This document shows, piece by piece, positions 1 to 64,000 of a stretch of DNA of 64,000 nt. This DNA is from Paucimonas lemoignei. Lineage in GTDB: Bacteria > Pseudomonadota > Gammaproteobacteria > Burkholderiales > Burkholderiaceae_D. The stretch is taken from contig NZ_SLZQ01000015.1 in assembly GCF_004342585.1 (NCBI RefSeq), positions 1 to 64,000 of the forward strand. The letters run 5' to 3'. The first letter of the stretch is position 1, and each line of letters starts with the position of its first letter. Made by a program: the position numbers and the translations under genes. The notes under the pieces were generated by a model, which did not search any database, was not told the DNA's origin, and saw only the letters and a list, made by a program, of their open reading frames with translations.

Positions 1-83
1 ACTTCCTCCCTCATTCAGATTGTTCTCGAACCTCAATCTTGGCACGTCGATGCCGTACCGAGTGGGGGAAGTCCCTTTTATTC

Positions 84-157
84 GCTGAACCCGGAGCCCC
101 AACAAGGGCTTGCCGCTGCGCGGCCAATGTGGCGGGCCGGTTAGTTCGGCGTTAGCG
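84..157 (+). repeat. attC site 1 (left part degenerate)
   Basis: The left inner box gctgaaccc (84-92), central gccgctgcgcggc hairpin (112-124) and right end ggttagttcggcgttagcg (139-157) match the other sites. The outer left RYYYAAC box expected near 72-78 is not recognisable, so the boundary is approximate. Confidence 0.75.
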
Positions 158-163
158 CTATTT

Positions 164-442
164 ATGAACGATCACGGAAAGCCCAAGATTCGCATTGACC
201 GATTTACCGCTACGGCCGGTGCAGCGGTTCTGGTGGCCATTGCTGTAGGCTTCGTATTTTTCGCGTTTAGCGCTCTAGCAACGGGTTGCATTAGCTTAGA
301 AGGCCCGACGGATGGAACAGGAATTCTTTATTGCAAACCTGACGCGCCATATTGGGTGGCCACCTTATCGTTTCTCTTAATAGGGCTTGTGCTAATTTTT
401 GTCAGCGTCAAGCTTGTGCAAGCTGCGGATAAACATATTTGA
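164..442 (+). CDS. Cassette-encoded small membrane protein, unknown function
   Basis: A 92-residue protein starting at the ATG just 7 bases after attC site 1; an in-frame upstream start at 110 lies inside the attC and is unlikely. Two hydrophobic segments are visible (about residues 17-41 and 64-82) around a short loop with two cysteines (ATGC and LYCKP), which could form a disulphide if the loop is outside the cytoplasm. No clear ribosome binding site fits between the attC and the start, which is common for first codons of cassettes. I do not recognise a family. It ends 15 bases before the next attC, which is normal cassette packing. Confidence 0.6.
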   Translation: MNDHGKPKIRIDRFTATAGAAVLVAIAVGFVFFAFSALATGCISLEGPTDGTGILYCKPDAPYWVATLSFLLIGLVLIFVSVKLVQAADKHI

Positions 443-457
443 AATGACTCAGAAGAG

Positions 458-544
458 CGCTAACAAGTCACTCAACCCGGACCTCGCAGCAGAGACATGC
501 CGCTTCGCGGCACGTGCTGCGGCCCCGTTAGCGTGGCGTTGGGC
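458..544 (+). repeat. attC site 2
   Basis: Outer left box cgctaac (458-464), five-base spacer, inner box actcaaccc, central ccgcttcgcgg hairpin (500-510), inner right ccgttagc (525-532), and outer right gttgggc (538-544), which fits GTTRRRY exactly. Length is 87 bases. Confidence 0.85.
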
Positions 545-559
545 AGATTTCTAGGCGCC

Positions 560-588
560 TTGACAATGCGTAGCCAATTGGCTACATT
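560..588 (+). promoter_or_regulatory. Promoter and palindromic operator of the toxin-antitoxin cassette
   Basis: A consensus -35 TTGACA (560-565) is followed after 17 bases by TACATT (583-588, 4 of 6 matches). The spacer and -10 overlap a perfect 14-bp palindrome TAGCCAATTGGCTA (571-584), a good candidate for the operator bound by the antitoxin. Transcription would begin near 595, almost on the toxin ATG at 594, so the toxin may be read from a leaderless or near-leaderless message. Confidence 0.75.
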
Positions 589-593
589 TGGGT

Positions 594-884
594 ATGCTCG
601 AAATTCGCAAAACCGACATTTATGCCGATTGGATCGATAACCTTCGGGACCTCCAAGGGCGTGCCCGTATTTTGGTCAGAATCGAACGTCTTGCCATGGG
701 GAATCCTGGCGATGTGAAGCCTGTCGGCGAAGGAGTTTCTGAGTTACGAATCAATTACGGACCTGGCTATCGCGTTTATTTCACCAAGCAGGGTGACAAA
801 ATTGTGATTTTGCTGGCAGGAGGTGATAAGTCAACACAAACCGCCGATATCAAGACCGCATTGCGGCTGGCGCGAAACCTGTAG
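594..884 (+). CDS. RelE/HigB-family toxin (mRNA interferase-like)
   Basis: A 96-residue protein of the RelE/ParE superfamily, of the phage-derived Gp49/HigB-like 'addiction module killer' type. Family signs are the N-terminal helix region with WIDNLRD, the central strands GDVKPVGEGVSELRI and YGPGYRVYF, and the C-terminal LLAGGDKSTQ block. Members usually cleave mRNA at the ribosome. The ATG at 594 is chosen over the TTG at 588, which overlaps the -10 box. The antitoxin gene follows 9 bases after the stop, giving the toxin-first order seen in this subfamily. It sits in an integron cassette with its own promoter, consistent with a role in stabilising the array against deletion. Confidence 0.85.
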   Translation: MLEIRKTDIYADWIDNLRDLQGRARILVRIERLAMGNPGDVKPVGEGVSELRINYGPGYRVYFTKQGDKIVILLAGGDKSTQTADIKTALRLARNL

Positions 885-893
885 GAGTTAATC

Positions 894-1193
894 ATGGCGA
901 AAACTATTACCACCCGTTACGACGTTGCTGAACACCTTCGCACTCCGGAAGAAATGGCGGCCTATCTTGAGGCATGCATGGAGGAAGCGAACGGTGACGC
1001 GTCTTTTATTGCTAAGGCATTGGGAGACATTGCTCGCGCCAAAGGTATGACACAAGTCGCCCGCGATGCTGGCCTCTCGCGTGAAAGCCTCTACAAAGCC
1101 CTTTCCGGTGATCGTGCTCCAGGTTTCGACACTATCCTTAAGGTTATCGGTGCACTTGGGTTGAAGCTGCATGCCGAGCCGGCTCATCATTGA
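894..1193 (+). CDS. Antitoxin, HI1420-type with helix-turn-helix domain
   Basis: A 99-residue partner of the upstream RelE-like toxin. The N-terminus (TTRYDVAEHLRTPEEMAAYL) is the usual toxin-binding region of the 'addiction module antidote' family. Residues 45-90 form a Cro/C1-like helix-turn-helix (GMTQVARDAGLSRESLYKAL, then FDTILKVIGALGLKL). A clear ribosome binding site aggag lies at 882-886 overlapping the toxin stop. The protein should neutralise the toxin and repress the pair, most simply through the palindrome at 571-584. It ends 6 bases before attC site 3. Confidence 0.87.
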   Translation: MAKTITTRYDVAEHLRTPEEMAAYLEACMEEANGDASFIAKALGDIARAKGMTQVARDAGLSRESLYKALSGDRAPGFDTILKVIGALGLKLHAEPAHH

Positions 1194-1199
1194 ACAACT

Positions 1200-1285
1200 G
1201 CCCAACTCGTTGCTGAACCCGGACGCGCGCCAACAGCTCGCCGCTTCGCGGCCACTGTCGCGTGCCCGTTAGCTCGGCGTTAGAA
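1200..1285 (+). repeat. attC site 3
   Basis: Outer left gcccaac (1200-1206, exact RYYYAAC), inner gctgaaccc (1212-1220), central gccgcttcgcggc (1240-1252), inner right cccgttagc (1265-1273), outer right gttagaa (1279-1285). It is 86 bases long and is the best-formed site of the array. Confidence 0.9.
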
Positions 1286-1307
1286 CTACAAAAGGAGCGC
1301 ATCGAAC

Positions 1308-1853
1308 GTGTCAGACAGCTTTTCTCTTCCGACTCTACTAGACGGTGAAAACATTGTTCTTCGTCCCCTAGCTGCTAGCGACTATGAGTCGCTTTATCAG
1401 GTCGCGTCTGATCCGCTGATTTGGGAACAACATCCGAGTCGGACGCGTTATCTAAGATCAGAATTCGATCCGTGGTTTCAATTGGCAGTGAAATCGCGTT
1501 CCGCCCTCATCGTAATAGATCGTAATTCCGGTAGCGTGATCGGGACATCGCGGTACTACAATTGGAATAAGGAAAAGAAAGAAGTGGCGATTGGCTACAC
1601 TTTTATCGCTCGTGCTTACTGGGGCGGTCCTACCAATGCCGAGCTAAAAAAGCTGATGCTTAATTTTGCGTTTCAGACTGTCGACCGGGTCTGGTTCCAC
1701 GTGGCTGTCACCAATACGCGCTCGCGCAAGGCGGTTGAGAAAATCGGTGGAGTTTTCTCTCATACCGGTATCGAAAATTTATCGGGCGGAGCTCAAGAAT
1801 ATGCGTTTTATCGGATTGATCGTCCAGGTGTCAATCATGAACCTATTGCGTAA
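1308..1853 (+). CDS. GNAT-family N-acetyltransferase (RimJ/RimL-like), cassette gene
   Basis: A 181-residue GNAT protein that would transfer an acetyl group from acetyl-CoA to an amine on a protein or small molecule. Visible family signs are the N-terminal NIVLRPLAASDYESLYQVAS, the central strand SVIGTSRYYNW, AIGYTFIARAYWGG at the acetyl-CoA loop, and the C-terminal VTNTRSRKAVEKIGGVF, which matches the RimJ/RimL N-x-x-S-x-x-x-x-E-K-x-G pattern. The start is GTG at 1308, 10 bases after aaaggagc (1290-1297). The stop is two bases before attC site 4. Substrate cannot be predicted; acetyltransferases are frequent integron cargo. Confidence 0.85.
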   Translation: MSDSFSLPTLLDGENIVLRPLAASDYESLYQVASDPLIWEQHPSRTRYLRSEFDPWFQLAVKSRSALIVIDRNSGSVIGTSRYYNWNKEKKEVAIGYTFIARAYWGGPTNAELKKLMLNFAFQTVDRVWFHVAVTNTRSRKAVEKIGGVFSHTGIENLSGGAQEYAFYRIDRPGVNHEPIA

Positions 1854-1855
1854 AG

Positions 1856-1942
1856 TTCCAACTCGTCGCTTAACCCGGAGCCCCAACAGGGACTTGCCGC
1901 TACGCGGCAGCGTGCTGCGGTCCCGTTAGCTCGGCGTTAAAT
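1856..1942 (+). repeat. attC site 4
   Basis: Outer left ttccaac (1856-1862), inner gcttaaccc (1868-1876), central gccgctacgcggc (1896-1908), inner right cccgttagc (1922-1930), and outer right gttaaat (1936-1942, exact GTTRRRY). 87 bases, closely similar to sites 2 and 3. Confidence 0.88.
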
Positions 1943-1951
1943 TGATTTTCT

Positions 1952-2314
1952 ATGAGCTACGACTATTCGTTATTTAAACCACTGAGCGATGGACCAATGA
2001 GCTCCTGGCCAGTCGAGTTGCCCAAAAAGCTTGGCTCGGTAGAAGAAGTTAAGCAAATTCTTTCGGCAGTTTTCCCCAATACGGATTGGGAACTATGTGA
2101 TGATACATGGTTTGGTCGGTGGGAGAGCGAAGCAGCGTATGCCGAGTTCCAGCTAACACCGGAAAGTGATGCAGGAGTTCATTTTCTGACCATGAGAAGG
2201 GTTGAGCGCGCGGAAGTGGAGAGATTATGTGGGCACTTAGACGTGATCGCTATCGATAGCCAAACGATGGAGCAGTATTCAAATTCAAGTCAGCGCTGGC
2301 GTCGAACAGAATAA
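1952..2314 (+). CDS. Cassette-encoded hypothetical protein
   Basis: A 120-residue soluble, acidic protein beginning MSYDYSLFKP, 9 bases after attC site 4. It contains a run of aromatic and acidic residues (NTDWELCDDTWFGRWESEAAYAEFQL) and a helical C-terminal half (VERAEVERLCGHLDVIAIDSQ). I do not recognise a family from sequence alone. There is no signal peptide or membrane segment. The gene stops at the left edge of the divergent attC site 5. Confidence 0.65.
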   Translation: MSYDYSLFKPLSDGPMSSWPVELPKKLGSVEEVKQILSAVFPNTDWELCDDTWFGRWESEAAYAEFQLTPESDAGVHFLTMRRVERAEVERLCGHLDVIAIDSQTMEQYSNSSQRWRRTE

Positions 2315-2315
2315 A

Positions 2316-2372
2316 AACTAACATGCTGTTGTTTCAGTACAGATCCGCCTGCCGCTCAGCTAGGCGTCAAAT
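2316..2372 (+). repeat. attC-like site 5 (short, divergent)
   Basis: Outer left aactaac (2316-2322), right end ccgctcagctaggcgtcaaat (2352-2372) with an outer box gtcaaat that differs from GTTRRRY at one base. It is only 57 bases and lacks the long central hairpin of its neighbours, so it may be a different attC lineage or a decayed site. Confidence 0.55.
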
Positions 2373-2426
2373 AGAACAGTCACAAAACTCTTCAACAAAT
2401 CATTTATTCAACTTTACGGGGAATTT

Positions 2427-2606
2427 ATGGAGAAGTTTCATCGTTTGGTATTGATAATGTTTGTCGGGTGGCTTTCTAAAACAGTTAATTCCTCGGCACA
2501 TGCAGAAGATCGTATCGGTGTCTTAATGCTGCATGGTAATTTGAACACGCCCGGCGAAGCAGCCGATGCAGTGGTCGACTGGATAAAAACTAATGTTGGT
2601 AAGTGA
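2427..2606 (+). pseudogene. Short secreted protein, probable N-terminal fragment of an alpha/beta hydrolase
   Basis: A 59-residue frame starting at ATG 2427 after ggggaatt. Residues 1-26 look like a signal peptide (MEKFHRLVLIMFVGWLSKTV then SSAHA). The mature part begins DRIGVLMLHGNLNTPGEAAD, which is the first beta-strand and LHG oxyanion motif that opens alpha/beta hydrolase folds, and then stops after VVDWIKTNVGK. No serine, acid or histidine of the triad follows, so I read it as a truncated hydrolase. A genuine short secreted cassette protein is the alternative. It is too short to have a known standalone function. Confidence 0.5.
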
Positions 2607-2647
2607 CTTGTGTATCAAACCGCCTTTGGGCATCTATTTATCTCGCC

Positions 2648-2722
2648 GCTCAACCCAGATTCGCGCCAGAGAGTTCGCCGCTTCATGGCATATGGCGCGG
2701 CCTGGTTAGTTCGGCATTAAAT
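2648..2722 (+). repeat. attC site 6 (outer boxes degenerate)
   Basis: Inner left gctcaaccc (2648-2656), central gccgcttcatggc (2677-2689), inner right ctggttagt (2702-2710), and outer right attaaat (2716-2722), where the invariant first G is A. The outer left box is not visible. The changed cleavage base predicts poor or no recombination. Confidence 0.65.
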
Positions 2723-2737
2723 TTCAGGACAGCACGA

Positions 2738-3190
2738 ATGACACCATTTCTCGCATTCCTCCATCATTTGGCCATCTTTATCCTTTTCGGCGCGTTAGTC
2801 GCAGAGCTCGTATTGCTGCAAGAAGTACTGACTCTGCGAAGTGCTCGCAAAATTCGCATCGCCGACATGGTGTATGGGGCAGCCGCTGGCACTGTGATCG
2901 TTGTCGGGTTGCTTCGAGTCTTCTATTTCGAAAAAGGCGCGGCGTATTATCTGCACAGTGTGCCGTTCTGGATAAAAATGGCGGCATTCGTTTCGGTGGG
3001 GGTCGTGTCGATTTGGCCCACGATTGAGTTTTTTTCTTGGGCCAGGTATTTAAAGGCGGGGCAGGCGCCGGTTATAACGCCACAAAAATTGAGCGTCATT
3101 CGTAAGCTGATTCACCTGGAGCTGATTGGGATAATGATCATTCTATTGGCTGCGGCATTCATGGCAAAAGGTATTGGCTACGTCGGCTGA
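2738..3190 (+). CDS. DUF2214 family membrane protein, last cassette gene
   Basis: A 150-residue integral membrane protein with four predicted hydrophobic segments (about residues 5-27, 45-62, 80-100 and 122-143). The order and motifs (HHLAIFILFGALVAEL, DMVYGAAAGTVIVVGLLRVFYFEKG, YYLHSVPFWIKMAAF, KLIHLELIGIMIILLAA) match the DUF2214 family of predicted membrane proteins; its biochemical role is unknown. The ATG at 2738 is preferred to an in-frame upstream start at 2603, because it begins 15 bases after attC site 6 as cassette genes do. Confidence 0.75.
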   Translation: MTPFLAFLHHLAIFILFGALVAELVLLQEVLTLRSARKIRIADMVYGAAAGTVIVVGLLRVFYFEKGAAYYLHSVPFWIKMAAFVSVGVVSIWPTIEFFSWARYLKAGQAPVITPQKLSVIRKLIHLELIGIMIILLAAAFMAKGIGYVG

Positions 3191-3248
3191 TTGCCCAGAT
3201 ATACGGGCATAGGCGTAAGCCAGGCGAGAAAGCAAACCAAGAATGCAT

Positions 3249-3331
3249 AAGTAACGCGTTGCTTAACCCCGACTGCAACAAGAGCTGCCGCTTCGCGGCA
3301 TGATCTGCGGCTTGCGGGTCCGGCGTAAGAC
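3249..3331 (+). repeat. attC site 7, degenerate right end of the array
   Basis: Outer left aagtaac (3249-3255), inner gcttaaccc (3261-3269), central gccgcttcgcggc (3287-3299), but the right outer box is gtaagac (3325-3331), missing a T of GTTRRRY. This marks the end of the array; the next gene is not a cassette. Confidence 0.7.
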
Positions 3332-3435
3332 TTCATATGGCGAAGCAGTTGACTCTTGAATCGTCAGCTACGTGCCACCCTCAGCCTGGCTTAAAATCCA
3401 TAAAATATAAATTTAAAGTTCGAGGAAATTCGCCC

Positions 3436-4101
3436 ATGAAACGCGCTCTCGTCGTTGCTTCGCTGGCCATGGCCCTGGCAAGTCCGGCTCATGCAGTCGG
3501 GCCGCTCGGCGCTATCCTGCTTAGCTACGTCAAGCAAGCATTGAAGGAAAAAATCGTTTCCTATGCCAAGGAGCAGGCAACCGGCTTGGTGAGAGATTCG
3601 CTGGCTGGAACTCCGGGAGGCAGCATGCTTGCCATGGTGCCCGGCATGGGCGGCTTCGCGCCGCGGCCTGGCATGCCGCCGGAAGCGATAGCGGCATTGA
3701 AGGCTTCCGGCGTCTACGATACGAATGCCGCGCCATTGACGGATGCGGAATGGGAAGAATACGAACAAACCATCACGAGGATGGCCAAGGCAGCCGGCAA
3801 TGAAGATGACGTGCCGGATGTGCGACAAATGCGCGCCATGATGGCGAGCATGCCGCAAATGTCCGGTGTGCTGCGTATGCAGCTGCAAACGTTCCGGGAA
3901 GTGAAGTCCGAGCAGGCACGGATGCGCCAGGCGTATGCTGATATGTCGGAGGCGGAGCGGCAGGAAGTAGTGGCTGAACTGGTGAAGAATTTCCGTGAAC
4001 AGTCGCCGGAAGATCAGCCCGCCGCGATGCGGGTGCTAAAGAGCGATGCGCTTGGTCTGCCGGAAGATTTGACGCAGCGCTTGCTGGTGGCGCTAAACTA
4101 G
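3436..4101 (+). CDS. Secreted hypothetical protein
   Basis: A 221-residue exported protein. Residues 1-20 (MKRALVVASLAMALASPAHA) form a classic signal peptide with an AHA cleavage site, and a ribosome binding site gagga lies about 12 bases before the ATG, so this start is chosen over an upstream frame extension at 3337 that would lack a leader. The mature part has an amphipathic helix (YVKQALKEKIVSYAKEQATG), a Gly/Met/Pro-rich stretch (residues 60-85), and a helical, acidic C-terminal half. No family is recognised. The following gene also encodes a small exported protein, 34 bases downstream and in the same direction, so the two may be co-transcribed. Confidence 0.75.
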   Translation: MKRALVVASLAMALASPAHAVGPLGAILLSYVKQALKEKIVSYAKEQATGLVRDSLAGTPGGSMLAMVPGMGGFAPRPGMPPEAIAALKASGVYDTNAAPLTDAEWEEYEQTITRMAKAAGNEDDVPDVRQMRAMMASMPQMSGVLRMQLQTFREVKSEQARMRQAYADMSEAERQEVVAELVKNFREQSPEDQPAAMRVLKSDALGLPEDLTQRLLVALN

Positions 4102-4135
4102 CATCGATGTCACCGACGGCATAGGATTCAAATAA

Positions 4136-4498
4136 ATGAAACGACTATTCCCGCTTCTGCTACTTCTTCCCTGCCTGGCGCATGGTGGCGAGCCGCCCGC
4201 TGCGGCTCGGCAGGAAATCGCTCATCTTGTCGCTTACCTGAAAGAGTCCGGTTGCCAATTCAACCGCAATGGCAAGTGGTACAGTTCCGCCGAAGCGGTG
4301 GACCACATTAACGAGAAGTACCAGTACTTGCTTAAAAAAGACCTGGTCTCTTCTGCCGAAGACTTCATCGATCGCGCCGCCAGCCAGAGCAGCATGAGCG
4401 GCAAGCCCTATCAGGTCAAATGCGGCGGCAACGTGCCGGCGAAAAGCGGCCCGTGGCTGATGCAGGAATTGGGCAGGTATCGCGCGGGTAAAAAATAG
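4136..4498 (+). CDS. DUF5329-like small secreted protein
   Basis: A 120-residue exported protein with a signal peptide at residues 1-18 (MKRLFPLLLLLPCLAHGG). The mature part has the pattern I..L..YLKESGCQFNRNGKWYSSAEAVDHINEKY, then a helical stretch and CGGNVPAKSGPWLMQEL. This N-G-x-W-Y-x-x-x-x-A-x-x-H-x-x-x-K-Y arrangement with two cysteines matches DUF5329 as I know it; function is unknown. It sits 34 bases after another exported protein gene. Confidence is high that it is a gene and moderate for the family name. Confidence 0.75.
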   Translation: MKRLFPLLLLLPCLAHGGEPPAAARQEIAHLVAYLKESGCQFNRNGKWYSSAEAVDHINEKYQYLLKKDLVSSAEDFIDRAASQSSMSGKPYQVKCGGNVPAKSGPWLMQELGRYRAGKK

Positions 4499-4554
4499 CT
4501 TGCGCTGTTCGGCGGCGAGATTGATTGATCCGGCGACGGTCCCGCGTCACTACA

Positions 4555-4599
4555 TGGCACACATGTGCCAGCGACATGGAAAGCATCTTGATAAGATGC
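4555..4599. promoter_or_regulatory. Two dyads upstream of ynfA
   Basis: A perfect palindrome TGGCACA-CA-TGTGCCA (4555-4570) is followed 12 bases later by a small perfect hairpin GCATCTT-GAT-AAGATGC (4583-4599). They end 41 bases before the ynfA start. The first could be a protein binding site; the second has no T-run and is not a convincing terminator. Confidence 0.35.
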
Positions 4600-4640
4600 C
4601 TGCTTCGCCGTTGGCGCGTTAATCGTCATGATCTGCCGCT

Positions 4641-4973
4641 ATGCTTGAACTTCGTACCTTCGCCCTGTTTGTCGTAACCGCCATCGCGGAAATTGTCGGC
4701 TGTTACCTCCCCTATCTCTGGCTCAGGCAGGGCAAGAGCGCGTGGTTGTTAGTGCCGGCGGCGATCAGCCTGGCGCTGTTCGCCTGGCTGCTGACCTTGC
4801 ATCCTACCGCTGCCGGACGCGTGTATGCCGCCTACGGCGGCGTCTATATCTGTGTGGCGATCCTGTGGCTATGGGTGGTCGACGGCATCCAGCCGACTGT
4901 CTGGGACATAGCCGGTGTCCTGGTGGCGCTGGTCGGCATGGGAATTATCATGTTCGCGCCCAGAAGCGCATGA
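4641..4973 (+). CDS. ynfA: YnfA family small membrane protein (UPF0060)
   Basis: A 110-residue protein with four hydrophobic helices, matching the length and motif pattern of the YnfA/UPF0060 family: an N-terminal helix with [58 protein letters not shown], and a C-terminal [10 protein letters not shown]. Members resemble small multidrug-resistance transporters and some are linked to export of cationic dyes, but the physiological substrate is not settled. It stands alone between a secreted protein gene and dinB. Confidence 0.92.
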
Positions 4974-5059
4974 GCGTTAAATCCCCACAATCGGCACGTG
5001 CCTCAGTCGCATCAACCTCAAGCTCAGCATCGTTAAGCCTCCCCATTCTTCCTTGCTGA

Positions 5060-5083
5060 TACTGTTATTGCATACAGTATAAT
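5060..5083 (+). promoter_or_regulatory. LexA (SOS) box overlapping the dinB promoter
   Basis: TACTGTTATTGCATACAGTA (5060-5079) fits the consensus TACTG-N10-CAGTA exactly. It overlaps a perfect -10 hexamer TATAAT (5078-5083), so LexA binding would block polymerase. Transcription would start near 5090, which excludes the in-frame TTG at 5084 as the start of dinB and supports the ATG at 5144. Confidence 0.93.
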
Positions 5084-5143
5084 TTGCAGGATCATGATTT
5101 CGTTTCACTTCAATTCCGCACCAGGACCGCGCCGGGTTTTGTC

Positions 5144-6301
5144 ATGAAGCGCGAACTCCGCCGTGTCGCCCACCTGGATATGGATGCGTTCTATGCATCC
5201 GTGGAGCTCTTGCGCTATCCGGAGTTGAAAGGGCAGCCCGTGGTGATCGGTGGCCGCTCGGTGGATAGACCTGTCATGCAAGCCGATGGCACTCGGCGCT
5301 TTGCCCGCTTGCGCGACTATGCCGGGCGCGGCGTGGTCACCACGTCCACGTATGAAGCGCGGGCGCTGGGCGTGTTTTCCGCGATGGGGTTGATGAAGTC
5401 GGCCCAGCTGGCGCCAGATGCGATTCTCTTGCCGGTGGACTTCGACGCCTATCGGCATTATTCGCGCCTGTTCAAGCAGGCCGTGGCCAGCATCGCGCCG
5501 CAGATCGAGGACCGGGGCATCGATGAAATCTATATCGACTTGAGCGACCTGCAAGAGGATACGCATTCGCTGGCGCAGCAGATCAAGCAAGCCGTGCGCA
5601 ACGCCACCGGCTTGTCGTGCTCCATCGGCGTGGCGCCCAACAAGCTGCTGGCCAAGATTTGCTCGGATCTCGACAAGCCGGATGGGTTGACGCTCCTGAC
5701 TCCGGAGGACATTCCCAAGCGGATCTGGCCGCTGCCGGTGCGTAAGATCAATGGCATCGGTCCCAAGGCCGGCCAAAAGCTTGAAGCGCTCGGCGTTCAT
5801 ACGATCGAGGACTTGGCCAAGGCCGCGCCCGGCCTGCTGCAGGATCACTTCGGCCGCAGCTATGCCGCCTGGCTGCTCGATGCGGCGCAAGGGGTCGATG
5901 AGCGGCCCCTCATCACCCGCTCGGAACCCAAGTCGATCAGCCGCGAAACCACCTTCGATCGCGACTTGCATGCGCGCCATGACCGCGAAAGCTTGTCGGG
6001 TATTTTTACCGCGCTGTGCGTGAAGGTGGCGGAAGACTTGCGCCGCAAAGGTTATGTCGGCCGCACCATCGGCATCAAGCTGCGCTATACGGACTTTCGC
6101 ATCGTCACCCGCGACTTCACCTTGCCGGCGCCGACGGCCGATGCCGCCACCATTCGCCGTGCCGCCGGCGAATGCCTGAAGCGCGTGCCGCTGGAGCAGC
6201 GCTTTCGCTTGCTCGGCGTGCGCGTGGGCGCGCTGGAGCGGCCCAATGCCGCGCAGGATGGCGCGCAGTTTTATCAGGAACAGTTGCCCTTCGCGGAGTG
6301 A
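5144..6301 (+). CDS. dinB: DNA polymerase IV (Y-family)
   Basis: A 385-residue translesion polymerase. The N-terminus (RVAHLDMDAFYASVE) carries the first catalytic Asp and the steric-gate region. EDRGIDEIYIDLSDL holds the palm acidic pair equivalent in Y-family enzymes (normally SxDE; here GIDE, an unusual replacement of Ser by Ile). Then come SIGVAPNKLLAKICSDLDKPDG, the HhH thumb (KINGIGPKAGQKLEALGVHTIEDL) and a little-finger domain. There is no C-terminal beta-clamp motif of strong QLxLF form, but FYQEQLPFAE ends the protein and QLPF is a fair match. The gene is SOS-controlled through the box at 5060-5079 and appears monocistronic. Confidence 0.93.
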   Translation: MKRELRRVAHLDMDAFYASVELLRYPELKGQPVVIGGRSVDRPVMQADGTRRFARLRDYAGRGVVTTSTYEARALGVFSAMGLMKSAQLAPDAILLPVDFDAYRHYSRLFKQAVASIAPQIEDRGIDEIYIDLSDLQEDTHSLAQQIKQAVRNATGLSCSIGVAPNKLLAKICSDLDKPDGLTLLTPEDIPKRIWPLPVRKINGIGPKAGQKLEALGVHTIEDLAKAAPGLLQDHFGRSYAAWLLDAAQGVDERPLITRSEPKSISRETTFDRDLHARHDRESLSGIFTALCVKVAEDLRRKGYVGRTIGIKLRYTDFRIVTRDFTLPAPTADAATIRRAAGECLKRVPLEQRFRLLGVRVGALERPNAAQDGAQFYQEQLPFAE

Positions 6302-6395
6302 GCGATACGGCAAAGCTGGAGCATTCTGGTCGGTCTTTCAGGGATCGGTGTCAAGGTCGGGTATGCTTGCATTGTCGATGACGTTGGCAATTCCC

Positions 6396-7310
6396 ATGAA
6401 CTCTCTTCACTCCGCAAAAGAACGACTCCTCGCCCAGGCGCGGCAGGATTATCAACCCGAACTCGTCGCGGTCGACAGCGAGGCAATTTCCCGCCTGCCA
6501 GCCCGCGCCGATCGTTTCAGCCACATGACCGTTGGTTTGTTCGGCAAGCCTGCCGGACAAACGCCCGAGGGCGCGGCGGCCTATTGCGTCGCCTTGAACA
6601 GCGTGAACTTCATGTTCTGGACGCCGACCACGGATGGCGTGGCGCGCTACCACTGGGGCGATGAAGGCGGCGCGCATGGCTTGAAGGCGGCATTCGACGC
6701 CATCTGGGGCGACGAGACCACACCGGTGCGCTTGCGTGCCCGCCTTGGCTCGGGGGTGGAACAGGTGCTGATCGATGCCTTGGGCGAGATTTCCCTGGCG
6801 CGGCGGCGCGCGCAGTTTTTGCGTGAAGTGCTGTTTGAAGACCAGCTGGAACAGGCGGCTGCCGAACTGGTGGTTGCGGCCGGAACCGGCCGATTGACCG
6901 CCGACGATGCCGAGCGGCTGGCCAGGCGCTTTCCGATGGCGTATGGCCAGGACCCCTATCTCATGCGGGCGCAGCTGGCCATCATGTGGTACGCCGGTTA
7001 TCTGCTCGAGCAAGGCATCCAGGTCGATTGCGATATCACGGTGGCGGCCAGCTACCAGATGCCGCGGGTGATGCGGTCGATTAAGGTGCTGCGCTTTGCG
7101 CCGGAACTGGCGGCGAAGATCGACAAGCATACGCTCATCATGCGCCACAGCGCCGAAGAACGCGCCATCCGCAGCGCGACAGTGCTGGGGGCGCAGGAAA
7201 TGGCGCGGCACCTGGGCGTGTCCGAACATGCCATGGTCAACGTGTTATGGCAAAACCGCCATGCCTGCGGGGCGACGCCGTATCACCTGACCATTACGAC
7301 CGATTACTGA
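6396..7310 (+). CDS. Queuosine salvage protein family (DUF2419/Qng1-like) nucleosidase
   Basis: A 304-residue protein of the queuosine-salvage family, whose eukaryotic member Qng1 releases queuine from queuosine 5'-phosphate. The centre (ALNSVNFMFWTP, then HWGDEGGAHGLKAAFDAIWG) corresponds to the family's ALNFCFW and substrate region. The C-terminal half (TVAASYQMPRVMRSIKVLRF, PELAAKIDKHTLI, SAEERAIRSATVLGAQEM) aligns by eye with the family's DYRVPQ-L-YS-EL and EEVEIRA blocks, including the R-x-A-T-V helix. I chose the ATG at 6396; two upstream in-frame ATGs (6363, 6378) have no better ribosome site. The gene is 94 bases after dinB. Substrate in bacteria is inferred from the family. Confidence 0.8.
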   Translation: MNSLHSAKERLLAQARQDYQPELVAVDSEAISRLPARADRFSHMTVGLFGKPAGQTPEGAAAYCVALNSVNFMFWTPTTDGVARYHWGDEGGAHGLKAAFDAIWGDETTPVRLRARLGSGVEQVLIDALGEISLARRRAQFLREVLFEDQLEQAAAELVVAAGTGRLTADDAERLARRFPMAYGQDPYLMRAQLAIMWYAGYLLEQGIQVDCDITVAASYQMPRVMRSIKVLRFAPELAAKIDKHTLIMRHSAEERAIRSATVLGAQEMARHLGVSEHAMVNVLWQNRHACGATPYHLTITTDY

Positions 7311-7317
7311 GAGCGAG

Positions 7318-7402
7318 AAAAAATCCCGCATGCGGCGTTGGGCTTTTAGCCATGGGCAATTGGCTCCCCGTTCCAGGCTCAAGCCACATGCCACATGCGG
7401 GA
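7318..7402 (-). terminator. Possible terminator between convergent genes
   Basis: Inverted copies tcccgcatg (7324-7332) and catgcggga (7394-7402) bracket a 61-base loop containing smaller dyads. Read on the minus strand the stem is followed by TTTTTT (7318-7323), which suits the end of the polyphosphate kinase gene. The long loop lowers confidence. Confidence 0.45.
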
Positions 7403-7409
7403 GATACGC

Positions 7410-8231
7410 CTACTTCACGTCGATCGCGAAGTAATCCGGATTCGGCGGCGGATAGTTGAGTTTTAAGTCTTTCATGCTTTCTACCATGATCGATGCAATC
7501 GCCAGATTGCGGTGGCTCTTGCTGTCGGCCGGGATGACGTACCAGGGTGCATGGTCGGTATCGGTGGCCTCGATCGCCTTTTCATACAAGCGCTGGTATT
7601 GGTCCCAGTGCTGCCGTTCCTTCAAGTCGTTGAGATCGACTTTCCAGTGTTTTTGCGGATCGGCCAGCCGGGCTGCCAGGCGTTCCTTCTGTTCCTCGTA
7701 AGAGATGTGCAGGAAAAATTTCAGCAGCACCGTGCCGGTCTCTGTCAGCATGCGCTCGAAATCCTGAATCTGCCGGTAGCGCCGCTTGCATTCCCTGTCA
7801 TCGATCAGCCCGTGCACCGCCGGATACAGCACGTCTTCATAATGGCTGCGATTGAAGATCACCATCTCGCGTTGCGCCGGCACTTCGCGGTGCACGCGCC
7901 AGAAGTAGTCATGCTCGCGTTCGGTAATGCTGGGGGCGCGAAACGAGACGCAACGCACGCCCAGCGGGTCGAGCCGGCCGAAGACGCCGCGCACCGTGCC
8001 ATCTTTGCCGCTGGTATCCATGCCTTGCAGGATGATCAGCATCTTGCGGTCGTTTTCCGCATAAAAGATATCCTGCATGGCCGAGATTTCTTCAGCCAGT
8101 TCCGCCGTGCGCACCTGATCGGCCGCCTTGTCGCCGCTGGAAATCGGCTTGGTCTTGGCAGAATCGTCCTTCAGCTTGAGCGGAAGTTTGGCGCGGAAAA
8201 GGTCTTGTGCATGCACGCTGCGGCCTTTCAA
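7410..8231 (-). CDS. ppk2: Polyphosphate kinase 2 family protein (class III-like)
   Basis: A 273-residue PPK2 that should phosphorylate nucleotides with polyphosphate. The Walker A loop is GMDTSGKDGT (about residues 70-79), followed by the family's VRCVSFRAPS, HDYFWRVHREVP, VIFNRSHYEDVL (Walker B region with the Asp after the Arg lid), YRQIQDFERML, and KFFLHISYEEQKERL. The order and length match class III enzymes that use AMP and ADP, as well as I can compare from memory. It faces the queuosine-salvage gene convergently. The start at 8231 gives MKGRSVHAQDLFRAKLPLKL, a typical N-terminal extension of the family. Confidence 0.88.
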   Translation of the reverse strand: MKGRSVHAQDLFRAKLPLKLKDDSAKTKPISSGDKAADQVRTAELAEEISAMQDIFYAENDRKMLIILQGMDTSGKDGTVRGVFGRLDPLGVRCVSFRAPSITEREHDYFWRVHREVPAQREMVIFNRSHYEDVLYPAVHGLIDDRECKRRYRQIQDFERMLTETGTVLLKFFLHISYEEQKERLAARLADPQKHWKVDLNDLKERQHWDQYQRLYEKAIEATDTDHAPWYVIPADSKSHRNLAIASIMVESMKDLKLNYPPPNPDYFAIDVK

Positions 8232-8344
8232 TGAATGTTGATCGGTTCAATACAGCATAGCGCGCCGCGCCGGGTCTGGCATTGATCGGCAGCGCCCTTG
8301 TCATCGTCCTGGGTTAAGTCTTCCGGCGATGGCCGCGACCCAGT

Positions 8345-8815
8345 TCAGATGCCGTCGAGCGGCAATGACGTTTTGCTGACGACGCGGCGCAAGACGAAAC
8401 TGGAATGCACGCCGGTGACGCCTTCGATGCGCGTGATCTTGTTGAGCAGCAGTTCCTGATAGGCATCCATATCGCGCACCACGACTTTCAACTGGTAGTC
8501 GGCATCCTGTCCCGTAATCAACAGGCACTCCAGCACTTCCGGCAAAGCCGCCACGGTCGATTCGAAATGATTGAAGCGTTCAGGCGTATGACGATCCATG
8601 GAAATATGCACCAGCGCCATCAGCGTCAGGCCCAGCGTCTTGGCATCGAGCAGCGCGCGGTACGCAGTGATCAAGCCGCTTTCTTCCAGGGTGCGCAGGC
8701 GGCGCAGGCACGAGGAAGGCGACAGGCCGATACGGTCGGCCAGGTCCTGGTTGCTGATGCGGCCATCCTGTTGCAAGACTTCCAGGAGGTGGCGATCGTA
8801 ACGGTCCAGTTGCAT
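8345..8815 (-). CDS. Lrp/AsnC family transcriptional regulator
   Basis: A 156-residue one-domain-plus-RAM regulator. Residues 1-60 form the winged helix (MQLDRYDRHLLEVLQQDGRI, NQDLADRIGLSPSSCLRRLR) and residues 70-150 the ligand-binding RAM domain (LITGQDADYQLKVVVRDMDA, RIEGVTGVHSSFVLRRVV). I chose the ATG at 8815, because the upstream extension lies in AT-rich DNA and would add an atypical tail. It diverges from leuA; the shared 254-base gap holds two identical-type dyads, so it probably controls itself and leuA in response to an amino acid such as leucine. The effector is an inference. Confidence 0.92.
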   Translation of the reverse strand: MQLDRYDRHLLEVLQQDGRISNQDLADRIGLSPSSCLRRLRTLEESGLITAYRALLDAKTLGLTLMALVHISMDRHTPERFNHFESTVAALPEVLECLLITGQDADYQLKVVVRDMDAYQELLLNKITRIEGVTGVHSSFVLRRVVSKTSLPLDGI

Positions 8816-8871
8816 GATATATGGGTGTTTTTGGATGTATTGGCAATATATTCTATATTTTAAATGGTAAA

Positions 8872-8927
8872 TGCAAGTAAATTGCAAATATTGAGAATAA
8901 TAACCAATTTTTGCAAGCACATTGCAA
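8872..8927. promoter_or_regulatory. Twin dyads between lrp-type regulator and leuA (operator candidates)
   Basis: TGCAAGTAAATTGCAA (8872-8887) and TGCAAGCACATTGCAA (8912-8927) share 14 of 16 bases and each contains the inverted repeat TGCAA-N5-TTGCA. They lie exactly 40 bases apart, close to four helical turns, in an AT-rich stretch. Fifteen-base dyads phased on one helix face are typical for Lrp-type octamers. Confidence 0.65.
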
Positions 8928-9069
8928 GGCCGTTGCGTTATTCTTTCACCCATACCGCCGCATCCGGCATGGCAGCGTCACCGATCGCTGTCATGGCTGA
9001 ATAGCTCACGAGGCTGGCAGGCTGGCCACCGGTGCGGACGCGTATACCTAATCGAAAAGAGAGAACAAC

Positions 9070-10746
9070 ATGAAAGCCTTTGACCACCGCAAATACCGTG
9101 CTGCCCCCGTCATCAACCTGCCCGACCGCCAGTGGCCGAACCGCACCATCACCCGTGCGCCGCGCTGGGCCAGCGTCGATCTACGTGACGGTAACCAAGC
9201 CCTGCTGGAGCCGATGAATGTCGGTCAGAAGCGCCGCTTGTGGGCATTGCTGGTCAAGCTCGGTTTCAAGGAAATCGAGGTGGGCTTTCCCTCCGCTTCG
9301 CAGCCCGATTACGATTTCGTGCGCTGGCTGATCGAAGCCAAACAGATTCCCGACGATGTCACGCTGCAGGTGCTGGTGCAGGCGCGCGAGGATCTGATCC
9401 TGCGCACCTTTGACGCCTTGAAAGGCGCCAAGCGCGCCATCGTCCACGTGTACAACTCGACCTCGACCGTGCAGCGCGAGCGCGTGTTCGGCCTCGACCG
9501 TGACGGCATCATCAAGATCGCCAGCCAGGGCGCGGCCATGGTCAAGCGCGAAGCCGACAAGCATCCGGAAACCGAATGGACCTTTGAATATTCTCCGGAG
9601 AGTTTTTCCAATACCGAGGTGGATTTCGCCGTCGCGGTATGCGAAGCGGTGATGGATGTGTGGCAGCCGAGCGCGGAGAAGCCCTGCATCATCAACCTGC
9701 CCTCGACGGTGGAGAGCACCACGCCCAATGTCTATGCCGACCAGATCGAATACTTTGCCACCCGCATCAGCCGCCGCGATGCGCTGATCCTGTCGGTGCA
9801 TACGCATAACGACCGTGGCTGCGGTGTGGCGGCGGCGGAACTGGCCGTGTTGGCCGGTGCCGACCGCGTCGAAGGGACCTTGCTTGGCAATGGCGAGCGC
9901 ACCGGCAACATGGATATCACCACCATGGCGATGAACCTGTACAGCCAGGGCGTCGACCCGGAACTCGATCTCTCCAACCCGGACGAAATCATCGCCGTCG
10001 CGCAGGAATGCACCGGCATCGCCCTGCATCCGCGCCACCCATGGTTCGGCGAACTGGTGTACACGGCCTTTTCCGGCAGCCACCAGGATGCCATCCGCAA
10101 GTGCCTGCACCAGCAAAAAGAAGACGAGCCGTGGCAAGTGGCTTACCTGCCGATCGACCCGAAAGATCTCGGTCGCGATTATCAGGCAGTCATCCGCGTC
10201 AATAGCCAGTCCGGCAAGGGCGGCGTGGCTTTCGTGCTGGAACGCGACTATGGCCTGGTGCTGCCGCGCTGGCTGCAGGTCGATCTGGCCCAGGTGGTGC
10301 AAAAGGCCAGCGAAGCCAGAAGTGGTGAAATCGACGGCGCCAGCATCCATGCCCTGTTCCGGCAAAACTTTGTGGTCGACCAGGGCGCGGTAGCCTTGCA
10401 TGGCTATCAAATCCGCCACGAGGGTGGCCATGACGTCGTTGAAGCGACGATCAGCGAAAATGGCGCGCAGCGCCAGTTGCACGGCGAGGGTGAGGGCGCA
10501 CTCTCGGCATTCATCGATGCGCTGATGCGCTTCAGCGGCCGGCAGATCAATGTGGTCGATTACAGCGAGCATGCCATTGGCGCCGGCACCGATGCCGAGG
10601 CGGCGGCCTATGTGCAGCTCAATATCAATGGCCAGCGCTATTCCGGCGCCGGCTTCGACCATGACACGGTGAGCGCGTCGCTGAAGGCGGTATTGTCGGC
10701 ATTGAATCGCGCCTGCTCCATCGCAGGCGAGGCGATGGCGGCTTAA
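9070..10746 (+). CDS. leuA: 2-isopropylmalate synthase, long (type 2) form
   Basis: A 558-residue enzyme that condenses acetyl-CoA with 2-oxoisovalerate in the first committed step of leucine synthesis. The catalytic barrel shows SVDLRDGNQALLEPM near the N-terminus and the metal-binding HTHNDRGCGVAAAEL plus GTLLGNGERTGNMD. The C-terminal third (from about residue 430) is the regulatory LeuA dimer domain, normally the leucine feedback site. Length and the N-terminal KYRAAPVINLPDRQWPNRTI match the type 2 family rather than the roughly 515-residue E. coli form. It stands alone, diverging from the Lrp-type regulator, and ends at a strong terminator. Confidence 0.95.
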   Translation: MKAFDHRKYRAAPVINLPDRQWPNRTITRAPRWASVDLRDGNQALLEPMNVGQKRRLWALLVKLGFKEIEVGFPSASQPDYDFVRWLIEAKQIPDDVTLQVLVQAREDLILRTFDALKGAKRAIVHVYNSTSTVQRERVFGLDRDGIIKIASQGAAMVKREADKHPETEWTFEYSPESFSNTEVDFAVAVCEAVMDVWQPSAEKPCIINLPSTVESTTPNVYADQIEYFATRISRRDALILSVHTHNDRGCGVAAAELAVLAGADRVEGTLLGNGERTGNMDITTMAMNLYSQGVDPELDLSNPDEIIAVAQECTGIALHPRHPWFGELVYTAFSGSHQDAIRKCLHQQKEDEPWQVAYLPIDPKDLGRDYQAVIRVNSQSGKGGVAFVLERDYGLVLPRWLQVDLAQVVQKASEARSGEIDGASIHALFRQNFVVDQGAVALHGYQIRHEGGHDVVEATISENGAQRQLHGEGEGALSAFIDALMRFSGRQINVVDYSEHAIGAGTDAEAAAYVQLNINGQRYSGAGFDHDTVSASLKAVLSALNRACSIAGEAMAA

Positions 10747-10765
10747 GCTTTAAGCACCGGCAAAC

Positions 10766-10800
10766 AAAAGGCTCCATCGAGTGATTGGAGCCTTTTATAT
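10766..10800 (+). terminator. Rho-independent terminator after leuA
   Basis: A ten-base stem aaaaggctcc (10766-10775) and ggagcctttt (10787-10796) with an 11-base loop, followed by tatattt. It sits 20 bases after the leuA stop. Confidence 0.85.
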
Positions 10801-10834
10801 TTAGGGGCGCGCGTGGTGTCCCCAGCGCTTACGC

Positions 10835-11614
10835 CTAGGTCGCCAGAAAGCGCTCCAGCACGGCATTGAACTGCGCCGGCTTTTCCATCGGCAGCGCATG
10901 GCGGGCGTCGTTCACCACTTCCAGCCTGGCGCCCGGTATGCGCGCCACATAAGCTTCCTTCATCGACAAGGGCGTGTAATCCTGGTCGGCGGCGATCGCC
11001 AGCACCGGACAGGTGATGCCGCCGATGCGCTCCGCCACGCTCCAGCCGATCAGCGCGGCAAAGGCGTTCAGGTAAGCTTGTGGATCGTTGCGCGAGGTGC
11101 GCTCGATGAAGCGCTCGCGTTCGGCGCGGTTTTCCGGCTTGGGAAACAGGCGCAGTGCGATCATGGCGGCGAGCTTGGCCATACCCTTGCGGCGGACTAC
11201 GTAATTGCGCATCCAGATCGCCAGTTTTTCCTTGAAGGTACGTACGGTCGCATCCGGGCCGCTGTTGACGATGGTGAGCGACTGCACCAGGCCCGGATAG
11301 TCAACGGCGAACTGAAAGGCAACGGCGCCGCCGAGTGAAATGCCGACCACGTGCGCCGACTCGATCTGCAGGGCATGCAGCAACCCCGCGGCGTCATTGG
11401 CGAATTGCGCCATGCTGTACGGGCCGGCAGGCTTGTCCGACGCGCCATGTCCGCGCAAGTCGAAGCTGATCACCCGGAAGCGCGCGGCGAAATGCGCGAC
11501 CTGCGCTTCCCAGTCTTCCTTGCAAGAGCCCAGTCCGTGGATGAACAACAGTGGCGGGCCCTCTCCTTGCATGTCGTAGTCGATGCCGATGCCATTGATG
11601 TGAGCGCGTGCCAT
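10835..11614 (-). CDS. Alpha/beta hydrolase (PcaD/BioH-like)
   Basis: A 259-residue alpha/beta hydrolase. It shows the oxyanion motif LLFIHGLGSCKEDW, the DLRGHGASDKP block, the nucleophile elbow GISLGG (Ser near residue 95), the acid in AADQDYTP and the histidine in NDARHALPME. These fit 3-oxoadipate enol-lactonase relatives, but pcaD itself is encoded at 20487-21266, so this may be another esterase or lactonase. The ATG at 11614 is chosen because gaaggg lies 7 bases before it; an upstream start at 11671 has weaker support. It lies alone on the minus strand near the beta-ketoadipate regulator. Confidence 0.85.
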   Translation of the reverse strand: MARAHINGIGIDYDMQGEGPPLLFIHGLGSCKEDWEAQVAHFAARFRVISFDLRGHGASDKPAGPYSMAQFANDAAGLLHALQIESAHVVGISLGGAVAFQFAVDYPGLVQSLTIVNSGPDATVRTFKEKLAIWMRNYVVRRKGMAKLAAMIALRLFPKPENRAERERFIERTSRNDPQAYLNAFAALIGWSVAERIGGITCPVLAIAADQDYTPLSMKEAYVARIPGARLEVVNDARHALPMEKPAQFNAVLERFLAT

Positions 11615-11814
11615 GATTTTCCCTTCTTGTTCCTTGCGCGATTCACGATGTCGCCGCTCTCCTTGATTCAATCAGGTCGCGCGGCAATGTCGTCACTAAT
11701 AACGTCACTATAGGGATTTTTTGTTCGCTTTCCACTCGCCGGCCGGAGAGGCGCCGGCGCTTGACAAGTGCGGCTCGCTACGAGCCTGGCCGCAATCGAG
11801 GAATGGGATGGGGA

Positions 11815-12630
11815 TCAGCCGTGCAAGGACACGACGCTGGAAATGCGTTGCGCGGCGGCCTGGAGCGGGCCAAGGAATTCCTTCACCATTTGCTTGGCGG
11901 ATTTGCGTTGCGCATTGCCGCTGATGTTGACTGCCGCGATGATCTTGCCGTGGCGGTTTTTGATTGGCGCCGACAGCGAAATCAATCCCGCTTCCAATTC
12001 CTGGTCGACCACGGCCCAGCCTTGGGCGCGCACCGTGGCGATTTCCTTGCGCAAGTCTTTCGGTGTCACGAGCGTGCGCGGCGTATGGGCGCGCAAGTCC
12101 GACTCCGCCAGCACGGCATCCAGCTGTGCTTCGTCCAGGCCGGAGAGCAAGACCCGCCCCATCGAGGTGCAATACGCCGGCAAGCGGCTGCCGATGGAGA
12201 GGTTGATGGCCATGATCTTGTGGGTCGGCACCCGTACCACATAGACGATTTCGGTGCGGTCCAGCACGGCGGCCGAACTGCTTTCATGCACCTGCTCCAC
12301 CAGGTCTTCCATCACCGGCCCTGCGCTATTCCACAGCGGCATGGACGTCAGATAGGCAAATCCCAGGTCGAGGATTTTCGGCGTCAGCCTGAACAATCGG
12401 CCATCCGCTTCGACATAACCCAGTGCCTGCAGGGTCAGCAGGATGCGGCGCGCGCCGGCACGCGACAGGCCGGTAGCGGCGGCGACGTCGGAGAGCGTTT
12501 GCGCCGGGCGGCTGGCATTGAATGAACGAATGACCGCCAGGCCGCGCGCGAACGACAACACGTATGAGTCGCCGGGACGTTCCGCCGCCTCATCGGCGGG
12601 ATTGGGGATAGCGGGAAGAGCGTCGTTCAT
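11815..12630 (-). CDS. IclR-family regulator of the beta-ketoadipate operon (PcaR/PcaU/PobR type)
   Basis: A 271-residue IclR protein with an N-terminal winged helix (residues 25-90: VLSFARGLAVIRSFN, LSDVAAATGLSRAGARRILL) and a C-terminal effector domain (INLSIGSRLPAYCTSMGRVL, AQGWAVVDQELEAGLISLSA). Both blocks match the PcaR/PcaU/PobR subfamily, whose effectors are beta-ketoadipate, protocatechuate or 4-hydroxybenzoate. I start it at the ATG 12630; an upstream extension to 12759 is not conserved-looking. It diverges from pcaI, and two GTTC-N7-GAAC-type palindromes lie at the pcaI promoter, so it very probably controls that operon. Confidence 0.9.
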   Translation of the reverse strand: MNDALPAIPNPADEAAERPGDSYVLSFARGLAVIRSFNASRPAQTLSDVAAATGLSRAGARRILLTLQALGYVEADGRLFRLTPKILDLGFAYLTSMPLWNSAGPVMEDLVEQVHESSSAAVLDRTEIVYVVRVPTHKIMAINLSIGSRLPAYCTSMGRVLLSGLDEAQLDAVLAESDLRAHTPRTLVTPKDLRKEIATVRAQGWAVVDQELEAGLISLSAPIKNRHGKIIAAVNISGNAQRKSAKQMVKEFLGPLQAAAQRISSVVSLHG

Positions 12631-12858
12631 GGCCAGAAGTGCAGGTTCACGTTTGCAAAATGGTAAAGCCGTTGCCGCATGCAGGAAGCGGCGTGATGCC
12701 GCGCCGCAGCGTTGGCGGATTATACCAACCCGGGTCGGTACGCATGATGAAATTGCCAATGGTCATGTTCGACGATGCCATGAAGAAGCCGGGATTTGGC
12801 GGCAAATTGCCGCAAAACCATAAGAAATGGCTGCGACAGATTGAATGTCACCGATGGC

Positions 12859-12931
12859 TTGACAGTCATTTTTTTCACGCCTAGAATCGCCGCACATGTT
12901 CGCTAAATGAACAAACGTTCGTAAAACGAAC
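12859..12931 (+). promoter_or_regulatory. pcaI promoter with tandem IclR-type operators
   Basis: TTGACA (12859-12864) and TAGAAT (12882-12887) are separated by 17 bases, a near-consensus sigma-70 promoter. Just downstream of the predicted start (near 12894) lie GTTCGCTAAATGAAC (12898-12912) and GTTCGTAAAACGAAC (12917-12931), the second a perfect palindrome with a three-base centre. Their centres are 19 bases apart. Position downstream of the start favours repression that is relieved by an effector. No other gene lies between iclR and pcaI. Confidence 0.8.
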
Positions 12932-12993
12932 AAATTATACCGTCCTTATTTCCGGGCTGGCGATTTTTTCAACAGCCCTTTGCAAGGCAAAAA

Positions 12994-13680
12994 ATGATTA
13001 ACAAGATCGTTTCATCCCTGACCGAAGCGGTTGCCGACATCCGCGACGGCGCGACCGTCATGATCGGCGGCTTCGGCACGGCGGGCATGCCGTCCGAGCT
13101 GATCGACGCCTTGATCGACCACGGCGCCCGCGACCTCACCATCATCAACAACAATGCCGGCAATGGCGAAACCGGCCTGGCCGCGCTCTTGAAAGCGCGC
13201 CGCGTGCGCAAGATCGTGTGCTCGTTTCCGCGCCAGGCCGATTCCCACCATTTCGACGCGCTTTACCGCGCCGGCGACATCGAGCTTGAACTGGTCCCGC
13301 AGGGGAATCTGGCTGAACGCATCCGCGCCGCCGGCGCCGGCATCGGCGGCTTCTTTACGCCGACCGGCTACGGCACCTTGCTGGCCGAAGGCAAGGAAAC
13401 CCGCGAAATCAATGGCCGCCAATATGTCTTCGAGACGCCGCTGCATGCCGATTTCGCCCTGATCAAGGCGCTGGCCGGCGACCGCTGGGGCAACCTCGTG
13501 TACCGCAAGACGGCGCGCAATTTCGGCCCGATCATGGCCATGGCCGCCAAGACCGCCATCGCCCAGGTCGAACGCATCGTCGATCTCGGCGAGCTGGACC
13601 CGGAAGCGATCGTCACCCCGGGCATTTTCGTGCAGCGCGTGGTCGCCATCGGCGCCGCCGCCAAGAAGGAGGCAGCGTAA
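12994..13680 (+). CDS. pcaI: 3-oxoadipate CoA-transferase, alpha subunit
   Basis: A 228-residue subunit that, with PcaJ, moves CoA from succinyl-CoA to beta-ketoadipate. The start region contains the CoA-binding GATVMIGGFGTAGMPSELID, followed by TIINNNAGNGETGLAALL and GIGGFFTPTGYGT, all typical of SCOT/PcaI alpha subunits. The gene overlaps the pcaJ start by one base (TAATG), implying translational coupling. It is the first gene of a roughly 8.3-kb operon controlled by the promoter at 12859-12931. Confidence 0.95.
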   Translation: MINKIVSSLTEAVADIRDGATVMIGGFGTAGMPSELIDALIDHGARDLTIINNNAGNGETGLAALLKARRVRKIVCSFPRQADSHHFDALYRAGDIELELVPQGNLAERIRAAGAGIGGFFTPTGYGTLLAEGKETREINGRQYVFETPLHADFALIKALAGDRWGNLVYRKTARNFGPIMAMAAKTAIAQVERIVDLGELDPEAIVTPGIFVQRVVAIGAAAKKEAA

Positions 13681-14339
13681 TGACACAAGTGCGCAAGAAA
13701 CTGAGTCGTGATGAAATGGCGCAGAAAGTCGCCCGCGACATTCCCGAGGGCGCTTACGTCAATCTCGGCATCGGCGTGCCGACTCTTGTCGCCAACCATA
13801 TCGGCAGCGACAAGGAAATCATCCTGCACAGCGAAAACGGCGTGATCGGCATGGGCCCGGCGCCGGCGGCGGGCATGGAAGACCCCGACCTCATCAATGC
13901 AGGCAAGCAGTACGTCACCCTGCTGCCAGGCGGCGCCTTTTTCCATCATGCCGATTCGTTTGCCATGATGCGCGGCGGCCATCTCGATTACTGCGTGCTG
14001 GGCGCCTTCCAAGTCTCGGAAAAGGGTGATCTGGCCAACTGGCATACCGGCGCGCCCGACGCCATTCCGGCCGTGGGCGGCGCCATGGACCTGGCGCTGG
14101 GCGCCAAGAAGGTGTTCGTCATGATGGACCACCTCACCAAGCAAGGCGAAAGCAAGATCGTCAAGGCGTGCAGCTATCCCTTGACCGGCCAGGCGTGCGT
14201 GAACCGCATCTACACCGATCTGGCCATGATCGACGTCACCAGTGACGGCCTGGTAGTGCGCGAAATTTACACCGACCTCGATTTCGATGCCCTGGTCGAG
14301 CTGACCGGCGTGCCGATGAAGAACGGCACCGCGGCTTGA
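13680..14339 (+). CDS. pcaJ: 3-oxoadipate CoA-transferase, beta subunit
   Basis: A 219-residue subunit with the catalytic glutamate in the SENG motif (IILHSENGVIGMGP), preceded by YVNLGIGVPTLVANHI. These define the beta chain of the SCOT/PcaJ family. Other blocks are GGAFFHHADSFAMMRGGHLD and MVMMDHLTKQGESKIV-like sequence. It starts on the last base of pcaI and ends 16 bases before pcaF, so the three genes form one tight unit. Confidence 0.95.
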   Translation: MTQVRKKLSRDEMAQKVARDIPEGAYVNLGIGVPTLVANHIGSDKEIILHSENGVIGMGPAPAAGMEDPDLINAGKQYVTLLPGGAFFHHADSFAMMRGGHLDYCVLGAFQVSEKGDLANWHTGAPDAIPAVGGAMDLALGAKKVFVMMDHLTKQGESKIVKACSYPLTGQACVNRIYTDLAMIDVTSDGLVVREIYTDLDFDALVELTGVPMKNGTAA

Positions 14340-14355
14340 GCGTAAAGGAAACAAG

Positions 14356-15558
14356 ATGAAAGACGTATTTATCTGCGATGCCATTCGCACACCGATTGGC
14401 CGTTACGCCGGTTCGCTGTCGTCGGTGCGCGCCGACGACCTGGGCGCGGTGCCGATCCGCGCGCTGATGGCGCGCAATCCCGATGTGGACTGGAAGGCTG
14501 TCGATGAAGTGATCTATGGCTGCGCCAACCAGGCCGGCGAAGATAACCGCAACGTGGCGCGCATGTCGGCGCTGCTGGCCGGTTTGCCGGTCGAGGTCGC
14601 CGGCAGCACCGTCAATCGCTTGTGCGGCTCCGGCATGGATGCCATCGGTTCGGCCGCACGTGCGATTCGCACCGGCGAAGCTTCCTTGATCATCGCCGGC
14701 GGCGTCGAGAGCATGAGCCGCGCGCCGTTCGTGCAAGGCAAGGCTACCACGGCCTTTTCGCGCGCTGCGGAAATCCATGACACCACCATCGGCTGGCGTT
14801 TCGTCAATCCGCTGATGAAAAAGGAATACGGCGTCGACTCCATGCCGGAAACCGCGGAAAACGTCGCCGACGATTACAAGGTCAACCGCGCCGACCAGGA
14901 CGCCTTTGCCCTGCGCAGCCAGCAAAAGGCAGCCCGCGCCCAGCGCGACGGCACCCTGGCGGAAGAAATCATCGCCGTGCAAGTGCCGCTGAAGAAAGGC
15001 GAAACCGTCATGGTCGAGAAGGACGAGCATCCGCGCGAAACCACGCTGGAAGCGCTGGCCAAGCTGAAGCCCATCGTTCGTCATGACGGCACCATCACTG
15101 CCGGCAACGCTTCCGGCGTCAACGATGGCGCTTGCGCCGTGCTGCTGGCCGATGAAGAGGCTGTCAAGCGCTATGGCTTGAAGCCGCGTGCCCGCATTCT
15201 CGGCATGGCGACCGCCGGCGTGGCGCCACGCGTCATGGGTATCGGCCCGGCGCCGGCCACCAAGAAGTTGCTGGCGCATTTGAACATGACGATCGACCAG
15301 TTCGACGTCATCGAACTCAATGAAGCCTTTGCCTCGCAAGGTCTGGCCGTGCTGCGCGAACTGGGCGTGGCGGACGACGATACCCGCGTCAACCCGAATG
15401 GCGGCGCGATTGCGCTGGGCCACCCGCTCGGCATGAGCGGCGCGCGCCTGGTCACCACGGCGACGTATGAATTGCAACGCAAGGGTGGCCGCTATGCGCT
15501 GTGCACGATGTGCATCGGCGTCGGCCAGGGTATCGCGATGGCCATCGAGCGCGTCTAG
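14356..15558 (+). CDS. pcaF: 3-oxoadipyl-CoA thiolase
   Basis: A 400-residue thiolase that cleaves beta-ketoadipyl-CoA to succinyl-CoA and acetyl-CoA. The nucleophilic cysteine is in NRLCGSGMDAI (about residue 90), the active-site histidine in NPNGGAIALGHPLGMSGARL, and the second cysteine in CTMCIGVGQGIA. The N-terminal FICDAIRTPIGRYAGSLSSV matches PcaF/PaaJ specifically. A ribosome binding site aaaggaa lies about 10 bases before the ATG. It completes the pcaIJF core of the operon. Confidence 0.95.
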   Translation: MKDVFICDAIRTPIGRYAGSLSSVRADDLGAVPIRALMARNPDVDWKAVDEVIYGCANQAGEDNRNVARMSALLAGLPVEVAGSTVNRLCGSGMDAIGSAARAIRTGEASLIIAGGVESMSRAPFVQGKATTAFSRAAEIHDTTIGWRFVNPLMKKEYGVDSMPETAENVADDYKVNRADQDAFALRSQQKAARAQRDGTLAEEIIAVQVPLKKGETVMVEKDEHPRETTLEALAKLKPIVRHDGTITAGNASGVNDGACAVLLADEEAVKRYGLKPRARILGMATAGVAPRVMGIGPAPATKKLLAHLNMTIDQFDVIELNEAFASQGLAVLRELGVADDDTRVNPNGGAIALGHPLGMSGARLVTTATYELQRKGGRYALCTMCIGVGQGIAMAIERV

Positions 15559-15703
15559 AGCCGGATACAGCCTCAGATTGCCTTTCAGAACGGATAGCGA
15601 CAGTTTGATAGAAGTACGAAGCAGTGCAGGAACGCATCGCGGTAAGCCGCCATGCATCACATCATTAACAAGCAAGAAGACAACCAAAAAAATTGGAGAG
15701 ATT

Positions 15704-16957
15704 ATGAAAAGCACCTTCACCAAGTTTTGCCGCCGCCGGCTGGCCGCTGCCATCGCCACCCTGGCGCTCGGCGCCGCCAGCACGGCTGCCATCGCCCAGG
15801 ATCAAAAAAAGGGCATTTCCGATGACGTCGTCAAGATCGGCCTGCTGCTCGACTTGTCGGGCGTGCTGACCGATATCGCCGGCCAGGGCACCGCGACTGC
15901 CGTGCAGATGGCCATCGACGATTTTGGCGGCAAGGTCAATGGCAAGAAAATCGAACTGGTGTTTGCCGACCATAACAACAAGGCTGATATCGCCGCCGCC
16001 AAGGCACGCGAATGGTTCGATACCGCCAAGGTCGATGCCTTGCTGGATGTGGCCGGCTCCGCCACCGCCTTGTCGGCGCTGGAAGTCGCACGCCTGAAGA
16101 ACAAGATCATCGTCTTCAATGGCCCGGGCACGCTGCGCATCACCACCGACCTGTGCGCCCCGACAGCGATCCACTATGCCTACGACACCTATTCGCTGGC
16201 CAATGTGACTGCCAAGGCGATGCTGAAAAACGGTGGCGATAGCTGGTACTTCCTGACTGCTGATTATGCCTTCGGCGCATCGTTGCAACAAACCGCGACC
16301 GAAGTGATCAAGGAAGCCGGCGGCAAGGTGCTGGGCGCGGTCAAGCACCCGACCAACGCTTCTGACTTCTCGTCTTACATTCTGCAGGCGCAATCGAGCG
16401 GCGCCAAGGTGATTGGCTTGGCCAACACCGGCGCTGACACGGTGAACGCCATCAAGGCAGCGCAGGAATTCGGCTTGCTGAAATCCGGTAAGCAAAAGCT
16501 GGCTGGTTTGCTGATGTTCATTAACGACATCCACGCGATCGGTTTGCCATCGGCACAAGGCTTGCTGCTGTCCGAAGCGTTTTACTGGGACCTGAACCCG
16601 GAAACCCGTGCCTGGTCGAAGCGCTACTTTGAAAAAGCCAAGCGCATGCCGAACATGATCCAGGCCGGTGCCTATTCCTCGACCATGCTTTATCTGAACG
16701 CCATCAAAGCAACCGGCACCGACGATACCGAGACCGTGATGAAGAAGATGAAGGCGACGCCGATCAACGACTTCTTCGCCAAGAATGGCAAGATCCGCGA
16801 CGACGGCCGCATGGTGCATGACATGTACCTGTTCCAGGTGAAGGCGCCGAACGAATCCAAGTCCCCATGGGATTACTACAAGGTGATTGGCACCGTTCCT
16901 GCCGACCAGGCGTTCCTGCCGCTGGCAAAATCCACCTGCCCGCTGGTGAAGAAGTAA
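15704..16957 (+). CDS. ABC transporter periplasmic binding protein, Leu/Ile/Val type (orphan)
   Basis: A 417-residue exported binding protein. Residues 1-32 form a signal peptide (an RRR-containing n-region, then AAAIATLALGAAST, cut near AIAQD). The mature protein shows the type I periplasmic fold of LivJ relatives: VVKIGLLLDLSGVLTDIAG, ELVFADHNNKADIAAAKARE, DALLDVAGSATALSALEVA. Such proteins commonly bind aromatic acids as well as branched-chain amino acids. No permease or ATPase gene accompanies it here, so it must use a transporter encoded elsewhere, or serve as a sensor. A ribosome site ggagag precedes the ATG; the 145-base gap after pcaF shows no terminator. Confidence 0.88.
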   Translation: MKSTFTKFCRRRLAAAIATLALGAASTAAIAQDQKKGISDDVVKIGLLLDLSGVLTDIAGQGTATAVQMAIDDFGGKVNGKKIELVFADHNNKADIAAAKAREWFDTAKVDALLDVAGSATALSALEVARLKNKIIVFNGPGTLRITTDLCAPTAIHYAYDTYSLANVTAKAMLKNGGDSWYFLTADYAFGASLQQTATEVIKEAGGKVLGAVKHPTNASDFSSYILQAQSSGAKVIGLANTGADTVNAIKAAQEFGLLKSGKQKLAGLLMFINDIHAIGLPSAQGLLLSEAFYWDLNPETRAWSKRYFEKAKRMPNMIQAGAYSSTMLYLNAIKATGTDDTETVMKKMKATPINDFFAKNGKIRDDGRMVHDMYLFQVKAPNESKSPWDYYKVIGTVPADQAFLPLAKSTCPLVKK

Positions 16958-17048
16958 GTCTGGAAACCCGAATGCGCAAGGCGTGCATGGCAGCGCCATC
17001 GATGCCATGCGCATTCGGAATGCAATGAATCGACACAAGGGAAGCGTC

Positions 17049-18101
17049 ATGAGCAATCCGCGCTGGAAACAACGGCCACCCGGTTCCAACTGGGGCGATT
17101 TCGGTCCTGACGACCAGCTCGGCCGCCTCAATCTTTTGACGCCGGAAAAACTGAAACAAGGCTTGGCGGAAGTGCATGATGGCCGCGCCTTTTGCCTCTC
17201 CCTGCCGCTGGATTACCCGGGCGGTAACGCGCTCAACCCCAACCGTAACCCGCCGATCCTGCGCCCGACCCTGCGGCGCGGCAAGGTCAACGTCAATTGC
17301 CAATTGTCGGAGCTGGAGCCCGGCCGCCCCGATGTGCTGTCGGATGACCTGGCGATTTTGCACCTGCAATATTCGACGCAATGGGATGGCTTGCCGCACG
17401 TCGGTTCCATGTTCGACGTCCATGGCGATGGGGTGCCACGCGCGGTGTATTACAACGGCTATGCCGCCGGCGACGATGTGATCGGCCCGGACGATGTGGC
17501 GGATTGCGGCTTGCCCGCGAATATCAAGCCGGAAAGCACGTCATGCGCAAAAGCCCTCGGCATTGAACACATGGCGCAAACCTGCGTGCAGGGCCGCGCC
17601 GCCATGATCGACCTGCGCGCGCACTACGGCGACGCCTATACCCTGGTCGGCTATGACAAGCTCATGCGCGTCATCGAACAGGACCGCGTGGAAATCGAAA
17701 CGGGCGATATCGTTTGCATGCACACCGGCTTTGCCGATGTCGTGCTGAAGATGAACAAGCAGCCTGACCCGGCGGTATTGAAGAATAGTTGCGCCGTGCT
17801 CGACGGGCGCGACGAGCGTTTGCTGCAATGGATCAGCGATAGCAATCTCGCCGCCATCGCCACCGACAATTACGCCGTCGAGGCGTATCCGGCGCGCGAC
17901 GACCATCACTGCTGCGCCTCCCTGCCCTTGCACGAGCATTGTCTCTTCAAGCTGGGCGTGCACCTGGGCGAATTGTGGCACCTGACGCCGCTGGCTGCAT
18001 GGCTGCGCGAGCGCGGCCGCTACCGTTTCCTGCTGACGGCGCCGCCCCTGAAGCTCCCGGGCGCTTTCGCGTCGCCGGTGACGCCGGTGGCGACGGTCTG
18101 A
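17049..18101 (+). CDS. Cyclase family protein (kynurenine formamidase-like metal hydrolase)
   Basis: A 350-residue protein of the cyclase family (PF04199 type), which includes arylformamidase and isatin hydrolase. The usual H-x-G-T-H-x-D metal motif appears in altered form as LQYSTQWDGLPHVG: the Asp and following His are kept, but the first His is replaced. The rest (GRAAMIDLRAHYG, EIETGDIVCMHTGFADV, LAAIATDNYAVEAYPARDDH, LPLHEHCLFKLGVHLGELW) matches the longer subgroup with an N-terminal extension. Its place between a binding protein and dehydrogenases suggests that it opens a lactone or amide ring in the pathway substrate; the reaction is not known. Confidence 0.8.
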   Translation: MSNPRWKQRPPGSNWGDFGPDDQLGRLNLLTPEKLKQGLAEVHDGRAFCLSLPLDYPGGNALNPNRNPPILRPTLRRGKVNVNCQLSELEPGRPDVLSDDLAILHLQYSTQWDGLPHVGSMFDVHGDGVPRAVYYNGYAAGDDVIGPDDVADCGLPANIKPESTSCAKALGIEHMAQTCVQGRAAMIDLRAHYGDAYTLVGYDKLMRVIEQDRVEIETGDIVCMHTGFADVVLKMNKQPDPAVLKNSCAVLDGRDERLLQWISDSNLAAIATDNYAVEAYPARDDHHCCASLPLHEHCLFKLGVHLGELWHLTPLAAWLRERGRYRFLLTAPPLKLPGAFASPVTPVATV

Positions 18102-18128
18102 GGCATTACCAAGGATGGAAAGACTGAA

Positions 18129-18830
18129 ATGAGCAAGCAACGAGTATTGATCACCGGCGGCGCAGCAGGCATCGGCGCCGCGGCAGCCGAGCGCTGCCGC
18201 CAGGATGGCTACGAACCGGTCATCATCGACCGCGTCGGCGACGGCATAATCGCCGATCTCGCCGATCCTGTCGCCACCGGTAAAGCGCTGGCGCAAGCCC
18301 TCGAAGGCGGACCGATCACGCGGCTGGTCAACAATGTCGGCATGGTCTGCCCAGCGGACGCCGAGAACCAGACGCTGGAAGAACTCGAGCGCGCCTGGGC
18401 ATTGAACGTGCGCTGCTCGATGCAATGCATGCAGGCGCTCTTGCCGGGCATGAAGGAAGCCGGCTTTGGCCGCATCCTCAACATGTCGTCGCGCGCCGCG
18501 CTGGGCAAGCAATTGCGCACTGCCTATGCCGCCACCAAGGCCGGCTTGATCGGCATGACGCGCGTCTGGGCGCTGGAGCTGGGCGCCTACGGCATCACCG
18601 CCAATGCCATCGGGCCGGGACCGATCGCCACCGAATTGTTCGAGCGCGCCAATCCGCCCGGCAGCCCGCGCACGCAAGCCATCATCGATTCGGTGCCGGT
18701 CAAGCGCATCGGCACGCCGGAAGATGTGGCGCAGGCAGTATCGTTCTTTCTGGACGAGCGCAGCGGCTTTGTCACCGGACAGGTCTTGTATGTCTGCGGC
18801 GGCATGACCGTGGGCGTGGCAGGTGTCTGA
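18129..18830 (+). CDS. SDR family oxidoreductase
   Basis: A 233-residue classical short-chain dehydrogenase. The cofactor loop is LITGGAAGIGAA (residues 7-18), NNVG marks the fourth strand, and the catalytic set is Ser in MSSRAALG with Tyr-x-x-x-Lys in YAATKAGL. The C-terminal GFVTGQVLYVCGG is the usual SDR ending. An Asp in IIDR after the second strand suggests NAD rather than NADP. The next gene starts at a GTG overlapping its last codons, so they are translationally coupled. Substrate is probably a hydroxy-acid or cyclic alcohol of the pathway. Confidence 0.88.
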   Translation: MSKQRVLITGGAAGIGAAAAERCRQDGYEPVIIDRVGDGIIADLADPVATGKALAQALEGGPITRLVNNVGMVCPADAENQTLEELERAWALNVRCSMQCMQALLPGMKEAGFGRILNMSSRAALGKQLRTAYAATKAGLIGMTRVWALELGAYGITANAIGPGPIATELFERANPPGSPRTQAIIDSVPVKRIGTPEDVAQAVSFFLDERSGFVTGQVLYVCGGMTVGVAGV

Positions 18831-19797
18831 CGTGAATACGTCCTTGCCAAACCGGAGCGACCAGACAGTAGCCATCGTCGGCGCCGGCAGCATCGGCGTA
18901 GCCTTTGCGCTGGTGTTCGCGCGCGCCGGCTGGCAAGTGCGCCTGCAAGACCCGGATGCCGCTAGACTGGCGGCGGTTCCCGGCGAAGTGGCCGAACGTG
19001 CGGCGGCGCTCAAGACATTCGACTTGCTCGATGAATCGCCGCAGACAGTGTGCGAACGCATCTCGACCATAACTGCATTGAGCGACGCCGTCGCGGAGGT
19101 GCCGCTGGTGCTGGAATGTGCGCCGGAAAAGGTCGAGATCAAGCGCGAATTGTTTGCGCAACTCGATAGCCTGACGCGCCCGGACACCATTCTGGCGAGC
19201 GTATCGTCAGCCCTGCCGGTGTCATTCTTTGCGGCAGAGTTGCCGGGCCGCTCGCGCTGCCTGATCGCCCATCCCGGCAATCCGCCATATCTGATTCCGG
19301 TCGTGGAAATCGTGCCGGCGGAATTTACCGCGCCGGCAGTGGCCGAGCGCGCCGAGCAGTTGTTTAATGAAGTCGGCATGGCGCCGGTGCGGGTGCGGCG
19401 CGAAGTCGAGGGTTTTATTTTCAACCGACTGCAAGGCGCCGTGCTGCGCGAAGCGTATTGCCTGGTGCGCGATGGCGTGGCGACGGTCGCCGACATCGAC
19501 CGCGTCATGCGCGACGGCCTGGCGCCGCGCTGGTCCGTGATCGGGCCCTTCGAGACGGTAGACTTGAACACGCGAGGCGGCATCGCTTCGCATGCGCAAA
19601 AGATGGGGCCGGCTTACGCCCGGATGGGCAAGGAGCGCGGCCAGGATGACCCCTGGACGCCGGAGCTGGTCGCCGAAGTGGAACGCCAGCGGCGCGCAGC
19701 CTTGCCGCTGGATGAATGGTCATCGCGCGTCAGCTGGCGCGACCGCGAATTGATGGCATTGGCACGTGACCGCAAGAAGCGCGCCTCCAAGAATTGA
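18823..19797 (+). CDS. 3-hydroxyacyl-CoA dehydrogenase family protein (lambda-crystallin/L-gulonate dehydrogenase-like)
   Basis: A 324-residue NAD-dependent dehydrogenase. The Rossmann loop is VAIVGAGSIGVAFALVFARA, followed by PLVLECAPEKVEIKRELFAQ, the SSALPVS substrate loop and CLIAHPGNPPYLIPVVEIVP with the catalytic histidine. The C-terminal domain (EGFIFNRLQGAVLREAYCLV) completes the fold. Start is GTG at 18823, overlapping the SDR stop by 8 bases; a second GTG at 18832 is possible. In a pca operon, oxidation of a 3-hydroxydicarboxylate (free or as CoA ester) toward 3-oxoadipyl-CoA is a reasonable role, but the closest-looking relatives act on free hydroxy acids. Confidence 0.88.
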   Translation: MSDVNTSLPNRSDQTVAIVGAGSIGVAFALVFARAGWQVRLQDPDAARLAAVPGEVAERAAALKTFDLLDESPQTVCERISTITALSDAVAEVPLVLECAPEKVEIKRELFAQLDSLTRPDTILASVSSALPVSFFAAELPGRSRCLIAHPGNPPYLIPVVEIVPAEFTAPAVAERAEQLFNEVGMAPVRVRREVEGFIFNRLQGAVLREAYCLVRDGVATVADIDRVMRDGLAPRWSVIGPFETVDLNTRGGIASHAQKMGPAYARMGKERGQDDPWTPELVAEVERQRRAALPLDEWSSRVSWRDRELMALARDRKKRASKN

Positions 19798-19858
19798 ACC
19801 TGTCGCAAGGCAGGAAGACAGTAAATCGAACGAATCATTGATTGACGAAAGGATCACC

Positions 19859-20143
19859 ATGCTATTTCTCGTACATATGCAAGTCAACATTCCCGACACC
19901 GTGCCGGCCGAGCGCGCCACGCAGCTGAAGGCCGATGAAAAGGCGCTGGCGCAGGAATTGCAAAGAAGCGGCAAATGGCGCCATCTCTGGCGCGTCGCAG
20001 GCCAGTATGCCAACTACAGCGTGTTCGATGTCGAATCCAATGACGAGCTGCACAATGTCCTGATGAGTCTGCCGCTGTACCCGTTCATGAAGATTGAAGT
20101 CACGCCGCTGGCGCAGCACCCGTCGGCCATCGCCAAGAACTGA
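19859..20143 (+). CDS. catC: Muconolactone delta-isomerase
   Basis: A 94-residue protein with the CatC hallmark sequence: MLFLVHMQVNIPDTV, RATQLKADEKALAQELQRSG, WRHLWRVAGQYANYSVFDVE, and a C-terminal PLYPFMKIEVTPLAQHPS. It converts muconolactone into beta-ketoadipate enol-lactone in the catechol branch. Length matches the family (about 90-96). The start follows gaaagga at 19847-19853. CatA and CatB, which make its normal substrate, are absent from this window. Confidence 0.95.
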   Translation: MLFLVHMQVNIPDTVPAERATQLKADEKALAQELQRSGKWRHLWRVAGQYANYSVFDVESNDELHNVLMSLPLYPFMKIEVTPLAQHPSAIAKN

Positions 20144-20157
20144 AACGGAGGCGCGTC

Positions 20158-20454
20158 ATGCCCTATATGATCGAAACCTTCGACAAGCCCAATCGCCAGG
20201 AATTGCGCAAGCAAACCCGCAACGAGCATCTGGAGTATCTTGCCGCGCAGGCGGCCAAGCTGCTGGCATGCGGCGCCAAGCTCAACGATGACGGCAGCGA
20301 TGCCGGCGGCGGCATCTATATCGTCGATGTGGAAACGCGCGTCGAAGCCGAGCAATTCATCGCTGCTGACCCTTTTTCCAAGGCCGATCTGTTCCGCGAA
20401 ATCCGCATCACGCGCTGGCGCAAGGCTTACCTGGCTGGCCAGAGCTATCTGTGA
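20158..20454 (+). CDS. YciI-like protein
   Basis: A 98-residue protein of the YciI/dimeric alpha-beta barrel group: MPYMIETFDKPNRQELRKQT, RNEHLEYLAAQAAKLLACGA, GGGIYIVDVETRVEAEQFIA and the DPFSKADLF motif typical for YciI. Relatives include dehydrochlorinases and lactone-handling enzymes, but most have no known reaction. It follows catC by 14 bases and precedes pcaD by 32, so it is part of the same operon. A second YciI-like gene opens the other catabolic operon at 46901. Confidence 0.82.
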   Translation: MPYMIETFDKPNRQELRKQTRNEHLEYLAAQAAKLLACGAKLNDDGSDAGGGIYIVDVETRVEAEQFIAADPFSKADLFREIRITRWRKAYLAGQSYL

Positions 20455-20486
20455 TGCGCCGGTCTCATTTTAATCGGAGGTAAAAC

Positions 20487-21266
20487 ATGCCCCAAGCCCA
20501 ACTAGCCGACGTGAGCATCCATTACCAGCTCGACGGCGATGAAAAAAATCCCGTGCTGGTGATGTCCAACTCGCTCGGCACCACGATCGACATGTGGGCG
20601 CCGCAGGTCGCCGCCCTTTCCCAGCATTTCCGCCTGCTGCGCTACGACACACGTGGCCACGGCCAGTCGCAAGTCACGCCCGGCCCCTATTCCATTCCCC
20701 AGCTCGGCGGCGATGTGATCGGCTTGCTGGATTGCCTCGGCATTCAAAAGGCGCATTTCTGCGGCCTGTCGATGGGCGGCATCACCGGCATGTGGCTCGC
20801 CTCGGCGCATCCCGAACGCATCAATCGCCTGGTGCTGGCCAATACCGCCGCACTGATCGGCCCGCCGGAAAACTGGACCACGCGCGTGGACAAGGTGCGC
20901 CAGGAAGGCATGGCATCGATTGCCTCCGCCGTGGTGTCGCGCTGGCTGACGCCGGAGTACGCGGAAAAGCACCCCGAGCAAGTCGCCTACCTGGAAAACA
21001 TGCTCAAGGCGACTCCAGCCGAGGGCTACGCGGCCAACTGCATCGCCGTGCGCGACGCCGATTACCGAGAAGCGGTCAAGAAGATTACGGCGCCGACGCT
21101 CGTGATCGCCGGCGCGGGCGACTTGCCTACGCCGCCGTCCGAAGGGCGTTATTTGGCCGAGGCGATCCCTGGCGCGAAATATGTCGAATTCGCCGGCGCC
21201 CACCTGACCAACCAGCAGGAGCCGGAACGCTTCAGTAACGCGGTAATCGAGTTCCTGCAAACCTAA
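20487..21266 (+). CDS. pcaD: 3-oxoadipate enol-lactonase
   Basis: A 259-residue alpha/beta hydrolase that opens beta-ketoadipate enol-lactone. It has VLVMSNSLGTTIDMWAPQVA, LLRYDTRGHGQS, the nucleophile elbow CGLSMGG, the acid region VIAGAGDLPTPPSEGRYL, and the histidine in FAGAHLTNQQEPE; the NSLGT-MW and HLTNQ-P elements are characteristic of PcaD/CatD. A strong ribosome site ggaggt lies 8 bases before the ATG. It is the last gene of the operon and is followed by a strong terminator. Confidence 0.94.
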   Translation: MPQAQLADVSIHYQLDGDEKNPVLVMSNSLGTTIDMWAPQVAALSQHFRLLRYDTRGHGQSQVTPGPYSIPQLGGDVIGLLDCLGIQKAHFCGLSMGGITGMWLASAHPERINRLVLANTAALIGPPENWTTRVDKVRQEGMASIASAVVSRWLTPEYAEKHPEQVAYLENMLKATPAEGYAANCIAVRDADYREAVKKITAPTLVIAGAGDLPTPPSEGRYLAEAIPGAKYVEFAGAHLTNQQEPERFSNAVIEFLQT

Positions 21267-21310
21267 AAATATCGTCTTCCTCCTCCTTCCCGCCTCCTGG
21301 GAAGGTTACA

Positions 21311-21345
21311 TGCCCTGGCGTCGTGGACGACCAGGGCATTTTTTT
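21311..21345 (+). terminator. Rho-independent terminator after pcaD
   Basis: Stem tgccctgg (21311-21318) and ccagggca (21331-21338) around a 12-base loop, followed by seven T (21339-21345). It closes the pca operon. Confidence 0.88.
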
Positions 21346-21370
21346 ACGCCGGCGTGACATGACCACGAAC

Positions 21371-21991
21371 TTAGTACATCGTCGTGCTGATCCGCGCGGG
21401 CAAGTCCGCATCGTACTGCTGGCCATCGATATCGCCATGGCTCAAGTCTGCCAGGATGGTCCCTACGCTGGGCAAGCTGCTTTTCTCGACGTGGCTGTCG
21501 GCATGCCAGAGCCTGGAGCGCAGAATCGCCCGCGAGCATTGGAAGAATACCGATTCGACATGCACCTGCAAGACCGAGCGAGGCAGCTTGCCCTCCATGG
21601 CATGCTGCTCCAGGAGCTGGGGGTCGACGAGAATCCTGGCGCGGCCATTCACCCGCAGCGTCTCGCCGAGACCCGGGATTAAAAACAGCAGCGCCACGCG
21701 CGGATCCGCAATGATGTTGCGCAGGCTGTCGATCCGGTTGTTGCCGCGGCGGTCGGGAAGAATCAGGGTCTTGTCATCGACGATGGCGACGAATCCAGCC
21801 GGGTCTCCCCTTGGCGAGACATCCAAACCGTCTTCGCCCTTCGTCGCCAGGACGACGAAGGGCGACGCCTTGATGAGTTGCTGGTAGTGAGGATGAAGAT
21901 AGTTGACTTCTTTCTTCAGCGAGGCAACGACCGGCTCTCCATAGATGTTTTCCAGCGATTCGAGATCGGAAATTTGATAGGGGTCTGACAT
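21371..21991 (-). CDS. Pyridoxamine 5'-phosphate oxidase-related FMN-binding protein
   Basis: A 206-residue flavoprotein of the PNPOx-like split barrel. Key parts are IKASPFVVLATKGEDGLDVS with PRGDPAGFVAIVDDKTLILP, RRGNNRIDSLRNIIADPRVA, LLFLIPGLGETLRVNGRARI, and a C-terminal SVFFQCSRAILRSRLWHADS. The RRGNNRIDSL block followed by GETLRVNGRA is typical of the general-stress FMN-binding family, which usually acts on small molecules or heme; the reaction here is unknown. It is convergent with the pca operon and 26 bases from the next minus-strand gene's stop, so it may follow that gene only loosely. Confidence 0.85.
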   Translation of the reverse strand: MSDPYQISDLESLENIYGEPVVASLKKEVNYLHPHYQQLIKASPFVVLATKGEDGLDVSPRGDPAGFVAIVDDKTLILPDRRGNNRIDSLRNIIADPRVALLFLIPGLGETLRVNGRARILVDPQLLEQHAMEGKLPRSVLQVHVESVFFQCSRAILRSRLWHADSHVEKSSLPSVGTILADLSHGDIDGQQYDADLPARISTTMY

Positions 21992-22017
21992 GGTCTCCTC
22001 TATAAATTGGACTGGTT

Positions 22018-24114
22018 TTATGCCGCAACACCGACTACAGGCGCAAACGGCTGGTTCAGCAAATCGATGAAGGCATTGCCTTCCAGCGGCGGCGAATGCA
22101 AGTAGCCTTGCGTCTGGTCGCAGTCGAGGTCCTGCAGCAAGCTGAGCTGCTCTTCCGTTTCCACGCCTTCGGCCACGACTTCGATACCCAGCGAGTGCGC
22201 CAGCTGAATGATGGCCACGACGATCGAATAGCCCTTGGGGCTGATGGCCATGTTGTGGATGAAGCTGCGGTCCACTTTCATTTGCTGCACGCCGAACTGC
22301 TGCAGGTAACTGAGGCTGGAATAGCCGGTGCCGAAATCGTCGATGGCCAGCTCGAACCCGGCTTGCTGAAGCTTTTCAATGGTTTGCATGGTTTCGACGG
22401 CGTTTTGCATGGCCACCGTTTCGGTGATTTCAAACATCAGCTTGGCCGGAGCGATCTGGTGTTTGACGGTGATGCCAAGAATATCTTCGACGATGCGGGC
22501 CGAGCGCATCTGGATTTGCGACAGGTTGATGGCGATTCGCACGGTTTCCAATCCTGCCGTTTGCCATTCCTGCAATTGCCGGCATACCTCTTCAATGACC
22601 CAGCGTCCGACTTCCAGGATCTGGCCGGAGCGCTCGGCGATTGGAATGAATTCGGCGGGCGAGATCATGCCCAGCTTGGGATGCCGCCAGCGCAGCAAGG
22701 CTTCTGCGCCAAGGATATGGGTGCGGTCGCAGCTGAATTTGGGCTGATACACCAGGAATAGTTCGTCGTTCTGGATCGCCGCAGGCAAGCTGCGCTGGAT
22801 ATCGATGGCGCGGCGCGTGGAAGCATTCATGGCCGCTTCGAAGAAGCGGTAATTGTTGCGGCCGCTGGTCTTGACCTCGTACATCGCCGCATCGGCATGA
22901 CTGATGAGCTCATCCACGCTCTTGCCATCGTCCGGATAGATGGCGATGCCGATGCTGGGAGAAATCCGCATGCCGAGCTGATGGGGTACGAATTCGTCAT
23001 GGAAGCATTCGAGTAGTTTTTCTGCGATATGCCCGGCCATGCCCACGTCAGGCAATCCCTCGACCAGGATCACGAATTCATCGCCGCCCAGCCGTGCCAC
23101 GGTGTCTTCCTTGCGCAAGGATTGTTGCAGGCGCGCCGCCACTTCCTGCAACAAGGCGTCGCCGACGGCATGACCCAGCGAATCGTTGATCGCCTTGAAG
23201 CCATCCAGGTCGATGAAGTAAAGCGCCACCCGCGCCCTGGCGCGTTCGGCAGCGACAAGGGCATGGCGCACGCGTTCAAACAGCAAGGAGCGGTTCGGTA
23301 AACCGGTCAGGGCATCGTGCATGGCCTGATGGTGCAACTTTGCATTGACCGTGGTGAGTGACTTCACATACTCGTTGGTGCGCATCTCCAGGCGCGCATC
23401 GAGAATGGACAGCATCAGGGTGATGGTCAGGATGCCGAAGGTGAGGCCGGCAATCGTCAGCGCCAGCCAGTTGGGGCTGATTTCCGACGCCACCGTGCAG
23501 ACCGAGCCGAGCGGGAAATCGGCGGCGGCCATGCCCGTGTAATGCATGCCGGTGATGGCGATACCCATGACCAGGGCCGCGACAATGCGGCGCAGAAGCA
23601 GATGCTTTTCACGCTGATGCCGCAACCTGACCATGAGCCACAGCGCCGCCGTGGAGGCGCCGACCGCGATCAGGATCGAGAGCGTGAAAATGCCGGGGTG
23701 CCATTGGATGGCGGGATTCATCCGCATCGCGGCCATGCCGGTGTAATGCATGGCCGCGATGCCGGCGCCCATCATGATGCCGCTACTGAACAGCCGGGAG
23801 AGCGAAACCTTTTCCCGCGTGACGAGATGCAGCGCAAAGAAGGAAACCAACACCGCAATGACCAGTGACGCTGCAGTCAGGCCAAAATCGTAGCCGAGCG
23901 GGATCGGCAAGGAAAAGGACAGCATGCCGACGAAATGCATGCACCAGATGCCCAGGCCCATGGCAATGGCGCCGCCAGTCAGCCAGTACAGGCGCTGGTT
24001 TTTTCCGCTGACGGTGGCGATGCGCCCGGTAAGGTGGAGCGAGGTGTAGGACGCCAGCGTTGCGATTGTCAGGGAGGCAATTATAAGCGCAAGGCTGTAG
24101 GTGGGCTGCAGCAT
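22018..24114 (-). CDS. MHYT-GGDEF-EAL membrane protein (cyclic di-GMP turnover)
   Basis: A 698-residue inner-membrane protein. The N-terminal 240 residues form an MHYT sensor with seven hydrophobic segments and three motif copies (CMHFVGM, AMHYTGMAA, GMHYTGMAA), proposed to bind a copper-bound gas ligand. A GGDEF domain follows (about 255-425) with an intact RLGGDEF and an I-site RKED, then an EAL domain (about 435-685) with AEALLRWRHP. All signature residues are present, so both synthesis and breakdown of cyclic di-GMP are possible. It stands alone, 26 bases upstream of the PNPOx-like gene on the same strand. Confidence 0.93.
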   Translation of the reverse strand: MLQPTYSLALIIASLTIATLASYTSLHLTGRIATVSGKNQRLYWLTGGAIAMGLGIWCMHFVGMLSFSLPIPLGYDFGLTAASLVIAVLVSFFALHLVTREKVSLSRLFSSGIMMGAGIAAMHYTGMAAMRMNPAIQWHPGIFTLSILIAVGASTAALWLMVRLRHQREKHLLLRRIVAALVMGIAITGMHYTGMAAADFPLGSVCTVASEISPNWLALTIAGLTFGILTITLMLSILDARLEMRTNEYVKSLTTVNAKLHHQAMHDALTGLPNRSLLFERVRHALVAAERARARVALYFIDLDGFKAINDSLGHAVGDALLQEVAARLQQSLRKEDTVARLGGDEFVILVEGLPDVGMAGHIAEKLLECFHDEFVPHQLGMRISPSIGIAIYPDDGKSVDELISHADAAMYEVKTSGRNNYRFFEAAMNASTRRAIDIQRSLPAAIQNDELFLVYQPKFSCDRTHILGAEALLRWRHPKLGMISPAEFIPIAERSGQILEVGRWVIEEVCRQLQEWQTAGLETVRIAINLSQIQMRSARIVEDILGITVKHQIAPAKLMFEITETVAMQNAVETMQTIEKLQQAGFELAIDDFGTGYSSLSYLQQFGVQQMKVDRSFIHNMAISPKGYSIVVAIIQLAHSLGIEVVAEGVETEEQLSLLQDLDCDQTQGYLHSPPLEGNAFIDLLNQPFAPVVGVAA

Positions 24115-24286
24115 GACTCAATATTCAGCATATTTTTCTTGGGCCGAGCACAATACCGTAGTTATTAAGGCAAAGCCAATTAAAGGTTTTAATGCAATAG
24201 ATAGTATTAACTTGCAGCTAACGTTTTGCAGCGCCAGGGCGGTCAATACCCTGATCATGTATGCAAATCCTTGCGCTGCACTGCCT

Positions 24287-25753
24287 TCATGGCGCCGCGT
24301 CTTTCATGTCGAGCTTGCGCAGCATGGCCTTGCTGATTGTCTGGCGCGTGTTCCCATACGCTTCCCATGGATCCTTCTTCAGCGCTTTCAAGCGCGCCGG
24401 CAGCGATTGGATATTCCACATGGCCGAATTGGTCACGTCATCGAGTTCATCCCAGGACAGCGGTGTGGAAACGCTCAAGCCTTGGCGCGCGCGCACCGAG
24501 TATGGCGCGACAGTGCTGGCCATTTTCTGGTTGCGCAAATGATCGATGTAGATCTTGCAGACGCGGTTTTGCTCGCCCATCTTGATGCCGAACTTGCGCG
24601 GAAAGGTCTCGGCCAGATGACGTGCCACGGCTTCGGAACAGCGCGTGACGGTTTCCCAGGTATGCCGGCGCGCCAGCGGCACCACCACGTGCAAGCCCTT
24701 GCTGCCGCTGGTTTTGACGAAGGAGTCCAGACCCAGCTCGTTCAGGAATTCCCTGAGCAGGCGCGCGCCGTCGACCACGCGCTGCCATTTGAGCTTGGGA
24801 TCGGGATCGAGGTCGAATACCATGCAATCCGGCTTATCCATGCAATCGGCCCGGGCATTGCAGGTGTGGAGTTCTATCGTGCCCATTTGTGCCGCCGATA
24901 CCAGGGCCTTGGCGGAATTGATGACCAAGAGCGGTTGATGTTCCGGATCGACCGATGGGTCAAGAATTGCGATTTCCGGAATCGCGGCGCGGATGGCATG
25001 CCGCTGAAAAAAGGCCTTGCCTGTCAATCCGCCCGGCGAGCGAAGCAGATAGACCGGGCGGTTTTTCAGGTAAGGCAGCAGGTAAGGTGCAACCGCATCG
25101 TAGTAGTGCGCCAAGTCCAGCTTGGTCAAGCCGCTTGCCGGGTCGATCACGCGCTCGGGGTGCGTGATGGTGATGCCCTGCAGCGTGGCAGGCTTCGATG
25201 GGGCATGCTTCAGCAACTTGCCTACCGGTTTATCCGCTTCCTCATCGATGCCGCTGTCGCTGCGCGCCGCCTCGTCCCTTTCCTTGATCAGGAGCCATTG
25301 CTGCTTGTTGCCGCCGCCAGCCATGCGCGTGCGCACCAGCGTCCAGCTGCCATGCAGCTTGTCGCCATACAGATGAAACTTGAGCTTGCCGTCACGATAG
25401 CCTTGCGCCGCATCCCCTCGCGCTTCCCAGATGCCGCTATCCCAGATCTCCACCTTGCCGGCGCCATACTGGTGCGCAGGGATGATGCCTTCGAAATCGG
25501 CATAGCTGATGGGATGATCCTCGACTTGCACCGCCAGGCGCTTGTCGGCCGGATTCATGCTCGGCCCCTTGGGAATGGCCCAGCTTTTCAGCGTGCCATC
25601 GAGTTCGAGCCGAAAATCATAATGCAGCTTGGACGCGTCATGCCGTTGCACCACGAAGCGCAATTCATCTTGCGCGCGCTGCGCTTGGCCGCGTGGTTCG
25701 CTCGTGATGCGGAAATTCCGTTTGGCATGGTAGGTCGCAAGTTTATTCGGCAT
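24287..25753 (-). CDS. ligD: LigD-type NHEJ protein with phosphoesterase and polymerase domains but no ligase domain
   Basis: A 488-residue protein. Residues about 10-160 are the LigD 3'-phosphoesterase (FVVQRHDASKLHYDFRLELD, SMNPADKRLAVQVEDHPISY, FEGIIPAHQYGAGKVEIWD). Residues about 200-480 are the primase/polymerase domain (THPERVIDPASGLTKLDLAH, MVFDLDPDPKLKW with the catalytic Asp pair, KTSGSKGLHVVVPL). The ATP-dependent ligase domain that lies between them in the usual 800-900-residue LigD is missing: there is no lysine KxDG motif. The ATG at 25753 follows agagga. No Ku gene is in the window. It may work with a separate ligase, or only process ends. Confidence 0.9.
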   Translation of the reverse strand: MPNKLATYHAKRNFRITSEPRGQAQRAQDELRFVVQRHDASKLHYDFRLELDGTLKSWAIPKGPSMNPADKRLAVQVEDHPISYADFEGIIPAHQYGAGKVEIWDSGIWEARGDAAQGYRDGKLKFHLYGDKLHGSWTLVRTRMAGGGNKQQWLLIKERDEAARSDSGIDEEADKPVGKLLKHAPSKPATLQGITITHPERVIDPASGLTKLDLAHYYDAVAPYLLPYLKNRPVYLLRSPGGLTGKAFFQRHAIRAAIPEIAILDPSVDPEHQPLLVINSAKALVSAAQMGTIELHTCNARADCMDKPDCMVFDLDPDPKLKWQRVVDGARLLREFLNELGLDSFVKTSGSKGLHVVVPLARRHTWETVTRCSEAVARHLAETFPRKFGIKMGEQNRVCKIYIDHLRNQKMASTVAPYSVRARQGLSVSTPLSWDELDDVTNSAMWNIQSLPARLKALKKDPWEAYGNTRQTISKAMLRKLDMKDAAP

Positions 25754-25991
25754 GGCTTTTCCTCTATCTTGCTTGTGGTGCATAGGTCCGATGCGAATTT
25801 GCGGCAATGCTTTTGGCATTCACCTGTCGGCAAGCGCCGTGGTCGAATGGGCTGACGCACCGCTGTAACCATCGAATGCCATACGATTAATGTTACAAAT
25901 TCGACAGACGAGGTACTGCTTAGTTCTTGTGCAATTGCAAGGCTGCGCTTGGCGATGGATTTTTGCCGACGCGGCGAATGTCGTACCAGTC

Positions 25992-26738
25992 ATGAATATC
26001 TATGTCGGCACGAGTGGCTTTCAGTACGCGCACTGGAACAATGGCGTGTTCTATCCGCCGCGCACCAAGGATCGCCTGGCGTATGCCTATTCCAAAATGA
26101 ACGTGTTGGAAATCAATTCCACGTTCTATAGCATCCCTAAGCCGGAGATGGTCGCTGGATGGGCAGAAAAGATTCCCGCTGGCGCCAAGATGATTTTGAA
26201 GGCGCCGCAGTCAGTCACGCATCGCCGCCGCCTGAGGCTGCAAAGCGCGCCGCATGTCAAACCGGGCGAACACTTGCTGCATTATTTCGCCGATGGCTGC
26301 CTGCGTATTCCCGAAGAAAAACGCGGACCCGTGCTGGTGCAACTTCCCAATCGCATGGCAATCGATCTGCAGCGCCTGGAAGCGGTATTGCAGTTACTGA
26401 CGCAACGCTCGCTCAAGGTCGCGCTGGAAGTGCGGCATGCCTCGTGGTGCGTGACACCGACCTTCGAGCTGCTGGCGAAATATCGCGCCGCCCTGGTGGC
26501 GTCGGATTGGCACGAATTTGCCACGCCACTGGTGCCGACCGCGGATTTCATTTACTTGCGCCGGCATGGGCCGGACAGCGTCTACAGCAGCTTGTATAGC
26601 GAGGAAGCGGTTGCCGAAGACATCGCGCTGATCCGGCGCCAGCAGGTCGATGAGGCTTATGAGCTATTCAATAATGACGTGCATGGCTATGCACCGCAGA
26701 ATGTGATGCAGATGCTGCGATTGCTGCGGCAGGAATGA
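25992..26738 (+). CDS. DUF72 family protein
   Basis: A 248-residue TIM-barrel-like DUF72 protein: MNIYVGTSGFQYAHWNNGVF, EINSTFYSIPKPEMVAGWAE, PAGAKMILKAPQSVTHRRRL, GPVLVQLPNRM, VALEVRHASW, and FIYLRRHGPDS. The family is widespread and thought to be related to xylose-isomerase-like barrels or endonuclease IV, with no agreed function. The final part (YELFNNDVHGYAPQNVMQML) corresponds to the family's Y-F-N-N-D-x-x-x-x-A-x-x-N-A ending. It diverges from ligD across a 238-base gap; DUF72 genes are often near DNA-repair genes, but a link here is only an inference. Confidence 0.9.
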   Translation: MNIYVGTSGFQYAHWNNGVFYPPRTKDRLAYAYSKMNVLEINSTFYSIPKPEMVAGWAEKIPAGAKMILKAPQSVTHRRRLRLQSAPHVKPGEHLLHYFADGCLRIPEEKRGPVLVQLPNRMAIDLQRLEAVLQLLTQRSLKVALEVRHASWCVTPTFELLAKYRAALVASDWHEFATPLVPTADFIYLRRHGPDSVYSSLYSEEAVAEDIALIRRQQVDEAYELFNNDVHGYAPQNVMQMLRLLRQE

Positions 26739-27079
26739 GTTTCAGCCGGGCATAAACGGCATAAATAGCATTCACGTCATTACGGAAATCGATGTGTCTT
26801 GCGAGGCCGGCGGTCCGGCGCGTTCCAGACAAGGATGGCAGATATTCTCATTCCGGGAGGTCTGCCAGCTCCCATCGGGCTGCGCTGGCCAAACCCCATT
26901 CATGGCACCGCGTTAATTGCGAGCCGAGAATTTGCATCCGATAAACCCTCTGCTTTCGCTCATTGCCGGCGCCGCAACTCAATCTGAAATTTTTAGTCTA
27001 CTTTGACAGAATGCTGGTTACAAGCAGGCTGTGCATTGGTTGGGTAAAGTGTTCTTACACATCATTAACGGGCGGGCAA
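26739..27079. other. Intergenic region between DUF72 gene and the PAS-GGDEF-EAL gene
   Basis: A 341-base gap. A TTGACA hexamer lies at 27003-27008 but no good -10 follows at 16-18 bases. I see no gene, RNA or convincing hairpin terminator in it. Confidence 0.5.
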
Positions 27080-28807
27080 ATGTCGGTTAACGAATGGAGT
27101 GGTACCGAGGCGCTCGAAATTGCGGAACAGCGTTTCAGGGAATTTGCGGATGCGATGCCGCACATTATCTGGACTGCCCGCGCAGATGGCACGATTGATT
27201 ATGTGAATCAGGTCTATCGCGACTTCGTGCAGCGCGACCTTGATGTGCCTAGCCAGAGCTGGATAGACATTCTGCATCCCGATGATGTGACGCCCACGCT
27301 GAGCGCCTGGCAGCATGCCGTCGCCACCGGCACCGAATACTCCATTGAATTTCGCGCGCTGCACCATACGAGCGGCAAATATCGCTGGCTTGCCGTCCGT
27401 GGCAAGCCGGTTCGGGATGAAGCTGGAAATATCCGCAAATGGTATGGCATTTGCACCGATATCCAGAGCGTCAAGGAAGCGCAAAGTGAAATCCAGCGTC
27501 TTGCCAACCTCGATCAGTTGACCGGATTGCCGAACCGACGGCTTTTGCAGGACCGCCTGGAACATGCCATGCGCGTCAGCAGCCGCAACCAGCAATGGGG
27601 CGCGGTCATGCTGATCGACCTGGATAACTTTAAACTGGTGAACGATACGCAGGGACATAGCCAGGGCGACGTGCTGATCCAGCAAGTGGCGCAGCGATTG
27701 GCGCGCTATCTGCGTGGAAGCGACACGGTGGCGCGTCTCGGTGGCGATGAATTTATCGTCATACTCGAAAGCATAGGCCATACCAGCATCGAAGCCGGCA
27801 GCCGCGCCGCACAAACTGGCGAAAAAATTCTTGCCATCCTGGGCGAGCCCTTTCAGCTATGTAATAGCCAGCACAGCAGCACTGCCAGTATCGGCGCGTC
27901 GCTTTTTCACGGCACGCAGCGCCCGGCGGAGGAATTGCTGAAGCGCGCCGAGGCCGCCATGTACCAGGCCAAGGCGGCCGGCAGAAATCTTTTTTGTTTT
28001 TATGATCCGGTGATGCAGTCGGCGATCAGCAAGCGGATGGCGATCGAGGATGCAATCCGTCATAGCCTGGAGCATGAGCTATTCACCGTGCATTACCAGC
28101 CACAGGTCGACTTGCACGAGCGCGTCATCGGTGCCGAAGCCTTGCTGCGCTGGACGCATCCGGATTATCGGCACGTTTCGCCGGCTGAATTCATTCCCGT
28201 TGCAGAAAATTCCGGGCAAATCCTGCAGCTAGGCCAGTGGGTGCTGCAATCGGCATGCGAGCAATTGGCGGCATGGGCGCGGCATCCCGCAACGGCGCGG
28301 CTGACGCTGGCAGTCAATGTCAGCGCCAAGCAATTCCGCCATCCCGAGTTCATCCATCAGGTGATCGGCATCATTGAGACAACGGGAATCCATGCAGGCA
28401 AGCTGAAGCTGGAAATTACGGAAACGGCATTGATCGAGAATATCAGCGATGCCGTGGACAAGATCCTTGTGCTGAAAAAACACGGCATTGGCATGTCGCT
28501 GGATGACTTTGGCGTGGGCTATTCTTCCCTGGCGTATCTGTGCGATCTTCCTCTTGATCAGATCAAGCTGGATCGCTCATTCATCCGGCGCATTCCGGGT
28601 AGCGCCAAGGATATGGCGATCCTGCAAGCCATGATCATGCTGGGCCAGAAACTGGGACTCACCATCGTCGCCGAAGGCGTCGAATCGACCCAGCAGTTAC
28701 ATGCGTTGACCGGAATCGGCTGCCAGCATTTTCAAGGCTTCCTGTTTTCCAAACCCTTGCCGGCGCCAGACTTTGCCGCTTACTTGCAAAAAAGCGTGGC
28801 GGATTGA
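27080..28807 (+). CDS. PAS-GGDEF-EAL protein (cyclic di-GMP turnover), cytoplasmic
   Basis: A 575-residue soluble signalling protein. Residues about 15-135 are a PAS/PAC pair (FREFADAMPHIIWTARADGT, then KYRWLAVRGKPVRDEAGNIR), followed by GGDEF (about 150-305) with RLGGDEF and an I-site RGSD, and EAL (about 320-565) with AEALLRWTHP and QIKLDRSFIRRIP. Both catalytic signatures are intact. No membrane segment is present, so the PAS domain senses something in the cytoplasm. The ATG at 27080 follows gggcgggc; an upstream extension to 26963 has no domain support. It is convergent with the PBP1A gene. Confidence 0.92.
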   Translation: MSVNEWSGTEALEIAEQRFREFADAMPHIIWTARADGTIDYVNQVYRDFVQRDLDVPSQSWIDILHPDDVTPTLSAWQHAVATGTEYSIEFRALHHTSGKYRWLAVRGKPVRDEAGNIRKWYGICTDIQSVKEAQSEIQRLANLDQLTGLPNRRLLQDRLEHAMRVSSRNQQWGAVMLIDLDNFKLVNDTQGHSQGDVLIQQVAQRLARYLRGSDTVARLGGDEFIVILESIGHTSIEAGSRAAQTGEKILAILGEPFQLCNSQHSSTASIGASLFHGTQRPAEELLKRAEAAMYQAKAAGRNLFCFYDPVMQSAISKRMAIEDAIRHSLEHELFTVHYQPQVDLHERVIGAEALLRWTHPDYRHVSPAEFIPVAENSGQILQLGQWVLQSACEQLAAWARHPATARLTLAVNVSAKQFRHPEFIHQVIGIIETTGIHAGKLKLEITETALIENISDAVDKILVLKKHGIGMSLDDFGVGYSSLAYLCDLPLDQIKLDRSFIRRIPGSAKDMAILQAMIMLGQKLGLTIVAEGVESTQQLHALTGIGCQHFQGFLFSKPLPAPDFAAYLQKSVAD

Positions 28808-28872
28808 GCCATCGTTTGCGATCGATGGCTGCAACCTGCCAGGCGCACGTGCAGCCGTCATCGCCGCGCCGC

Positions 28873-31305
28873 TTACGGCAAGGATTGCGTCGGCGCGACT
28901 TGCTGGTTGACTGGCGAATTGCTGCGTGCCGGCTGTGACGGCGCCGGGTTGCCATTGCCGCCGCCGAAAAGGCGGTTCCACAGACTGCTGATCGGGTCGC
29001 GCTCTTCCGCGCCGACGGTGCGCACCGCGCCCTGGTCGGCAAATTCCTGGTAAGCCCAGTCGCCATTGGCTTGCACCAGGCCATCGGGCATCGCGCGCTG
29101 GCCATCCGGGCGGCCGCGCAAGGCGACGCGCATGTAATCGACCCAGATCGGCAGCGCCAAGGTGCTGCCGAATTCGCGGTTGCCCAGCGACTTGGGCGTG
29201 TCGTAACCCAGCCAGGCCACGGCCACCACATCGCTGGCATAGCCGGCAAACCAGCCATCCATCGCATCGTTGGTGGTACCCGTCTTGCCGGCCAGGTCGG
29301 CGCGGCCAAGCTTCTGGCCGGCGGCTGCGGCCGTGCCGGAATGGGCGACGTCGCGCAGCATGCTATCCATCAGCCAGGCATTGCGCGCATCGAGCACGCG
29401 TTCGGCTTCATTTTCCGCCTCCGGCTTTTGCGCCAGGACGTTGCCCTTGGCATCGGTGATCTTGGCGATCAGGTAAGGCTGGCGCAGGTAGCCGCCATTG
29501 GCAAACACGGCATAGGCCGACGCCATCTGTGCCGGCGTCACCGACCCGGTGCCGAGTGCCAGGGTCAGGTTGTTCGGGTGCTTGTCCGGCGTAAAGCCGA
29601 AGCGGCCGAGATAGTCTTGCGCATACTGCGGCGTGACCTGTTGCAGGATGCGGATCGATACCACGTTCTTGGAACGCTTCAAGCCATAGCGCATCGATAC
29701 CATGCCATCGTAGCTGCCATTGTCGTTTTGCGGCGTCCACGAGCGGCCATTGGCATCGGTCATTTCCAGCGGCGCATCGTTGATCAAAGTGCCGGGCGAC
29801 AAGCCTTTTTCCAGCGCGGCGGAATAGACAAAGGGCTTGATGGTCGAGCCCGGCTGGCGCCAGGCCTGGGTGACATGGTCGAACTGGCTCAAGCCATAGT
29901 CGAAGCCGCCGACCAGGGCGCGGTACGAGCCGTCATGGGCATTGAGAGCGACAAAGGCTGCCGCCACTTCCGGCAATTGCACGATCGCCCATTTCTGCTT
30001 GGCGTCTTGCATGATGCGGATCACGGCGCCGGGTCGCACGCCGCTGTCACCCTTGGCGCCGAGCTTGGCGGCGGCAAAACGCAAGCCTTCGCCGCTGATG
30101 GTGATTTCTTCGCCGGAGAGCACTTGCACGCGCACTGCCTTGGATGACGTCGCCAGCACCACGGCTGATTTCAATTCACCGCTGTCCGGGTATTTCAGCA
30201 AGGCTTGGGCAATCGCTTCATCGCGGTCTTCTTCATCGTCCGGCAATTTGATGAAGGCTTCCGGCCCGCGATAGCCATGGCGGCGGTCGTAATCCAGCAC
30301 ACCGCGGCGCACGGCCGCATACGCCGCATCCTGATCGGTTTTGACGAGCGTGGTGACGACATTGAAGCCGCGCGTGTACGTCTCTTCCTTGAATTGCGAA
30401 TACATGAACCTGCGCACCTGTTCGGCGGCGTATTCGGCATGGGCGCCGAAGCGTTGCGCGTTACCGCGGATTACCGGCTTTTCATTCACTGCCTGCTGGT
30501 ACTGCGCTTCAGTGATGTAGTTCAGCTCGCGCATGCGCTTGAGGATATACAGCTGGCGCTGGCGCGCGCGCTTGGGGTTGACCACCGGGTTCATGGTCGA
30601 CGGCGCCTTGGGCAAGCCGGCCAGCATGGCGGCTTCGGCCACGCTGATGTCGCGAATCGGCTTGCCGAAATAGGTGTAGGCGGCAGCGGCAAAACCATAG
30701 GCGCGTTCACCCAGGTAAATCTGGTTCATGTACAGCTCGAGGATCTGATCCTTGGAGAGTTCGCGCTCGATCTTATAGGCCAGCATGATTTCGTTGACCT
30801 TGCGCGAATAGGATTTTTCGCGCGACAGGAAAAAATTGCGCGCGACTTGCATGGTGATGGTCGAGGCGCCCTGCGCATTGCCGCCTTTGACAAAATTCGA
30901 TAGGGCGGCGCGCAGCACGCCCTTGTAATCCACGCCATCGTGCCGATAGAAGCTTTCATCCTCGATCGCCAGGAGCGCCTTGGTCATCAGGGGCGGCATT
31001 TGCTTGATCGGCACGAACTCGCGCCGCTCTTCGCCGAATTCGCCGATCAGTACATTATCGGCGGTGAAGATGCGCAGCGGGATCTTGGGACGATAATCGG
31101 TCAGCGTATCCAGACTGGGCAGGCTGGGAGCGACCAGTATCAGCGCATAAGCCGCGAGCAAACCGCCAACCAGCGCCACGATGGCCAAGCCACCCAGAAA
31201 CAGGCCGGCCAGGCGCCGGCGCCAGGAACGTTTGCCGGCGCCGGATTTGGCGCCCTTGGACGATTGTGAAGAGGAAGAGGATTTGGAAGATTTCGTTGAT
31301 TTCAT
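28873..31305 (-). CDS. mrcA: Penicillin-binding protein 1A (bifunctional)
   Basis: An 810-residue class A PBP. A Ser/Lys-rich cytoplasmic tail (residues 1-27) precedes one membrane helix (about 33-58). The glycosyltransferase domain shows AIEDESFYRHDGVDYKGVLR with the catalytic Glu, GASTITMQVARNFFLS, and YMNQIYLGERAYGFAAAAYT. The transpeptidase domain has SXXK as GSTIKPF, SXN as RSKN, and KTG as GKTGTT. An OB-like insert lies between them. It polymerises and crosslinks peptidoglycan at the outer face of the inner membrane. The C-terminus ends in a low-complexity Pro/Gln/Asn tail. In many Burkholderiales ponA is beside pil genes; that is not so here. Confidence 0.95.
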   Translation of the reverse strand: MKSTKSSKSSSSSQSSKGAKSGAGKRSWRRRLAGLFLGGLAIVALVGGLLAAYALILVAPSLPSLDTLTDYRPKIPLRIFTADNVLIGEFGEERREFVPIKQMPPLMTKALLAIEDESFYRHDGVDYKGVLRAALSNFVKGGNAQGASTITMQVARNFFLSREKSYSRKVNEIMLAYKIERELSKDQILELYMNQIYLGERAYGFAAAAYTYFGKPIRDISVAEAAMLAGLPKAPSTMNPVVNPKRARQRQLYILKRMRELNYITEAQYQQAVNEKPVIRGNAQRFGAHAEYAAEQVRRFMYSQFKEETYTRGFNVVTTLVKTDQDAAYAAVRRGVLDYDRRHGYRGPEAFIKLPDDEEDRDEAIAQALLKYPDSGELKSAVVLATSSKAVRVQVLSGEEITISGEGLRFAAAKLGAKGDSGVRPGAVIRIMQDAKQKWAIVQLPEVAAAFVALNAHDGSYRALVGGFDYGLSQFDHVTQAWRQPGSTIKPFVYSAALEKGLSPGTLINDAPLEMTDANGRSWTPQNDNGSYDGMVSMRYGLKRSKNVVSIRILQQVTPQYAQDYLGRFGFTPDKHPNNLTLALGTGSVTPAQMASAYAVFANGGYLRQPYLIAKITDAKGNVLAQKPEAENEAERVLDARNAWLMDSMLRDVAHSGTAAAAGQKLGRADLAGKTGTTNDAMDGWFAGYASDVVAVAWLGYDTPKSLGNREFGSTLALPIWVDYMRVALRGRPDGQRAMPDGLVQANGDWAYQEFADQGAVRTVGAEERDPISSLWNRLFGGGNGNPAPSQPARSNSPVNQQVAPTQSLP

Positions 31306-31682
31306 AAAGAAGTGCGCGCAGCCAACAATGCAGGTAGCAAATATGTGCGCGGCTGGACAAGCCAGAAAATAGCAATTTTATAAAACTAACCGCATGCAAC
31401 TGTATCAGGCATTGCGAATCGGGGGTATGGTGATTACTTTTTGTAACGACAAAGTTGTGTAAGCGCAGCAATATCTTGCCGCCATAATGATCTTAGGCAA
31501 TGTATCGGCGGAAAAGTTGCTCATGCACCATTAAATATCTCGGATCCGTCATCCTGCGTATCGCCTGCTGGCGTCATCTGCGGCCAAACTGGCAGTCGAC
31601 GCGAGCGATTTGTGTTTAAATGCCGTCTTTCCGCCAGTTGGCAAAACTCTAGCCAGCATAATCATTTCATCGCTTGCCATTC
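31306..31682. other. Intergenic region between PBP1A and methyltransferase genes
   Basis: A 377-base divergent gap, AT-rich near 31365-31500. It must hold promoters for both neighbours, but I cannot point to a clear -35/-10 pair. No gene or RNA structure is apparent. Confidence 0.5.
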
Positions 31683-32876
31683 ATGTCTCTTGCGTCATCC
31701 CTCTCCACTCCTTCCCTCGCCGGCGCGGCGGTAGAACAGCCGCAACTCTGCTGGAATGAAGCAGGTGAAAACCGTTGCGCCTCGTGGCGCGCCGAAGGCG
31801 GCGCGACTGTGCCGAAACGCGTGGTGATCGGCGACGATACCCTGGCGGCCGATACGGCCTATCGTCTGGCTTGCGAGGGAACGGCCATCCTGTGGCGCGG
31901 CGACTTTCAGAATGCGCGGCAATTGCTGCAGGCGCTGGCACGGCGCCTCGACGGCAAGGGACGGCGCAAGGGCGGCAAAAAGCCCAAAGCCGCGGCCAAC
32001 ATCACCGAAGCTTTTCATTTCCATCGCCAGGCGCAGGCGCAGCGCGCCCGGGTGCTGGGCATGCTCCTGATTCCTTTCGATGCTGATTACGGCATTCCCC
32101 TGCGCCGCGCGCCCGATGTGCGCCAGGCTTGCCGCGAAGCGTACGGAGACAATACTGCGCCTTTCGTGACATCGCTGCGGGAGCTGCAAGGCATCATCGG
32201 CGCGCATGAATGGCGCAAGAAAGGTGTCGAGATTCCGGTGCTGGGAGCGCGCATTCATCCACATTACGGCGTGTTTTCACCGGTACGTGGCGAGTATCTG
32301 GAGCTGGTGGTCAAGGCGCCCTTGCCGGCGAATCCGCTGCCGCAGGCATTCGATATCGGCACCGGCACTGGCGTGCTGGCGGCCTTGCTGGCGCGCCGGG
32401 GCGCTACTCATGTCGTGGCGACCGATTGCGCACCGCGTGCACTGGCTTGCGCGCGCGACAATATCCAGCGCCTGCAACTGGAAAAACAAGTCGACATCGT
32501 TGAAGCCGACCTGTTTCCGCCGGGGCAAGCGCCGCTGATCGTGTGCAATCCGCCCTGGTTGCCGGCGCGCCCCAGTTCCGCGCTCGAACAGGCGGTGTAT
32601 GACCCGGATAGCCGCATGCTGCGCGGCTTTCTGACAGGTGTTGGCGCGCACCTGGCACCCGGCGGCGAAGCCTGGCTCATCCTGTCTGACCTGGCCGAGC
32701 ATCTCGGCTTGCGCTCGCGCGAAGACTTACTAGGATGGATCGATGCGGCAGGATTGAAGGTGGCCGGCCGGCTTGATGCACGGCCAATTCATCCCAAGGC
32801 CAGCGACCCCGACGACCCGCTGCATGCTGCACGGCGCGCCGAAGTGACATCGCTGTGGCGCCTGGCTGCCAAATAA
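31683..32876 (+). CDS. SAM-dependent methyltransferase (HemK/RlmG-like fold)
   Basis: A 397-residue protein. The C-terminal half has the Rossmann methyltransferase motifs: DIGTGTGVLAALLARRG (motif I, about residue 220), VVATDCAPRALACARDN, and the NPPW motif (VCNPPWLPARP) that marks enzymes acting on planar amino groups such as N5-glutamine or adenine/guanine amino groups. The N-terminal 190 residues, including a basic KGRRKGGKKPKA stretch, probably bind the substrate. RNA or a release-factor-like protein are the likely targets, but I cannot decide which. ATG 31683 is preferred to a TTG at 31674. Confidence 0.85.
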   Translation: MSLASSLSTPSLAGAAVEQPQLCWNEAGENRCASWRAEGGATVPKRVVIGDDTLAADTAYRLACEGTAILWRGDFQNARQLLQALARRLDGKGRRKGGKKPKAAANITEAFHFHRQAQAQRARVLGMLLIPFDADYGIPLRRAPDVRQACREAYGDNTAPFVTSLRELQGIIGAHEWRKKGVEIPVLGARIHPHYGVFSPVRGEYLELVVKAPLPANPLPQAFDIGTGTGVLAALLARRGATHVVATDCAPRALACARDNIQRLQLEKQVDIVEADLFPPGQAPLIVCNPPWLPARPSSALEQAVYDPDSRMLRGFLTGVGAHLAPGGEAWLILSDLAEHLGLRSREDLLGWIDAAGLKVAGRLDARPIHPKASDPDDPLHAARRAEVTSLWRLAAK

Positions 32877-32923
32877 GCGCGCAGTAAGCACGTATTCAGC
32901 AGGTACTGAGTGTGTATCCCTGA

Positions 32924-33721
32924 TTAAAAATTGTCCGGCTTGCCGCCGAAAAGGCGTCGCCACCAGCCGCCTGGCTTGGCGGTATGGCGCCTTTCCACGC
33001 CGCCTGGTGCGCCCGTAGCACCGCGTGCAGCGGTGGGATAGGTGTGGATCGTCGTTGCGGCAGGTTGGGTGGTGACAGTTTGCGGTGCCGACGCGGCAGC
33101 ATGACCAGAATGGTCTGGATGAGGGCTGGCGGAAGTGCTCTGCGGCGTAGTTGATGTAGTTGACGCAGTGGCGGCAGTAGGCGCGGTGGCGGTTGGTGCT
33201 GCTGGTGCCGCAGGCGGCACAGCGGCAGGCTTTGCGGCAGACGCAGCGGATGTTCCCGGTTGACGGGCTGGCGGCCGCACCGCCTGTTCCGGCTCCAGCG
33301 TCGGCACGGCGCGGGATTGCAGCGCCTGCTTGTCATATTCCAGGAACAGGATTTTGCTTTCCAGGATCTTGATCATGTGATCCTTGTCAGCCAGGCGCAG
33401 ACGCAATTCGCTGGTCACCTGGTCTTTCACACGGCGCAGCTCGGCTTCGAGCGCAATGACACGCTCGAGCGAACGAATGCGCTCTTCCAGCAGCGCGATC
33501 TTATTCTTGTCGGCAGGATCCTTGCGGGGCTCCCGCGGCTTGGGAGCGGCTGCCGGACTATGCAGGCGGCCGTAAAAGCGCAGCAATTCCGCGGTGTCGA
33601 TGCGGACGTCGCCATCCTGCAGCACGGTTCTGGTCAAACGCCCGTTTTCAATATCGCGCAACAGGGTCGTGCGCGCTTTGCGCACCAGCTTTGCTGCATC
33701 GGAAAGGTTCACAAGTGCCAT
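32924..33721 (-). CDS. Helix-turn-helix, coiled-coil protein with disordered C-terminus, unknown function
   Basis: A 265-residue protein in three parts. Residues 1-50 resemble a small MerR/excisionase-type helix-turn-helix (VNLSDAAKLVRKARTTLLRD, then GDVRIDTAELLRFYG). Residues about 70-135 form a charged coiled coil (ALLEERIRSLERVIALEAEL, then KDHMIKILESKILFLEYDK). Residues about 140-245 are Ala/Pro/Thr-rich and probably disordered. The tail GGWWRRLFGGKPDNF is amphipathic and Trp-rich and could touch membrane or a partner. Similar layouts occur in plasmid- or element-borne DNA-binding proteins, but I do not recognise a family. It is convergent with the methyltransferase. Confidence 0.7.
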   Translation of the reverse strand: MALVNLSDAAKLVRKARTTLLRDIENGRLTRTVLQDGDVRIDTAELLRFYGRLHSPAAAPKPREPRKDPADKNKIALLEERIRSLERVIALEAELRRVKDQVTSELRLRLADKDHMIKILESKILFLEYDKQALQSRAVPTLEPEQAVRPPARQPGTSAASAAKPAAVPPAAPAAPTATAPTAATASTTSTTPQSTSASPHPDHSGHAAASAPQTVTTQPAATTIHTYPTAARGATGAPGGVERRHTAKPGGWWRRLFGGKPDNF

Positions 33722-34021
33722 GCCGTCAGTGAATTGGCAAATCCATAATTGACCATGCTAAGCCAGAAGAATTCGCCCGATAGCGGCATAGATCAGAGGC
33801 ATGGCAGTCTGTCGGCGGATCGCTACATTTTTGCTTGCATTCGCCACACTTGACGCTGGCTCCGTCATGGCTGCCTGTTGTGTAATCGACCAGAAAGCGC
33901 TCAACTTTGGCGTCAGGGATTGACGGCAGCGGCAATAACTGCAAAAGTTCCATCAAGAAATTTACAATTATTAACAATGCGGAGACTGGCAACGCACGGC
34001 ATCCCTTTTCTTTGAGGCGGC
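33722..34021. other. Intergenic region upstream of the AsmA-like giant gene
   Basis: A 300-base divergent gap. A minus-strand frame (33726-33992) crosses it but has no ribosome site, no recognisable domain and covers the probable promoters, so I do not call it. The right end (33955-34000) is AT-rich with aaatttacaattattaacaat, a plausible promoter zone for the + strand gene. Confidence 0.45.
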
Positions 34022-37000
34022 ATGGATAACTACACCATCTTTACCAAAACGGCCAAAGGGTTGGGCGAAGCGCTGGGTAAAACCAAGAACCTGTCACGCG
34101 AACACCGCAAGATCCTCAAAGAAATCGATGGGAAGGCAAGTTTCGAAAACCTGATCGATCAGCTTGGCATGGACGACGCCCGGCTGGAGAAAGTCATCAG
34201 CAAGTTGCTGGCCGAGGATTACATCCGCGAATTCGGGTCGTCCGCGCCGCCCGGCACGCAATCCACCGGTGAGACCGTATTCGGCCTGACCGCGCCGGCG
34301 ACGATTGAAGTCGCCAACAGCCAACTCACCATCGGCGACTTCTTTCGCGCCATGGAAGAGCCCGACGTAGCGTCGGGAGCGCATGCGGGCAACCTCGACT
34401 TCAGAAGCCTGGGCATGCTCGACGCGGACAGCGCCCGCCGGGCACGCGAAGAACAGGTCGCGCAAATCGACCAGACGCGTCGCGCCATCGAGGAAGAAGC
34501 CCGGCGCATTACCGAACAAATGCAGCGTCAGGCCGCCGAATCAGCGCGCCGCGAAAGCGAACGGCTGGCACTTGCAGCGGCGGAGCAGGCTCGCCTGGAA
34601 GCAGAGGCCAAAGCCAAGCAGGAAGCCGAACTCGCGCGCCAGCAAGCCCTATTGCAAGAACAGCTTCGCGCCAGACAGGAAGCGGAAGAACAGGCACGGC
34701 GCGCCGAGCAAGAGCGCGCCAGAAAAGAAGCCGAGGAAGCGGAAAGACAAGCCCGTATCAAGGCGGAGCAGGAAGCGCGCCGGCTGGCCGAAGAAGCGGC
34801 CCGGCGCGAGGAACAGGAACGCCAGCGCCGCGAGGCGGAGGAACGCGCCCGGCAGCAGGCTGAGGAAGACGCCAGGAAGCGGGCAGAAGCCGAGCGACAG
34901 GCGCAACAGGCCGCCGAAGCCAAAGCCAGAAAAGAGGCCGAGGCGCAAGCCAGGCGTGAAGCGGAAGAAGAGGCACGTCGCCAGGAAGAAGCAGCGCGCC
35001 GCGCCGCAGAAGAAGCCGAAAGGCTGGCGCAGGAACAGGCGCGCATCAAGGCATGGGAAGCAGCCCGTCGCGCCGCCGAAGAATTGGCAAAGCGCGAGGC
35101 GGAAGCGGCCGCCAAGGCAGAAACAGAACGTCAGGCGAAATTGAAAGCGGAGGAAGAAGCGCGGCTGGCAGCCGCAGCGCAGGCGCGCCTGCAGGCCGAG
35201 GAAGAGACACGTCGCGCTGCCGAGGAACAGGCCCGGCGCGAAGCAGAAGAACAGGCACGCTTGCAGGCGGAAGCGGAAGCACACCGCGCGGCGGAAGAAA
35301 AAGCCAGGCGTGAAGCGGAAGAGCAGGCCCGGCAGGAAGCGCGCGAACGGGCCCGGAAGGAAGCCGAGGAAGCGGCACGCCTGAAGGCAGAGGATAAGGC
35401 CCGTCAGAAAGCGGAAGCCAAAGCCAGGAAAGAGGCAGAAGCACAGGCCAAACGCGAGGCGCGCGAACAGGCTCGACGCGAAGCGGAAGAAAAAGCGCGC
35501 CAGGAAGCCGAGCGCAAGGCGCAGCAAGCCGCCGAAGCTAGGAGCAAAAAGGAAGCCGAGCAGCAGGCCAAGCGCGAAGCCAAGGAAAAGGCAAGGCAGG
35601 CCGCGGAAGAAGCAGCGCGCCTGAAAGCCGAAGAAGCGGCCCGCGTAAAGGCAGCTAAGGAAGCCGAGAAAGAAGCCGAAAAAGCGGCAAAGATTGCAGC
35701 CAAAGCCGAAGTCAAGGCAGCGGTCGGCGCAGATGCCGACAAGGCGGCAGCTCCCGCGTCGCCAGCGCCGGATGACACCATACAGCCAGCCATGGCGAGC
35801 GAAGAGCCGGCATCCAGGCGCGCCGTGCGCATCGCTCTGCCGTCATTGAACCTCGGCAGGCTGGTGCGCACGGGTGCCGTGGCAGTGGCGGCATTGTCTG
35901 TCATCGGCCTGGCAGCAGTCCACGTCATGCCATTCACCAGCCGCCTGGCGCTACTGCAAAAGGAAGCCAGCGCGCAGTTCGGCCAGCCGGTGCGCATCGG
36001 CGGCCTGAACCTGGCGCTGCTGCCGCAACCGCACTGGCGTTTGCAGGAAGTGGCGATCGGCGAGAATAAACAGATCGTCATCCCGCAGGTCAAGGCCAGA
36101 GCTTCGCTGGCCAGCCTGTTTGACGGCACCATGCAATTCACCTCCATCGAACTGGTCTCGCCCGCCATCGATGAAGAAGGCCTCGCCTGGATTCTGTTCG
36201 GACCAACATCGGGCACTTCATCAGGCGCACCAACCGGCGCACAAGCCGACACCCCATGGCAAGCCGCCATGCTCACCGCGAGCGATATCCGCCTGCGCAC
36301 GCCACGGCTGCCGCTCCCGGTCTTTGACGGCAGCGTCGAAATCGATGACAAGAGCGGTTGGCGCAAGATCGCATTGAATGCGGCGGCGGAAAAACTCCAC
36401 ATCGACTTGATCCAGAAAGATGGCAAGCTGCAGTTCGAATTCACCGCCAATGACCTGCTCTTGCCGTTCGGCGCCACTCAGGGATTCGACAGTTTCAATG
36501 CCAGCGGCGCCATCGCGCGGGATGGCTTGGAGATCGATAAATTTACCGGCGTTGTCTATGACGGCACCCTCAGCGGCAACGCCGTGCTGCGCTGGAAGCA
36601 GGGCTGGAACTTGAAAGGCGAGGCGCAGGCCAAGCGGTTCGCGCCGGCGAAGCTAGTGCCTACTCTAATGCAGGGCGGCGCGCTGGATGGCAATTTCAAG
36701 TTTGCGATGCGCGCCGACGAAGCCGATAAATTGTTCGCCGCGCCGCAAGTTCGCGGCAGCTTCAATGCCAGCAGCGGCACCTTGCTCGGCATCGATATGG
36801 CCAGCCAGATCATGGGGCAGGCCGGCAGCGGCAGGACGGCATTCAATGAAATCGATGGCGATTTCATTCTCGATGGCGGCAAGCTGAAGCTGGCGAAAAT
36901 GCACATGGCTGCCGGATTGCTGTCGGCGGCGGGCGACGCGGCCCTGGATGCCGATGGCAGGCTCGACGGCCAAATCAATATGGATTTGCGTACCGCGACC

Positions 37001-37063
37001 AGGCAGGCGCATGGCATCGTCAAGCTTGGCGGCACGGTGGGCGCGCCGAAGTTCAGCCGCTAG
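34022..37063 (+). CDS. Membrane protein joining a winged-helix-like head, a very long charged helix and an AsmA-like periplasmic domain
   Basis: A 1013-residue protein. Residues 1-75 form a small helical, winged-helix-like unit (NLSREHRKILKEIDGKASFE, then DDARLEKVISKLLAEDYIRE). Residues about 138-570 are an almost unbroken run of Ala/Glu/Arg/Lys/Gln with units such as ARREAEEQARQEA, predicting a coiled coil or single alpha helix some 60 nm long. One membrane helix lies at about 613-635 (VAVAALSVIGLAAVHVMPF). The rest (LALLQKEASAQFGQPVRIGG, SLASLFDGTMQFTSIELVSP, repeated GxF/GxL beta strands) resembles AsmA-family bridge-like lipid-handling proteins. So the helix should be cytoplasmic and the AsmA part periplasmic. 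Function is unknown. Confidence 0.85.
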   Translation: MDNYTIFTKTAKGLGEALGKTKNLSREHRKILKEIDGKASFENLIDQLGMDDARLEKVISKLLAEDYIREFGSSAPPGTQSTGETVFGLTAPATIEVANSQLTIGDFFRAMEEPDVASGAHAGNLDFRSLGMLDADSARRAREEQVAQIDQTRRAIEEEARRITEQMQRQAAESARRESERLALAAAEQARLEAEAKAKQEAELARQQALLQEQLRARQEAEEQARRAEQERARKEAEEAERQARIKAEQEARRLAEEAARREEQERQRREAEERARQQAEEDARKRAEAERQAQQAAEAKARKEAEAQARREAEEEARRQEEAARRAAEEAERLAQEQARIKAWEAARRAAEELAKREAEAAAKAETERQAKLKAEEEARLAAAAQARLQAEEETRRAAEEQARREAEEQARLQAEAEAHRAAEEKARREAEEQARQEARERARKEAEEAARLKAEDKARQKAEAKARKEAEAQAKREAREQARREAEEKARQEAERKAQQAAEARSKKEAEQQAKREAKEKARQAAEEAARLKAEEAARVKAAKEAEKEAEKAAKIAAKAEVKAAVGADADKAAAPASPAPDDTIQPAMASEEPASRRAVRIALPSLNLGRLVRTGAVAVAALSVIGLAAVHVMPFTSRLALLQKEASAQFGQPVRIGGLNLALLPQPHWRLQEVAIGENKQIVIPQVKARASLASLFDGTMQFTSIELVSPAIDEEGLAWILFGPTSGTSSGAPTGAQADTPWQAAMLTASDIRLRTPRLPLPVFDGSVEIDDKSGWRKIALNAAAEKLHIDLIQKDGKLQFEFTANDLLLPFGATQGFDSFNASGAIARDGLEIDKFTGVVYDGTLSGNAVLRWKQGWNLKGEAQAKRFAPAKLVPTLMQGGALDGNFKFAMRADEADKLFAAPQVRGSFNASSGTLLGIDMASQIMGQAGSGRTAFNEIDGDFILDGGKLKLAKMHMAAGLLSAAGDAALDADGRLDGQINMDLRTATRQAHGIVKLGGTVGAPKFSR

Positions 37064-37120
37064 CTCATCGTCGCGCGACCGGCTTGCCTCATGCGTCGTG
37101 TGTCAGCGACGGGCGTATCG

Positions 37121-37540
37121 TTACGCTGACATGCCGAACAGTTTGCGCAGCGGGGCAAAGAGTCCGCCTGCCGCAGGTTTCACGACGCCGCTGAGCCGCT
37201 CGACGTAATGACGCACCAGGGCACGGTCGCTCGGATTCAAACTGATGAATTCGACGCCGAACGAATCGCCCAGCACGTGACGAATGCGGCCGCGCACGCT
37301 GAAGTGGCGCGAAATCGGCGCCGGCAGATGCACGATCAGCGACGCCGGCAAGTCGACATGGCAGCCGGCGAAGCGATGCTTGACGCTGATGCGGATACCG
37401 CCTTCGCTGATATCGACGGCATTGGTGACTTCGATGAAACCATCGCCATTGATATGCACGCGCACCGGTTGCTGGCGCTCGGGAGCGACGCGCGCAAACT
37501 GGCGCCGGTTTGCCGCAGTGGTATTGGTCTTCTCTGGCAT
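37121..37540 (-). CDS. PilZ domain protein (cyclic di-GMP receptor)
   Basis: A 139-residue single-domain PilZ protein. The N-terminal switch has RRQFARVAPE (the R-x-x-x-R region; here RRQFAR), and the second signature is NAVDISEGGIRI (D/N-x-S-x-x-G, complete). The remaining barrel strands (CHVDLPASLIVHLPAPI, FSVRGRIRHVLGDSFGVEFI) fit. It should bind cyclic di-GMP and pass the signal to a partner, perhaps in motility or polysaccharide export. Three GGDEF-EAL proteins lie within 16 kb. It is convergent with the AsmA-like gene, 57 bases apart. Confidence 0.9.
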   Translation of the reverse strand: MPEKTNTTAANRRQFARVAPERQQPVRVHINGDGFIEVTNAVDISEGGIRISVKHRFAGCHVDLPASLIVHLPAPISRHFSVRGRIRHVLGDSFGVEFISLNPSDRALVRHYVERLSGVVKPAAGGLFAPLRKLFGMSA

Positions 37541-37759
37541 GGGTAGTCTCTCCCTTTTAATCCAGTGTACGAACAGAAATTTTCACTGTCTACTTGCAGC
37601 GCCGCAAAGCCACTGCGGCGACACAGTCTTTAACAAACTGTGGTAAGGCCGATGCATCATGCGCTTAAGCGCAGGCCAGCAAAAAAGCTTGTGCATTGTT
37701 GAACAAACCGGTGCCGATAATGTCCTACGGGCTATAAGTCACCACTGCTACAACGAAAG

Positions 37760-37978
37760 ATGGAACCAACAAGGGAAGAAATGCTGGCCAGGCTAGCCAA
37801 GGATGTATTCAACAAGCGCCAACGCCTGCTGCAAGCGGTGCAAGCCAGCGCGCAATCGCAAGGCAGCGACATCGCGCCAGTGCTCGAGGCGGAATACCGC
37901 GCCGCCGAACAGGAATACAGTCAAGCCAAGGCGGCATTCGCGCGCGCCATGAAAACGGATAAGCCGGCGGTCAGCTAG
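37760..37978 (+). CDS. Small helical hypothetical protein
   Basis: A 72-residue, highly helical, charged protein (EPTREEMLARLAKDVFNKRQ, then EAEYRAAEQEYSQAKAAFAR). There is a modest purine-rich site (acgaaag) just before the ATG. No signal peptide, membrane segment or known family is seen. The next small gene follows 58 bases later in the same direction. Confidence 0.55.
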   Translation: MEPTREEMLARLAKDVFNKRQRLLQAVQASAQSQGSDIAPVLEAEYRAAEQEYSQAKAAFARAMKTDKPAVS

Positions 37979-38036
37979 ACATCGACTGCATAGTCAGCAT
38001 GCCTGCGATCTGCCCGGTAACGACAAGGAAAACACC

Positions 38037-38312
38037 ATGCCACCATGCTCTGCTTGCGCCGCGCTCGAGGGCGCGTCGGTTTCCACTTCGCCGCACGCCA
38101 ATTTATTACTGTATTCGGAAACCGGGATCAATTTCTGGGAAAAGGCAACCGGCCGGGCCGACTATTACATCTGCCATGAATGCGGCACGGTATGGGAACG
38201 GGATCTGGCGCGCAGCGAGCCCAACGCCGTGTGGAAGCATGCTACCCGGCCGCTGGAGGGCGCGGAGATCGTCAAGGATATCGCGCGGCAGCAAGACCAT
38301 GGGCAGCCGTGA
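38037..38312 (+). CDS. Small cysteine-containing hypothetical protein, possible zinc ribbon
   Basis: A 91-residue protein with CSAC near the N-terminus (residues 4-7) and CHEC at about 45-48, the four cysteines needed for a zinc ribbon. Between them is LLLYSETGINFWEKATGRAD, and GTVWERDLARSEPN follows. A good ribosome site aagga lies 9 bases before the ATG. Function unknown. It ends 88 bases before the convergent GGDEF-EAL gene. Confidence 0.65.
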   Translation: MPPCSACAALEGASVSTSPHANLLLYSETGINFWEKATGRADYYICHECGTVWERDLARSEPNAVWKHATRPLEGAEIVKDIARQQDHGQP

Positions 38313-38399
38313 GGCTTGCCCTGGCCTTGGTTGGCTTGAAGCGACAGAAATCATGTCCGGCTTCGGCAGGTGCGGCGCGGCTGTATTCGCGCTCTAGTT

Positions 38400-40976
38400 C
38401 TATGCTGCGCCGGCCGCGTAGCGTTGATCGCTGGCGCGTCCAAACTCGCTGATCGGCACCGGACGGCCAAAGAAATAGCCCTGATACGCATGGCATCCCA
38501 GCTCCTGCAGGAAGCGCCATTGCACTTCGGTTTCCACGCCCTCGGCAATGACTTTCATGTCGAGATTCTTGCCCAGCCCGACGATGGTGCGAACGATCGC
38601 CGCATCGTGGGGATTGGTGAGGACATCGCGCACAAAGGAGCGGTCGATCTTCAACTGGTCCAATGGCAGGCGCCGCAAGTAGGATAGCGAAGAATAGCCG
38701 GTGCCGAAGTCATCCAGCGAAAAGCCCACGCCATGCGCGCGCAACTGGGTCATCTTGGTGATCACGTCTTCGACATCGTCGAGCAGGATGCTTTCGGTCA
38801 GTTCCAGCTTCAGGCGCTGCGGCTTAGCGCCCGTCTTGTCCAGCACCGCCTTCACCTGGGCCACGAAGTCGCGTTCGCGGAACTGGCGGGCGCTGACATT
38901 GACGGCGACCGTCAAGTGAGCGGTGCCGGCGACGCCTGCCCATGCCACCAATTGCTTGCACGCGGCTTCCAGCACCCAGCGCCCGAGCGGCAGAATGATC
39001 GCGGTCTGCTCGGATAGCGGAATGAATTCGAGCGGGCCGACCAGCCCGCGTTGCGGATGCTGCCAGCGCACCAGGGCTTCGGCGCCGGTGAGGCGCCCGG
39101 CGTCATCGACCTGCGGCTGGTAAAAGAGTCGGAATTCTTCCAGGTCCAGCGCCTGCCGCAACTCTTCCTCCAGCTGGGCGTGAGCAGTGACCACCGATTG
39201 CATTTCCGGGTCGAAGAAACGCAGGCAATTGCGCCCTGCCGCCTTGGCTTCGTACATGGCGAGGTCAGCGCGCTTCATCACTTCTTCCACGCTGTTCATC
39301 GGCGCGCCGAACAGCGCCACGCCGATGCTGGGCGTGCAGTGATACTGATGGCCGACCAGGTGGTAGGGCTGGTTCAGCGCGGCGATGATCTTTTCTCCCA
39401 CGGCTTCGGCCTGGATCGCCGCCTCGGCGGGATTGGCGCTCAAGTCTTCCAGCATCACCACGAATTCATCGCCGCCCAGCCGCGCGATCGTGTCGCAATT
39501 GCGCACCGACCAGGGCAGGCGCTCGGCGACCTGGCGCAGCAGCGCATCGCCATTGTCATGCCCGAGCGTGTCGTTGAGGATCTTGAAATTGTCGAGGTCG
39601 ATGAACATCAAGGCGCCTTCATGTCCGCTGCGCGCGCTGGCAGCCAAGCCCTGGCGCAGGCGGTCCATCAGCAGGCGGCGATTCGGCAATTGCGTCAGCG
39701 GGTCGTAGAACGCCAGGTGGCGGATTTCTTCTTCGGCGGATTTGCGCGAGGTGATGTCGGTCTGGGTAAAGACGTAGTGGGTGGTCTGGCCTTCGTTGCC
39801 CTTGACGGCGGTGACGGTGGTCCAGTTCGGAAAGATGTCGCCGTTCTTGCGGCGGCACCAGACTTCGCCTTGCCATCCGCTGGTGCGCTGGATGGCGTGC
39901 TGTACCGCCGTGTAAAAGGCGTCGTCGTGGCGGTCGGAGCGCAACAGCGTGCTGGCCGTCTTGCCGACGGCTTCATGCGCGTCGTAGCCGGTGTTGTCGA
40001 TGAAGGCATGATTGACGCGCAGGATAACCTGTTCGGCATCGGTAATCATGATCGCTTCCTGCGATTCGAAAGCGGTCGCGACGATGCGCAATTCTTCCTC
40101 GGCACGCTTACTGGCCGTGATGTCGCTAAAGCTCCAGACCCTGCCCACGACCTTGCCATCGAGCCGCTGCGGCAGCGAATTGCGCTCGAAGATGCGCCCA
40201 TCCTTGAGCCGCACGATATCGTTGCTGGACATGTCCGGATGCTCATACAGATACTGCACCTTGGCCAGAAACGCCTGCGCATCTTCCACCTGGTCGATCA
40301 CGGTGTTGAGGAGTACATCGTCGCTGTCGGGGGCCAACGCTGCCGGCGGGATGCGCCACATATCGATGAAGCGGCGATTGCAGATCTCGACCTTGCCGCC
40401 GGAGACGACCAGGATGCCATCCGCCGTCGCTTCGATGGTGGCGCGCTGCAGCGAGTTGGCCTTGCGCAGGCTGCGCACCAGGCCGGGCAGCGGCACCAGC
40501 ACCAGCCACGCCGCGAATGCCGCGATGAACCATGACACGGCTGGCCGGTTGATGAAATATGGCTCGGGAGCCAGGCCCAATTTACTGAGCACGATATAGC
40601 TGCCCCAGGCCAGCATGTACGTGGCGATAAACAGGGTGCCCAGCTGGATGCTGGTGACGATGCAAAGCATCATGGCGATGGCCACGGCGGTGGCCACCGT
40701 AATGGGCGGCAAACCGAAAAAGATCAGGCCGACCAGCAAGACCCACATGAAGGAGGCAAACAGCTTGAGCGACAGTTCCGGCTTGCCGCTACGGCTTAGC
40801 CGCCACAGGCTCAGGATGATGACAACCTGCGCGGACGTCAGGATCGCCGTGACAAGCTTTCTGTAGAAAACGAAGGGAACGCCAATGCAGAGAAATACCA
40901 GCGCCAGAATCAGGAAGATGCGGTAGAAACTGTCCAGCAGCTTGATATTGGAAGAGGCGTCGTGTCTGGCGTCCAT
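38400..40976 (-). CDS. Membrane-anchored PAS-PAS-GGDEF-EAL protein (cyclic di-GMP turnover)
   Basis: An 858-residue inner-membrane protein. Residues about 15-170 contain five or six hydrophobic helices of an unassigned sensor. Two PAS domains follow (about 180-285, starting SLQRATIEATADGILVVSGG, and about 300-410 with AFESQEAIMITDAEQVILRV and a PAC end FPNWTTVTAVKG). Then come GGDEF (about 425-580; RLGGDEF with I-site RNCD) and EAL (about 595-845; AEALVRWQHP and LKIDRSFVRDVL). Catalytic motifs are intact in both. It is transcribed away from the hydrolase pair and toward the small zinc-ribbon gene. Confidence 0.93.
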   Translation of the reverse strand: MDARHDASSNIKLLDSFYRIFLILALVFLCIGVPFVFYRKLVTAILTSAQVVIILSLWRLSRSGKPELSLKLFASFMWVLLVGLIFFGLPPITVATAVAIAMMLCIVTSIQLGTLFIATYMLAWGSYIVLSKLGLAPEPYFINRPAVSWFIAAFAAWLVLVPLPGLVRSLRKANSLQRATIEATADGILVVSGGKVEICNRRFIDMWRIPPAALAPDSDDVLLNTVIDQVEDAQAFLAKVQYLYEHPDMSSNDIVRLKDGRIFERNSLPQRLDGKVVGRVWSFSDITASKRAEEELRIVATAFESQEAIMITDAEQVILRVNHAFIDNTGYDAHEAVGKTASTLLRSDRHDDAFYTAVQHAIQRTSGWQGEVWCRRKNGDIFPNWTTVTAVKGNEGQTTHYVFTQTDITSRKSAEEEIRHLAFYDPLTQLPNRRLLMDRLRQGLAASARSGHEGALMFIDLDNFKILNDTLGHDNGDALLRQVAERLPWSVRNCDTIARLGGDEFVVMLEDLSANPAEAAIQAEAVGEKIIAALNQPYHLVGHQYHCTPSIGVALFGAPMNSVEEVMKRADLAMYEAKAAGRNCLRFFDPEMQSVVTAHAQLEEELRQALDLEEFRLFYQPQVDDAGRLTGAEALVRWQHPQRGLVGPLEFIPLSEQTAIILPLGRWVLEAACKQLVAWAGVAGTAHLTVAVNVSARQFRERDFVAQVKAVLDKTGAKPQRLKLELTESILLDDVEDVITKMTQLRAHGVGFSLDDFGTGYSSLSYLRRLPLDQLKIDRSFVRDVLTNPHDAAIVRTIVGLGKNLDMKVIAEGVETEVQWRFLQELGCHAYQGYFFGRPVPISEFGRASDQRYAAGAA

Positions 40977-41197
40977 GAATCGAACTGGGCTGTATTGTTA
41001 GTATTGTTTTCAAACTTCAGCGAAGCATGACGGTCGCAAGTTTCGTGCGGTATGGGGAAACCTTCCGGGATGAAGTGTTTGCATCCATATAGTAATTAAA
41101 GTTTCATGCATGTATAGAACTATTTATGCTGCCTGTGCCGTTTTTGCTGCATTACTGAAAGTCGGTTTCTCCTTTTTGACTTGCTCATCCGCGTTGA

Positions 41198-41228
41198 CAA
41201 AAAAATAGCCCCGCCAGGCGGCGGGGCT
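41198..41228 (-). terminator. Rho-independent terminator of the secreted hydrolase operon
   Basis: A perfect nine-base GC-rich stem agccccgcc (41207-41215) and ggcggggct (41220-41228) with a four-base loop. On the minus strand it is followed by a T-run (41199-41206 read as TATTTTTT). It lies 23 bases after the stop at 41251. Confidence 0.9.
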
Positions 41229-41250
41229 GAAGTGGCACACGGGAGAAGTC

Positions 41251-43068
41251 TTACTTGCTGACCTGGATGTTATCGATCAGCACGCGGCCGCTTGGCTTGC
41301 GGTCGAACTTGAAGACGATCCCCTTGATCTGGTTGAGCGCCAGCAGCGGTCTGCCGGCGACGAAATCCGCCATGGGAATACGCACCGTGCGCAGCATCGT
41401 GTGGGTAAAGTCGCTGCCGATGTTATCTTCGCCGCCCATCTGGTAGGCACGGTCGGGATAAGTCAGGCGCGCATAGTTTGATACCGGCAGCGCATTGCTG
41501 GCATAGGTAACACCAAGGTAGTTGATCAGCAATTGCACGGTGAAATCCTGGTCCATCCCCTTCGGATTCTTGTCCTGAACGAATTCGTACATCTGGCCGA
41601 CGTCGAAGGACAATACCGGATAAGTGCTGACCAGCGAGCCCACCGTGGCGGTCGTGGCGAAATTCAGGCGGTATTCCGCGGCATTGCTTTGCCACGCCAG
41701 GCGCAGTGCATTGGTGGCCAGGTAAGTGTGCGGATAATTCTGATATGCCATGGGCGAGCCGAAGAACCAGATCTCATTCGGGAAGGTGTACATCTCTTCC
41801 ATCTCGAACAGGCTGGAACCGGCATTGGTCACGCCGCTGCGCGAACCCGTCGCCGTATTGGCATCTTCCTCATAGTGATTCAGCACGACCCTGCCCTTGT
41901 CCTGGTAGCGCGGCGTAATCGTCACGCCGGCCGGCAGGCTGTTGTCCGGCGTCTTGTTGGTCAAGACATCGGTGGTGTTGGTCGCGCCCAGCACATTCTT
42001 CAGATAAGCGGTCAGGTACACCTTCAAGGTTTGCTGGCTCTGGTCCGGACGGATCAGGCCGGACAATGGGCGCACATGGAATGCCGCGTCGGCGCAAGCC
42101 TCGCTTTGATAACCGGCCACGCAAGGTGCGGCCCAGATGCTGTTGAAGTGCTTGTGGTTGGCGCCATCGACCATGTAGGCCGCCTTGATATGGGTCGGCG
42201 TGCCGAGCGTGGCGCGCTGCGCGCGCTCGAACTGGTTCTGGCCATAGAAGAAGCCGACGTCTTCATCGTGCGAGCCGTACAGCGTGGCATAGCCGACATC
42301 ATCCAGCACGATCGGCGTCGACTGCGCCGGGTCGTTCGGATTGGCAGGATTGGCGAAGTACGGCAATTGCGTCTTCGGATCGGTGTCCGTCAGGATGTAC
42401 TTGTCGGTCGGCGCGATCGAGAAGAGCGCGGCGATATTGAACTTGTAATAGTCCGGCGCAGTGGTCAGGCTGGACGAATGGAGGTTGTTCAATACCTTCG
42501 CCACCGAGATCGCTTCGCCGCCGCGCGAATGGCCGACCAGGGCGATCTTGGTCATGTCGACCTTGTTGTAATACTGGTTGCCGAAGGTGGTGCTCCACTT
42601 GCGCCACAGCTGCATGTGGCGCAGCAGGACGATGGCGCGCGCATCTATTTCACCGAAGGCGCCGTTGAGGAAATCCTCGTCGACGGCGACGGCGATGTAG
42701 CCATGGCTGGCCAGGTGCTGCTGCAGGTAAGCGTGGCCCTGGAAGCTCGGCTCTTCCGGCGCATGGTTGCCATGCAAGATGAAGACGATGGGGAACTTGC
42801 CGGTGGCGTTGGGCCGGTAGACGGTCGCGCGCAGCGGCGCCTTGTCCATGGTAATGCCCAGCACTTCGCTGACATGATAGGCCGGCGAATTGAAGTAACT
42901 GGTGATATCGGTGGTGGTGTTGGCGCCGCCAGTCCAGCTGCCGTAGGATTCCTGGATCACGGCATAGGTGCCGGGGTCGCCGTAGCCGGCGTGCGCAGGT
43001 TGCGTGAAGCCGGCCAGCGCGGCCAGCATGAAGGCGGCGCGTGCCGCCAGGTTTTTCAGGATGCTCAT
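41251..43068 (-). CDS. Secreted alpha/beta hydrolase of the cutinase/chlorophyllase-like type
   Basis: A 605-residue exported protein. Residues 1-28 are a signal peptide (NLAARAAFMLAALAGFTQPA with an AHA cut site). The catalytic part shows PIVFILHGNHAPEE (oxyanion), ASHGYIAVAVDEDFLNGAFG, the elbow VGHSRGGE (Ser near residue 195) and histidine in VDGANHKHFNS. After about residue 370 comes a beta-rich C-terminal region (LRLAWQSNAAEYRLNFATTA, GRVLIDNIQVSK) resembling a carbohydrate- or polymer-binding jelly roll. Such enzymes act on esters, lipids or polyesters. The ATG at 43068 is 13 bases after the preceding gene, with ggagaacggcac before it. Confidence 0.85.
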   Translation of the reverse strand: MSILKNLAARAAFMLAALAGFTQPAHAGYGDPGTYAVIQESYGSWTGGANTTTDITSYFNSPAYHVSEVLGITMDKAPLRATVYRPNATGKFPIVFILHGNHAPEEPSFQGHAYLQQHLASHGYIAVAVDEDFLNGAFGEIDARAIVLLRHMQLWRKWSTTFGNQYYNKVDMTKIALVGHSRGGEAISVAKVLNNLHSSSLTTAPDYYKFNIAALFSIAPTDKYILTDTDPKTQLPYFANPANPNDPAQSTPIVLDDVGYATLYGSHDEDVGFFYGQNQFERAQRATLGTPTHIKAAYMVDGANHKHFNSIWAAPCVAGYQSEACADAAFHVRPLSGLIRPDQSQQTLKVYLTAYLKNVLGATNTTDVLTNKTPDNSLPAGVTITPRYQDKGRVVLNHYEEDANTATGSRSGVTNAGSSLFEMEEMYTFPNEIWFFGSPMAYQNYPHTYLATNALRLAWQSNAAEYRLNFATTATVGSLVSTYPVLSFDVGQMYEFVQDKNPKGMDQDFTVQLLINYLGVTYASNALPVSNYARLTYPDRAYQMGGEDNIGSDFTHTMLRTVRIPMADFVAGRPLLALNQIKGIVFKFDRKPSGRVLIDNIQVSK

Positions 43069-43081
43069 GTGCCGTTCTCCC

Positions 43082-43474
43082 TTATTCTGCCGGCGCTTTG
43101 AAGACGAGCGCGGTTTGTTGGGCGGCCTTGCCGACGGTGGCGTAGCGGAAGGGCTTGCCATTCATTTTTTTCAGCACTTGCGGGTCGTACACCTTGAAAT
43201 AGATGCCATCCCTGGTGGCGCCGTATTCGCGCACCGGGATATCGCCGACGAAGAGCTGCACCGGCAGCGCATAGTTGGTCGGCACGATGCCCTTGACCTT
43301 CACCAGGTACACGGCATGGAAGCTGCGTTCGGCACCGGCGGCATCGCGTGCCGCCTGCGGCGCGACCAGCGCCTTCTTTTCGATCGAATAGGAATCCAGG
43401 CGAACGTTATTCGCCGCGTATAGCCCTGGAGCTGCGAGACATCCCAGCAGCAGCATCGGTATGGTTTTCTTCAT
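43082..43474 (-). CDS. Secreted hypothetical protein co-transcribed with the hydrolase
   Basis: A 130-residue exported protein with a signal peptide (residues 1-20, KKTIPMLLLGCLAAPGLYAA). The mature part (NNVRLDSYSIEKKALVAPQA, VYLVKVKGIVPTNYALPVQL, VGDIPVREYGATRDGIYFKV) looks like a small beta-sandwich. I do not know the family. A ribosome site ggaga precedes the ATG at 43474. It ends 13 bases before the secreted hydrolase start, so the two are almost certainly one operon and may work together outside the cell. Confidence 0.75.
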   Translation of the reverse strand: MKKTIPMLLLGCLAAPGLYAANNVRLDSYSIEKKALVAPQAARDAAGAERSFHAVYLVKVKGIVPTNYALPVQLFVGDIPVREYGATRDGIYFKVYDPQVLKKMNGKPFRYATVGKAAQQTALVFKAPAE

Positions 43475-43803
43475 GTTTTCTCCGACTGGTTTAAGAAATG
43501 CGCATGCTGCAGGCCGTGGATGCGGCGTTGCAGCATGCCAGGTCAGAAACGCCGCTACGTGTCGCAACGGGCTGGATCCTTGCCGGGTAGGCAGGGAGGA
43601 GACGGGCTGATTATGGTGCGATGCAAGATATAAGACAATTAACTAGTTGTAATACCAGTTATTTTTCTCTTGAATGAATGCGTGACTCCCGGCAATTGCA
43701 AGCCAAGGTAAAGGAGGGGGCGGTAACGAGGAAACGCGCTTGCCGCAGCGAGTGTGCACGTTGCGGCAAGCGTGTTAAAAGGAAGGAAAAATAGTGAAGG
43801 CGC
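43475..43803. other. Intergenic region between secreted operon and DMT permease
   Basis: A 329-base gap. It holds a perfect 11-base stem (cgcttgccgca 43737-43747 and tgcggcaagcg 43762-43772, 14-base loop) that may end the DMT permease transcript on the minus strand, although only a weak T stretch follows. The AT-rich part at 43620-43670 probably carries the promoter of the secreted operon. Confidence 0.5.
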
Positions 43804-44748
43804 CTAGCGACGCGACGACAGGACAATGCCACAGACGATGAGCACGAAAGCAGCGCCATGGTACAGCTGCGGCAATTCACCGAGGATGGCAGAGGACATG
43901 AGCGCCGTAAAAAGCGGGATCAGGTTGGTGAAAAACGCTGCGATATTTGGACCTACCCGCGCCACGCCGACACTCCACAAGCCCAGTGCGATGATGGCTG
44001 GTGCGGTCGAGACATACAGCAAGCCCAGTGCAAGCGTCCAGCCCCAATGGAAATGCGTCTGTCCCAGCGTCCATTCGCCTGCGGCAAACACGGCTGACCA
44101 GGCCGCGCCAAACATGACTTGTGCCAGAATGGCGCTGCTCCAGTTCTGACGGATCGACGCCGGTTCGGTCGGACGCGCCAGCATCCAGCTATAGATCGAC
44201 CAAAGGATCGTGGCGACGATCATGATCGTATCGCCGAGCACCAGGTGCAGCGTCAGCAGGGCATGCAAGTCGCCGCGGCATAGCACGATGACGACGCCGA
44301 TGATTGACAGGAGCGCGCCGACGATCTGCTTGCCGGTGAAATGCACGCCGAAAAAAATGCGGCCGATCGCCATCATGAAGATGGGCATGCTGGCGCCGAC
44401 CAGCGTGACATTGATAGGCGCGGACGTATGCAGCGCCAGGTACAGCAAGCCATTGTAGAGGCTGGTGCCCAACAGGCCGAGCATGGCAAAGCGCTTCCAG
44501 TGCGGCCATAGACCGCTGTCACGGCGCAGTACCGTTCGTCCGAGCGGCAGCAAAATCACTAGTGCCACCAACCAGCGCACGAAGTTGATGATAAAAGGTG
44601 ATGCCAGATTGCTCAGCATACGTCCGGCAATGGCGTTGCCAGCCCATAGGAATGGCGGGGTGAGCAACATAAGTACCGTGGTGAAATTCAGGGGCTGATT
44701 CAACAGAAAACTCGTGAGGTAGGATTGACGTCCGCCGTGGACATGCAT
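43804..44748 (-). CDS. EamA/DMT family permease
   Basis: A 314-residue inner-membrane protein with ten hydrophobic helices in two homologous halves. Family signs are LMLLTPPFLWAGNAIAGRML in the first helix, RWLVALVILLPLGRTVL, the LVGASMPIFMMAIGRIFFG end of the first half, and the second-half equivalent NLIPLFTALMSSAILGE. Members export or import small metabolites and amino acids. The ATG at 44748 is used; a TTG at 44766 with aagg upstream is an alternative, and a shorter start at 44670 cannot be ruled out. Confidence 0.85.
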   Translation of the reverse strand: MHVHGGRQSYLTSFLLNQPLNFTTVLMLLTPPFLWAGNAIAGRMLSNLASPFIINFVRWLVALVILLPLGRTVLRRDSGLWPHWKRFAMLGLLGTSLYNGLLYLALHTSAPINVTLVGASMPIFMMAIGRIFFGVHFTGKQIVGALLSIIGVVIVLCRGDLHALLTLHLVLGDTIMIVATILWSIYSWMLARPTEPASIRQNWSSAILAQVMFGAAWSAVFAAGEWTLGQTHFHWGWTLALGLLYVSTAPAIIALGLWSVGVARVGPNIAAFFTNLIPLFTALMSSAILGELPQLYHGAAFVLIVCGIVLSSRR

Positions 44749-45005
44749 GAACGGACGAGGCTGCAAGGATACCTTATTTTGGCAAAGTCAGACTGCCACG
44801 AGTGCGTTGTTGTATGAATTATAGAATGGCAACGAAAGAAAAAAATCATATCGCCGTCGCTGCCAGGAGCTGAAGCCGGAGGTTCGTAGTCATAGCGATA
44901 GGCATGAGCAATCTGTCAATCCTCTGCCAATCATTAAGCAAGCCGTTACAATGCCCGGCATGACTTGACGCTTCGACCTGTATCGATTCATCCAAAACGA
45001 TCCGC

Positions 45006-45794
45006 ATGAAAATCCAGTTCGCGTCTGACCTGCATTACGAATTCCTCGAAAAGCAATTCCCCGGTTACCGCATCATCCAGCCGGCTGAAGCCGATGTGTT
45101 AGTGATCGCCGGCGATATTCATCACGGTCCCATGGCGATCGACACCTTCGCCGACTGGCCGGTGCCGGTGGTGTACGTGCATGGCAACCATGAGCTGTAT
45201 CGCCATGAGTACGGCGCGATGCTGAAGGCGCTGCGCGCCAGGGCACAGGGAAGCAACGTGCATTTCCTGGAGCGGGATGAGGTAGTCATCCAGGGCGTGC
45301 GATTTCTCGGCTGCTGCCTGTGGACCGATTACTGCCTGCCTCCCTACGAGATGGACTCGGCCATGCAGGCAGCTGAAGGCACATTGCCCGATCATCGCTT
45401 GATCAGATTCGGCGTGGATGTGTTTTCCGCGCGCGATGCACAGCACATTCATGCGCAATCGCGTCATTGGCTGGAGAACAAGCTTGCCGAGAGCTTTGCC
45501 GGTCCGACTGTCGTGGTCAGTCACCATGGTCCGCATCCGGAATCGGTGCATGCCCGTTTTGCCGGTTCAATCATCAATGCCGCCTTCGTCAGCGACTTGA
45601 CTCCACTGCTGGGACGTGCCCAGCTATGGATTCACGGCCACGTGCATGACAGCTTCGACTATGAAGTCGCCGGCACGCGCGTCGTCACCAATCCGCGCGG
45701 CTATGCCACCAACCGCCTGGCGGCGGCTTCGCCCGAACAACTGGTATGGGAAAATCCCGTCTTCGATTCGCGCCGAGTGGTTGAAGTCAGCTAG
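45006..45794 (+). CDS. Metallophosphoesterase
   Basis: A 262-residue calcineurin-like phosphoesterase with all metal motifs: QFASDLHYE (D-x-H), LVIAGDIHHG (GD), VYVHGNHELY (GNHE), VVSHHGPHPES, and LWIHGHVHDSFDYEVAGTRV (GHxH). Substrate could be a nucleotide, cyclic nucleotide or phosphoprotein. It stands alone between the permease and the LysR regulator. The start is the ATG at 45006, directly beginning MKIQFASDLHYE as in the family. Confidence 0.9.
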   Translation: MKIQFASDLHYEFLEKQFPGYRIIQPAEADVLVIAGDIHHGPMAIDTFADWPVPVVYVHGNHELYRHEYGAMLKALRARAQGSNVHFLERDEVVIQGVRFLGCCLWTDYCLPPYEMDSAMQAAEGTLPDHRLIRFGVDVFSARDAQHIHAQSRHWLENKLAESFAGPTVVVSHHGPHPESVHARFAGSIINAAFVSDLTPLLGRAQLWIHGHVHDSFDYEVAGTRVVTNPRGYATNRLAAASPEQLVWENPVFDSRRVVEVS

Positions 45795-45822
45795 CGCGTT
45801 TTACTCCGCCGTCACACAAAAT

Positions 45823-46728
45823 TCAAAGCCCGGCATGGCTATGCGATTTGCAGTACACCCGCGCCACATTCAAAAAATTATGCAGGATGGGCGACTGGTC
45901 TTCCTTGCGGTACAGGCAGCTCAGGTCCACCGTTGGCGCAGGCACCTTCTTGATGGGGCGGTAGACGACATTGGGTATCTGCAGTGCGGTAGCAGACTCC
46001 GGCACCAGGCAAATGCCGAAACCGCCGCCAACCAGAGCGACGCCGGTCACAGCATCAGCAACTTCCTGCGTCGCCTGCATGTGGAAGCCTTCGGCGAGGC
46101 ACAGTTCCATGACATAGTCGATGAAATTCGGCCGCGAACCGCTGGGGAATAGCACCACCGGATTGTTTGCCAGTGCGGAGAAGGCGATTTCCTTTTGCCG
46201 CGCCAGCGCATGGGTTTGATTCACGGCGACGTATAGCCGTTCATTCATCAAGACTTCCGCCGTAATGTCGGGCGTATCCCAGACCAGCCGGTTAAACCCT
46301 ACTGCCAGGGTATGATTTCGTAGCGCATCGATCTGCTCCTTCTTGCCCATGGTATGCAGCACGATTTTCACATCCGGATAAATGGTCCGATAACTCAGCA
46401 GCAGTCCCGGGATCAGGCTCAGGATACTGGAACCGAAGACACCGACATCGATGCGGCCGAGCTGGCCGGCCTCGGCGCGTTGGGTCCTCTCCGTAGTCTG
46501 TTCGATCAGCTCAAAAATATTACGCACGCCATCAAGAAACATGCGTCCGGCATCGGTCAATTCCATGCCTTTGGCGGTGCGCAGGAACAGCGTCGCGCCG
46601 ACGGTCTCTTCCAATAGCTGAATCTGACGCGTCAAGGGCGGTTGCGAGATATGCAGCCGCGCTGCGGCGCGCCCCATGTTCGATTCTTCGGCGACCGCCA
46701 TGAAATATTTAAGCTGACGAAAATCCAT
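45823..46728 (-). CDS. LysR-family regulator of the meta-cleavage operon
   Basis: A 301-residue LysR protein. The winged helix occupies residues 1-60 (MDFRQLKYFMAVAEESNMGR, RLHISQPPLTRQIQLLEETV), followed by the effector domain (IDVGVFGSSILSLIPGLLLS, NPVVLFPSGSRPNFIDYVME). These resemble BenM/CatM-type regulators of aromatic catabolism. The ATG at 46728 is preferred to 46758, because the 21-bp operator palindrome (46754-46774) overlaps the upstream choice. It diverges from the catabolic operon beginning at 46901, which it most likely activates. Confidence 0.9.
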   Translation of the reverse strand: MDFRQLKYFMAVAEESNMGRAAARLHISQPPLTRQIQLLEETVGATLFLRTAKGMELTDAGRMFLDGVRNIFELIEQTTERTQRAEAGQLGRIDVGVFGSSILSLIPGLLLSYRTIYPDVKIVLHTMGKKEQIDALRNHTLAVGFNRLVWDTPDITAEVLMNERLYVAVNQTHALARQKEIAFSALANNPVVLFPSGSRPNFIDYVMELCLAEGFHMQATQEVADAVTGVALVGGGFGICLVPESATALQIPNVVYRPIKKVPAPTVDLSCLYRKEDQSPILHNFLNVARVYCKSHSHAGL

Positions 46729-46753
46729 GATCTGGAAAGTCTCCGGAGAAACG

Positions 46754-46774
46754 CCCATACGATTTAGGTATGGG
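46754..46774. promoter_or_regulatory. LysR operator: perfect 21-bp palindrome
   Basis: CCCATAC-N7-GTATGGG (46754-46760 and 46768-46774), containing the canonical T-N11-A (T46758, A46770). It lies 26 bases upstream of the lysR start and 126 bases upstream of the catabolic operon, the usual place for a LysR recognition site. Confidence 0.85.
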
Positions 46775-46900
46775 ATTTAGGCTAATTTGGTATTGGAAAG
46801 TATTGCCTGTTGCCGCTAATTTACCACATACGCACTGACGCCGAATCTGGAATCGGCGCCAAAAGCGAACCAATTACAAGACGACTAGCGAGACAAAAAC

Positions 46901-47221
46901 ATGCAATTTTTAATCTTCCTGTACGACGCAACCGATGCCGGCGCACAAGAGCGCCGCGCCAAAATCCGCCCCGACCATCTCAAGCGTGCCGAGCACTACC
47001 AGCATGCGAACCACCTGTTGATTGGCGGCGCCTTGCTCAACGAGGCTGGCGATGTGATCGGCTCGGCCGCCGTCATCCAGTTCGAAACCCGCGCCGAGCT
47101 CGACGAATGGTTCAACACCGATCCTTACAAGATCGGCAACGTCTGGGCGCGCATGGAAGTGCACAACTTCCGCGTCGCCCCCCATTACAACATCAAGCCC
47201 ATCATCAAGGAGGCCCACTAA
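46901..47221 (+). CDS. YciI-like protein, first gene of the catabolic operon
   Basis: A 106-residue dimeric alpha-beta barrel protein of the YciI type: MQFLIFLYDATDAGAQERRA, IRPDHLKRAEHYQHANHLLI with the conserved R-P-x-H-L, GGALLNEAGDVIGSAAVIQF and the ending NTDPYKIGNVWARMEVHNFR with the D-P-Y motif. The His and Asp positions kept in active YciI relatives are present. The stop overlaps the cupin start (TAATG), so it is tightly coupled to it. Its reaction is unknown; a lactone, isomerase or dehydrochlorinase-like step is possible. Confidence 0.85.
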   Translation: MQFLIFLYDATDAGAQERRAKIRPDHLKRAEHYQHANHLLIGGALLNEAGDVIGSAAVIQFETRAELDEWFNTDPYKIGNVWARMEVHNFRVAPHYNIKPIIKEAH

Positions 47222-47904
47222 TGGCAATCAAGGAAAATCTCAAATTGCGCGTCGTGCATGATCAACTGGAAGCCGGCGCCAGCATTACCCTGGACCCGGC
47301 AATGCGCGTCGTCTATTGCCGTACCGGCAACGTGCGCATTATCGAAGGTGGCCGCCGCCGCATCCTCAGCGAAGACAATGCGCAGCTGGTGCAAACCGAG
47401 ACCACCATCGAAGCCGCCGTCGGCCCGGCCACCGTATGGCGCTGGGAACTGGTGCCGGTGGAATCCGACGATGCCGCCACGCTGGCGCACGGCGCCGGCG
47501 TCGTCAGCGAGAACAAGGGCGCGTACCCGTTGCCGCTGCCGGACGACGAACGCCAATTCTCGATCCGCTGCGACCGGGTCGCCTTCCCGCCAAGCGGCGA
47601 AGCGCTGACGCATATCCATGCCGCGCCGGGCGTGCGCTGCGTCCATACCGGCGAATTCTTCCACGATTCGCTCGGCAAGCAGTGGACCATCAAGCCGGGC
47701 GTAACCTGGCTGGAACGCGGACCGGAACCTGTGTACGCCAAGGTCTGGGACAAGGGCCCGGCCAATTTCATCCGCGTGATGGTTATCCCGAGCGCGTATT
47801 CCGGCAAATCGACGATCTCGTACGTCAAGCCTGAAGACGCGCAAAAGCCGAAGTCGCAGCAGTATTACCGCTACCTGGAAGAGGAAATCCAGCTGCCCGG
47901 CTAA
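47221..47904 (+). CDS. Cupin-domain protein, candidate pathway-entry enzyme
   Basis: A 227-residue protein with two cupin-like halves. The first (MRVVYCRTGNVRIIEGGRRR) lacks metal ligands. The second has ALTHIHAAPGVRCVHTGEFF, giving H-x-H plus a third histidine nine residues on, then GKQWTIKPGVTWLERGPEPV, where the histidine of the standard second cupin motif is replaced by Trp. A metal site with fewer or different ligands is therefore likely. No known dioxygenase family is recognised. It is translationally coupled to the YciI gene and lies just ahead of the importer and the lower meta-cleavage genes, so ring opening or hydrolysis of the substrate is the best guess. Confidence 0.75.
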   Translation: MAIKENLKLRVVHDQLEAGASITLDPAMRVVYCRTGNVRIIEGGRRRILSEDNAQLVQTETTIEAAVGPATVWRWELVPVESDDAATLAHGAGVVSENKGAYPLPLPDDERQFSIRCDRVAFPPSGEALTHIHAAPGVRCVHTGEFFHDSLGKQWTIKPGVTWLERGPEPVYAKVWDKGPANFIRVMVIPSAYSGKSTISYVKPEDAQKPKSQQYYRYLEEEIQLPG

Positions 47905-47968
47905 CGCCAGTATGGGAAGTAAAAATTTCAATTAAAAGGCCGCGGACACACGCGGCCTGGAGACAAGC

Positions 47969-48775
47969 ATGGTAGAGAATGTGGCACGGCTAACCCCGAC
48001 TCCCAGGATGACGCCATTCATTGAGGTGAGCGGCCTGGAGAAACGTTACGACACCCGTAACGGTCCGATCAATGCAATCGAAAAGGTCTCGTTCAGCGTC
48101 AGCAAGGGCGAGTTCATTTCCATAGTCGGCCCTTCCGGCTGCGGCAAGAGCACATTGATGAAAATGATCGGCAAGCTCTTGCAGCCGACCAGCGGCTCGA
48201 TCCGGTTCCACGGTTTGCCCGCCGGCGCCGACAGTCCCGATCTCGGCATGGTGTTCCAGGATGCGGTGCTGCTGCCATGGCGCACCGTGTTCCAGAACGT
48301 CTGTCTGCCGATCGAGGTCATGGGCCTGGAGCGCGCCAAGTACGAGCGGCGTGCCCGCGAGCTGATCGAGCTGGTCGGGCTCAAGGGGTTCGAGAACAAG
48401 TACCCGTCCGAGCTGTCCGGCGGCATGCAGCAGCGCACCTCGATCGCCCGCGCGCTGGTCAGCGATCCGTCGCTGTTGCTGATGGACGAGCCATTCGGTG
48501 CGCTCGATGCCTTGACGCGCGAAACCATGACCCAGGAACTGCAGCGCATCTGGATGGAGAGCAAGAAGACGGTGCTTTTCATTACCCACTCGATCCCCGA
48601 ATCGGTGCTGCTGTCGGACCGCGTGGTGGTGATGTCGGCCCGGCCGTCGAAGGTGCAGGAAATTATCGACATCGACTTGCCGCGTCCGCGCCAGCTGACC
48701 GATACCACTTCGGCGGCTTTCGGAAAATATGTTTCCCACATCCGCGGCCTGTTGTCCGCTACTACGGAGTTATAA
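47969..48775 (+). CDS. ABC importer ATPase (nitrate/taurine type)
   Basis: A 268-residue ATPase with Walker A GPSGCGKST (about 53-61), Q-loop MVFQDAVLLPW, signature LSGGMQQR, Walker B LLLMDEPFGALD, and H-loop FITHSI. The PWRTVFQNV block after the Q-loop is characteristic of the nitrate/sulfonate/taurine family (TauB/SsuB). It follows the cupin gene by 64 bases and directly precedes its permease (5 bases), so the three genes form one importer. Confidence 0.94.
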   Translation: MVENVARLTPTPRMTPFIEVSGLEKRYDTRNGPINAIEKVSFSVSKGEFISIVGPSGCGKSTLMKMIGKLLQPTSGSIRFHGLPAGADSPDLGMVFQDAVLLPWRTVFQNVCLPIEVMGLERAKYERRARELIELVGLKGFENKYPSELSGGMQQRTSIARALVSDPSLLLMDEPFGALDALTRETMTQELQRIWMESKKTVLFITHSIPESVLLSDRVVVMSARPSKVQEIIDIDLPRPRQLTDTTSAAFGKYVSHIRGLLSATTEL

Positions 48776-48780
48776 ACACC

Positions 48781-49599
48781 ATGAGCCAGGTCATATCAGC
48801 AACCATTACTCCTGTGCGCCGTCTGCCCCGTTTCGACACCGGCAGCGTACTTTCCGTCGTTGTGGCCGTGGTGCTGCTGGGCGGCTGGGAATACTGCGTC
48901 CGGGCCGGCGTTATCCCCGGCTACCTGCTGCCCTCGCCGTCCAAGGTCGTCATGCAGCTGTACGCCGACCTGATGCATGAAAGCGTGCGCGTTGACATCT
49001 ACTACACGCTGGCCGAAATCCTGCTGGGCTTTGCGCTGGCCACCGTGCTCGGCCTGCTGTTCGGCGCCGCGATCGCGCTGATCCCGATCGCCGACAAGAT
49101 CCTGTCGCCCTACATCACCTGCCTGCAGACGATTCCAAAACCGGCGATCGCGCCGCTGCTGATCATCTGGTTCGGCTTCGGCATCAGCTCCAAGGTCGTC
49201 ATCGTGGCGCTGATCGCTTTCTATCCGATCGTGGTGAATGCGGTGGTCGGCTTTCGCGGTTCTGACCCGCGCCAGATTCTGCTGATGCGCGTGATGAAAG
49301 CCTCGCGCTGGCAAATCTTCCGCATGGTGCAGTTGCCCAATGCGCTGCCTTACCTGATGGCCGGGCTGCAGATCGCCATGGTGTTTTCGGTGATCGGCGC
49401 AATCGTCGGCGAATTCCTCGGCGCTTCCCGTGGCTTGGGCGCGTTGATCATCCAGCGCCAGGCGGCAATGGATGTGGCGGGCGTGTTCTCGGTGCTGGTG
49501 GTGTTGTCGACGGTGGGCATCGTATTAAGCGTGATCATCAAGGCACTGTCCAAGAAATTGGTGTTCTGGGGGCCGGCAGAAGAAATTCGCGGCGTGTGA
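48781..49599 (+). CDS. ABC importer permease (nitrate/taurine type)
   Basis: A 272-residue inner-membrane protein with six hydrophobic helices and the EAA loop near VGFRGSDPRQILLMRVMKAS, followed by QIFRMVQLPNALPYLMAGLQ. The N-terminal LGGWEYCVRAGVIPGYLLPS with the LLPSPSKV motif is typical for TauC/SsuC relatives. It belongs with the ATPase upstream and the binding protein 41 bases downstream. Confidence 0.93.
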   Translation: MSQVISATITPVRRLPRFDTGSVLSVVVAVVLLGGWEYCVRAGVIPGYLLPSPSKVVMQLYADLMHESVRVDIYYTLAEILLGFALATVLGLLFGAAIALIPIADKILSPYITCLQTIPKPAIAPLLIIWFGFGISSKVVIVALIAFYPIVVNAVVGFRGSDPRQILLMRVMKASRWQIFRMVQLPNALPYLMAGLQIAMVFSVIGAIVGEFLGASRGLGALIIQRQAAMDVAGVFSVLVVLSTVGIVLSVIIKALSKKLVFWGPAEEIRGV

Positions 49600-49640
49600 C
49601 ATTGATTTGAACCTGATTCAAAACTAATAACGGAGACGAC

Positions 49641-50720
49641 ATGAACAAGATTCTCAATCGCAGCATCAAGAAAGTAACAGCCGCTTCGGTAGCTATCACG
49701 TTCGCTTTTGCAGCCGGCGCCGTGCAAGCCCAGACCAAGCTCACGGTGCAAGGCGGCGCGCCGGTGCCGACCTATACTCTGCTTGGCCTGTACGTCGGCC
49801 AGCAGCTCGGCTATTTCAAGGCCGAAGGAATCGACCTGGAAATTCGTAATACCGCTAACGCCTCGACCGCTGTGCAGCTGATGGCGTCCAATAATGCAGA
49901 CATTGCCCTGGCCACGGTCGAGCCGCTGCTGCTCGGTCAGGAAAATGGTGTCAAGGCCAAGGCATTCCTGCTAAACCACAAGACCCTGATGTACAACATT
50001 GCGGTGCCCAAGGGCTCAAACATCACGTCGCCGGCAAACCTCAAGGGCGTGAAGATCGGCGTCAGCAATCTCGGCAGCGCGTCGCTTACCGTGGCCAAAT
50101 CGATATTGCTGAGTGCAGGCGTCACGCCGACCGCCGATACCTTTGTGCCGGTCGGCGTGGGCGACCAGGCATTGACCGCGCTGCGCAGCGGCAAAGTGCA
50201 GGCACTGGCGATGTGGGATGTGATGTACGCGGCGATGGAGCGCAATGGCCAGCAGTTCACTTACTTCAACCATCCAACCCTTGGCACCTTCGGCAATCTG
50301 GCCTCGATGGCATCGGACGCCACCATCGCGACCAAGCAGAAAGCCCTGTGCGGTTATGGGCGGGCGCTGGCCAAGAGCTCATTGTTCGCCGCTGAGAACC
50401 CGGAAGCCGCCCTGCAATTGTATTGGGACTTCAATCCGGCTGCCCGTGTCCCAGCCAACAATCCCGAGGAAATCAAAAAGGCAGTCGCCGAATTGAAATA
50501 CATCGCTGATATCTTCAACGTAGGCTTTGGCCCCGGCGAAAAATATGGCGTGATCGATGAGGAAAAATTCAAGCAATACGCCGAGCTGCTGTACAAGGAT
50601 AAAGGGACACCGGAAAAAACCCCGGCCGTTTCCAGCGTGGCAACCTCGGCGCTGACGGCTTGCATCAATGAGTTCGACCGCGCAGCGGTGCGCAAGGCCG
50701 CTAAAGAGTGGAAAAAGTGA
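49641..50720 (+). CDS. ABC importer periplasmic binding protein (NMT1/TauA-like)
   Basis: A 359-residue exported binding protein. Signal peptide residues 1-30 ([20 protein letters not shown] then AQ). The mature protein shows [60 protein letters not shown] and the hinge [20 protein letters not shown], all as in the NMT1/SsuA-like family. Members bind sulfonates, nitrate, pyrimidine precursors or aromatic acids such as phthalate; within this operon an aromatic or heteroaromatic acid is likely. Confidence 0.92.
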
Positions 50721-50736
50721 TTGCCTGGAGAACCTT

Positions 50737-51657
50737 ATGAAAAAGATTAAATGCGCGCTGATCGGCTCCGGCAACATCGGCACCGATCTGATTTACAAGC
50801 TCAAGCGCAGCCCGCTGCTGGAGCCGGTGTGGATGGTCGGCATCGACGCCGAATCGGAAGGGCTCAAGCGGGCTCGCGAGATGGGCTTAAAAACCACCGC
50901 TGCCGGGATCGAGGGATTGCTGCCGCACGTGCAGGAAGACGGCATTCAGATCGCTTTCGACGCGACTTCGGCTTATGTGCACGCCGAGAACTCACGCAAG
51001 CTCAATGCGCTGGGCGTGCTGATGATCGACCTTACGCCAGCCGCCATTGGCCCGCTGTGTATCCCGCCAGTGAACCTGCGCGAACACGCCGGCAAAGGCG
51101 AAATGAACGTCAACATGATTTCCTGTGCCGGGCAGGCGACCATCCCGATGGTCTACGCAGTGTCCAGCATCCAATCCGTGAGCTACGGTGAAATCATCGC
51201 CAGCCTGGCCTCCCTGTCGATCGGCCCGGGAACACGCAAGAACCTCGACGAGTTCACCTATACCACCTCGAACGCTATCGAAAAAATCGGCGGCGCCAAG
51301 CTGGGCAAGGCCATGGCCATTATCAACCCGGCTGAGCCGCCGATGGTCATGCGGAACACGATCTACTGCGAAACCGATGAGCTGCCCGACCAGGAAGCCA
51401 TCACCAGGTCGGTGAAAGCCATGATCGCCGAAGTGCAGAAATATGTGCCGGGTTACCGGCTGGTGAACGGCCCCGTGTTCGACGGTCATCAGGTCTCGAT
51501 ATATCTGGAGGTGAAGGGCTTGGGAGATTTTCTGCCCGCCTATGCGGGCAACCTCGACATCATGACCGCCGCTGCGACCCGTACCGCTGAAATGTTTGCC
51601 GAAGAGATGAATGCCGGACGTTTCAAGGCCCAATCGAAAACAATGGAGACGGTATGA
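50737..51657 (+). CDS. mhpF: Acetaldehyde dehydrogenase (acylating)
   Basis: A 306-residue enzyme that oxidises acetaldehyde to acetyl-CoA. The Rossmann loop is [20 protein letters not shown], followed by [34 protein letters not shown] and the catalytic cysteine in [18 protein letters not shown]. Length and motifs match MhpF/BphJ/DmpF. Its stop overlaps the aldolase start (ATGATG), in keeping with the known channelling complex of the two enzymes. Confidence 0.95.
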
Positions 51658-52691
51658 TGTCCCTTAAAGGAAGAAAAGTCATGTTGCATGACATGTGCCT
51701 GCGCGACGGCATGCATGCAAAGCGTCATCAGATGACGCTGGACGAGATGGTGCGCGTCGCGACCGCGCTGGACGATGCCGGCGTGCCCCTGATTCAAGTC
51801 ACGCATGGCGATGGATTGGGCGGCTCATCGCTGAACTACGGCCGGTCACGTCACACCAATGAAGAATACCTGAACGCGGTCATCCCCAAACTCAAACGCG
51901 CCAAGGTATCCGTCTTGCTGGTGCCGGGCCTGGGTACGATGGACCAGTTGCGCTCGGCGCGCGAGTGTGGCGTGCATAGCGTTCATGTGGCAACCCACTG
52001 TACCGAAGCCGACGTCGCCGAGCAGCACATCGCCTACGCCCGCGGCATGGGGATGGACACCACTGGGTTCCTGATGATGTCGCATCTGAATTCGCCGGAA
52101 GGGTTGCTGAAGCAAGGCTTGCAGATGGAATCCTATGGCGCCAACTGCGTCTACGTGACCGACTCGGCCGGCTACATGCTGCCGGAAGACGTGCGCGCCC
52201 GCATCGGCCTGCTGCGCAATGCGCTGGATCCCAAGACCCAGTTGGGCTTCCACGGCCATCATAACCTCGGCATGGGAATCGCCAATTCCATCGCCGCCAT
52301 CGAAGCCGGCGCCAACCGCATCGACGGCTCGGTGGGCGGCCTTGGCGCCGGCGCCGGCAACACCCCGCTGGAAGTGTTTGCCGCAGTATGCGAACGCATG
52401 GGTATCCAGACCGGCGTCGACCTGTTCAAGATGATGGATGTGGCCGAAGACGTGATCCTGCCGCTGATGGACCAGCTGGTGCGGGTCGACCGCGAGTCGC
52501 TGACCATCGGTTACGCCGGCGTGTATTCGACCTTCCTGCTGTTCGCGCGCCGCGCTGCCGCGAAATACGGCGTGTCGGCACGTGAAATCCTGATCGAGCT
52601 CGGCAAGAAAAAGCTGATCGGCGGCCAGGAAGACATGATCGAAGACACCGCGATGACCATGGCCAAGGAACGCGGCCTGCTCCCGAGCTGA
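51654..52691 (+). CDS. mhpE: 4-hydroxy-2-oxovalerate aldolase
   Basis: A 345-residue class II aldolase that splits 4-hydroxy-2-oxovalerate into pyruvate and acetaldehyde. It has the catalytic [15 protein letters not shown] (R-D-G-x-H), the metal-binding [20 protein letters not shown], and [20 protein letters not shown], together with the C-terminal communication domain typical for BphI/DmpG. It forms a complex with the acylating dehydrogenase encoded immediately upstream. Confidence 0.95.
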
Positions 52692-52712
52692 ACGCTTTCA
52701 CAGGAACTGGCC

Positions 52713-53468
52713 ATGTCAATATTTAAAGAATTAGCAGTCGTTGTCGGCGCCACCGGATCATTCGGCACGGAGATCGTTGCATCCCTCACAGCCGCAGGGC
52801 TCGGCGTCATTGCCGTAGCGAGAACAGCAAGTTCGCTGGCATCGTTGCAGGACCGGTTTGCCAATCTGATTCCTTGCGCGGCCGACATCAGCGACGACAG
52901 CGCGATCGAGAAGATTCGCGCCACGCTCGACCGGCCGGTGCGGATGGTGGTGCACGGTCCGGGCGTGGCGGTCGCCGGCGGCATTCTGGCGGCTCCGACT
53001 GCGGCGGTAGTCGACTCGGTCAACATCAAGGTGGGCGGCATGTTGCGCCTGACACGGGCAGTCGATGACCGACTGCTGCCACATTCGCGGCTGGTCGCCA
53101 TTGGCGGCCATTATGGCCTGGAGCCGACGGCTTATGCGGCGGCGGCCGGAATTGCCAATGCCGCCCTGATCAACCTCATGCGCCAGTTAAGCCTGGCCTA
53201 CGGCGAACGCGGCGTGACGGCTCACCTGATTGCGCCGGGACCTGCCGATACCGAGCGCTTGCATCGCGTCGCAGCCGATCGTGCCGCCAATCGTGGCATC
53301 AGTGTCGAACAGGTGTTGACCGAGATGAAAGCGGAGTCGTCCATTAAGGCGTTCACCACGCCGAAGCAAGTCGCCTGGGCAGTGGCCATGCTGCTGGCGG
53401 AAGAGGCCGATGCCATGACCGGCGCGACCCTCATGCTCGATGCCGGACGCCGGCGCGGACTGCCTTGA
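52713..53468 (+). CDS. SDR-family protein with altered catalytic residues
   Basis: A 251-residue Rossmann protein: VVVGATGSFGTEIVASLTAA is the cofactor loop and ADISDDSAIEKIRA follows. The usual catalytic set is not kept. The Tyr of YAAAAGIANAALIN has Ala four residues on where Lys is normal, and the Ser normally about 13 residues before Tyr is replaced (LVAIGGHYGLEPTAY). The C-terminal ADAMTGATLMLDAGRRRG is an SDR ending. So it may not be a standard alcohol dehydrogenase; it could act on the pathway's semialdehyde or diol by another mechanism, or be a non-redox member. It is an integral gene of the operon. Confidence 0.8.
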   Translation: MSIFKELAVVVGATGSFGTEIVASLTAAGLGVIAVARTASSLASLQDRFANLIPCAADISDDSAIEKIRATLDRPVRMVVHGPGVAVAGGILAAPTAAVVDSVNIKVGGMLRLTRAVDDRLLPHSRLVAIGGHYGLEPTAYAAAAGIANAALINLMRQLSLAYGERGVTAHLIAPGPADTERLHRVAADRAANRGISVEQVLTEMKAESSIKAFTTPKQVAWAVAMLLAEEADAMTGATLMLDAGRRRGLP

Positions 53469-53492
53469 TCAGCTGAAAAACGGAGACCTCGC

Positions 53493-53912
53493 ATGCCAGT
53501 CGTTAACTTTCATATCGTCGAAGACAAATACACGCCAGGTCAACTGGAATGCCTGCTGCTGGAGTCGAGCAAACTTTATGCGGAAGTCCTGCAGTCGCCA
53601 ATTGAACGGGTGCGCGCTTTCATTACTCCACATAAACGCTCGCTCTTCGCCGTGGGAGGAAAAATGGTGGCGTACGGCCAAGCCGATGCACCCTATTTCA
53701 GCTTCATCGTGCTGGAAGGGCGCTCGCTTGAAGAACGCCACCGATTGATGGCCGGCTTCACCGAGCTGATCGTCAACATCCTGGGCGTCAAGCGTGACCT
53801 GGTGCGAGGCAGCTGTACGCCAGTCCATCCGGATAACTGGTGCATTGCCGGCACACCTGCCAGCGTGGTGCGCCTCGCTGAAATTCGGGCGCGCGAAGAG
53901 AACGCATCCTGA
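53493..53912 (+). CDS. Tautomerase-superfamily protein, double-length (cis-CaaD/MSAD-like)
   Basis: A 139-residue protein starting Met-Pro (MPVVNFHIVEDKYTPGQLEC), so Pro-1 would be the catalytic base after Met removal. It contains two beta-alpha-beta units (residues 1-60 and 65-125), as in the cis-3-chloroacrylic acid dehalogenase and malonate-semialdehyde decarboxylase families, rather than the 62-residue single unit of 4-oxalocrotonate tautomerase. The second unit has FSFIVLEGRSLEERHRLMAG and VKRDLVRGSCTPVHPDNWCI. In this operon tautomerisation of 2-hydroxymuconate is the likely job, although a dehalogenase-like or decarboxylase reaction is possible. Confidence 0.82.
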   Translation: MPVVNFHIVEDKYTPGQLECLLLESSKLYAEVLQSPIERVRAFITPHKRSLFAVGGKMVAYGQADAPYFSFIVLEGRSLEERHRLMAGFTELIVNILGVKRDLVRGSCTPVHPDNWCIAGTPASVVRLAEIRAREENAS

Positions 53913-53936
53913 GCCCGCATTTTCTTTTTCTTAATA

Positions 53937-54749
53937 ATGACTGCAAAGATCATGGATCCCAAAAAAATTGAACAGTACGGAGACGAGCTGTACACGGCCT
54001 TCCTGGGTCAGACCACGGTGGCGCCCTTGATTGAACGCGAACCGGACATCACGATCGACGACGCCTACAAGATCCAGCAGCGCATGGTGGATCGCCGGGT
54101 CGCCGCCGGCGAAAAAATCGTCGGCAAAAAAATCGGCGTCACCAGCAAGGCGGTGCAGGATTTTCTCGGCGTATTCCAGCCTGACTTCGGCCAGCTCACT
54201 TCGGGCATGATTTACCAGGAAGGCGACACCATCGACCTTGGCAAGTTGATCCAGCCAAAAGCGGAAGCCGAACTGGCATTCGTATTGAAAGAGGATTTGA
54301 AAGGCCCTGGCATTACCGCAATGGACGTGATTCGCGCGACCGACTATGTCGTGCCCTGCTTCGAGATTGTCGATTCGCGCATCAAGGACTGGAACATCAA
54401 GATTCAGGACACTATTGCGGACAATGCTTCTTGCGGCGTCTACGTTCTGGGGAAAACCAAAGGCGATCCGCGCGCACTGGATATCACCATGGCCGGCATG
54501 GTGCTGGAAAAAAATGGCGAACTGTTTTCCACCGGGGTCGGCGCCGCGGTGCAGGGGTCGCCTGCCAATGCGGTTGCATGGCTGGCCAATACGCTGGGCG
54601 CGCTGGGGATTCCATTCAAGGCGGGGGAAGTGATCCTCTCCGGTTCACAGTCGGCGCTGGTATCGGTCGTCGATGGCGATGAACTCGCATGCACAGTCGG
54701 CGGCCTCGGCAGCTGCCATGTCAAATTTGCAGGAAGGAGCGCGGCATGA
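53937..54749 (+). CDS. mhpD: 2-oxopent-4-enoate hydratase (MhpD family)
   Basis: A 270-residue member of the hydratase/decarboxylase family. It has TIDDAYKIQQRMVDRRVAAG, KIVGKKIGVTSKAVQDFLGV, PKAEAELAFVLKEDL with the metal-binding glutamates, FEIVDSRIKDWNIKIQDTIA and ADNASCGVYVLG. Family members add water to 2-hydroxypenta-2,4-dienoate or decarboxylate 4-oxalocrotonate; the NIKIQDTIADNAS block leans toward the hydratase. The stop overlaps the next, paralogous gene by four bases, and the two products commonly form a complex. Confidence 0.87.
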   Translation: MTAKIMDPKKIEQYGDELYTAFLGQTTVAPLIEREPDITIDDAYKIQQRMVDRRVAAGEKIVGKKIGVTSKAVQDFLGVFQPDFGQLTSGMIYQEGDTIDLGKLIQPKAEAELAFVLKEDLKGPGITAMDVIRATDYVVPCFEIVDSRIKDWNIKIQDTIADNASCGVYVLGKTKGDPRALDITMAGMVLEKNGELFSTGVGAAVQGSPANAVAWLANTLGALGIPFKAGEVILSGSQSALVSVVDGDELACTVGGLGSCHVKFAGRSAA

Positions 54750-55543
54750 ACGGCACCACATTATCTCGCGAAGAAGTCGTCCGTTTGACCGAGCGCGTCG
54801 AGGGCGCACAACTACGCGCCTATGAGATCCCCAAACTGACCGAAGAATATCCGGGCATGACCGTCGCCGATGGCTATGCGGTGCAAAAGGAATTGCGCCA
54901 GCGCTCGATTGCCCGCGGCAATCGCTTGATCGGCTGGAAGGTCGGTCTGACTTCGAAAGCCAAGATGGTCCAGATGGGCATTCATGAACCAAGCATCGGC
55001 TTTCTGATGAATGACATGGCTTGCCCTGAAAATTCGGCGATCGATATCTCCAAGCTGGTGCATCCGCGCGTCGAATGCGAAGTGGCTTTCGTGACGAAAA
55101 AGGCCTTGCAAGGACCGAACTGCACGAAAGAACAGGTGCTTGATGCGACTGACTTTGTATTGCCGGCGATTGAAGTTATCGACTCGCGTTTCAAGGCATT
55201 CAAGTTCGACCTGCCCAGCGTCATCGCCGATAACGGTTCCAGCGCGCGCGTGGTCAGTGGCGGCAGGGCGCGCTATCCGCAGGATGTCGATTTGCGCACG
55301 CTGGGCGCGGTGATGGAAAAGAATGGCGAGATCGTGTCGCTCGGGGCTTCCGCTGCGGTCCTCGGTCATCCGGCGGAAGCGATCGCCTGCCTTGTCAACA
55401 TCTTGTATACACAGGGCGAGACCCTGCCTGCAGGAAGTTTCGTGATGAGCGGCGGCATTACCGAAGCGATTCATGTGAAAGCCGGCGACAGCATCATCGC
55501 GCGCTTCCAAGACCTGGGCAGTGTCTCGGTGCGTTTTGTCTGA
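54746..55543 (+). CDS. dmpH: 4-oxalocrotonate decarboxylase
   Basis: A 265-residue paralogue of the preceding gene. It shows TVADGYAVQKELRQRSIARG, RLIGWKVGLTSKAKMVQMGI, EPSIGFLMNDMACPENSAID, HPRVECEVAFVTKKAL and FKFDLPSVIADNGSSARVVS. The MGIHEPSIGFL and VIADNGSSARVV elements resemble XylI/DmpH decarboxylases more than hydratases. It would convert 2-oxohex-3-enedioate to 2-oxopent-4-enoate. ATG 54746 is chosen because it overlaps the preceding stop (ATGA). Confidence 0.87.
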   Translation: MNGTTLSREEVVRLTERVEGAQLRAYEIPKLTEEYPGMTVADGYAVQKELRQRSIARGNRLIGWKVGLTSKAKMVQMGIHEPSIGFLMNDMACPENSAIDISKLVHPRVECEVAFVTKKALQGPNCTKEQVLDATDFVLPAIEVIDSRFKAFKFDLPSVIADNGSSARVVSGGRARYPQDVDLRTLGAVMEKNGEIVSLGASAAVLGHPAEAIACLVNILYTQGETLPAGSFVMSGGITEAIHVKAGDSIIARFQDLGSVSVRFV

Positions 55544-55555
55544 AGGACAGTCGCC

Positions 55556-56278
55556 ATGAAAGTCTTGATCGTCTTCGCGCATAACGAGGAAAAATCCTTC
55601 AACACCGCCATGAAAAACCTGGCGGTGGAGCGGTTGCTTGGCAATGGCCATGAAGTGATCGTCTCCGACCTGTATGCGATGAAGTTCAAGGCGGTCGCGG
55701 ATGGCGACGATTTTCTTGAGCGCGCCAACCCTGACTACCTGGTATATGCCATGGAACAGCGCGTCGCCTATAAAAACGGCACCCTGGCGCCGGACATCAT
55801 GGCGGAACTGGAGAAGGTGAAGTGGGCAGACCTGATTATCTTCAACTTCCCGATTTACTGGTACTCGATGCCCGCGATCATGAAAGGTTGGGTGGATCGC
55901 GTGCTGGTGTCCGGCTACTGCTATGGCGGCATGCGGTTTTATGACCGCGGCGGACTAGCCGGAAAGAAGGCCTTGGTGGCCACCAGCCTGGGCGGGCAGC
56001 CGCATATGTTCGAAAAGGATGGCATCCACGGCGAGCTTGAACTGCTGCTCAAGCCTATTTTGCAGGGGACGCTGGCCTATACGGGGATGGCGGTGTTGCC
56101 GCCATTCGTGGCATTTCATGTGCCTTATATTTCTGCCGAAGCGCGTGCTGCATATCTGGAAGACTATGCAGCGCGGCTGGACGCGCTGGAGTCTACCGAG
56201 GTAATGCGGTTTCCCAGCATGGATGACTTCGACGAAAAGTTGCATCCCAGGGTGGACAAATCTGCTTTGGCTATTTGA
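55556..56278 (+). CDS. NAD(P)H:quinone oxidoreductase, flavodoxin-like (NQO/KefF type)
   Basis: A 240-residue flavoprotein: MKVLIVFAHNEEKSFNTAMK (phosphate loop), EVIVSDLYAMKFKAVADGDD, WADLIIFNFPIYWYSMPAIM with KGWVDRVLVSGYCYGG (the F-P-x-x-W-x-x-x-P-A block and FMN/quinone pocket), and KKALVATSLGGQPHMFEKDG. Such enzymes reduce quinones by two electrons. Its presence at the end of a meta-cleavage operon suggests that a quinone or nitro intermediate appears, or that it protects against catechol autoxidation. It begins 12 bases after the decarboxylase gene. Confidence 0.88.
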   Translation: MKVLIVFAHNEEKSFNTAMKNLAVERLLGNGHEVIVSDLYAMKFKAVADGDDFLERANPDYLVYAMEQRVAYKNGTLAPDIMAELEKVKWADLIIFNFPIYWYSMPAIMKGWVDRVLVSGYCYGGMRFYDRGGLAGKKALVATSLGGQPHMFEKDGIHGELELLLKPILQGTLAYTGMAVLPPFVAFHVPYISAEARAAYLEDYAARLDALESTEVMRFPSMDDFDEKLHPRVDKSALAI

Positions 56279-56285
56279 CACACGC

Positions 56286-56304
56286 TCCCTCTGTTAAAGA
56301 GGGA
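56286..56304 (+). terminator. Weak hairpin at the end of the catabolic operon
   Basis: A perfect seven-base stem tccctct (56286-56292) and agaggga (56298-56304) with a GTTAA loop, 7 bases after the last stop. There is no T-run, so it may be a processing hairpin or factor-dependent end. Confidence 0.4.
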
Positions 56305-56348
56305 ACCCGGTAGTCAAACGGATATCAAGAAGCGTCAGCGAATGGCGT

Positions 56349-56819
56349 TTACAGGAAGCGGTCGAGAATCCTGCGGCTATGCTTGTCCAGCGCCTGCATA
56401 TCGCGCACCAGGAATTGAATCCCGTGGCTGTCGGAAATCAGCAAGCCATTGCTGCCGACGCGACGGATATCCTCTTCGCCCCGCAAAACAAAGGAAGTGG
56501 CGCCGCGATCGGTGACGACGCTCCAGGTGCAAGGCGTGGCAAAGCTGGTGACGGACTCGATGCGCGAAACTTCCGGCATGAATTCGCGCCCGGCCAATTC
56601 TTCCTCGATCAGGCTGCGGATCGCCGGCGTCAGGTCGGATAAACGGTCGATCCACGCCACTTCGGCGCCATCGCCATTGACCAGCGCGATACCGTCATTG
56701 GGCGCCTGGATCGGGAAGGCGCGCACCGGCACCACGCCTTCATGAATGTTGCCATCTTCGCTGGTCAGGAGCAGGCGGCCGAACGGGTTGCGAGTCAAGG
56801 TAAAACGGGTGGTAGCCAT
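56349..56819 (-). CDS. Cyanophycin-associated DUF1854 protein
   Basis: A 156-residue protein of the DUF1854 family, which occurs beside cyanophycin genes and a companion ABC protein. Visible blocks are FTLTRNPFGRLLLTSEDGNI, GVVPVRAFPIQAPNDGIALV, EVAWIDRLSDLTPAIRSLIE and CTWSVVTDRGATSFVLRGEE. The ATG at 56819 follows the ABC gene stop by only 4 bases, with gggaga inside the end of that gene, so the two are one operon. Its role is not known; it may bind cyanophycin or its building blocks, or regulate the ABC protein. Confidence 0.87.
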   Translation of the reverse strand: MATTRFTLTRNPFGRLLLTSEDGNIHEGVVPVRAFPIQAPNDGIALVNGDGAEVAWIDRLSDLTPAIRSLIEEELAGREFMPEVSRIESVTSFATPCTWSVVTDRGATSFVLRGEEDIRRVGSNGLLISDSHGIQFLVRDMQALDKHSRRILDRFL

Positions 56820-56823
56820 GGTC

Positions 56824-59088
56824 TTATTCTCCCTGCAAGGCCATTTCGGCGGCATTCCGGGCTTGCGCCTGGTAGAGGCGATAGTAAGCCCCTTCCATTT
56901 CCATCAATTCATCGTGCGGCCCTTCCTCGACCACCTGGCCGCGGTCCAGCACGATCAGGCGATCGGCGCGCTGCAGGGTCGACAAGCGGTGGGCAATCGC
57001 AATCGTGGTGCGGCCCTGCACCAGGTTATCGAGCGCCTTCTGGATTTCCTTTTCGGTTTCCGAGTCCACCGACGAGGTCGCTTCATCGAGGATCAGGATG
57101 CGCGGGTTGATCAAGAGCGCGCGGGCAATCGAAATGCGCTGGCGCTCGCCGCCCGACAAGCCCTGGCCGCGCTCGCCCACCATCGAGTCGTAACCTTGCG
57201 GCAGGCGCAGGATGAATTCATGCGCATGCGCGGCGCGCGCCGCCGCCATGATTTCTTCGCGGGTGGCATCCGGTTTTCCATAGGCGATGTTTTCCGCGAT
57301 GGTGCCAAAGAACAGGAAGGGTTCCTGCAACACCAGGCCGATATTGCGGCGATAGTCCGACAAGCCATAATTGCGGATATCCACGCCATCGACGCGGATG
57401 GCGCCTTCGGCGACATCGTAGAAGCGGCAGATGAGGTTGACCAGCGTACTCTTGCCCGAGCCGCTGTGGCCGACCAGGCCCACCATCTCGCCCGGCTTGA
57501 TGCTCAAATTGATGCCGCGGTTGACGGCGCGGTTGCCATAGCGGAAACCGACATCGACGATCTCGATGCCGCCCTTGACGTTCTTCCATGGCACCGGGTT
57601 GGCCGGCTCCGGCACGCTGGAGACGTGATCCAGGATATCGAAGATGCGCTTGGCCGCCGAAGCCGATTTCTGCGTCACCGAGACGATGCGGCTCATCGAA
57701 TCCAGCCGGCCGTAGAAGCGGCTGATATAGGCAATAAAAGCAGTCAGCACGCCCACCGTGATATCGCCCTTCGACACTTGCCAGATACCGAAGCCCCACA
57801 CCACCAGCAAGCCCAGCTCGGTCAACAGCGACACCGTCGGTGAAAACAGCGACCAGGTTTTGTTCAGCCTGTCATTGACGGCGAGGTTATGTTTATTCGC
57901 TTCGCGGAAGCGGTTGGCTTCGCGCTGTTCCTGGGCGAAGGCTTTCACCACGCGCACGCCGGGAATGGTATCGGCCAAGACATTGGTCACCTCGCCCCAG
58001 ACGCGATCGATCTTTTCAAACCCGGTGCGCAGCTTGTCGCGCACCACGTGGATCATCCAGGCGATGATCGGCAAGGGCAGCAAGGTCACGAGCGCCAGCC
58101 AGGGGTTGATCGAAAACAGGATCGCCGCCGTCATGGTCAGCATCAGCACATCGGTGGCGAAATCCAGCAAATGCAGCGACAGAAAGACGCAGATGCGGTC
58201 ACTTTCGCTGCCGATGCGCGAAATCAGGTCGCCGGTACGCTTGCCGCCGAAGTATTCCAGCGACATTCTTAATAAATGTTCGTAGGTCGTGGTGCGCAAG
58301 TCGGCGCCGATGCGCTCGGACACCAGCGCCAATATATATGTCTTGGCCCACGACAGTCCCCAGGCCATCAGTGCCGCGCCCAACAGGCCAGCCAGATACA
58401 AGCCGACCAGGTGAGGATCGATCTGCTTGCCGTTCTGGTAAGGAATCAGCACGTTATCCATCAGCGGCATGGTGAGATAAGGCGGCACCATGGAAGCTGC
58501 CGTGCCCAATAGCGTCAGGAAAAAGCCAAGCAGTAGCTGACCCTTGTAGGGATGGGCAAAGCGCCACAGCCGCAACAGGGTCCAGGTCGACGGCGGCGTG
58601 TGAATCACGCGGGTGCACACCGGGCAGACATCCTGGTCCGGGTCGAGCGGCGCCTTGCAGCTTGGGCACGCATTGCCATCGGGTTCGGCCACCGGCTCGC
58701 CAGAGACGTGGCTCGCCTGCAACAAATTGAATTGGTCAATCAGCCGGATGGCTTGCAGGTTTTGGCCAAGGGTGAAGCGCCAGGATGCCAGCAAGCCGGT
58801 AGCGTCGACCAATTCCAGATGGCCGACGCCGGCATGATCGTGATGATGCAATGCCAAGCCATTACGAAAATGCCAGTTTTTCCACTCGGTTTCGCCCGGC
58901 GCCAAGGTCAGCAGGCGCTGCTCGGTCAAGGCCAGCAAGCCTTTTTTGAAGTGAAGGCGCTGGTCGAGGTCAACCTGAACCCATGCGACAACGTTTTCTC
59001 CTGGAGCAAGCTGCGTTGCCAGAGGGTTTTGCCATTCGGCTGGAAGGTCGTTGCGGGAAAGATCGGTTACAGGAGATGGGCTTGTCAT
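56824..59088 (-). CDS. Cyanophycin-associated ABC transporter (fused permease-ATPase, exporter type)
   Basis: A 754-residue protein. Residues 1-165 are an unusual extra domain: a beta-rich part (ATQLAPGENVVAWVQVDLDQ, then LLALTEQRLLTLAPGE, PH/GRAM-like) and a zinc ribbon (CPSCKAPLDPDQDVCPVCTR). Residues about 175-470 hold six membrane helices of an MsbA-type exporter. The ATPase (about 500-745) has Walker A GHSGSGKST, signature LSGGERQRIS, Walker B ILILDEATSSVD. It diverges from cphA' and precedes the DUF1854 gene. What it moves is unknown; export or import of Asp-Arg building blocks, or polymer contact, are possibilities. Confidence 0.9.
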   Translation of the reverse strand: MTSPSPVTDLSRNDLPAEWQNPLATQLAPGENVVAWVQVDLDQRLHFKKGLLALTEQRLLTLAPGETEWKNWHFRNGLALHHHDHAGVGHLELVDATGLLASWRFTLGQNLQAIRLIDQFNLLQASHVSGEPVAEPDGNACPSCKAPLDPDQDVCPVCTRVIHTPPSTWTLLRLWRFAHPYKGQLLLGFFLTLLGTAASMVPPYLTMPLMDNVLIPYQNGKQIDPHLVGLYLAGLLGAALMAWGLSWAKTYILALVSERIGADLRTTTYEHLLRMSLEYFGGKRTGDLISRIGSESDRICVFLSLHLLDFATDVLMLTMTAAILFSINPWLALVTLLPLPIIAWMIHVVRDKLRTGFEKIDRVWGEVTNVLADTIPGVRVVKAFAQEQREANRFREANKHNLAVNDRLNKTWSLFSPTVSLLTELGLLVVWGFGIWQVSKGDITVGVLTAFIAYISRFYGRLDSMSRIVSVTQKSASAAKRIFDILDHVSSVPEPANPVPWKNVKGGIEIVDVGFRYGNRAVNRGINLSIKPGEMVGLVGHSGSGKSTLVNLICRFYDVAEGAIRVDGVDIRNYGLSDYRRNIGLVLQEPFLFFGTIAENIAYGKPDATREEIMAAARAAHAHEFILRLPQGYDSMVGERGQGLSGGERQRISIARALLINPRILILDEATSSVDSETEKEIQKALDNLVQGRTTIAIAHRLSTLQRADRLIVLDRGQVVEEGPHDELMEMEGAYYRLYQAQARNAAEMALQGE

Positions 59089-59304
59089 TCTGGGATTGCT
59101 TGCGTAAGTGCCGGCAGTATGCAGTGCAGCAAAGTTAATTCAAGTAAAAAATGAGACAGTGAACGGGCCGACAAAATTCCGGTCAGCACTATAAACGGAT
59201 GAGGCGGCAACTGGTTGAACCAAAAAGGAAATTTTTCTGCTGAAGGTAAGAGGCATGAAGGTTTGACAACAACGCCCTGGTTTGCCTTCGTTTCAGTGCC
59301 AGCA

Positions 59305-59337
59305 AAGCTACATGCAAAAAATTTTTGCATGTAGCTT
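59305..59337. promoter_or_regulatory. 33-bp perfect palindrome upstream of cphA'
   Basis: A 16-base arm aagctacatgcaaaaa (59305-59320), one central A (59321), and its exact complement tttttgcatgtagctt (59322-59337). The centre is an A6T5 tract. It lies in the 314-base gap between the divergent ABC and cphA' genes (59089-59402), 65 bases before the cphA' ATG. It could be an operator or a cruciform-forming element; a bidirectional terminator is unlikely between divergent genes. Confidence 0.7.
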
Positions 59338-59402
59338 AAGCGAAACTTAAAGAAATAGCTAATAATGCGAAGCCAGCGCTGCCTGCATTTACGTAACAAT
59401 AC

Positions 59403-61565
59403 ATGAGCAAACACGACATTCAATTTCTGCGCGTGACCCATCTGCGTGGACCAAACATCTGGACTTACCGTCCCGTCATTGAAGCCTGGGTCGATATCGG
59501 CTCTCTCGAAGACTCTCCCTCCAACACCATTCCCGGACTGTACGAGCGCCTGACCACCTGGCTGCCAGGCTTGATCGAGCACCGCTGCGGCGTCGGCACG
59601 CGCGGCGGCTTCCTGGAACGGCTGCGCGAAGGCACCTGGGCTGGCCACATTCTCGAGCACTTGACGCTGGAATTGCAAACCATGGCTGGCATGAAGACCG
59701 GCTTTGGCAAGGCTCGCGAAACCGGCGTGCGCGGCGTTTATAAAGTCGTGTTCCGCACGCGCCAGGAAGAAGTCGGCCGTGCCGCCCTGTCCGCCGCCCG
59801 CGACCTGCTGCTGGCAGCCATCCATGACATGCCGTATGACGTCGGCGCCACGGTCGCGATGCTGACCGACATGGTCGATTCCCTGTGCCTGGGACCCAGC
59901 ACTTCGCATATCGTCGACGCCGCCACCAACCGCAATATCCCGCATATCCGCCTCACCGACGGCAACCTGGTGCAGCTCGGCTATGGCAATGGCCAGCGCC
60001 GCATCTGGACCGCCGAAACCGACCGCACCGGCGCCATCGCCGAAGGCATCGCCAGCGACAAGGATATGACCAAGTCGCTCCTGCAATCCTGTGGCGTGCC
60101 GGTGCCGCAAGGCGTCATCGTCACCAGCGCCGAGGAAGCCTGGGACGAAGCGCAGGATATCGGCTTGCCGGTGGTCTTGAAACCGCAGGATGGCAACCAT
60201 GGCCGCGGCGTCTCGCTCGATTTGAAGACCCGCGAAGAAGTGATCAATGCCTTCGAGCTGGCCGCCAAGGAAGGCGACGGCAATGTCATCGTCGAGCAAT
60301 TCATCACCGGTAACGAGCACCGCCTGCTGGTGGTCGGCAACCGCGTCGTCGCCGCTGCCCGCGGTGAAACCGCCTCGGTCGTCGGCGACGGCGTGCAGAA
60401 TGTCACGCAACTGGTGGATAGCCAGTTGAACACCGACCCACGCCGCGGCGACTCGGAAGAATTCCCCTTAAGCCTGATCAAGCCATCCGAATGGGGCGAG
60501 ATCCTGCTGGAATTGCAGCGCCAGGGCTTGACGCCGGACTCCATCCCGGCCGCCGGGCAAAAGGTGCTGATCCAGCGGAACGGCAACGTCGCCTTCGATG
60601 TCACCGATGACGTGCATCCCGAGGTCGCTGCCCGCGCCACGCTGGCGGCACGCATCGTTGGCCTCGACATCGCCGGCATCGACCTGGTGGCAGAAGACAT
60701 CAGCCGCCCGCTGGAAGCGCAGCGCGGCGCCATCATCGAAGTCAATGCCAGCCCCGGCTTGCTGGCCCATATCAAGCCGGCCAGCGGCAAGCCGCGCGAT
60801 GTCGGCGCCGCCATCGTCGAGCACTTGTTCGGCACGGAGGAAGATGGCCGCATTCCGGTCATCGGCATCGCCGGCAGCCGCGATACCGCGCTCATCGGCC
60901 GCCTGACGGCATGGATGCTGTACGTGGGCGGCCGCCACGCCGGTCTGGCTTCCGGCACGGATGTGTTCATCAATGGCCGCAAGATCCAGCGCGGCGTCTG
61001 CACCAGCTTTGAAGCGGGCCAGCGCCTCCTGATCAACCGCGCGATCGAAGCCGCCGTGTTCGATAATAGCGCGCACATGATCCTGGCCGAGGGCCTGCCC
61101 TACGACAAATGCCAGGTCGGCGTGGTCACCGATGTGACCGTCACTCCCGAGCTGGCCGAGTTCTATATCCGCGAGCCGCAGCAAGCCTATAACGTCTTGC
61201 GTTCCCAGATCGATGTTGTGCTGCCTGAGGGCAGCGCGGTCTTGAATGCCGCCGATCCGCTGGTGGTCGAGATGGCTGATCTGTGCGACGGTAGCGTGCT
61301 GTTCTACGCCGTGAATGAAGACACGGCGGCGCTGGCATCCCATCGTAATGAAGGTGGCCGCGTCGTATTCCTGCGCCACGATGAAATCGTGCTGGCGCAA
61401 GGCGAAGACGAGCTTGCACAATTGCCGTTGCTGCCGTTTGCCGCCGGCGTGGAGCCGGAATCGGTCGTGGCCGCGGTGGCCACTGCCTGGGCTGCCGGCG
61501 TCGAGCCGCAATTGCTCAGTGCCGGTTTGCGCACTTTCGCTTTCCAGGCAGGCAAGGCTGCATAA
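59403..61565 (+). CDS. cphA': Cyanophycin synthetase-like protein CphA' with degenerate Mur-ligase site
   Basis: A 720-residue protein, shorter than CphA (about 870-900). The N-terminal domain shows QFLRVTHLRGPNIWTYRPVI. The ATP-grasp domain (about 210-480) has KSLLQSCGVPVPQG, LPVVLKPQDGNHGRGVSLDL, NVIVEQFITGNEHRLLVVGN and AIIEVNASPGLLAHIKPASG, so it should bind ATP. The following Mur-ligase-like part has GIAGSRDTALIGRL where CphA has the P-loop GTNGKTT, so its ATP site is lost, and the C-terminal domain is incomplete. Such short paralogues precede cphA in many betaproteobacteria; a role in priming or in one of the two additions is proposed. It begins 73 bases upstream of cphA. Confidence 0.88.
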   Translation: MSKHDIQFLRVTHLRGPNIWTYRPVIEAWVDIGSLEDSPSNTIPGLYERLTTWLPGLIEHRCGVGTRGGFLERLREGTWAGHILEHLTLELQTMAGMKTGFGKARETGVRGVYKVVFRTRQEEVGRAALSAARDLLLAAIHDMPYDVGATVAMLTDMVDSLCLGPSTSHIVDAATNRNIPHIRLTDGNLVQLGYGNGQRRIWTAETDRTGAIAEGIASDKDMTKSLLQSCGVPVPQGVIVTSAEEAWDEAQDIGLPVVLKPQDGNHGRGVSLDLKTREEVINAFELAAKEGDGNVIVEQFITGNEHRLLVVGNRVVAAARGETASVVGDGVQNVTQLVDSQLNTDPRRGDSEEFPLSLIKPSEWGEILLELQRQGLTPDSIPAAGQKVLIQRNGNVAFDVTDDVHPEVAARATLAARIVGLDIAGIDLVAEDISRPLEAQRGAIIEVNASPGLLAHIKPASGKPRDVGAAIVEHLFGTEEDGRIPVIGIAGSRDTALIGRLTAWMLYVGGRHAGLASGTDVFINGRKIQRGVCTSFEAGQRLLINRAIEAAVFDNSAHMILAEGLPYDKCQVGVVTDVTVTPELAEFYIREPQQAYNVLRSQIDVVLPEGSAVLNAADPLVVEMADLCDGSVLFYAVNEDTAALASHRNEGGRVVFLRHDEIVLAQGEDELAQLPLLPFAAGVEPESVVAAVATAWAAGVEPQLLSAGLRTFAFQAGKAA

Positions 61566-61638
61566 CGAGTAGTCGGGTAGTCAACAAGGCAGCCGCCGCT
61601 TATCGAGATATAACAGGAACAATAGGACCTAGTTCAAC

Positions 61639-64000
61639 ATGCAAGTTTCACGCATCCGCGCCCTGCGCGGCCCGAATCTCTGGACCCACCATACCGCCAT
61701 GGAAGCGGTGGTCTCCTGCAGTGAAAGCAAGATTGCCATCAATAGCATTCCCGGTTTCGAGGAACGCTTGCGCGCGCGCTTTCCGCAATTGCCGCCGTTT
61801 CAGCCTGCCGGCCGCAACAGCGTCGTCTCGATCGCCCAGGTATTGGAACTGGCCACGCTGGCGCTGCAGGCCGAAGCCGGCTGCCCGGTGACCTTCAGCC
61901 GCACTACCGCCACCGTCGAGCCCGGCGTATTCCAGGTCGTGGTGGAATACAGCGAGGAAGCCGTCGGCCGCCTGGCGCTGGAAAAGGCTGAAGAACTGTG
62001 CCGCGCTGCCGATGAAGACCGCCCCTTCGACCTCGAAGGCGCGCTCGCCCAGTTGCGCGAACTTGATGAAGATGTGCGTCTCGGCCCCAGCACCGGCTCC
62101 ATCGTCAATGCCGCGATTGCCCGTAATATCCCATTTCGCCGCATGACCGAAGGCAGCATGGTGATGTTCGGCTGGGGCAGCCGCCAGCGCCGCATCCAGG
62201 CGGCCGAGACCGATGCCACCAGCGCGATTGCCGAATCGATTGCGCAAGACAAGGAATTGACCAAGAAACTGCTGGCTGCCGCCGGCGTGCCGGTGCCGCA
62301 TGGCCGCATCGCTGCGAACGCCCAGGATGCCTGGGAAGCGGCCTGCGAAATCGGCTTGCCGGTGGTGGTGAAACCCAAGGATGGCAACCAGGGCAAGGGC
62401 GTGACCGTCAACATCACGACCCGCGAACAGGTGGAGGCAGCGTTTGCCGCCGCCGAGGCCTACCGCGACGATGTCATCGTCGAGCGCTACCTGCCGGGAC
62501 ATGATTTCCGCCTGCTGGTGGTGGGCGACAAGTTGATTGCCGCCGCTCGTCGCGAGCCGCCGCTTGTGATCGGCGATGGCGTGCATACCGTGCGCGAGCT
62601 GGTCGAGATCGTCAATAGCGACCCGCGCCGCGGCAGCGGCCATGCCACCTCGCTGACCAAGATCCGTTTCGATGACATCGCCCTGGCGCGCCTGACCGAA
62701 CAAGGCATGAATGCGGACAGCGTGCCGGCGCGCGGCCAGCGCGTGCTCTTGCGTAACAATGCCAATCTTTCCACCGGCGGCACGGCCACCGATGTGACCG
62801 ACGATGTCCACCCGGATGTGGCGGCCTGCGCCGTCGCGGCGGCACAGATGGTCGGACTCGATATCTGCGGCGTCGACCTGGTGTGCGAAACCGTGCACAA
62901 GCCCATCGAGGACCAGAACGGCGGCATCGTCGAAGTCAATGCCGCGCCGGGCTTGCGCATGCACTTGTCGCCCTCGTACGGCAAGGGCCGCGCAGTGGGC
63001 GAAGCCATCGTCAATGACATGTTCCCCGACGGTGACGATGGCCGCATTCCCGTGGTGGCCGTCACCGGCACCAATGGCAAGACCACCACCGTGCGCGTGA
63101 TCGCCCACATCTTCGGCAAGGATGGCCTGCGTGTCGGCATGACCAATACCGATGGCGTGTACATCGAGGGCCGCCAGATCGATAGCGGCGACTGCAGCGG
63201 TCCGCGCAGCGCCCGCAATGTTCTCTTGCATCCCGATGTCGATGCGGCCGTGTTTGAAACCGCGCGCGGCGGCATCCTGCGCGAAGGCCTGGCCTTCGAC
63301 CGTTGCCAGGTCGGCGTCGTCACCAATATCGGCAGCGGTGACCATCTCGGTCTGAACTACATCACCACCGTCGAAGACCTGGCGGTCCTGAAGCGCGTGA
63401 TCGTGCAAAACGTCGCCGCCGATGGCATGGCGGTCTTGAATGCCGCCGATCCGATCGTCGCCGGCATGGCCGATATCTGCCGCTGCGCCGTCACTTTCTT
63501 TGCTGCCGATGGCCAGCACCCGCTGCTGGCCAAGCATCGCGCCCTGGGCAACCGTGTGGTGTATGTCGACAATGGCGCGCTGGTAGCAGTGGAAGGCAAG
63601 TTCGAGCAGCGCATTCCTTTGGCGGAAGTGCCGATTACCGCCAATGGCGCGATCGGCTTCCAGGTTGAGAATGTCATGGCAGCGCTGGCAGCCGCCTGGG
63701 GCGCGGGCGCGAGCTGGGATGCCATCCGCAAGGGCTTGGCGACCTTCACCACCGATAGCCACAATGCGCCCGGCCGCTTCAATGTCTTCCATTATCGCGG
63801 CGCCACCCTGATCGCCGACTATGGCCATAATCCCGATGCGATCAATGCGCTGGTGCGCGCAGTCGAATCGATGCCGGCCAAGCGCCGCTCGGTCGTCATC
63901 AGCGGCGCCGGTGACCGGCGCGATGAGGATATCCGCGAGCAGACCCGCATCCTTGGCAATGCCTTCGATGATGTGGTGCTGTATCAGGATGCCTGCCAGC
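61639..64000 (+). CDS. cphA: Cyanophycin synthetase, cut by the window end
   Basis: At least 787 residues, still open at position 64000. The enzyme builds multi-L-arginyl-poly-L-aspartate from Asp and Arg with ATP. Visible parts are the N-domain (MQVSRIRALRGPNLWTHHTA), the ATP-grasp domain (LPVVVKPKDGNQGKGVTVNI, VIVERYLPGHDFRLLVVGDK, GGIVEVNAAPGLRMHLSPSY), and the Mur-ligase domain with an intact P-loop VAVTGTNGKTTTVRV (about residue 475), TARGGILREGLAFDRCQVGV, NIGSGDHLG and DSHNAPGRFNVF. Both active sites look complete, unlike the preceding paralogue. No terminator separates it from cphA', so they are probably one operon. Confidence 0.95.
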   Translation, partial: MQVSRIRALRGPNLWTHHTAMEAVVSCSESKIAINSIPGFEERLRARFPQLPPFQPAGRNSVVSIAQVLELATLALQAEAGCPVTFSRTTATVEPGVFQVVVEYSEEAVGRLALEKAEELCRAADEDRPFDLEGALAQLRELDEDVRLGPSTGSIVNAAIARNIPFRRMTEGSMVMFGWGSRQRRIQAAETDATSAIAESIAQDKELTKKLLAAAGVPVPHGRIAANAQDAWEAACEIGLPVVVKPKDGNQGKGVTVNITTREQVEAAFAAAEAYRDDVIVERYLPGHDFRLLVVGDKLIAAARREPPLVIGDGVHTVRELVEIVNSDPRRGSGHATSLTKIRFDDIALARLTEQGMNADSVPARGQRVLLRNNANLSTGGTATDVTDDVHPDVAACAVAAAQMVGLDICGVDLVCETVHKPIEDQNGGIVEVNAAPGLRMHLSPSYGKGRAVGEAIVNDMFPDGDDGRIPVVAVTGTNGKTTTVRVIAHIFGKDGLRVGMTNTDGVYIEGRQIDSGDCSGPRSARNVLLHPDVDAAVFETARGGILREGLAFDRCQVGVVTNIGSGDHLGLNYITTVEDLAVLKRVIVQNVAADGMAVLNAADPIVAGMADICRCAVTFFAADGQHPLLAKHRALGNRVVYVDNGALVAVEGKFEQRIPLAEVPITANGAIGFQVENVMAALAAAWGAGASWDAIRKGLATFTTDSHNAPGRFNVFHYRGATLIADYGHNPDAINALVRAVESMPAKRRSVVISGAGDRRDEDIREQTRILGNAFDDVVLYQDACQ

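Follow-up and report, generated by a model that had tools for sequence, protein, structure and literature searches.

A 4-oxalocrotonate-type catabolic operon headed by YciI, bicupin and ABC importer genes in place of a catechol 2,3-dioxygenase in Paucimonas lemoignei

We analysed a 64,000-nucleotide stretch of the Paucimonas lemoignei genome (the window). Open reading frames and profile searches define an operon of twelve genes on the plus strand with a divergent LysR gene, together spanning 45823-56278. The regulatory gene lies just outside the range 46901-56278 assigned to the operon in the first-pass annotation. The features are as follows.

45823..46758, minus strand: divergent LysR-type regulator, similar to AlsR, HcaR, BenM and CatM (Pfam PF03466 and PF00126; NCBIfam AlsR, HcaR, BenM and CatM models all below cut-off; dN/dS 0.059)
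46901..47221, plus strand: YciI-family protein, 106 aa (PF03795, E 2.4e-14; dN/dS 0.071)
47221..47904, plus strand: bicupin, 227 aa (no Pfam or NCBIfam match; AlphaFold2 model; Foldseek matches to bicupins; conservation in 58 and 47 sequences; dN/dS 0.106)
47969..48775, plus strand: ABC importer ATPase of the nitrate/taurine/sulfonate type (PF00005; SaoA, NtrCD and TauB models below cut-off)
48781..49599, plus strand: putative ABC importer permease (reading frame and position; congener copy 93% identical)
49641..50720, plus strand: ABC importer substrate-binding protein, NMT1/THI5 type (PF09084, E 2e-32; best solved relative 3qsl)
50737..51657, plus strand: acetaldehyde dehydrogenase (acetylating), DmpF type (TIGR03215, 451.8 bits, cut-off 282.25)
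51654..52691, plus strand: 4-hydroxy-2-oxovalerate aldolase, DmpG type (TIGR03217, 552 bits, cut-off 286)
52713..53468, plus strand: degenerate short-chain dehydrogenase/reductase (SDR) without the triad Ser or Lys (PF13561; identity to plasmid SDRs; alignment)
53493..53912, plus strand: fused 4-oxalocrotonate tautomerase (4-OT), 139 aa, Pro-2 kept (PF01361; PDB relatives; alignment)
53937..54749, plus strand: 2-oxopent-4-enoate hydratase, DmpE type (TIGR03220, 446 bits, cut-off 408.8)
54746..55543, plus strand: 4-oxalocrotonate (2-oxo-3-hexenedioate) decarboxylase (4-OD), DmpH type (TIGR03218, 411.5 bits, cut-off 350.55)
55556..56278, plus strand: NQO1/NQO2-like flavodoxin-fold quinone reductase (PF02525, E 5.3e-50; 1qrd, E 2.7e-53)

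The stop codon of the YciI gene overlaps the start codon of the cupin gene (TAATG). All 13 genes, each compared with its copy in a congener (G004), have dN/dS of 0.02-0.20, and thus the operon is functional. A recent insertion confined to this genome is rejected, since the operon and its flanks are syntenic in the congener.

The first-pass annotation had described an importer together with a complete route from 2-hydroxymuconate to pyruvate and acetyl-CoA, and all the genes it named are present. The decarboxylase, hydratase, aldolase and acetylating dehydrogenase score above the NCBI equivalog cut-offs for the 2-hydroxymuconate branch. They are 72-85% identical to their counterparts in two meta-cleavage operons, L120 and L109, from a congener and another family, both of which contain catechol 2,3-dioxygenase (C23O) and 2-hydroxymuconic semialdehyde dehydrogenase (HMSD). 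By this similarity, the core of the operon is plainly of catechol meta-cleavage origin. The fused 4-OT is above the cut-off of PF01361 and below that of TIGR00013 (51.2 bits, cut-off 56.9); its Pro2 is invariant in the eight aligned sequences, and it has relatives among solved tautomerases. The quinone reductase matches NQO1/NQO2 structures over residues 2-223. The only solved relative of the YciI protein at E 0.01 is HI0828 (1mwq).

The operon thus shares the tautomerase, decarboxylase, hydratase, aldolase and acylating dehydrogenase with the 4-oxalocrotonate branch of catechol and phenol meta-cleavage (dmp/xyl/aph). However, it has neither C23O nor HMSD, and it adds YciI, the bicupin, the NMT1-type ABC importer and the NQO1-like reductase. 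An SDR and a fused tautomerase are also carried by L109 and by plasmids. The SDR in the window is 58.6-71.2% identical to SDRs on four plasmids, whose genes are found around C23O, HMSD or dmpG. Alignment agrees with the first-pass annotation that this protein does not have the classical Ser-Tyr-Lys triad: the lysine is missing in all eight aligned homologues, and the serine is missing at its position. In the SDR of locus L102 a serine stands one column on and the tyrosine is missing. Judging from these alignments, the degenerate triad is normal for the subfamily. By gene context, both the SDR and the fused tautomerase belong to the usual complement of operons for catechol meta-cleavage. The SDR had also been proposed as one of the stand-ins for the missing enzymes; this candidate is rejected, as the same degenerate SDR adjoins C23O, HMSD or dmpG elsewhere. 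The atypical part of the operon is its head, formed by YciI, the bicupin and the ABC importer.

To our knowledge, meta-cleavage as described starts with a catechol dioxygenase. As had been noted at first pass, no extradiol dioxygenase or semialdehyde dehydrogenase gene is present in the operon. The whole genome (G000) was searched as well, and no unlinked C23O, HMSD or 3-hydroxyanthranilate dioxygenase (3-HAO) was found above cut-off. The contrary evidence named at first pass, such enzymes encoded elsewhere, was thus not found for the kinds searched. The C23O model TIGR03211 has no match at E 1e-5, and the best match of the HMSD model TIGR03216 scores 367.5 bits against a cut-off of 693.25, the controls scoring 883-918. 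Of the seven genomes searched, four (G003, G005, G449 and G124) pass both cut-offs. In the congener G004, TIGR03211 gives a single weak match, at 33.8 bits against a cut-off of 320. A kynurenine-type upper pathway is rejected, as a search of the genome of the window with the 3-HAO profile gave no match.

The same genome contains one unlinked LigB-family protein of the DODA type, which scores 209.5 bits against a cut-off of 233, along with six aldehyde dehydrogenases that match TIGR03216 below its cut-off; these could act off-operon. A CatA-like gene adjoins a gene resembling muconate cycloisomerase, the latter assigned by eye, so catechol probably takes the ortho route here. A second intradiol-type gene is also present. 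One possibility is that this is an ordinary catechol meta operon from which both entry genes have been lost, and that it is now fed by unlinked enzymes of broad specificity, such as CatA acting on pyrogallol-like substrates, the DODA-type protein and generic aldehyde dehydrogenases, with the cupin and YciI as passengers. The origin of the core and the presence of the intradiol-type and aldehyde dehydrogenase genes are consistent with this. However, the dioxygenase of three relatives occupies the slot between the aldolase and SDR genes, and here this gap is only 21 bp long and thus holds no dioxygenase remnant. Moreover, the low dN/dS of the YciI and cupin genes does not suit passengers, and the cupin family is paired with the pathway in other lineages. 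We consider this explanation very unlikely.

The bicupin belongs to an unassigned family. It has no Pfam or NCBIfam match (residues 9-227 scanned), and by sequence profile it is not a member of the ring-cleavage cupin dioxygenases of the gentisate, salicylate or 3-hydroxyanthranilate type. The AlphaFold2 model is confident (pLDDT 94), and its Foldseek matches are double cupins. This fold is shared with BacB (3h7y; VIA Z 14.0, rmsd 2.8, 159 residues aligned), DUF861 proteins, oxalate decarboxylase, quercetinase and salicylate 1,2-dioxygenase, at 7-17% identity among the matches listed, and no common function can be read from it. Seed globulins score equally high. With only generic bicupins and seed globulins retrieved, no function was assigned from the fold search.

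Conservation was assessed in 58 of the 82 available cupins (those of the window, the congener and 80 loci found by scanning) and in a second alignment of 47; the sequences left out are mostly near-copies and short stretches. The alignment of 47 has 23 invariant columns, and the invariant residues of the bicupin include H131, H133, E165, R116, D118, R185, D206, Q213 and Y215. The canonical metal site (His-x-His, Glu, His) is incomplete, in agreement with the non-standard metal set proposed at first pass. In the register that we take from the canonical motif rather than from a solved structure, Gly137 stands at the position of the metal Glu and Trp163 at that of the second-motif His, both invariant in the 58 and in the 47 sequences, while His131 and His133 are kept.

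These residues bear on the possibility that the cupin is an O2-dependent enzyme cleaving a trihydroxybenzene (pyrogallol or a precursor acid). Intradiol cleavage would lead directly to 2-hydroxymuconate, or to 2-pyrone-6-carboxylate as its lactone; a semialdehyde dehydrogenase would then not be needed, and the NQO1-like enzyme would keep the phenol, which oxidises easily, in the reduced state. The presence of a quinone reductase gene fits such a role, and so does the fold, which at about 10% identity resembles those of the bicupin dioxygenases quercetinase and salicylate 1,2-dioxygenase. However, the replacement of the metal ligands by invariant Gly137 and Trp163, in the assumed register, argues against it, as does the lack in the operon of any hydroxylase, demethylase or decarboxylase that could make a trihydroxybenzene. 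Further, some gene sets of the cupin family look non-aromatic by eye. This reading seems quite unlikely.

Comparison of gene order in other genomes, which had been suggested at first pass, ties relatives of the cupin to the same lower pathway. In 31 of the 80 family loci the cupin gene adjoins a gene for an MFS symporter at least 60% identical to that of locus L043, and all 31 have an IclR match. Locus L094 was kept out of this group, as its symporter is 36% identical and its genome has no such gene pair. Hydratase and/or 4-OD matches occur in the same stretch in 15 symporter loci. The other 16 have 4-OD or 4-OD-like genes elsewhere in the genome (three and 13 of them, from separate searches). 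In the 13 genomes the 4-OD-like gene is below the 4-OD cut-off; in the two of them scanned, L160 and L162, TIGR03218 is the best model (212-231 bits). The 4-OD genes of L043 and L065 are above the cut-off (379.4 and 415.6 bits). None of the 80 loci has a C23O match.

The symporter loci with lower-pathway genes, found in Lysobacteraceae, Herbaspirillum and Xylophilus, thus combine the same cupin family with lower-pathway enzymes about 44-61% identical to those of the window. They differ from it in having an MFS symporter, accompanied in ten loci by a DcaP-type porin match, instead of an ABC importer, and IclR instead of LysR, and they show no match to YciI, NQO or the fused tautomerase. Among 82 cupin loci, no YciI match was found except that of the congener. 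In 63 of the 80 family loci, some of them represented by short stretches, there is no hydratase or 4-OD match in the stretch; hence it would be too simple to regard the cupin as a ring-opening dioxygenase dedicated to the 4-oxalocrotonate pathway. Searches of 72,556 plasmid records at 1e-5 retrieved no cupin relatives. In the cupin tree (58 sequences, 13 with a 4-OD label) the protein of the window is far from the symporter clade, and the tree fits several gains as well as one gain followed by losses.

Another possibility is cross-feeding, the imported compound being 2-hydroxymuconate, 4-oxalocrotonate or a close isomer released by meta-cleaving bacteria. It would enter at the tautomerase, and the cupin and YciI would do no more than repair wrong tautomers or lactones, or isomerise them. 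The combination of an importer and lower pathway with no upstream enzyme of known kind is consistent with this, as are nine symporter loci that have a 4-OT-type match (30-35% identity over 54-56 aa) along with hydratase, decarboxylase, aldolase and dehydrogenase. DcaP is a family of dicarboxylate porins, and L043 encodes a member (PF19577). However, the cupin family is paired with the pathway in two distant branches of the tree, and the cupin stays with the symporter and IclR even where the other genes are elsewhere. Both observations would be easier to explain if the cupin were the dedicated first enzyme than if it served in repair, and we regard cross-feeding as unlikely.

The recurrence of the cupin beside the same half-pathway points to an unknown way into it. 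The explanation we prefer, and to which we give about an even chance, is that this is a functional operon derived from catechol meta-cleavage in which the C23O/HMSD entry has been replaced by the YciI-bicupin-ABC head, the cupin feeding an imported acid into the pathway. The NMT1/THI5-type system would import a small organic acid, which would be turned into 2-hydroxymuconate or 4-oxalocrotonate by the bicupin, possibly together with YciI, in one or two steps; the tautomerase, decarboxylase, hydratase, aldolase and dehydrogenase would then yield pyruvate and acetyl-CoA. Of the initial proposal of an undescribed entry, the part concerning entry without C23O and HMSD is thus retained, and the part that counted the SDR as a replacement is abandoned. 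We favour a non-oxygenative cupin reaction over O2-dependent ring cleavage, since the operon contains no aromatic oxygenase and the family also occurs in gene sets that look non-aromatic. The cupin might hydrolyse or isomerise a dicarboxylate that is pseudo-aromatic or unsaturated, for example 2-pyrone-6-carboxylate or an isomer of 2-hydroxymuconate.

More tentatively, such an entry may be widespread, with the bicupin converting an imported acid of plant or microbial origin and joined to the lower pathway without C23O and HMSD, probably more than once. In a search of listings of mainly freely accessible papers, we recognised no such operon. As loci in several bacterial families have the second half of meta-cleavage without C23O and with the same cupin, these bacteria are probably using an environmental acid whose catabolic route is unknown. 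Identifying the activity of the cupin would give a function to an entire protein family, and it could supply an enzyme that feeds trihydroxyphenols or pyrones into known metabolism.

A partial analogy is provided by riboflavin catabolism. LumW, LumY and LumX act in a route where a pyrone, made by the catechol dioxygenase LumE as a ring-cleavage product, is hydrolysed, and the cupin-annotated LumY is a dienedioate hydratase preceding an aldolase (PMC12746152). The two cupins differ in size: LumY is a 16 kDa protein (PMC12746152), and the cupin of the window is a bicupin of 227 aa.

The operon of the window is divergent from a LysR gene. Its genes are, in order, YciI, the bicupin, an ABC ATPase, a permease, a substrate-binding protein, acetylating acetaldehyde dehydrogenase, 4-hydroxy-2-oxovalerate aldolase, a short-chain dehydrogenase (SDR), a fused tautomerase, a hydratase, 4-oxalocrotonate decarboxylase (4-OD) and a quinone reductase.

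45823-46758, minus strand, LysR gene
46901-56278, plus strand, operon
47221-47904, plus strand, bicupin of 227 aa
52713-53468, plus strand, SDR

Four lower-pathway enzymes exceed the NCBI equivalog cut-offs. The tautomerase is a fused 4-oxalocrotonate tautomerase (4-OT) with the amino-terminal proline, scoring slightly below a subfamily cut-off. Several genes overlap or nearly abut: the YciI stop and the cupin start share TAATG, and the pairs dehydrogenase/aldolase and hydratase/decarboxylase overlap. The congener G004 has the complete set of 13 genes in identical order. Window positions 41513-57238 align with locus L012 in four blocks (76-86% identity), so that the flanks are syntenic with G004 except for one additional G004 stretch. 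Against G004, dN/dS is 0.02 to 0.20 for every one of the 13 genes (cupin 0.106, YciI 0.071, SDR 0.099). By these sequence comparisons the operon is functional.

Catechol 2,3-dioxygenase (C23O) and 2-hydroxymuconic semialdehyde dehydrogenase (HMSD) are absent from the operon, and the aldolase-SDR gap is 21 bp. TIGR03211 (C23O) had no match in the window genome at 1e-5; TIGR03216 (HMSD) found six aldehyde dehydrogenases, the best at 367.5 bits (cut-off 693.25). Among seven genomes searched, both cut-offs were passed by G003, G005, G449 and G124 and neither by G000 (the window genome), G004 and G002. No 3-hydroxyanthranilate dioxygenase (3-HAO) was found in the window genome. Its sole LigB-family protein is nearest to a 4,5-DOPA dioxygenase model (209.5 bits, cut-off 233), and the open frames that contain its seven PF00903 matches span 142-191 aa, less than the usual two-domain extradiol enzyme. 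A gene resembling catechol 1,2-dioxygenase (378.9 bits, under the cut-off of 392) has a neighbour that by eye looks like muconate cycloisomerase; another intradiol-type protein has 235 aa. The observation of the first-pass annotation, an operon with a complete route from 2-hydroxymuconate and no known ring-cleavage enzyme, is confirmed.

The same annotation had counted the SDR among the stand-ins for the missing enzymes, but it and the tautomerase are both ordinary. Proteins with 58.6-71.2% identity to the SDR were read on four plasmids: they adjoin dmpG in Stutzerimonas, Hydrogenophaga and Sphaerotilus, the last with C23O and HMSD in the same gene run, and an annotated C23O in Sphingopyxis. 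The SDR-tautomerase pair occurs in Rhodococcus too, and L109, L110 and L111 have the order aldolase, C23O, SDR, tautomerase. The operon of the congener G003 (L120) holds phenol hydroxylase, C23O and HMSD and has no SDR match; identity to the window enzymes is 82% for its hydratase, 72% for its decarboxylase, 80% for its dehydrogenase and 85% for its aldolase. Given these contexts and identities, the core of the operon is descended from a normal catechol meta operon. In the alignment of eight SDRs (A3) the triad Lys is absent from all and the triad Ser position is never Ser; in L102 a Ser is displaced by one column and the Tyr is absent. In Proteobacteria and Rhodococcus this degenerate subfamily repeatedly lies beside C23O or genes of the C23O pathway.

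The window cupin matches no Pfam or NCBIfam model. Its structure model is confident (pLDDT 94) and matches generic bicupins, at 7-17% identity among the matches listed, and also seed globulins. Across 47 aligned cupins 23 columns are invariant, including R116, D118, H131, H133, W163, E165, R185, D206, Q213 and Y215. Gly137 and Trp163, both invariant, replace what we take to be the usual metal Glu and second-motif His; any metal site would therefore have to be formed by H131 and H133, perhaps together with E165.

The decarboxylase and tautomerase would have no purpose unless 2-hydroxymuconate or 4-oxalocrotonate were produced. As the operon has no dioxygenase or dehydrogenase for entry, the simplest source would be an imported acid one step from these compounds. 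Candidates would be 2-pyrone-6-carboxylate, isomeric hydroxymuconates and pyrogallol-derived products. As precedents, PMC6628648 describes PcaHG cleavage of pyrogallol to 2-pyrone-6-carboxylate, and PMC12746152 describes LumY, a cupin-annotated dienedioate hydratase acting after a pyrone hydrolase. It is unlikely that the cupin is itself an O2-dependent ring-cleavage enzyme acting on a trihydroxybenzene; this stays in play because the NQO1-like reductase of the operon would suit a readily oxidised phenol. The first-pass interpretation is partly supported: the operon is a meta-cleavage pathway variant, new in its entry and tied to an uncharacterised cupin family, and its SDR and tautomerase are not replacement enzymes.

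Cupin matches were found in three of 99 other relatives searched (G004, 90%; G061, 40%; G087, 34% identity). A genome scan found 96 cupin relatives, 80 of which were kept, and recurrence was assessed by BLAST against these 80 loci. In 31 of them the cupin has a neighbouring symporter gene that shares 60% identity or more with the one in L043; all 31 also have an IclR match. The L043 symporter is nearest to an aromatic acid:H+ symporter model (236 bits, below the cut-off of 419), sialate symporter models being next. Hydratase and/or 4-OD matches lie within the same stretch in 15 of the 31 (L068 is truncated by a contig end; L071 lacks a hydratase match of its own). All five functions are matched in nine of the 15 (L034, L043, L047, L048, L049, L080, L084, L090, L091), the 4-OT-type match being weak (30-35% over 54-56 aa). 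The 4-ODs of L043 (379.4 bits) and L065 (415.6 bits) pass the equivalog cut-off. Three C23O-type queries had no match in the 80 loci. HMSD matches (27-49%) occur in 11 of the 80, among the 15 in L064 alone; LigB-type matches occur in L027, L035 and L048 (39-52%), and HpaD-like ones in L050 (27%) and L061.

In the remaining 16 symporter genomes the hydratase/4-OD genes are located away from the cupin. The 4-OD is above the cut-off in three; the other 13 all have an adjoining hydratase and decarboxylase-like pair, the latter gene scoring below it, with a LysR gene beside the pair in 11. For the two of these decarboxylase-like genes that were scanned (L160, L162), and for that of L061, the best model is TIGR03218 (212-231 bits); their partners match hydratase models best. 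No C23O or HMSD match was observed in the four stretches of 14-20 kb read (L160-L163). The two Pigmentiphaga stretches (L159 and L164) contain an HMSD-like gene with 61% identity and a gene that by eye resembles 3-HAO. L160, L161, L162 and L163 are LysR-hydratase-decarboxylase-like operons of Pandoraea, Variovorax and an Enterobacterales bin; three of the four have a weak 4-OT-type match, and their transporters differ (by eye).

Outside the symporter clade, L061 contains hydratase, aldolase, dehydrogenase, a 4-OD-like gene (39%), a TRAP importer (by eye) and an HpaD-like extradiol protein (161.9 bits, cut-off 321.4). Apart from that of G004, the cupins nearest to the window's are those of L015 and L016 (45-46%), beside a FAH-family gene, a RidA-like gene and a branched-chain-type ABC importer (by eye). 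In the tree of 58 cupins the window and congener proteins group with these two (99, a starred branch), apart from those of the symporter clade. Seven changes are needed to explain the 4-OD label, carried by 13 rows, five of them being forced by starred branches, with gains and losses indistinguishable. Hydratase or 4-OD matches are absent from the stretch in 63 of 80 loci, some stretches being short, and a thiamine-diphosphate-type enzyme was seen by eye in 16 of 83 (e.g. L017, L021, L030, L057), the genes sometimes overlapping. Therefore the family seems, from its neighbourhoods, to perform a single kind of chemistry on a variety of acids and to serve this pathway among others. A distant relative in G087 (L011/L014; 27% in alignment A1) has neighbours resembling, by eye, uronate dehydrogenase, tartronate semialdehyde reductase and a TRAP transporter.

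TIGR03211 had no match at 1e-6 in six Lysobacteraceae-type genomes (G100-G103, G107, G108). Other cupin genomes may have extradiol enzymes, since all 11 searched have a LigB-family match (172-254 bits in G104, G106 and G107) and G104 has a TIGR03211 match of 169.7 bits, below the cut-off.

On the minus strand, 41251-43161 encodes a 636-aa protein that by eye resembles a secreted hydrolase and matches no NCBIfam model at 1e-10. A cyanophycin locus (56349-61565) adjoins the operon, with two proteins of cyanophycin-associated families, a DUF1854 protein (237.5 bits against 150 for the cut-off) and an ABC transporter (1424.6 against 880). Its 720-aa gene, shorter than its models (862-871 positions), misses the equivalog cut-off (678.6/850) and passes that of the cyanophycin synthetase subfamily (989.7/877).
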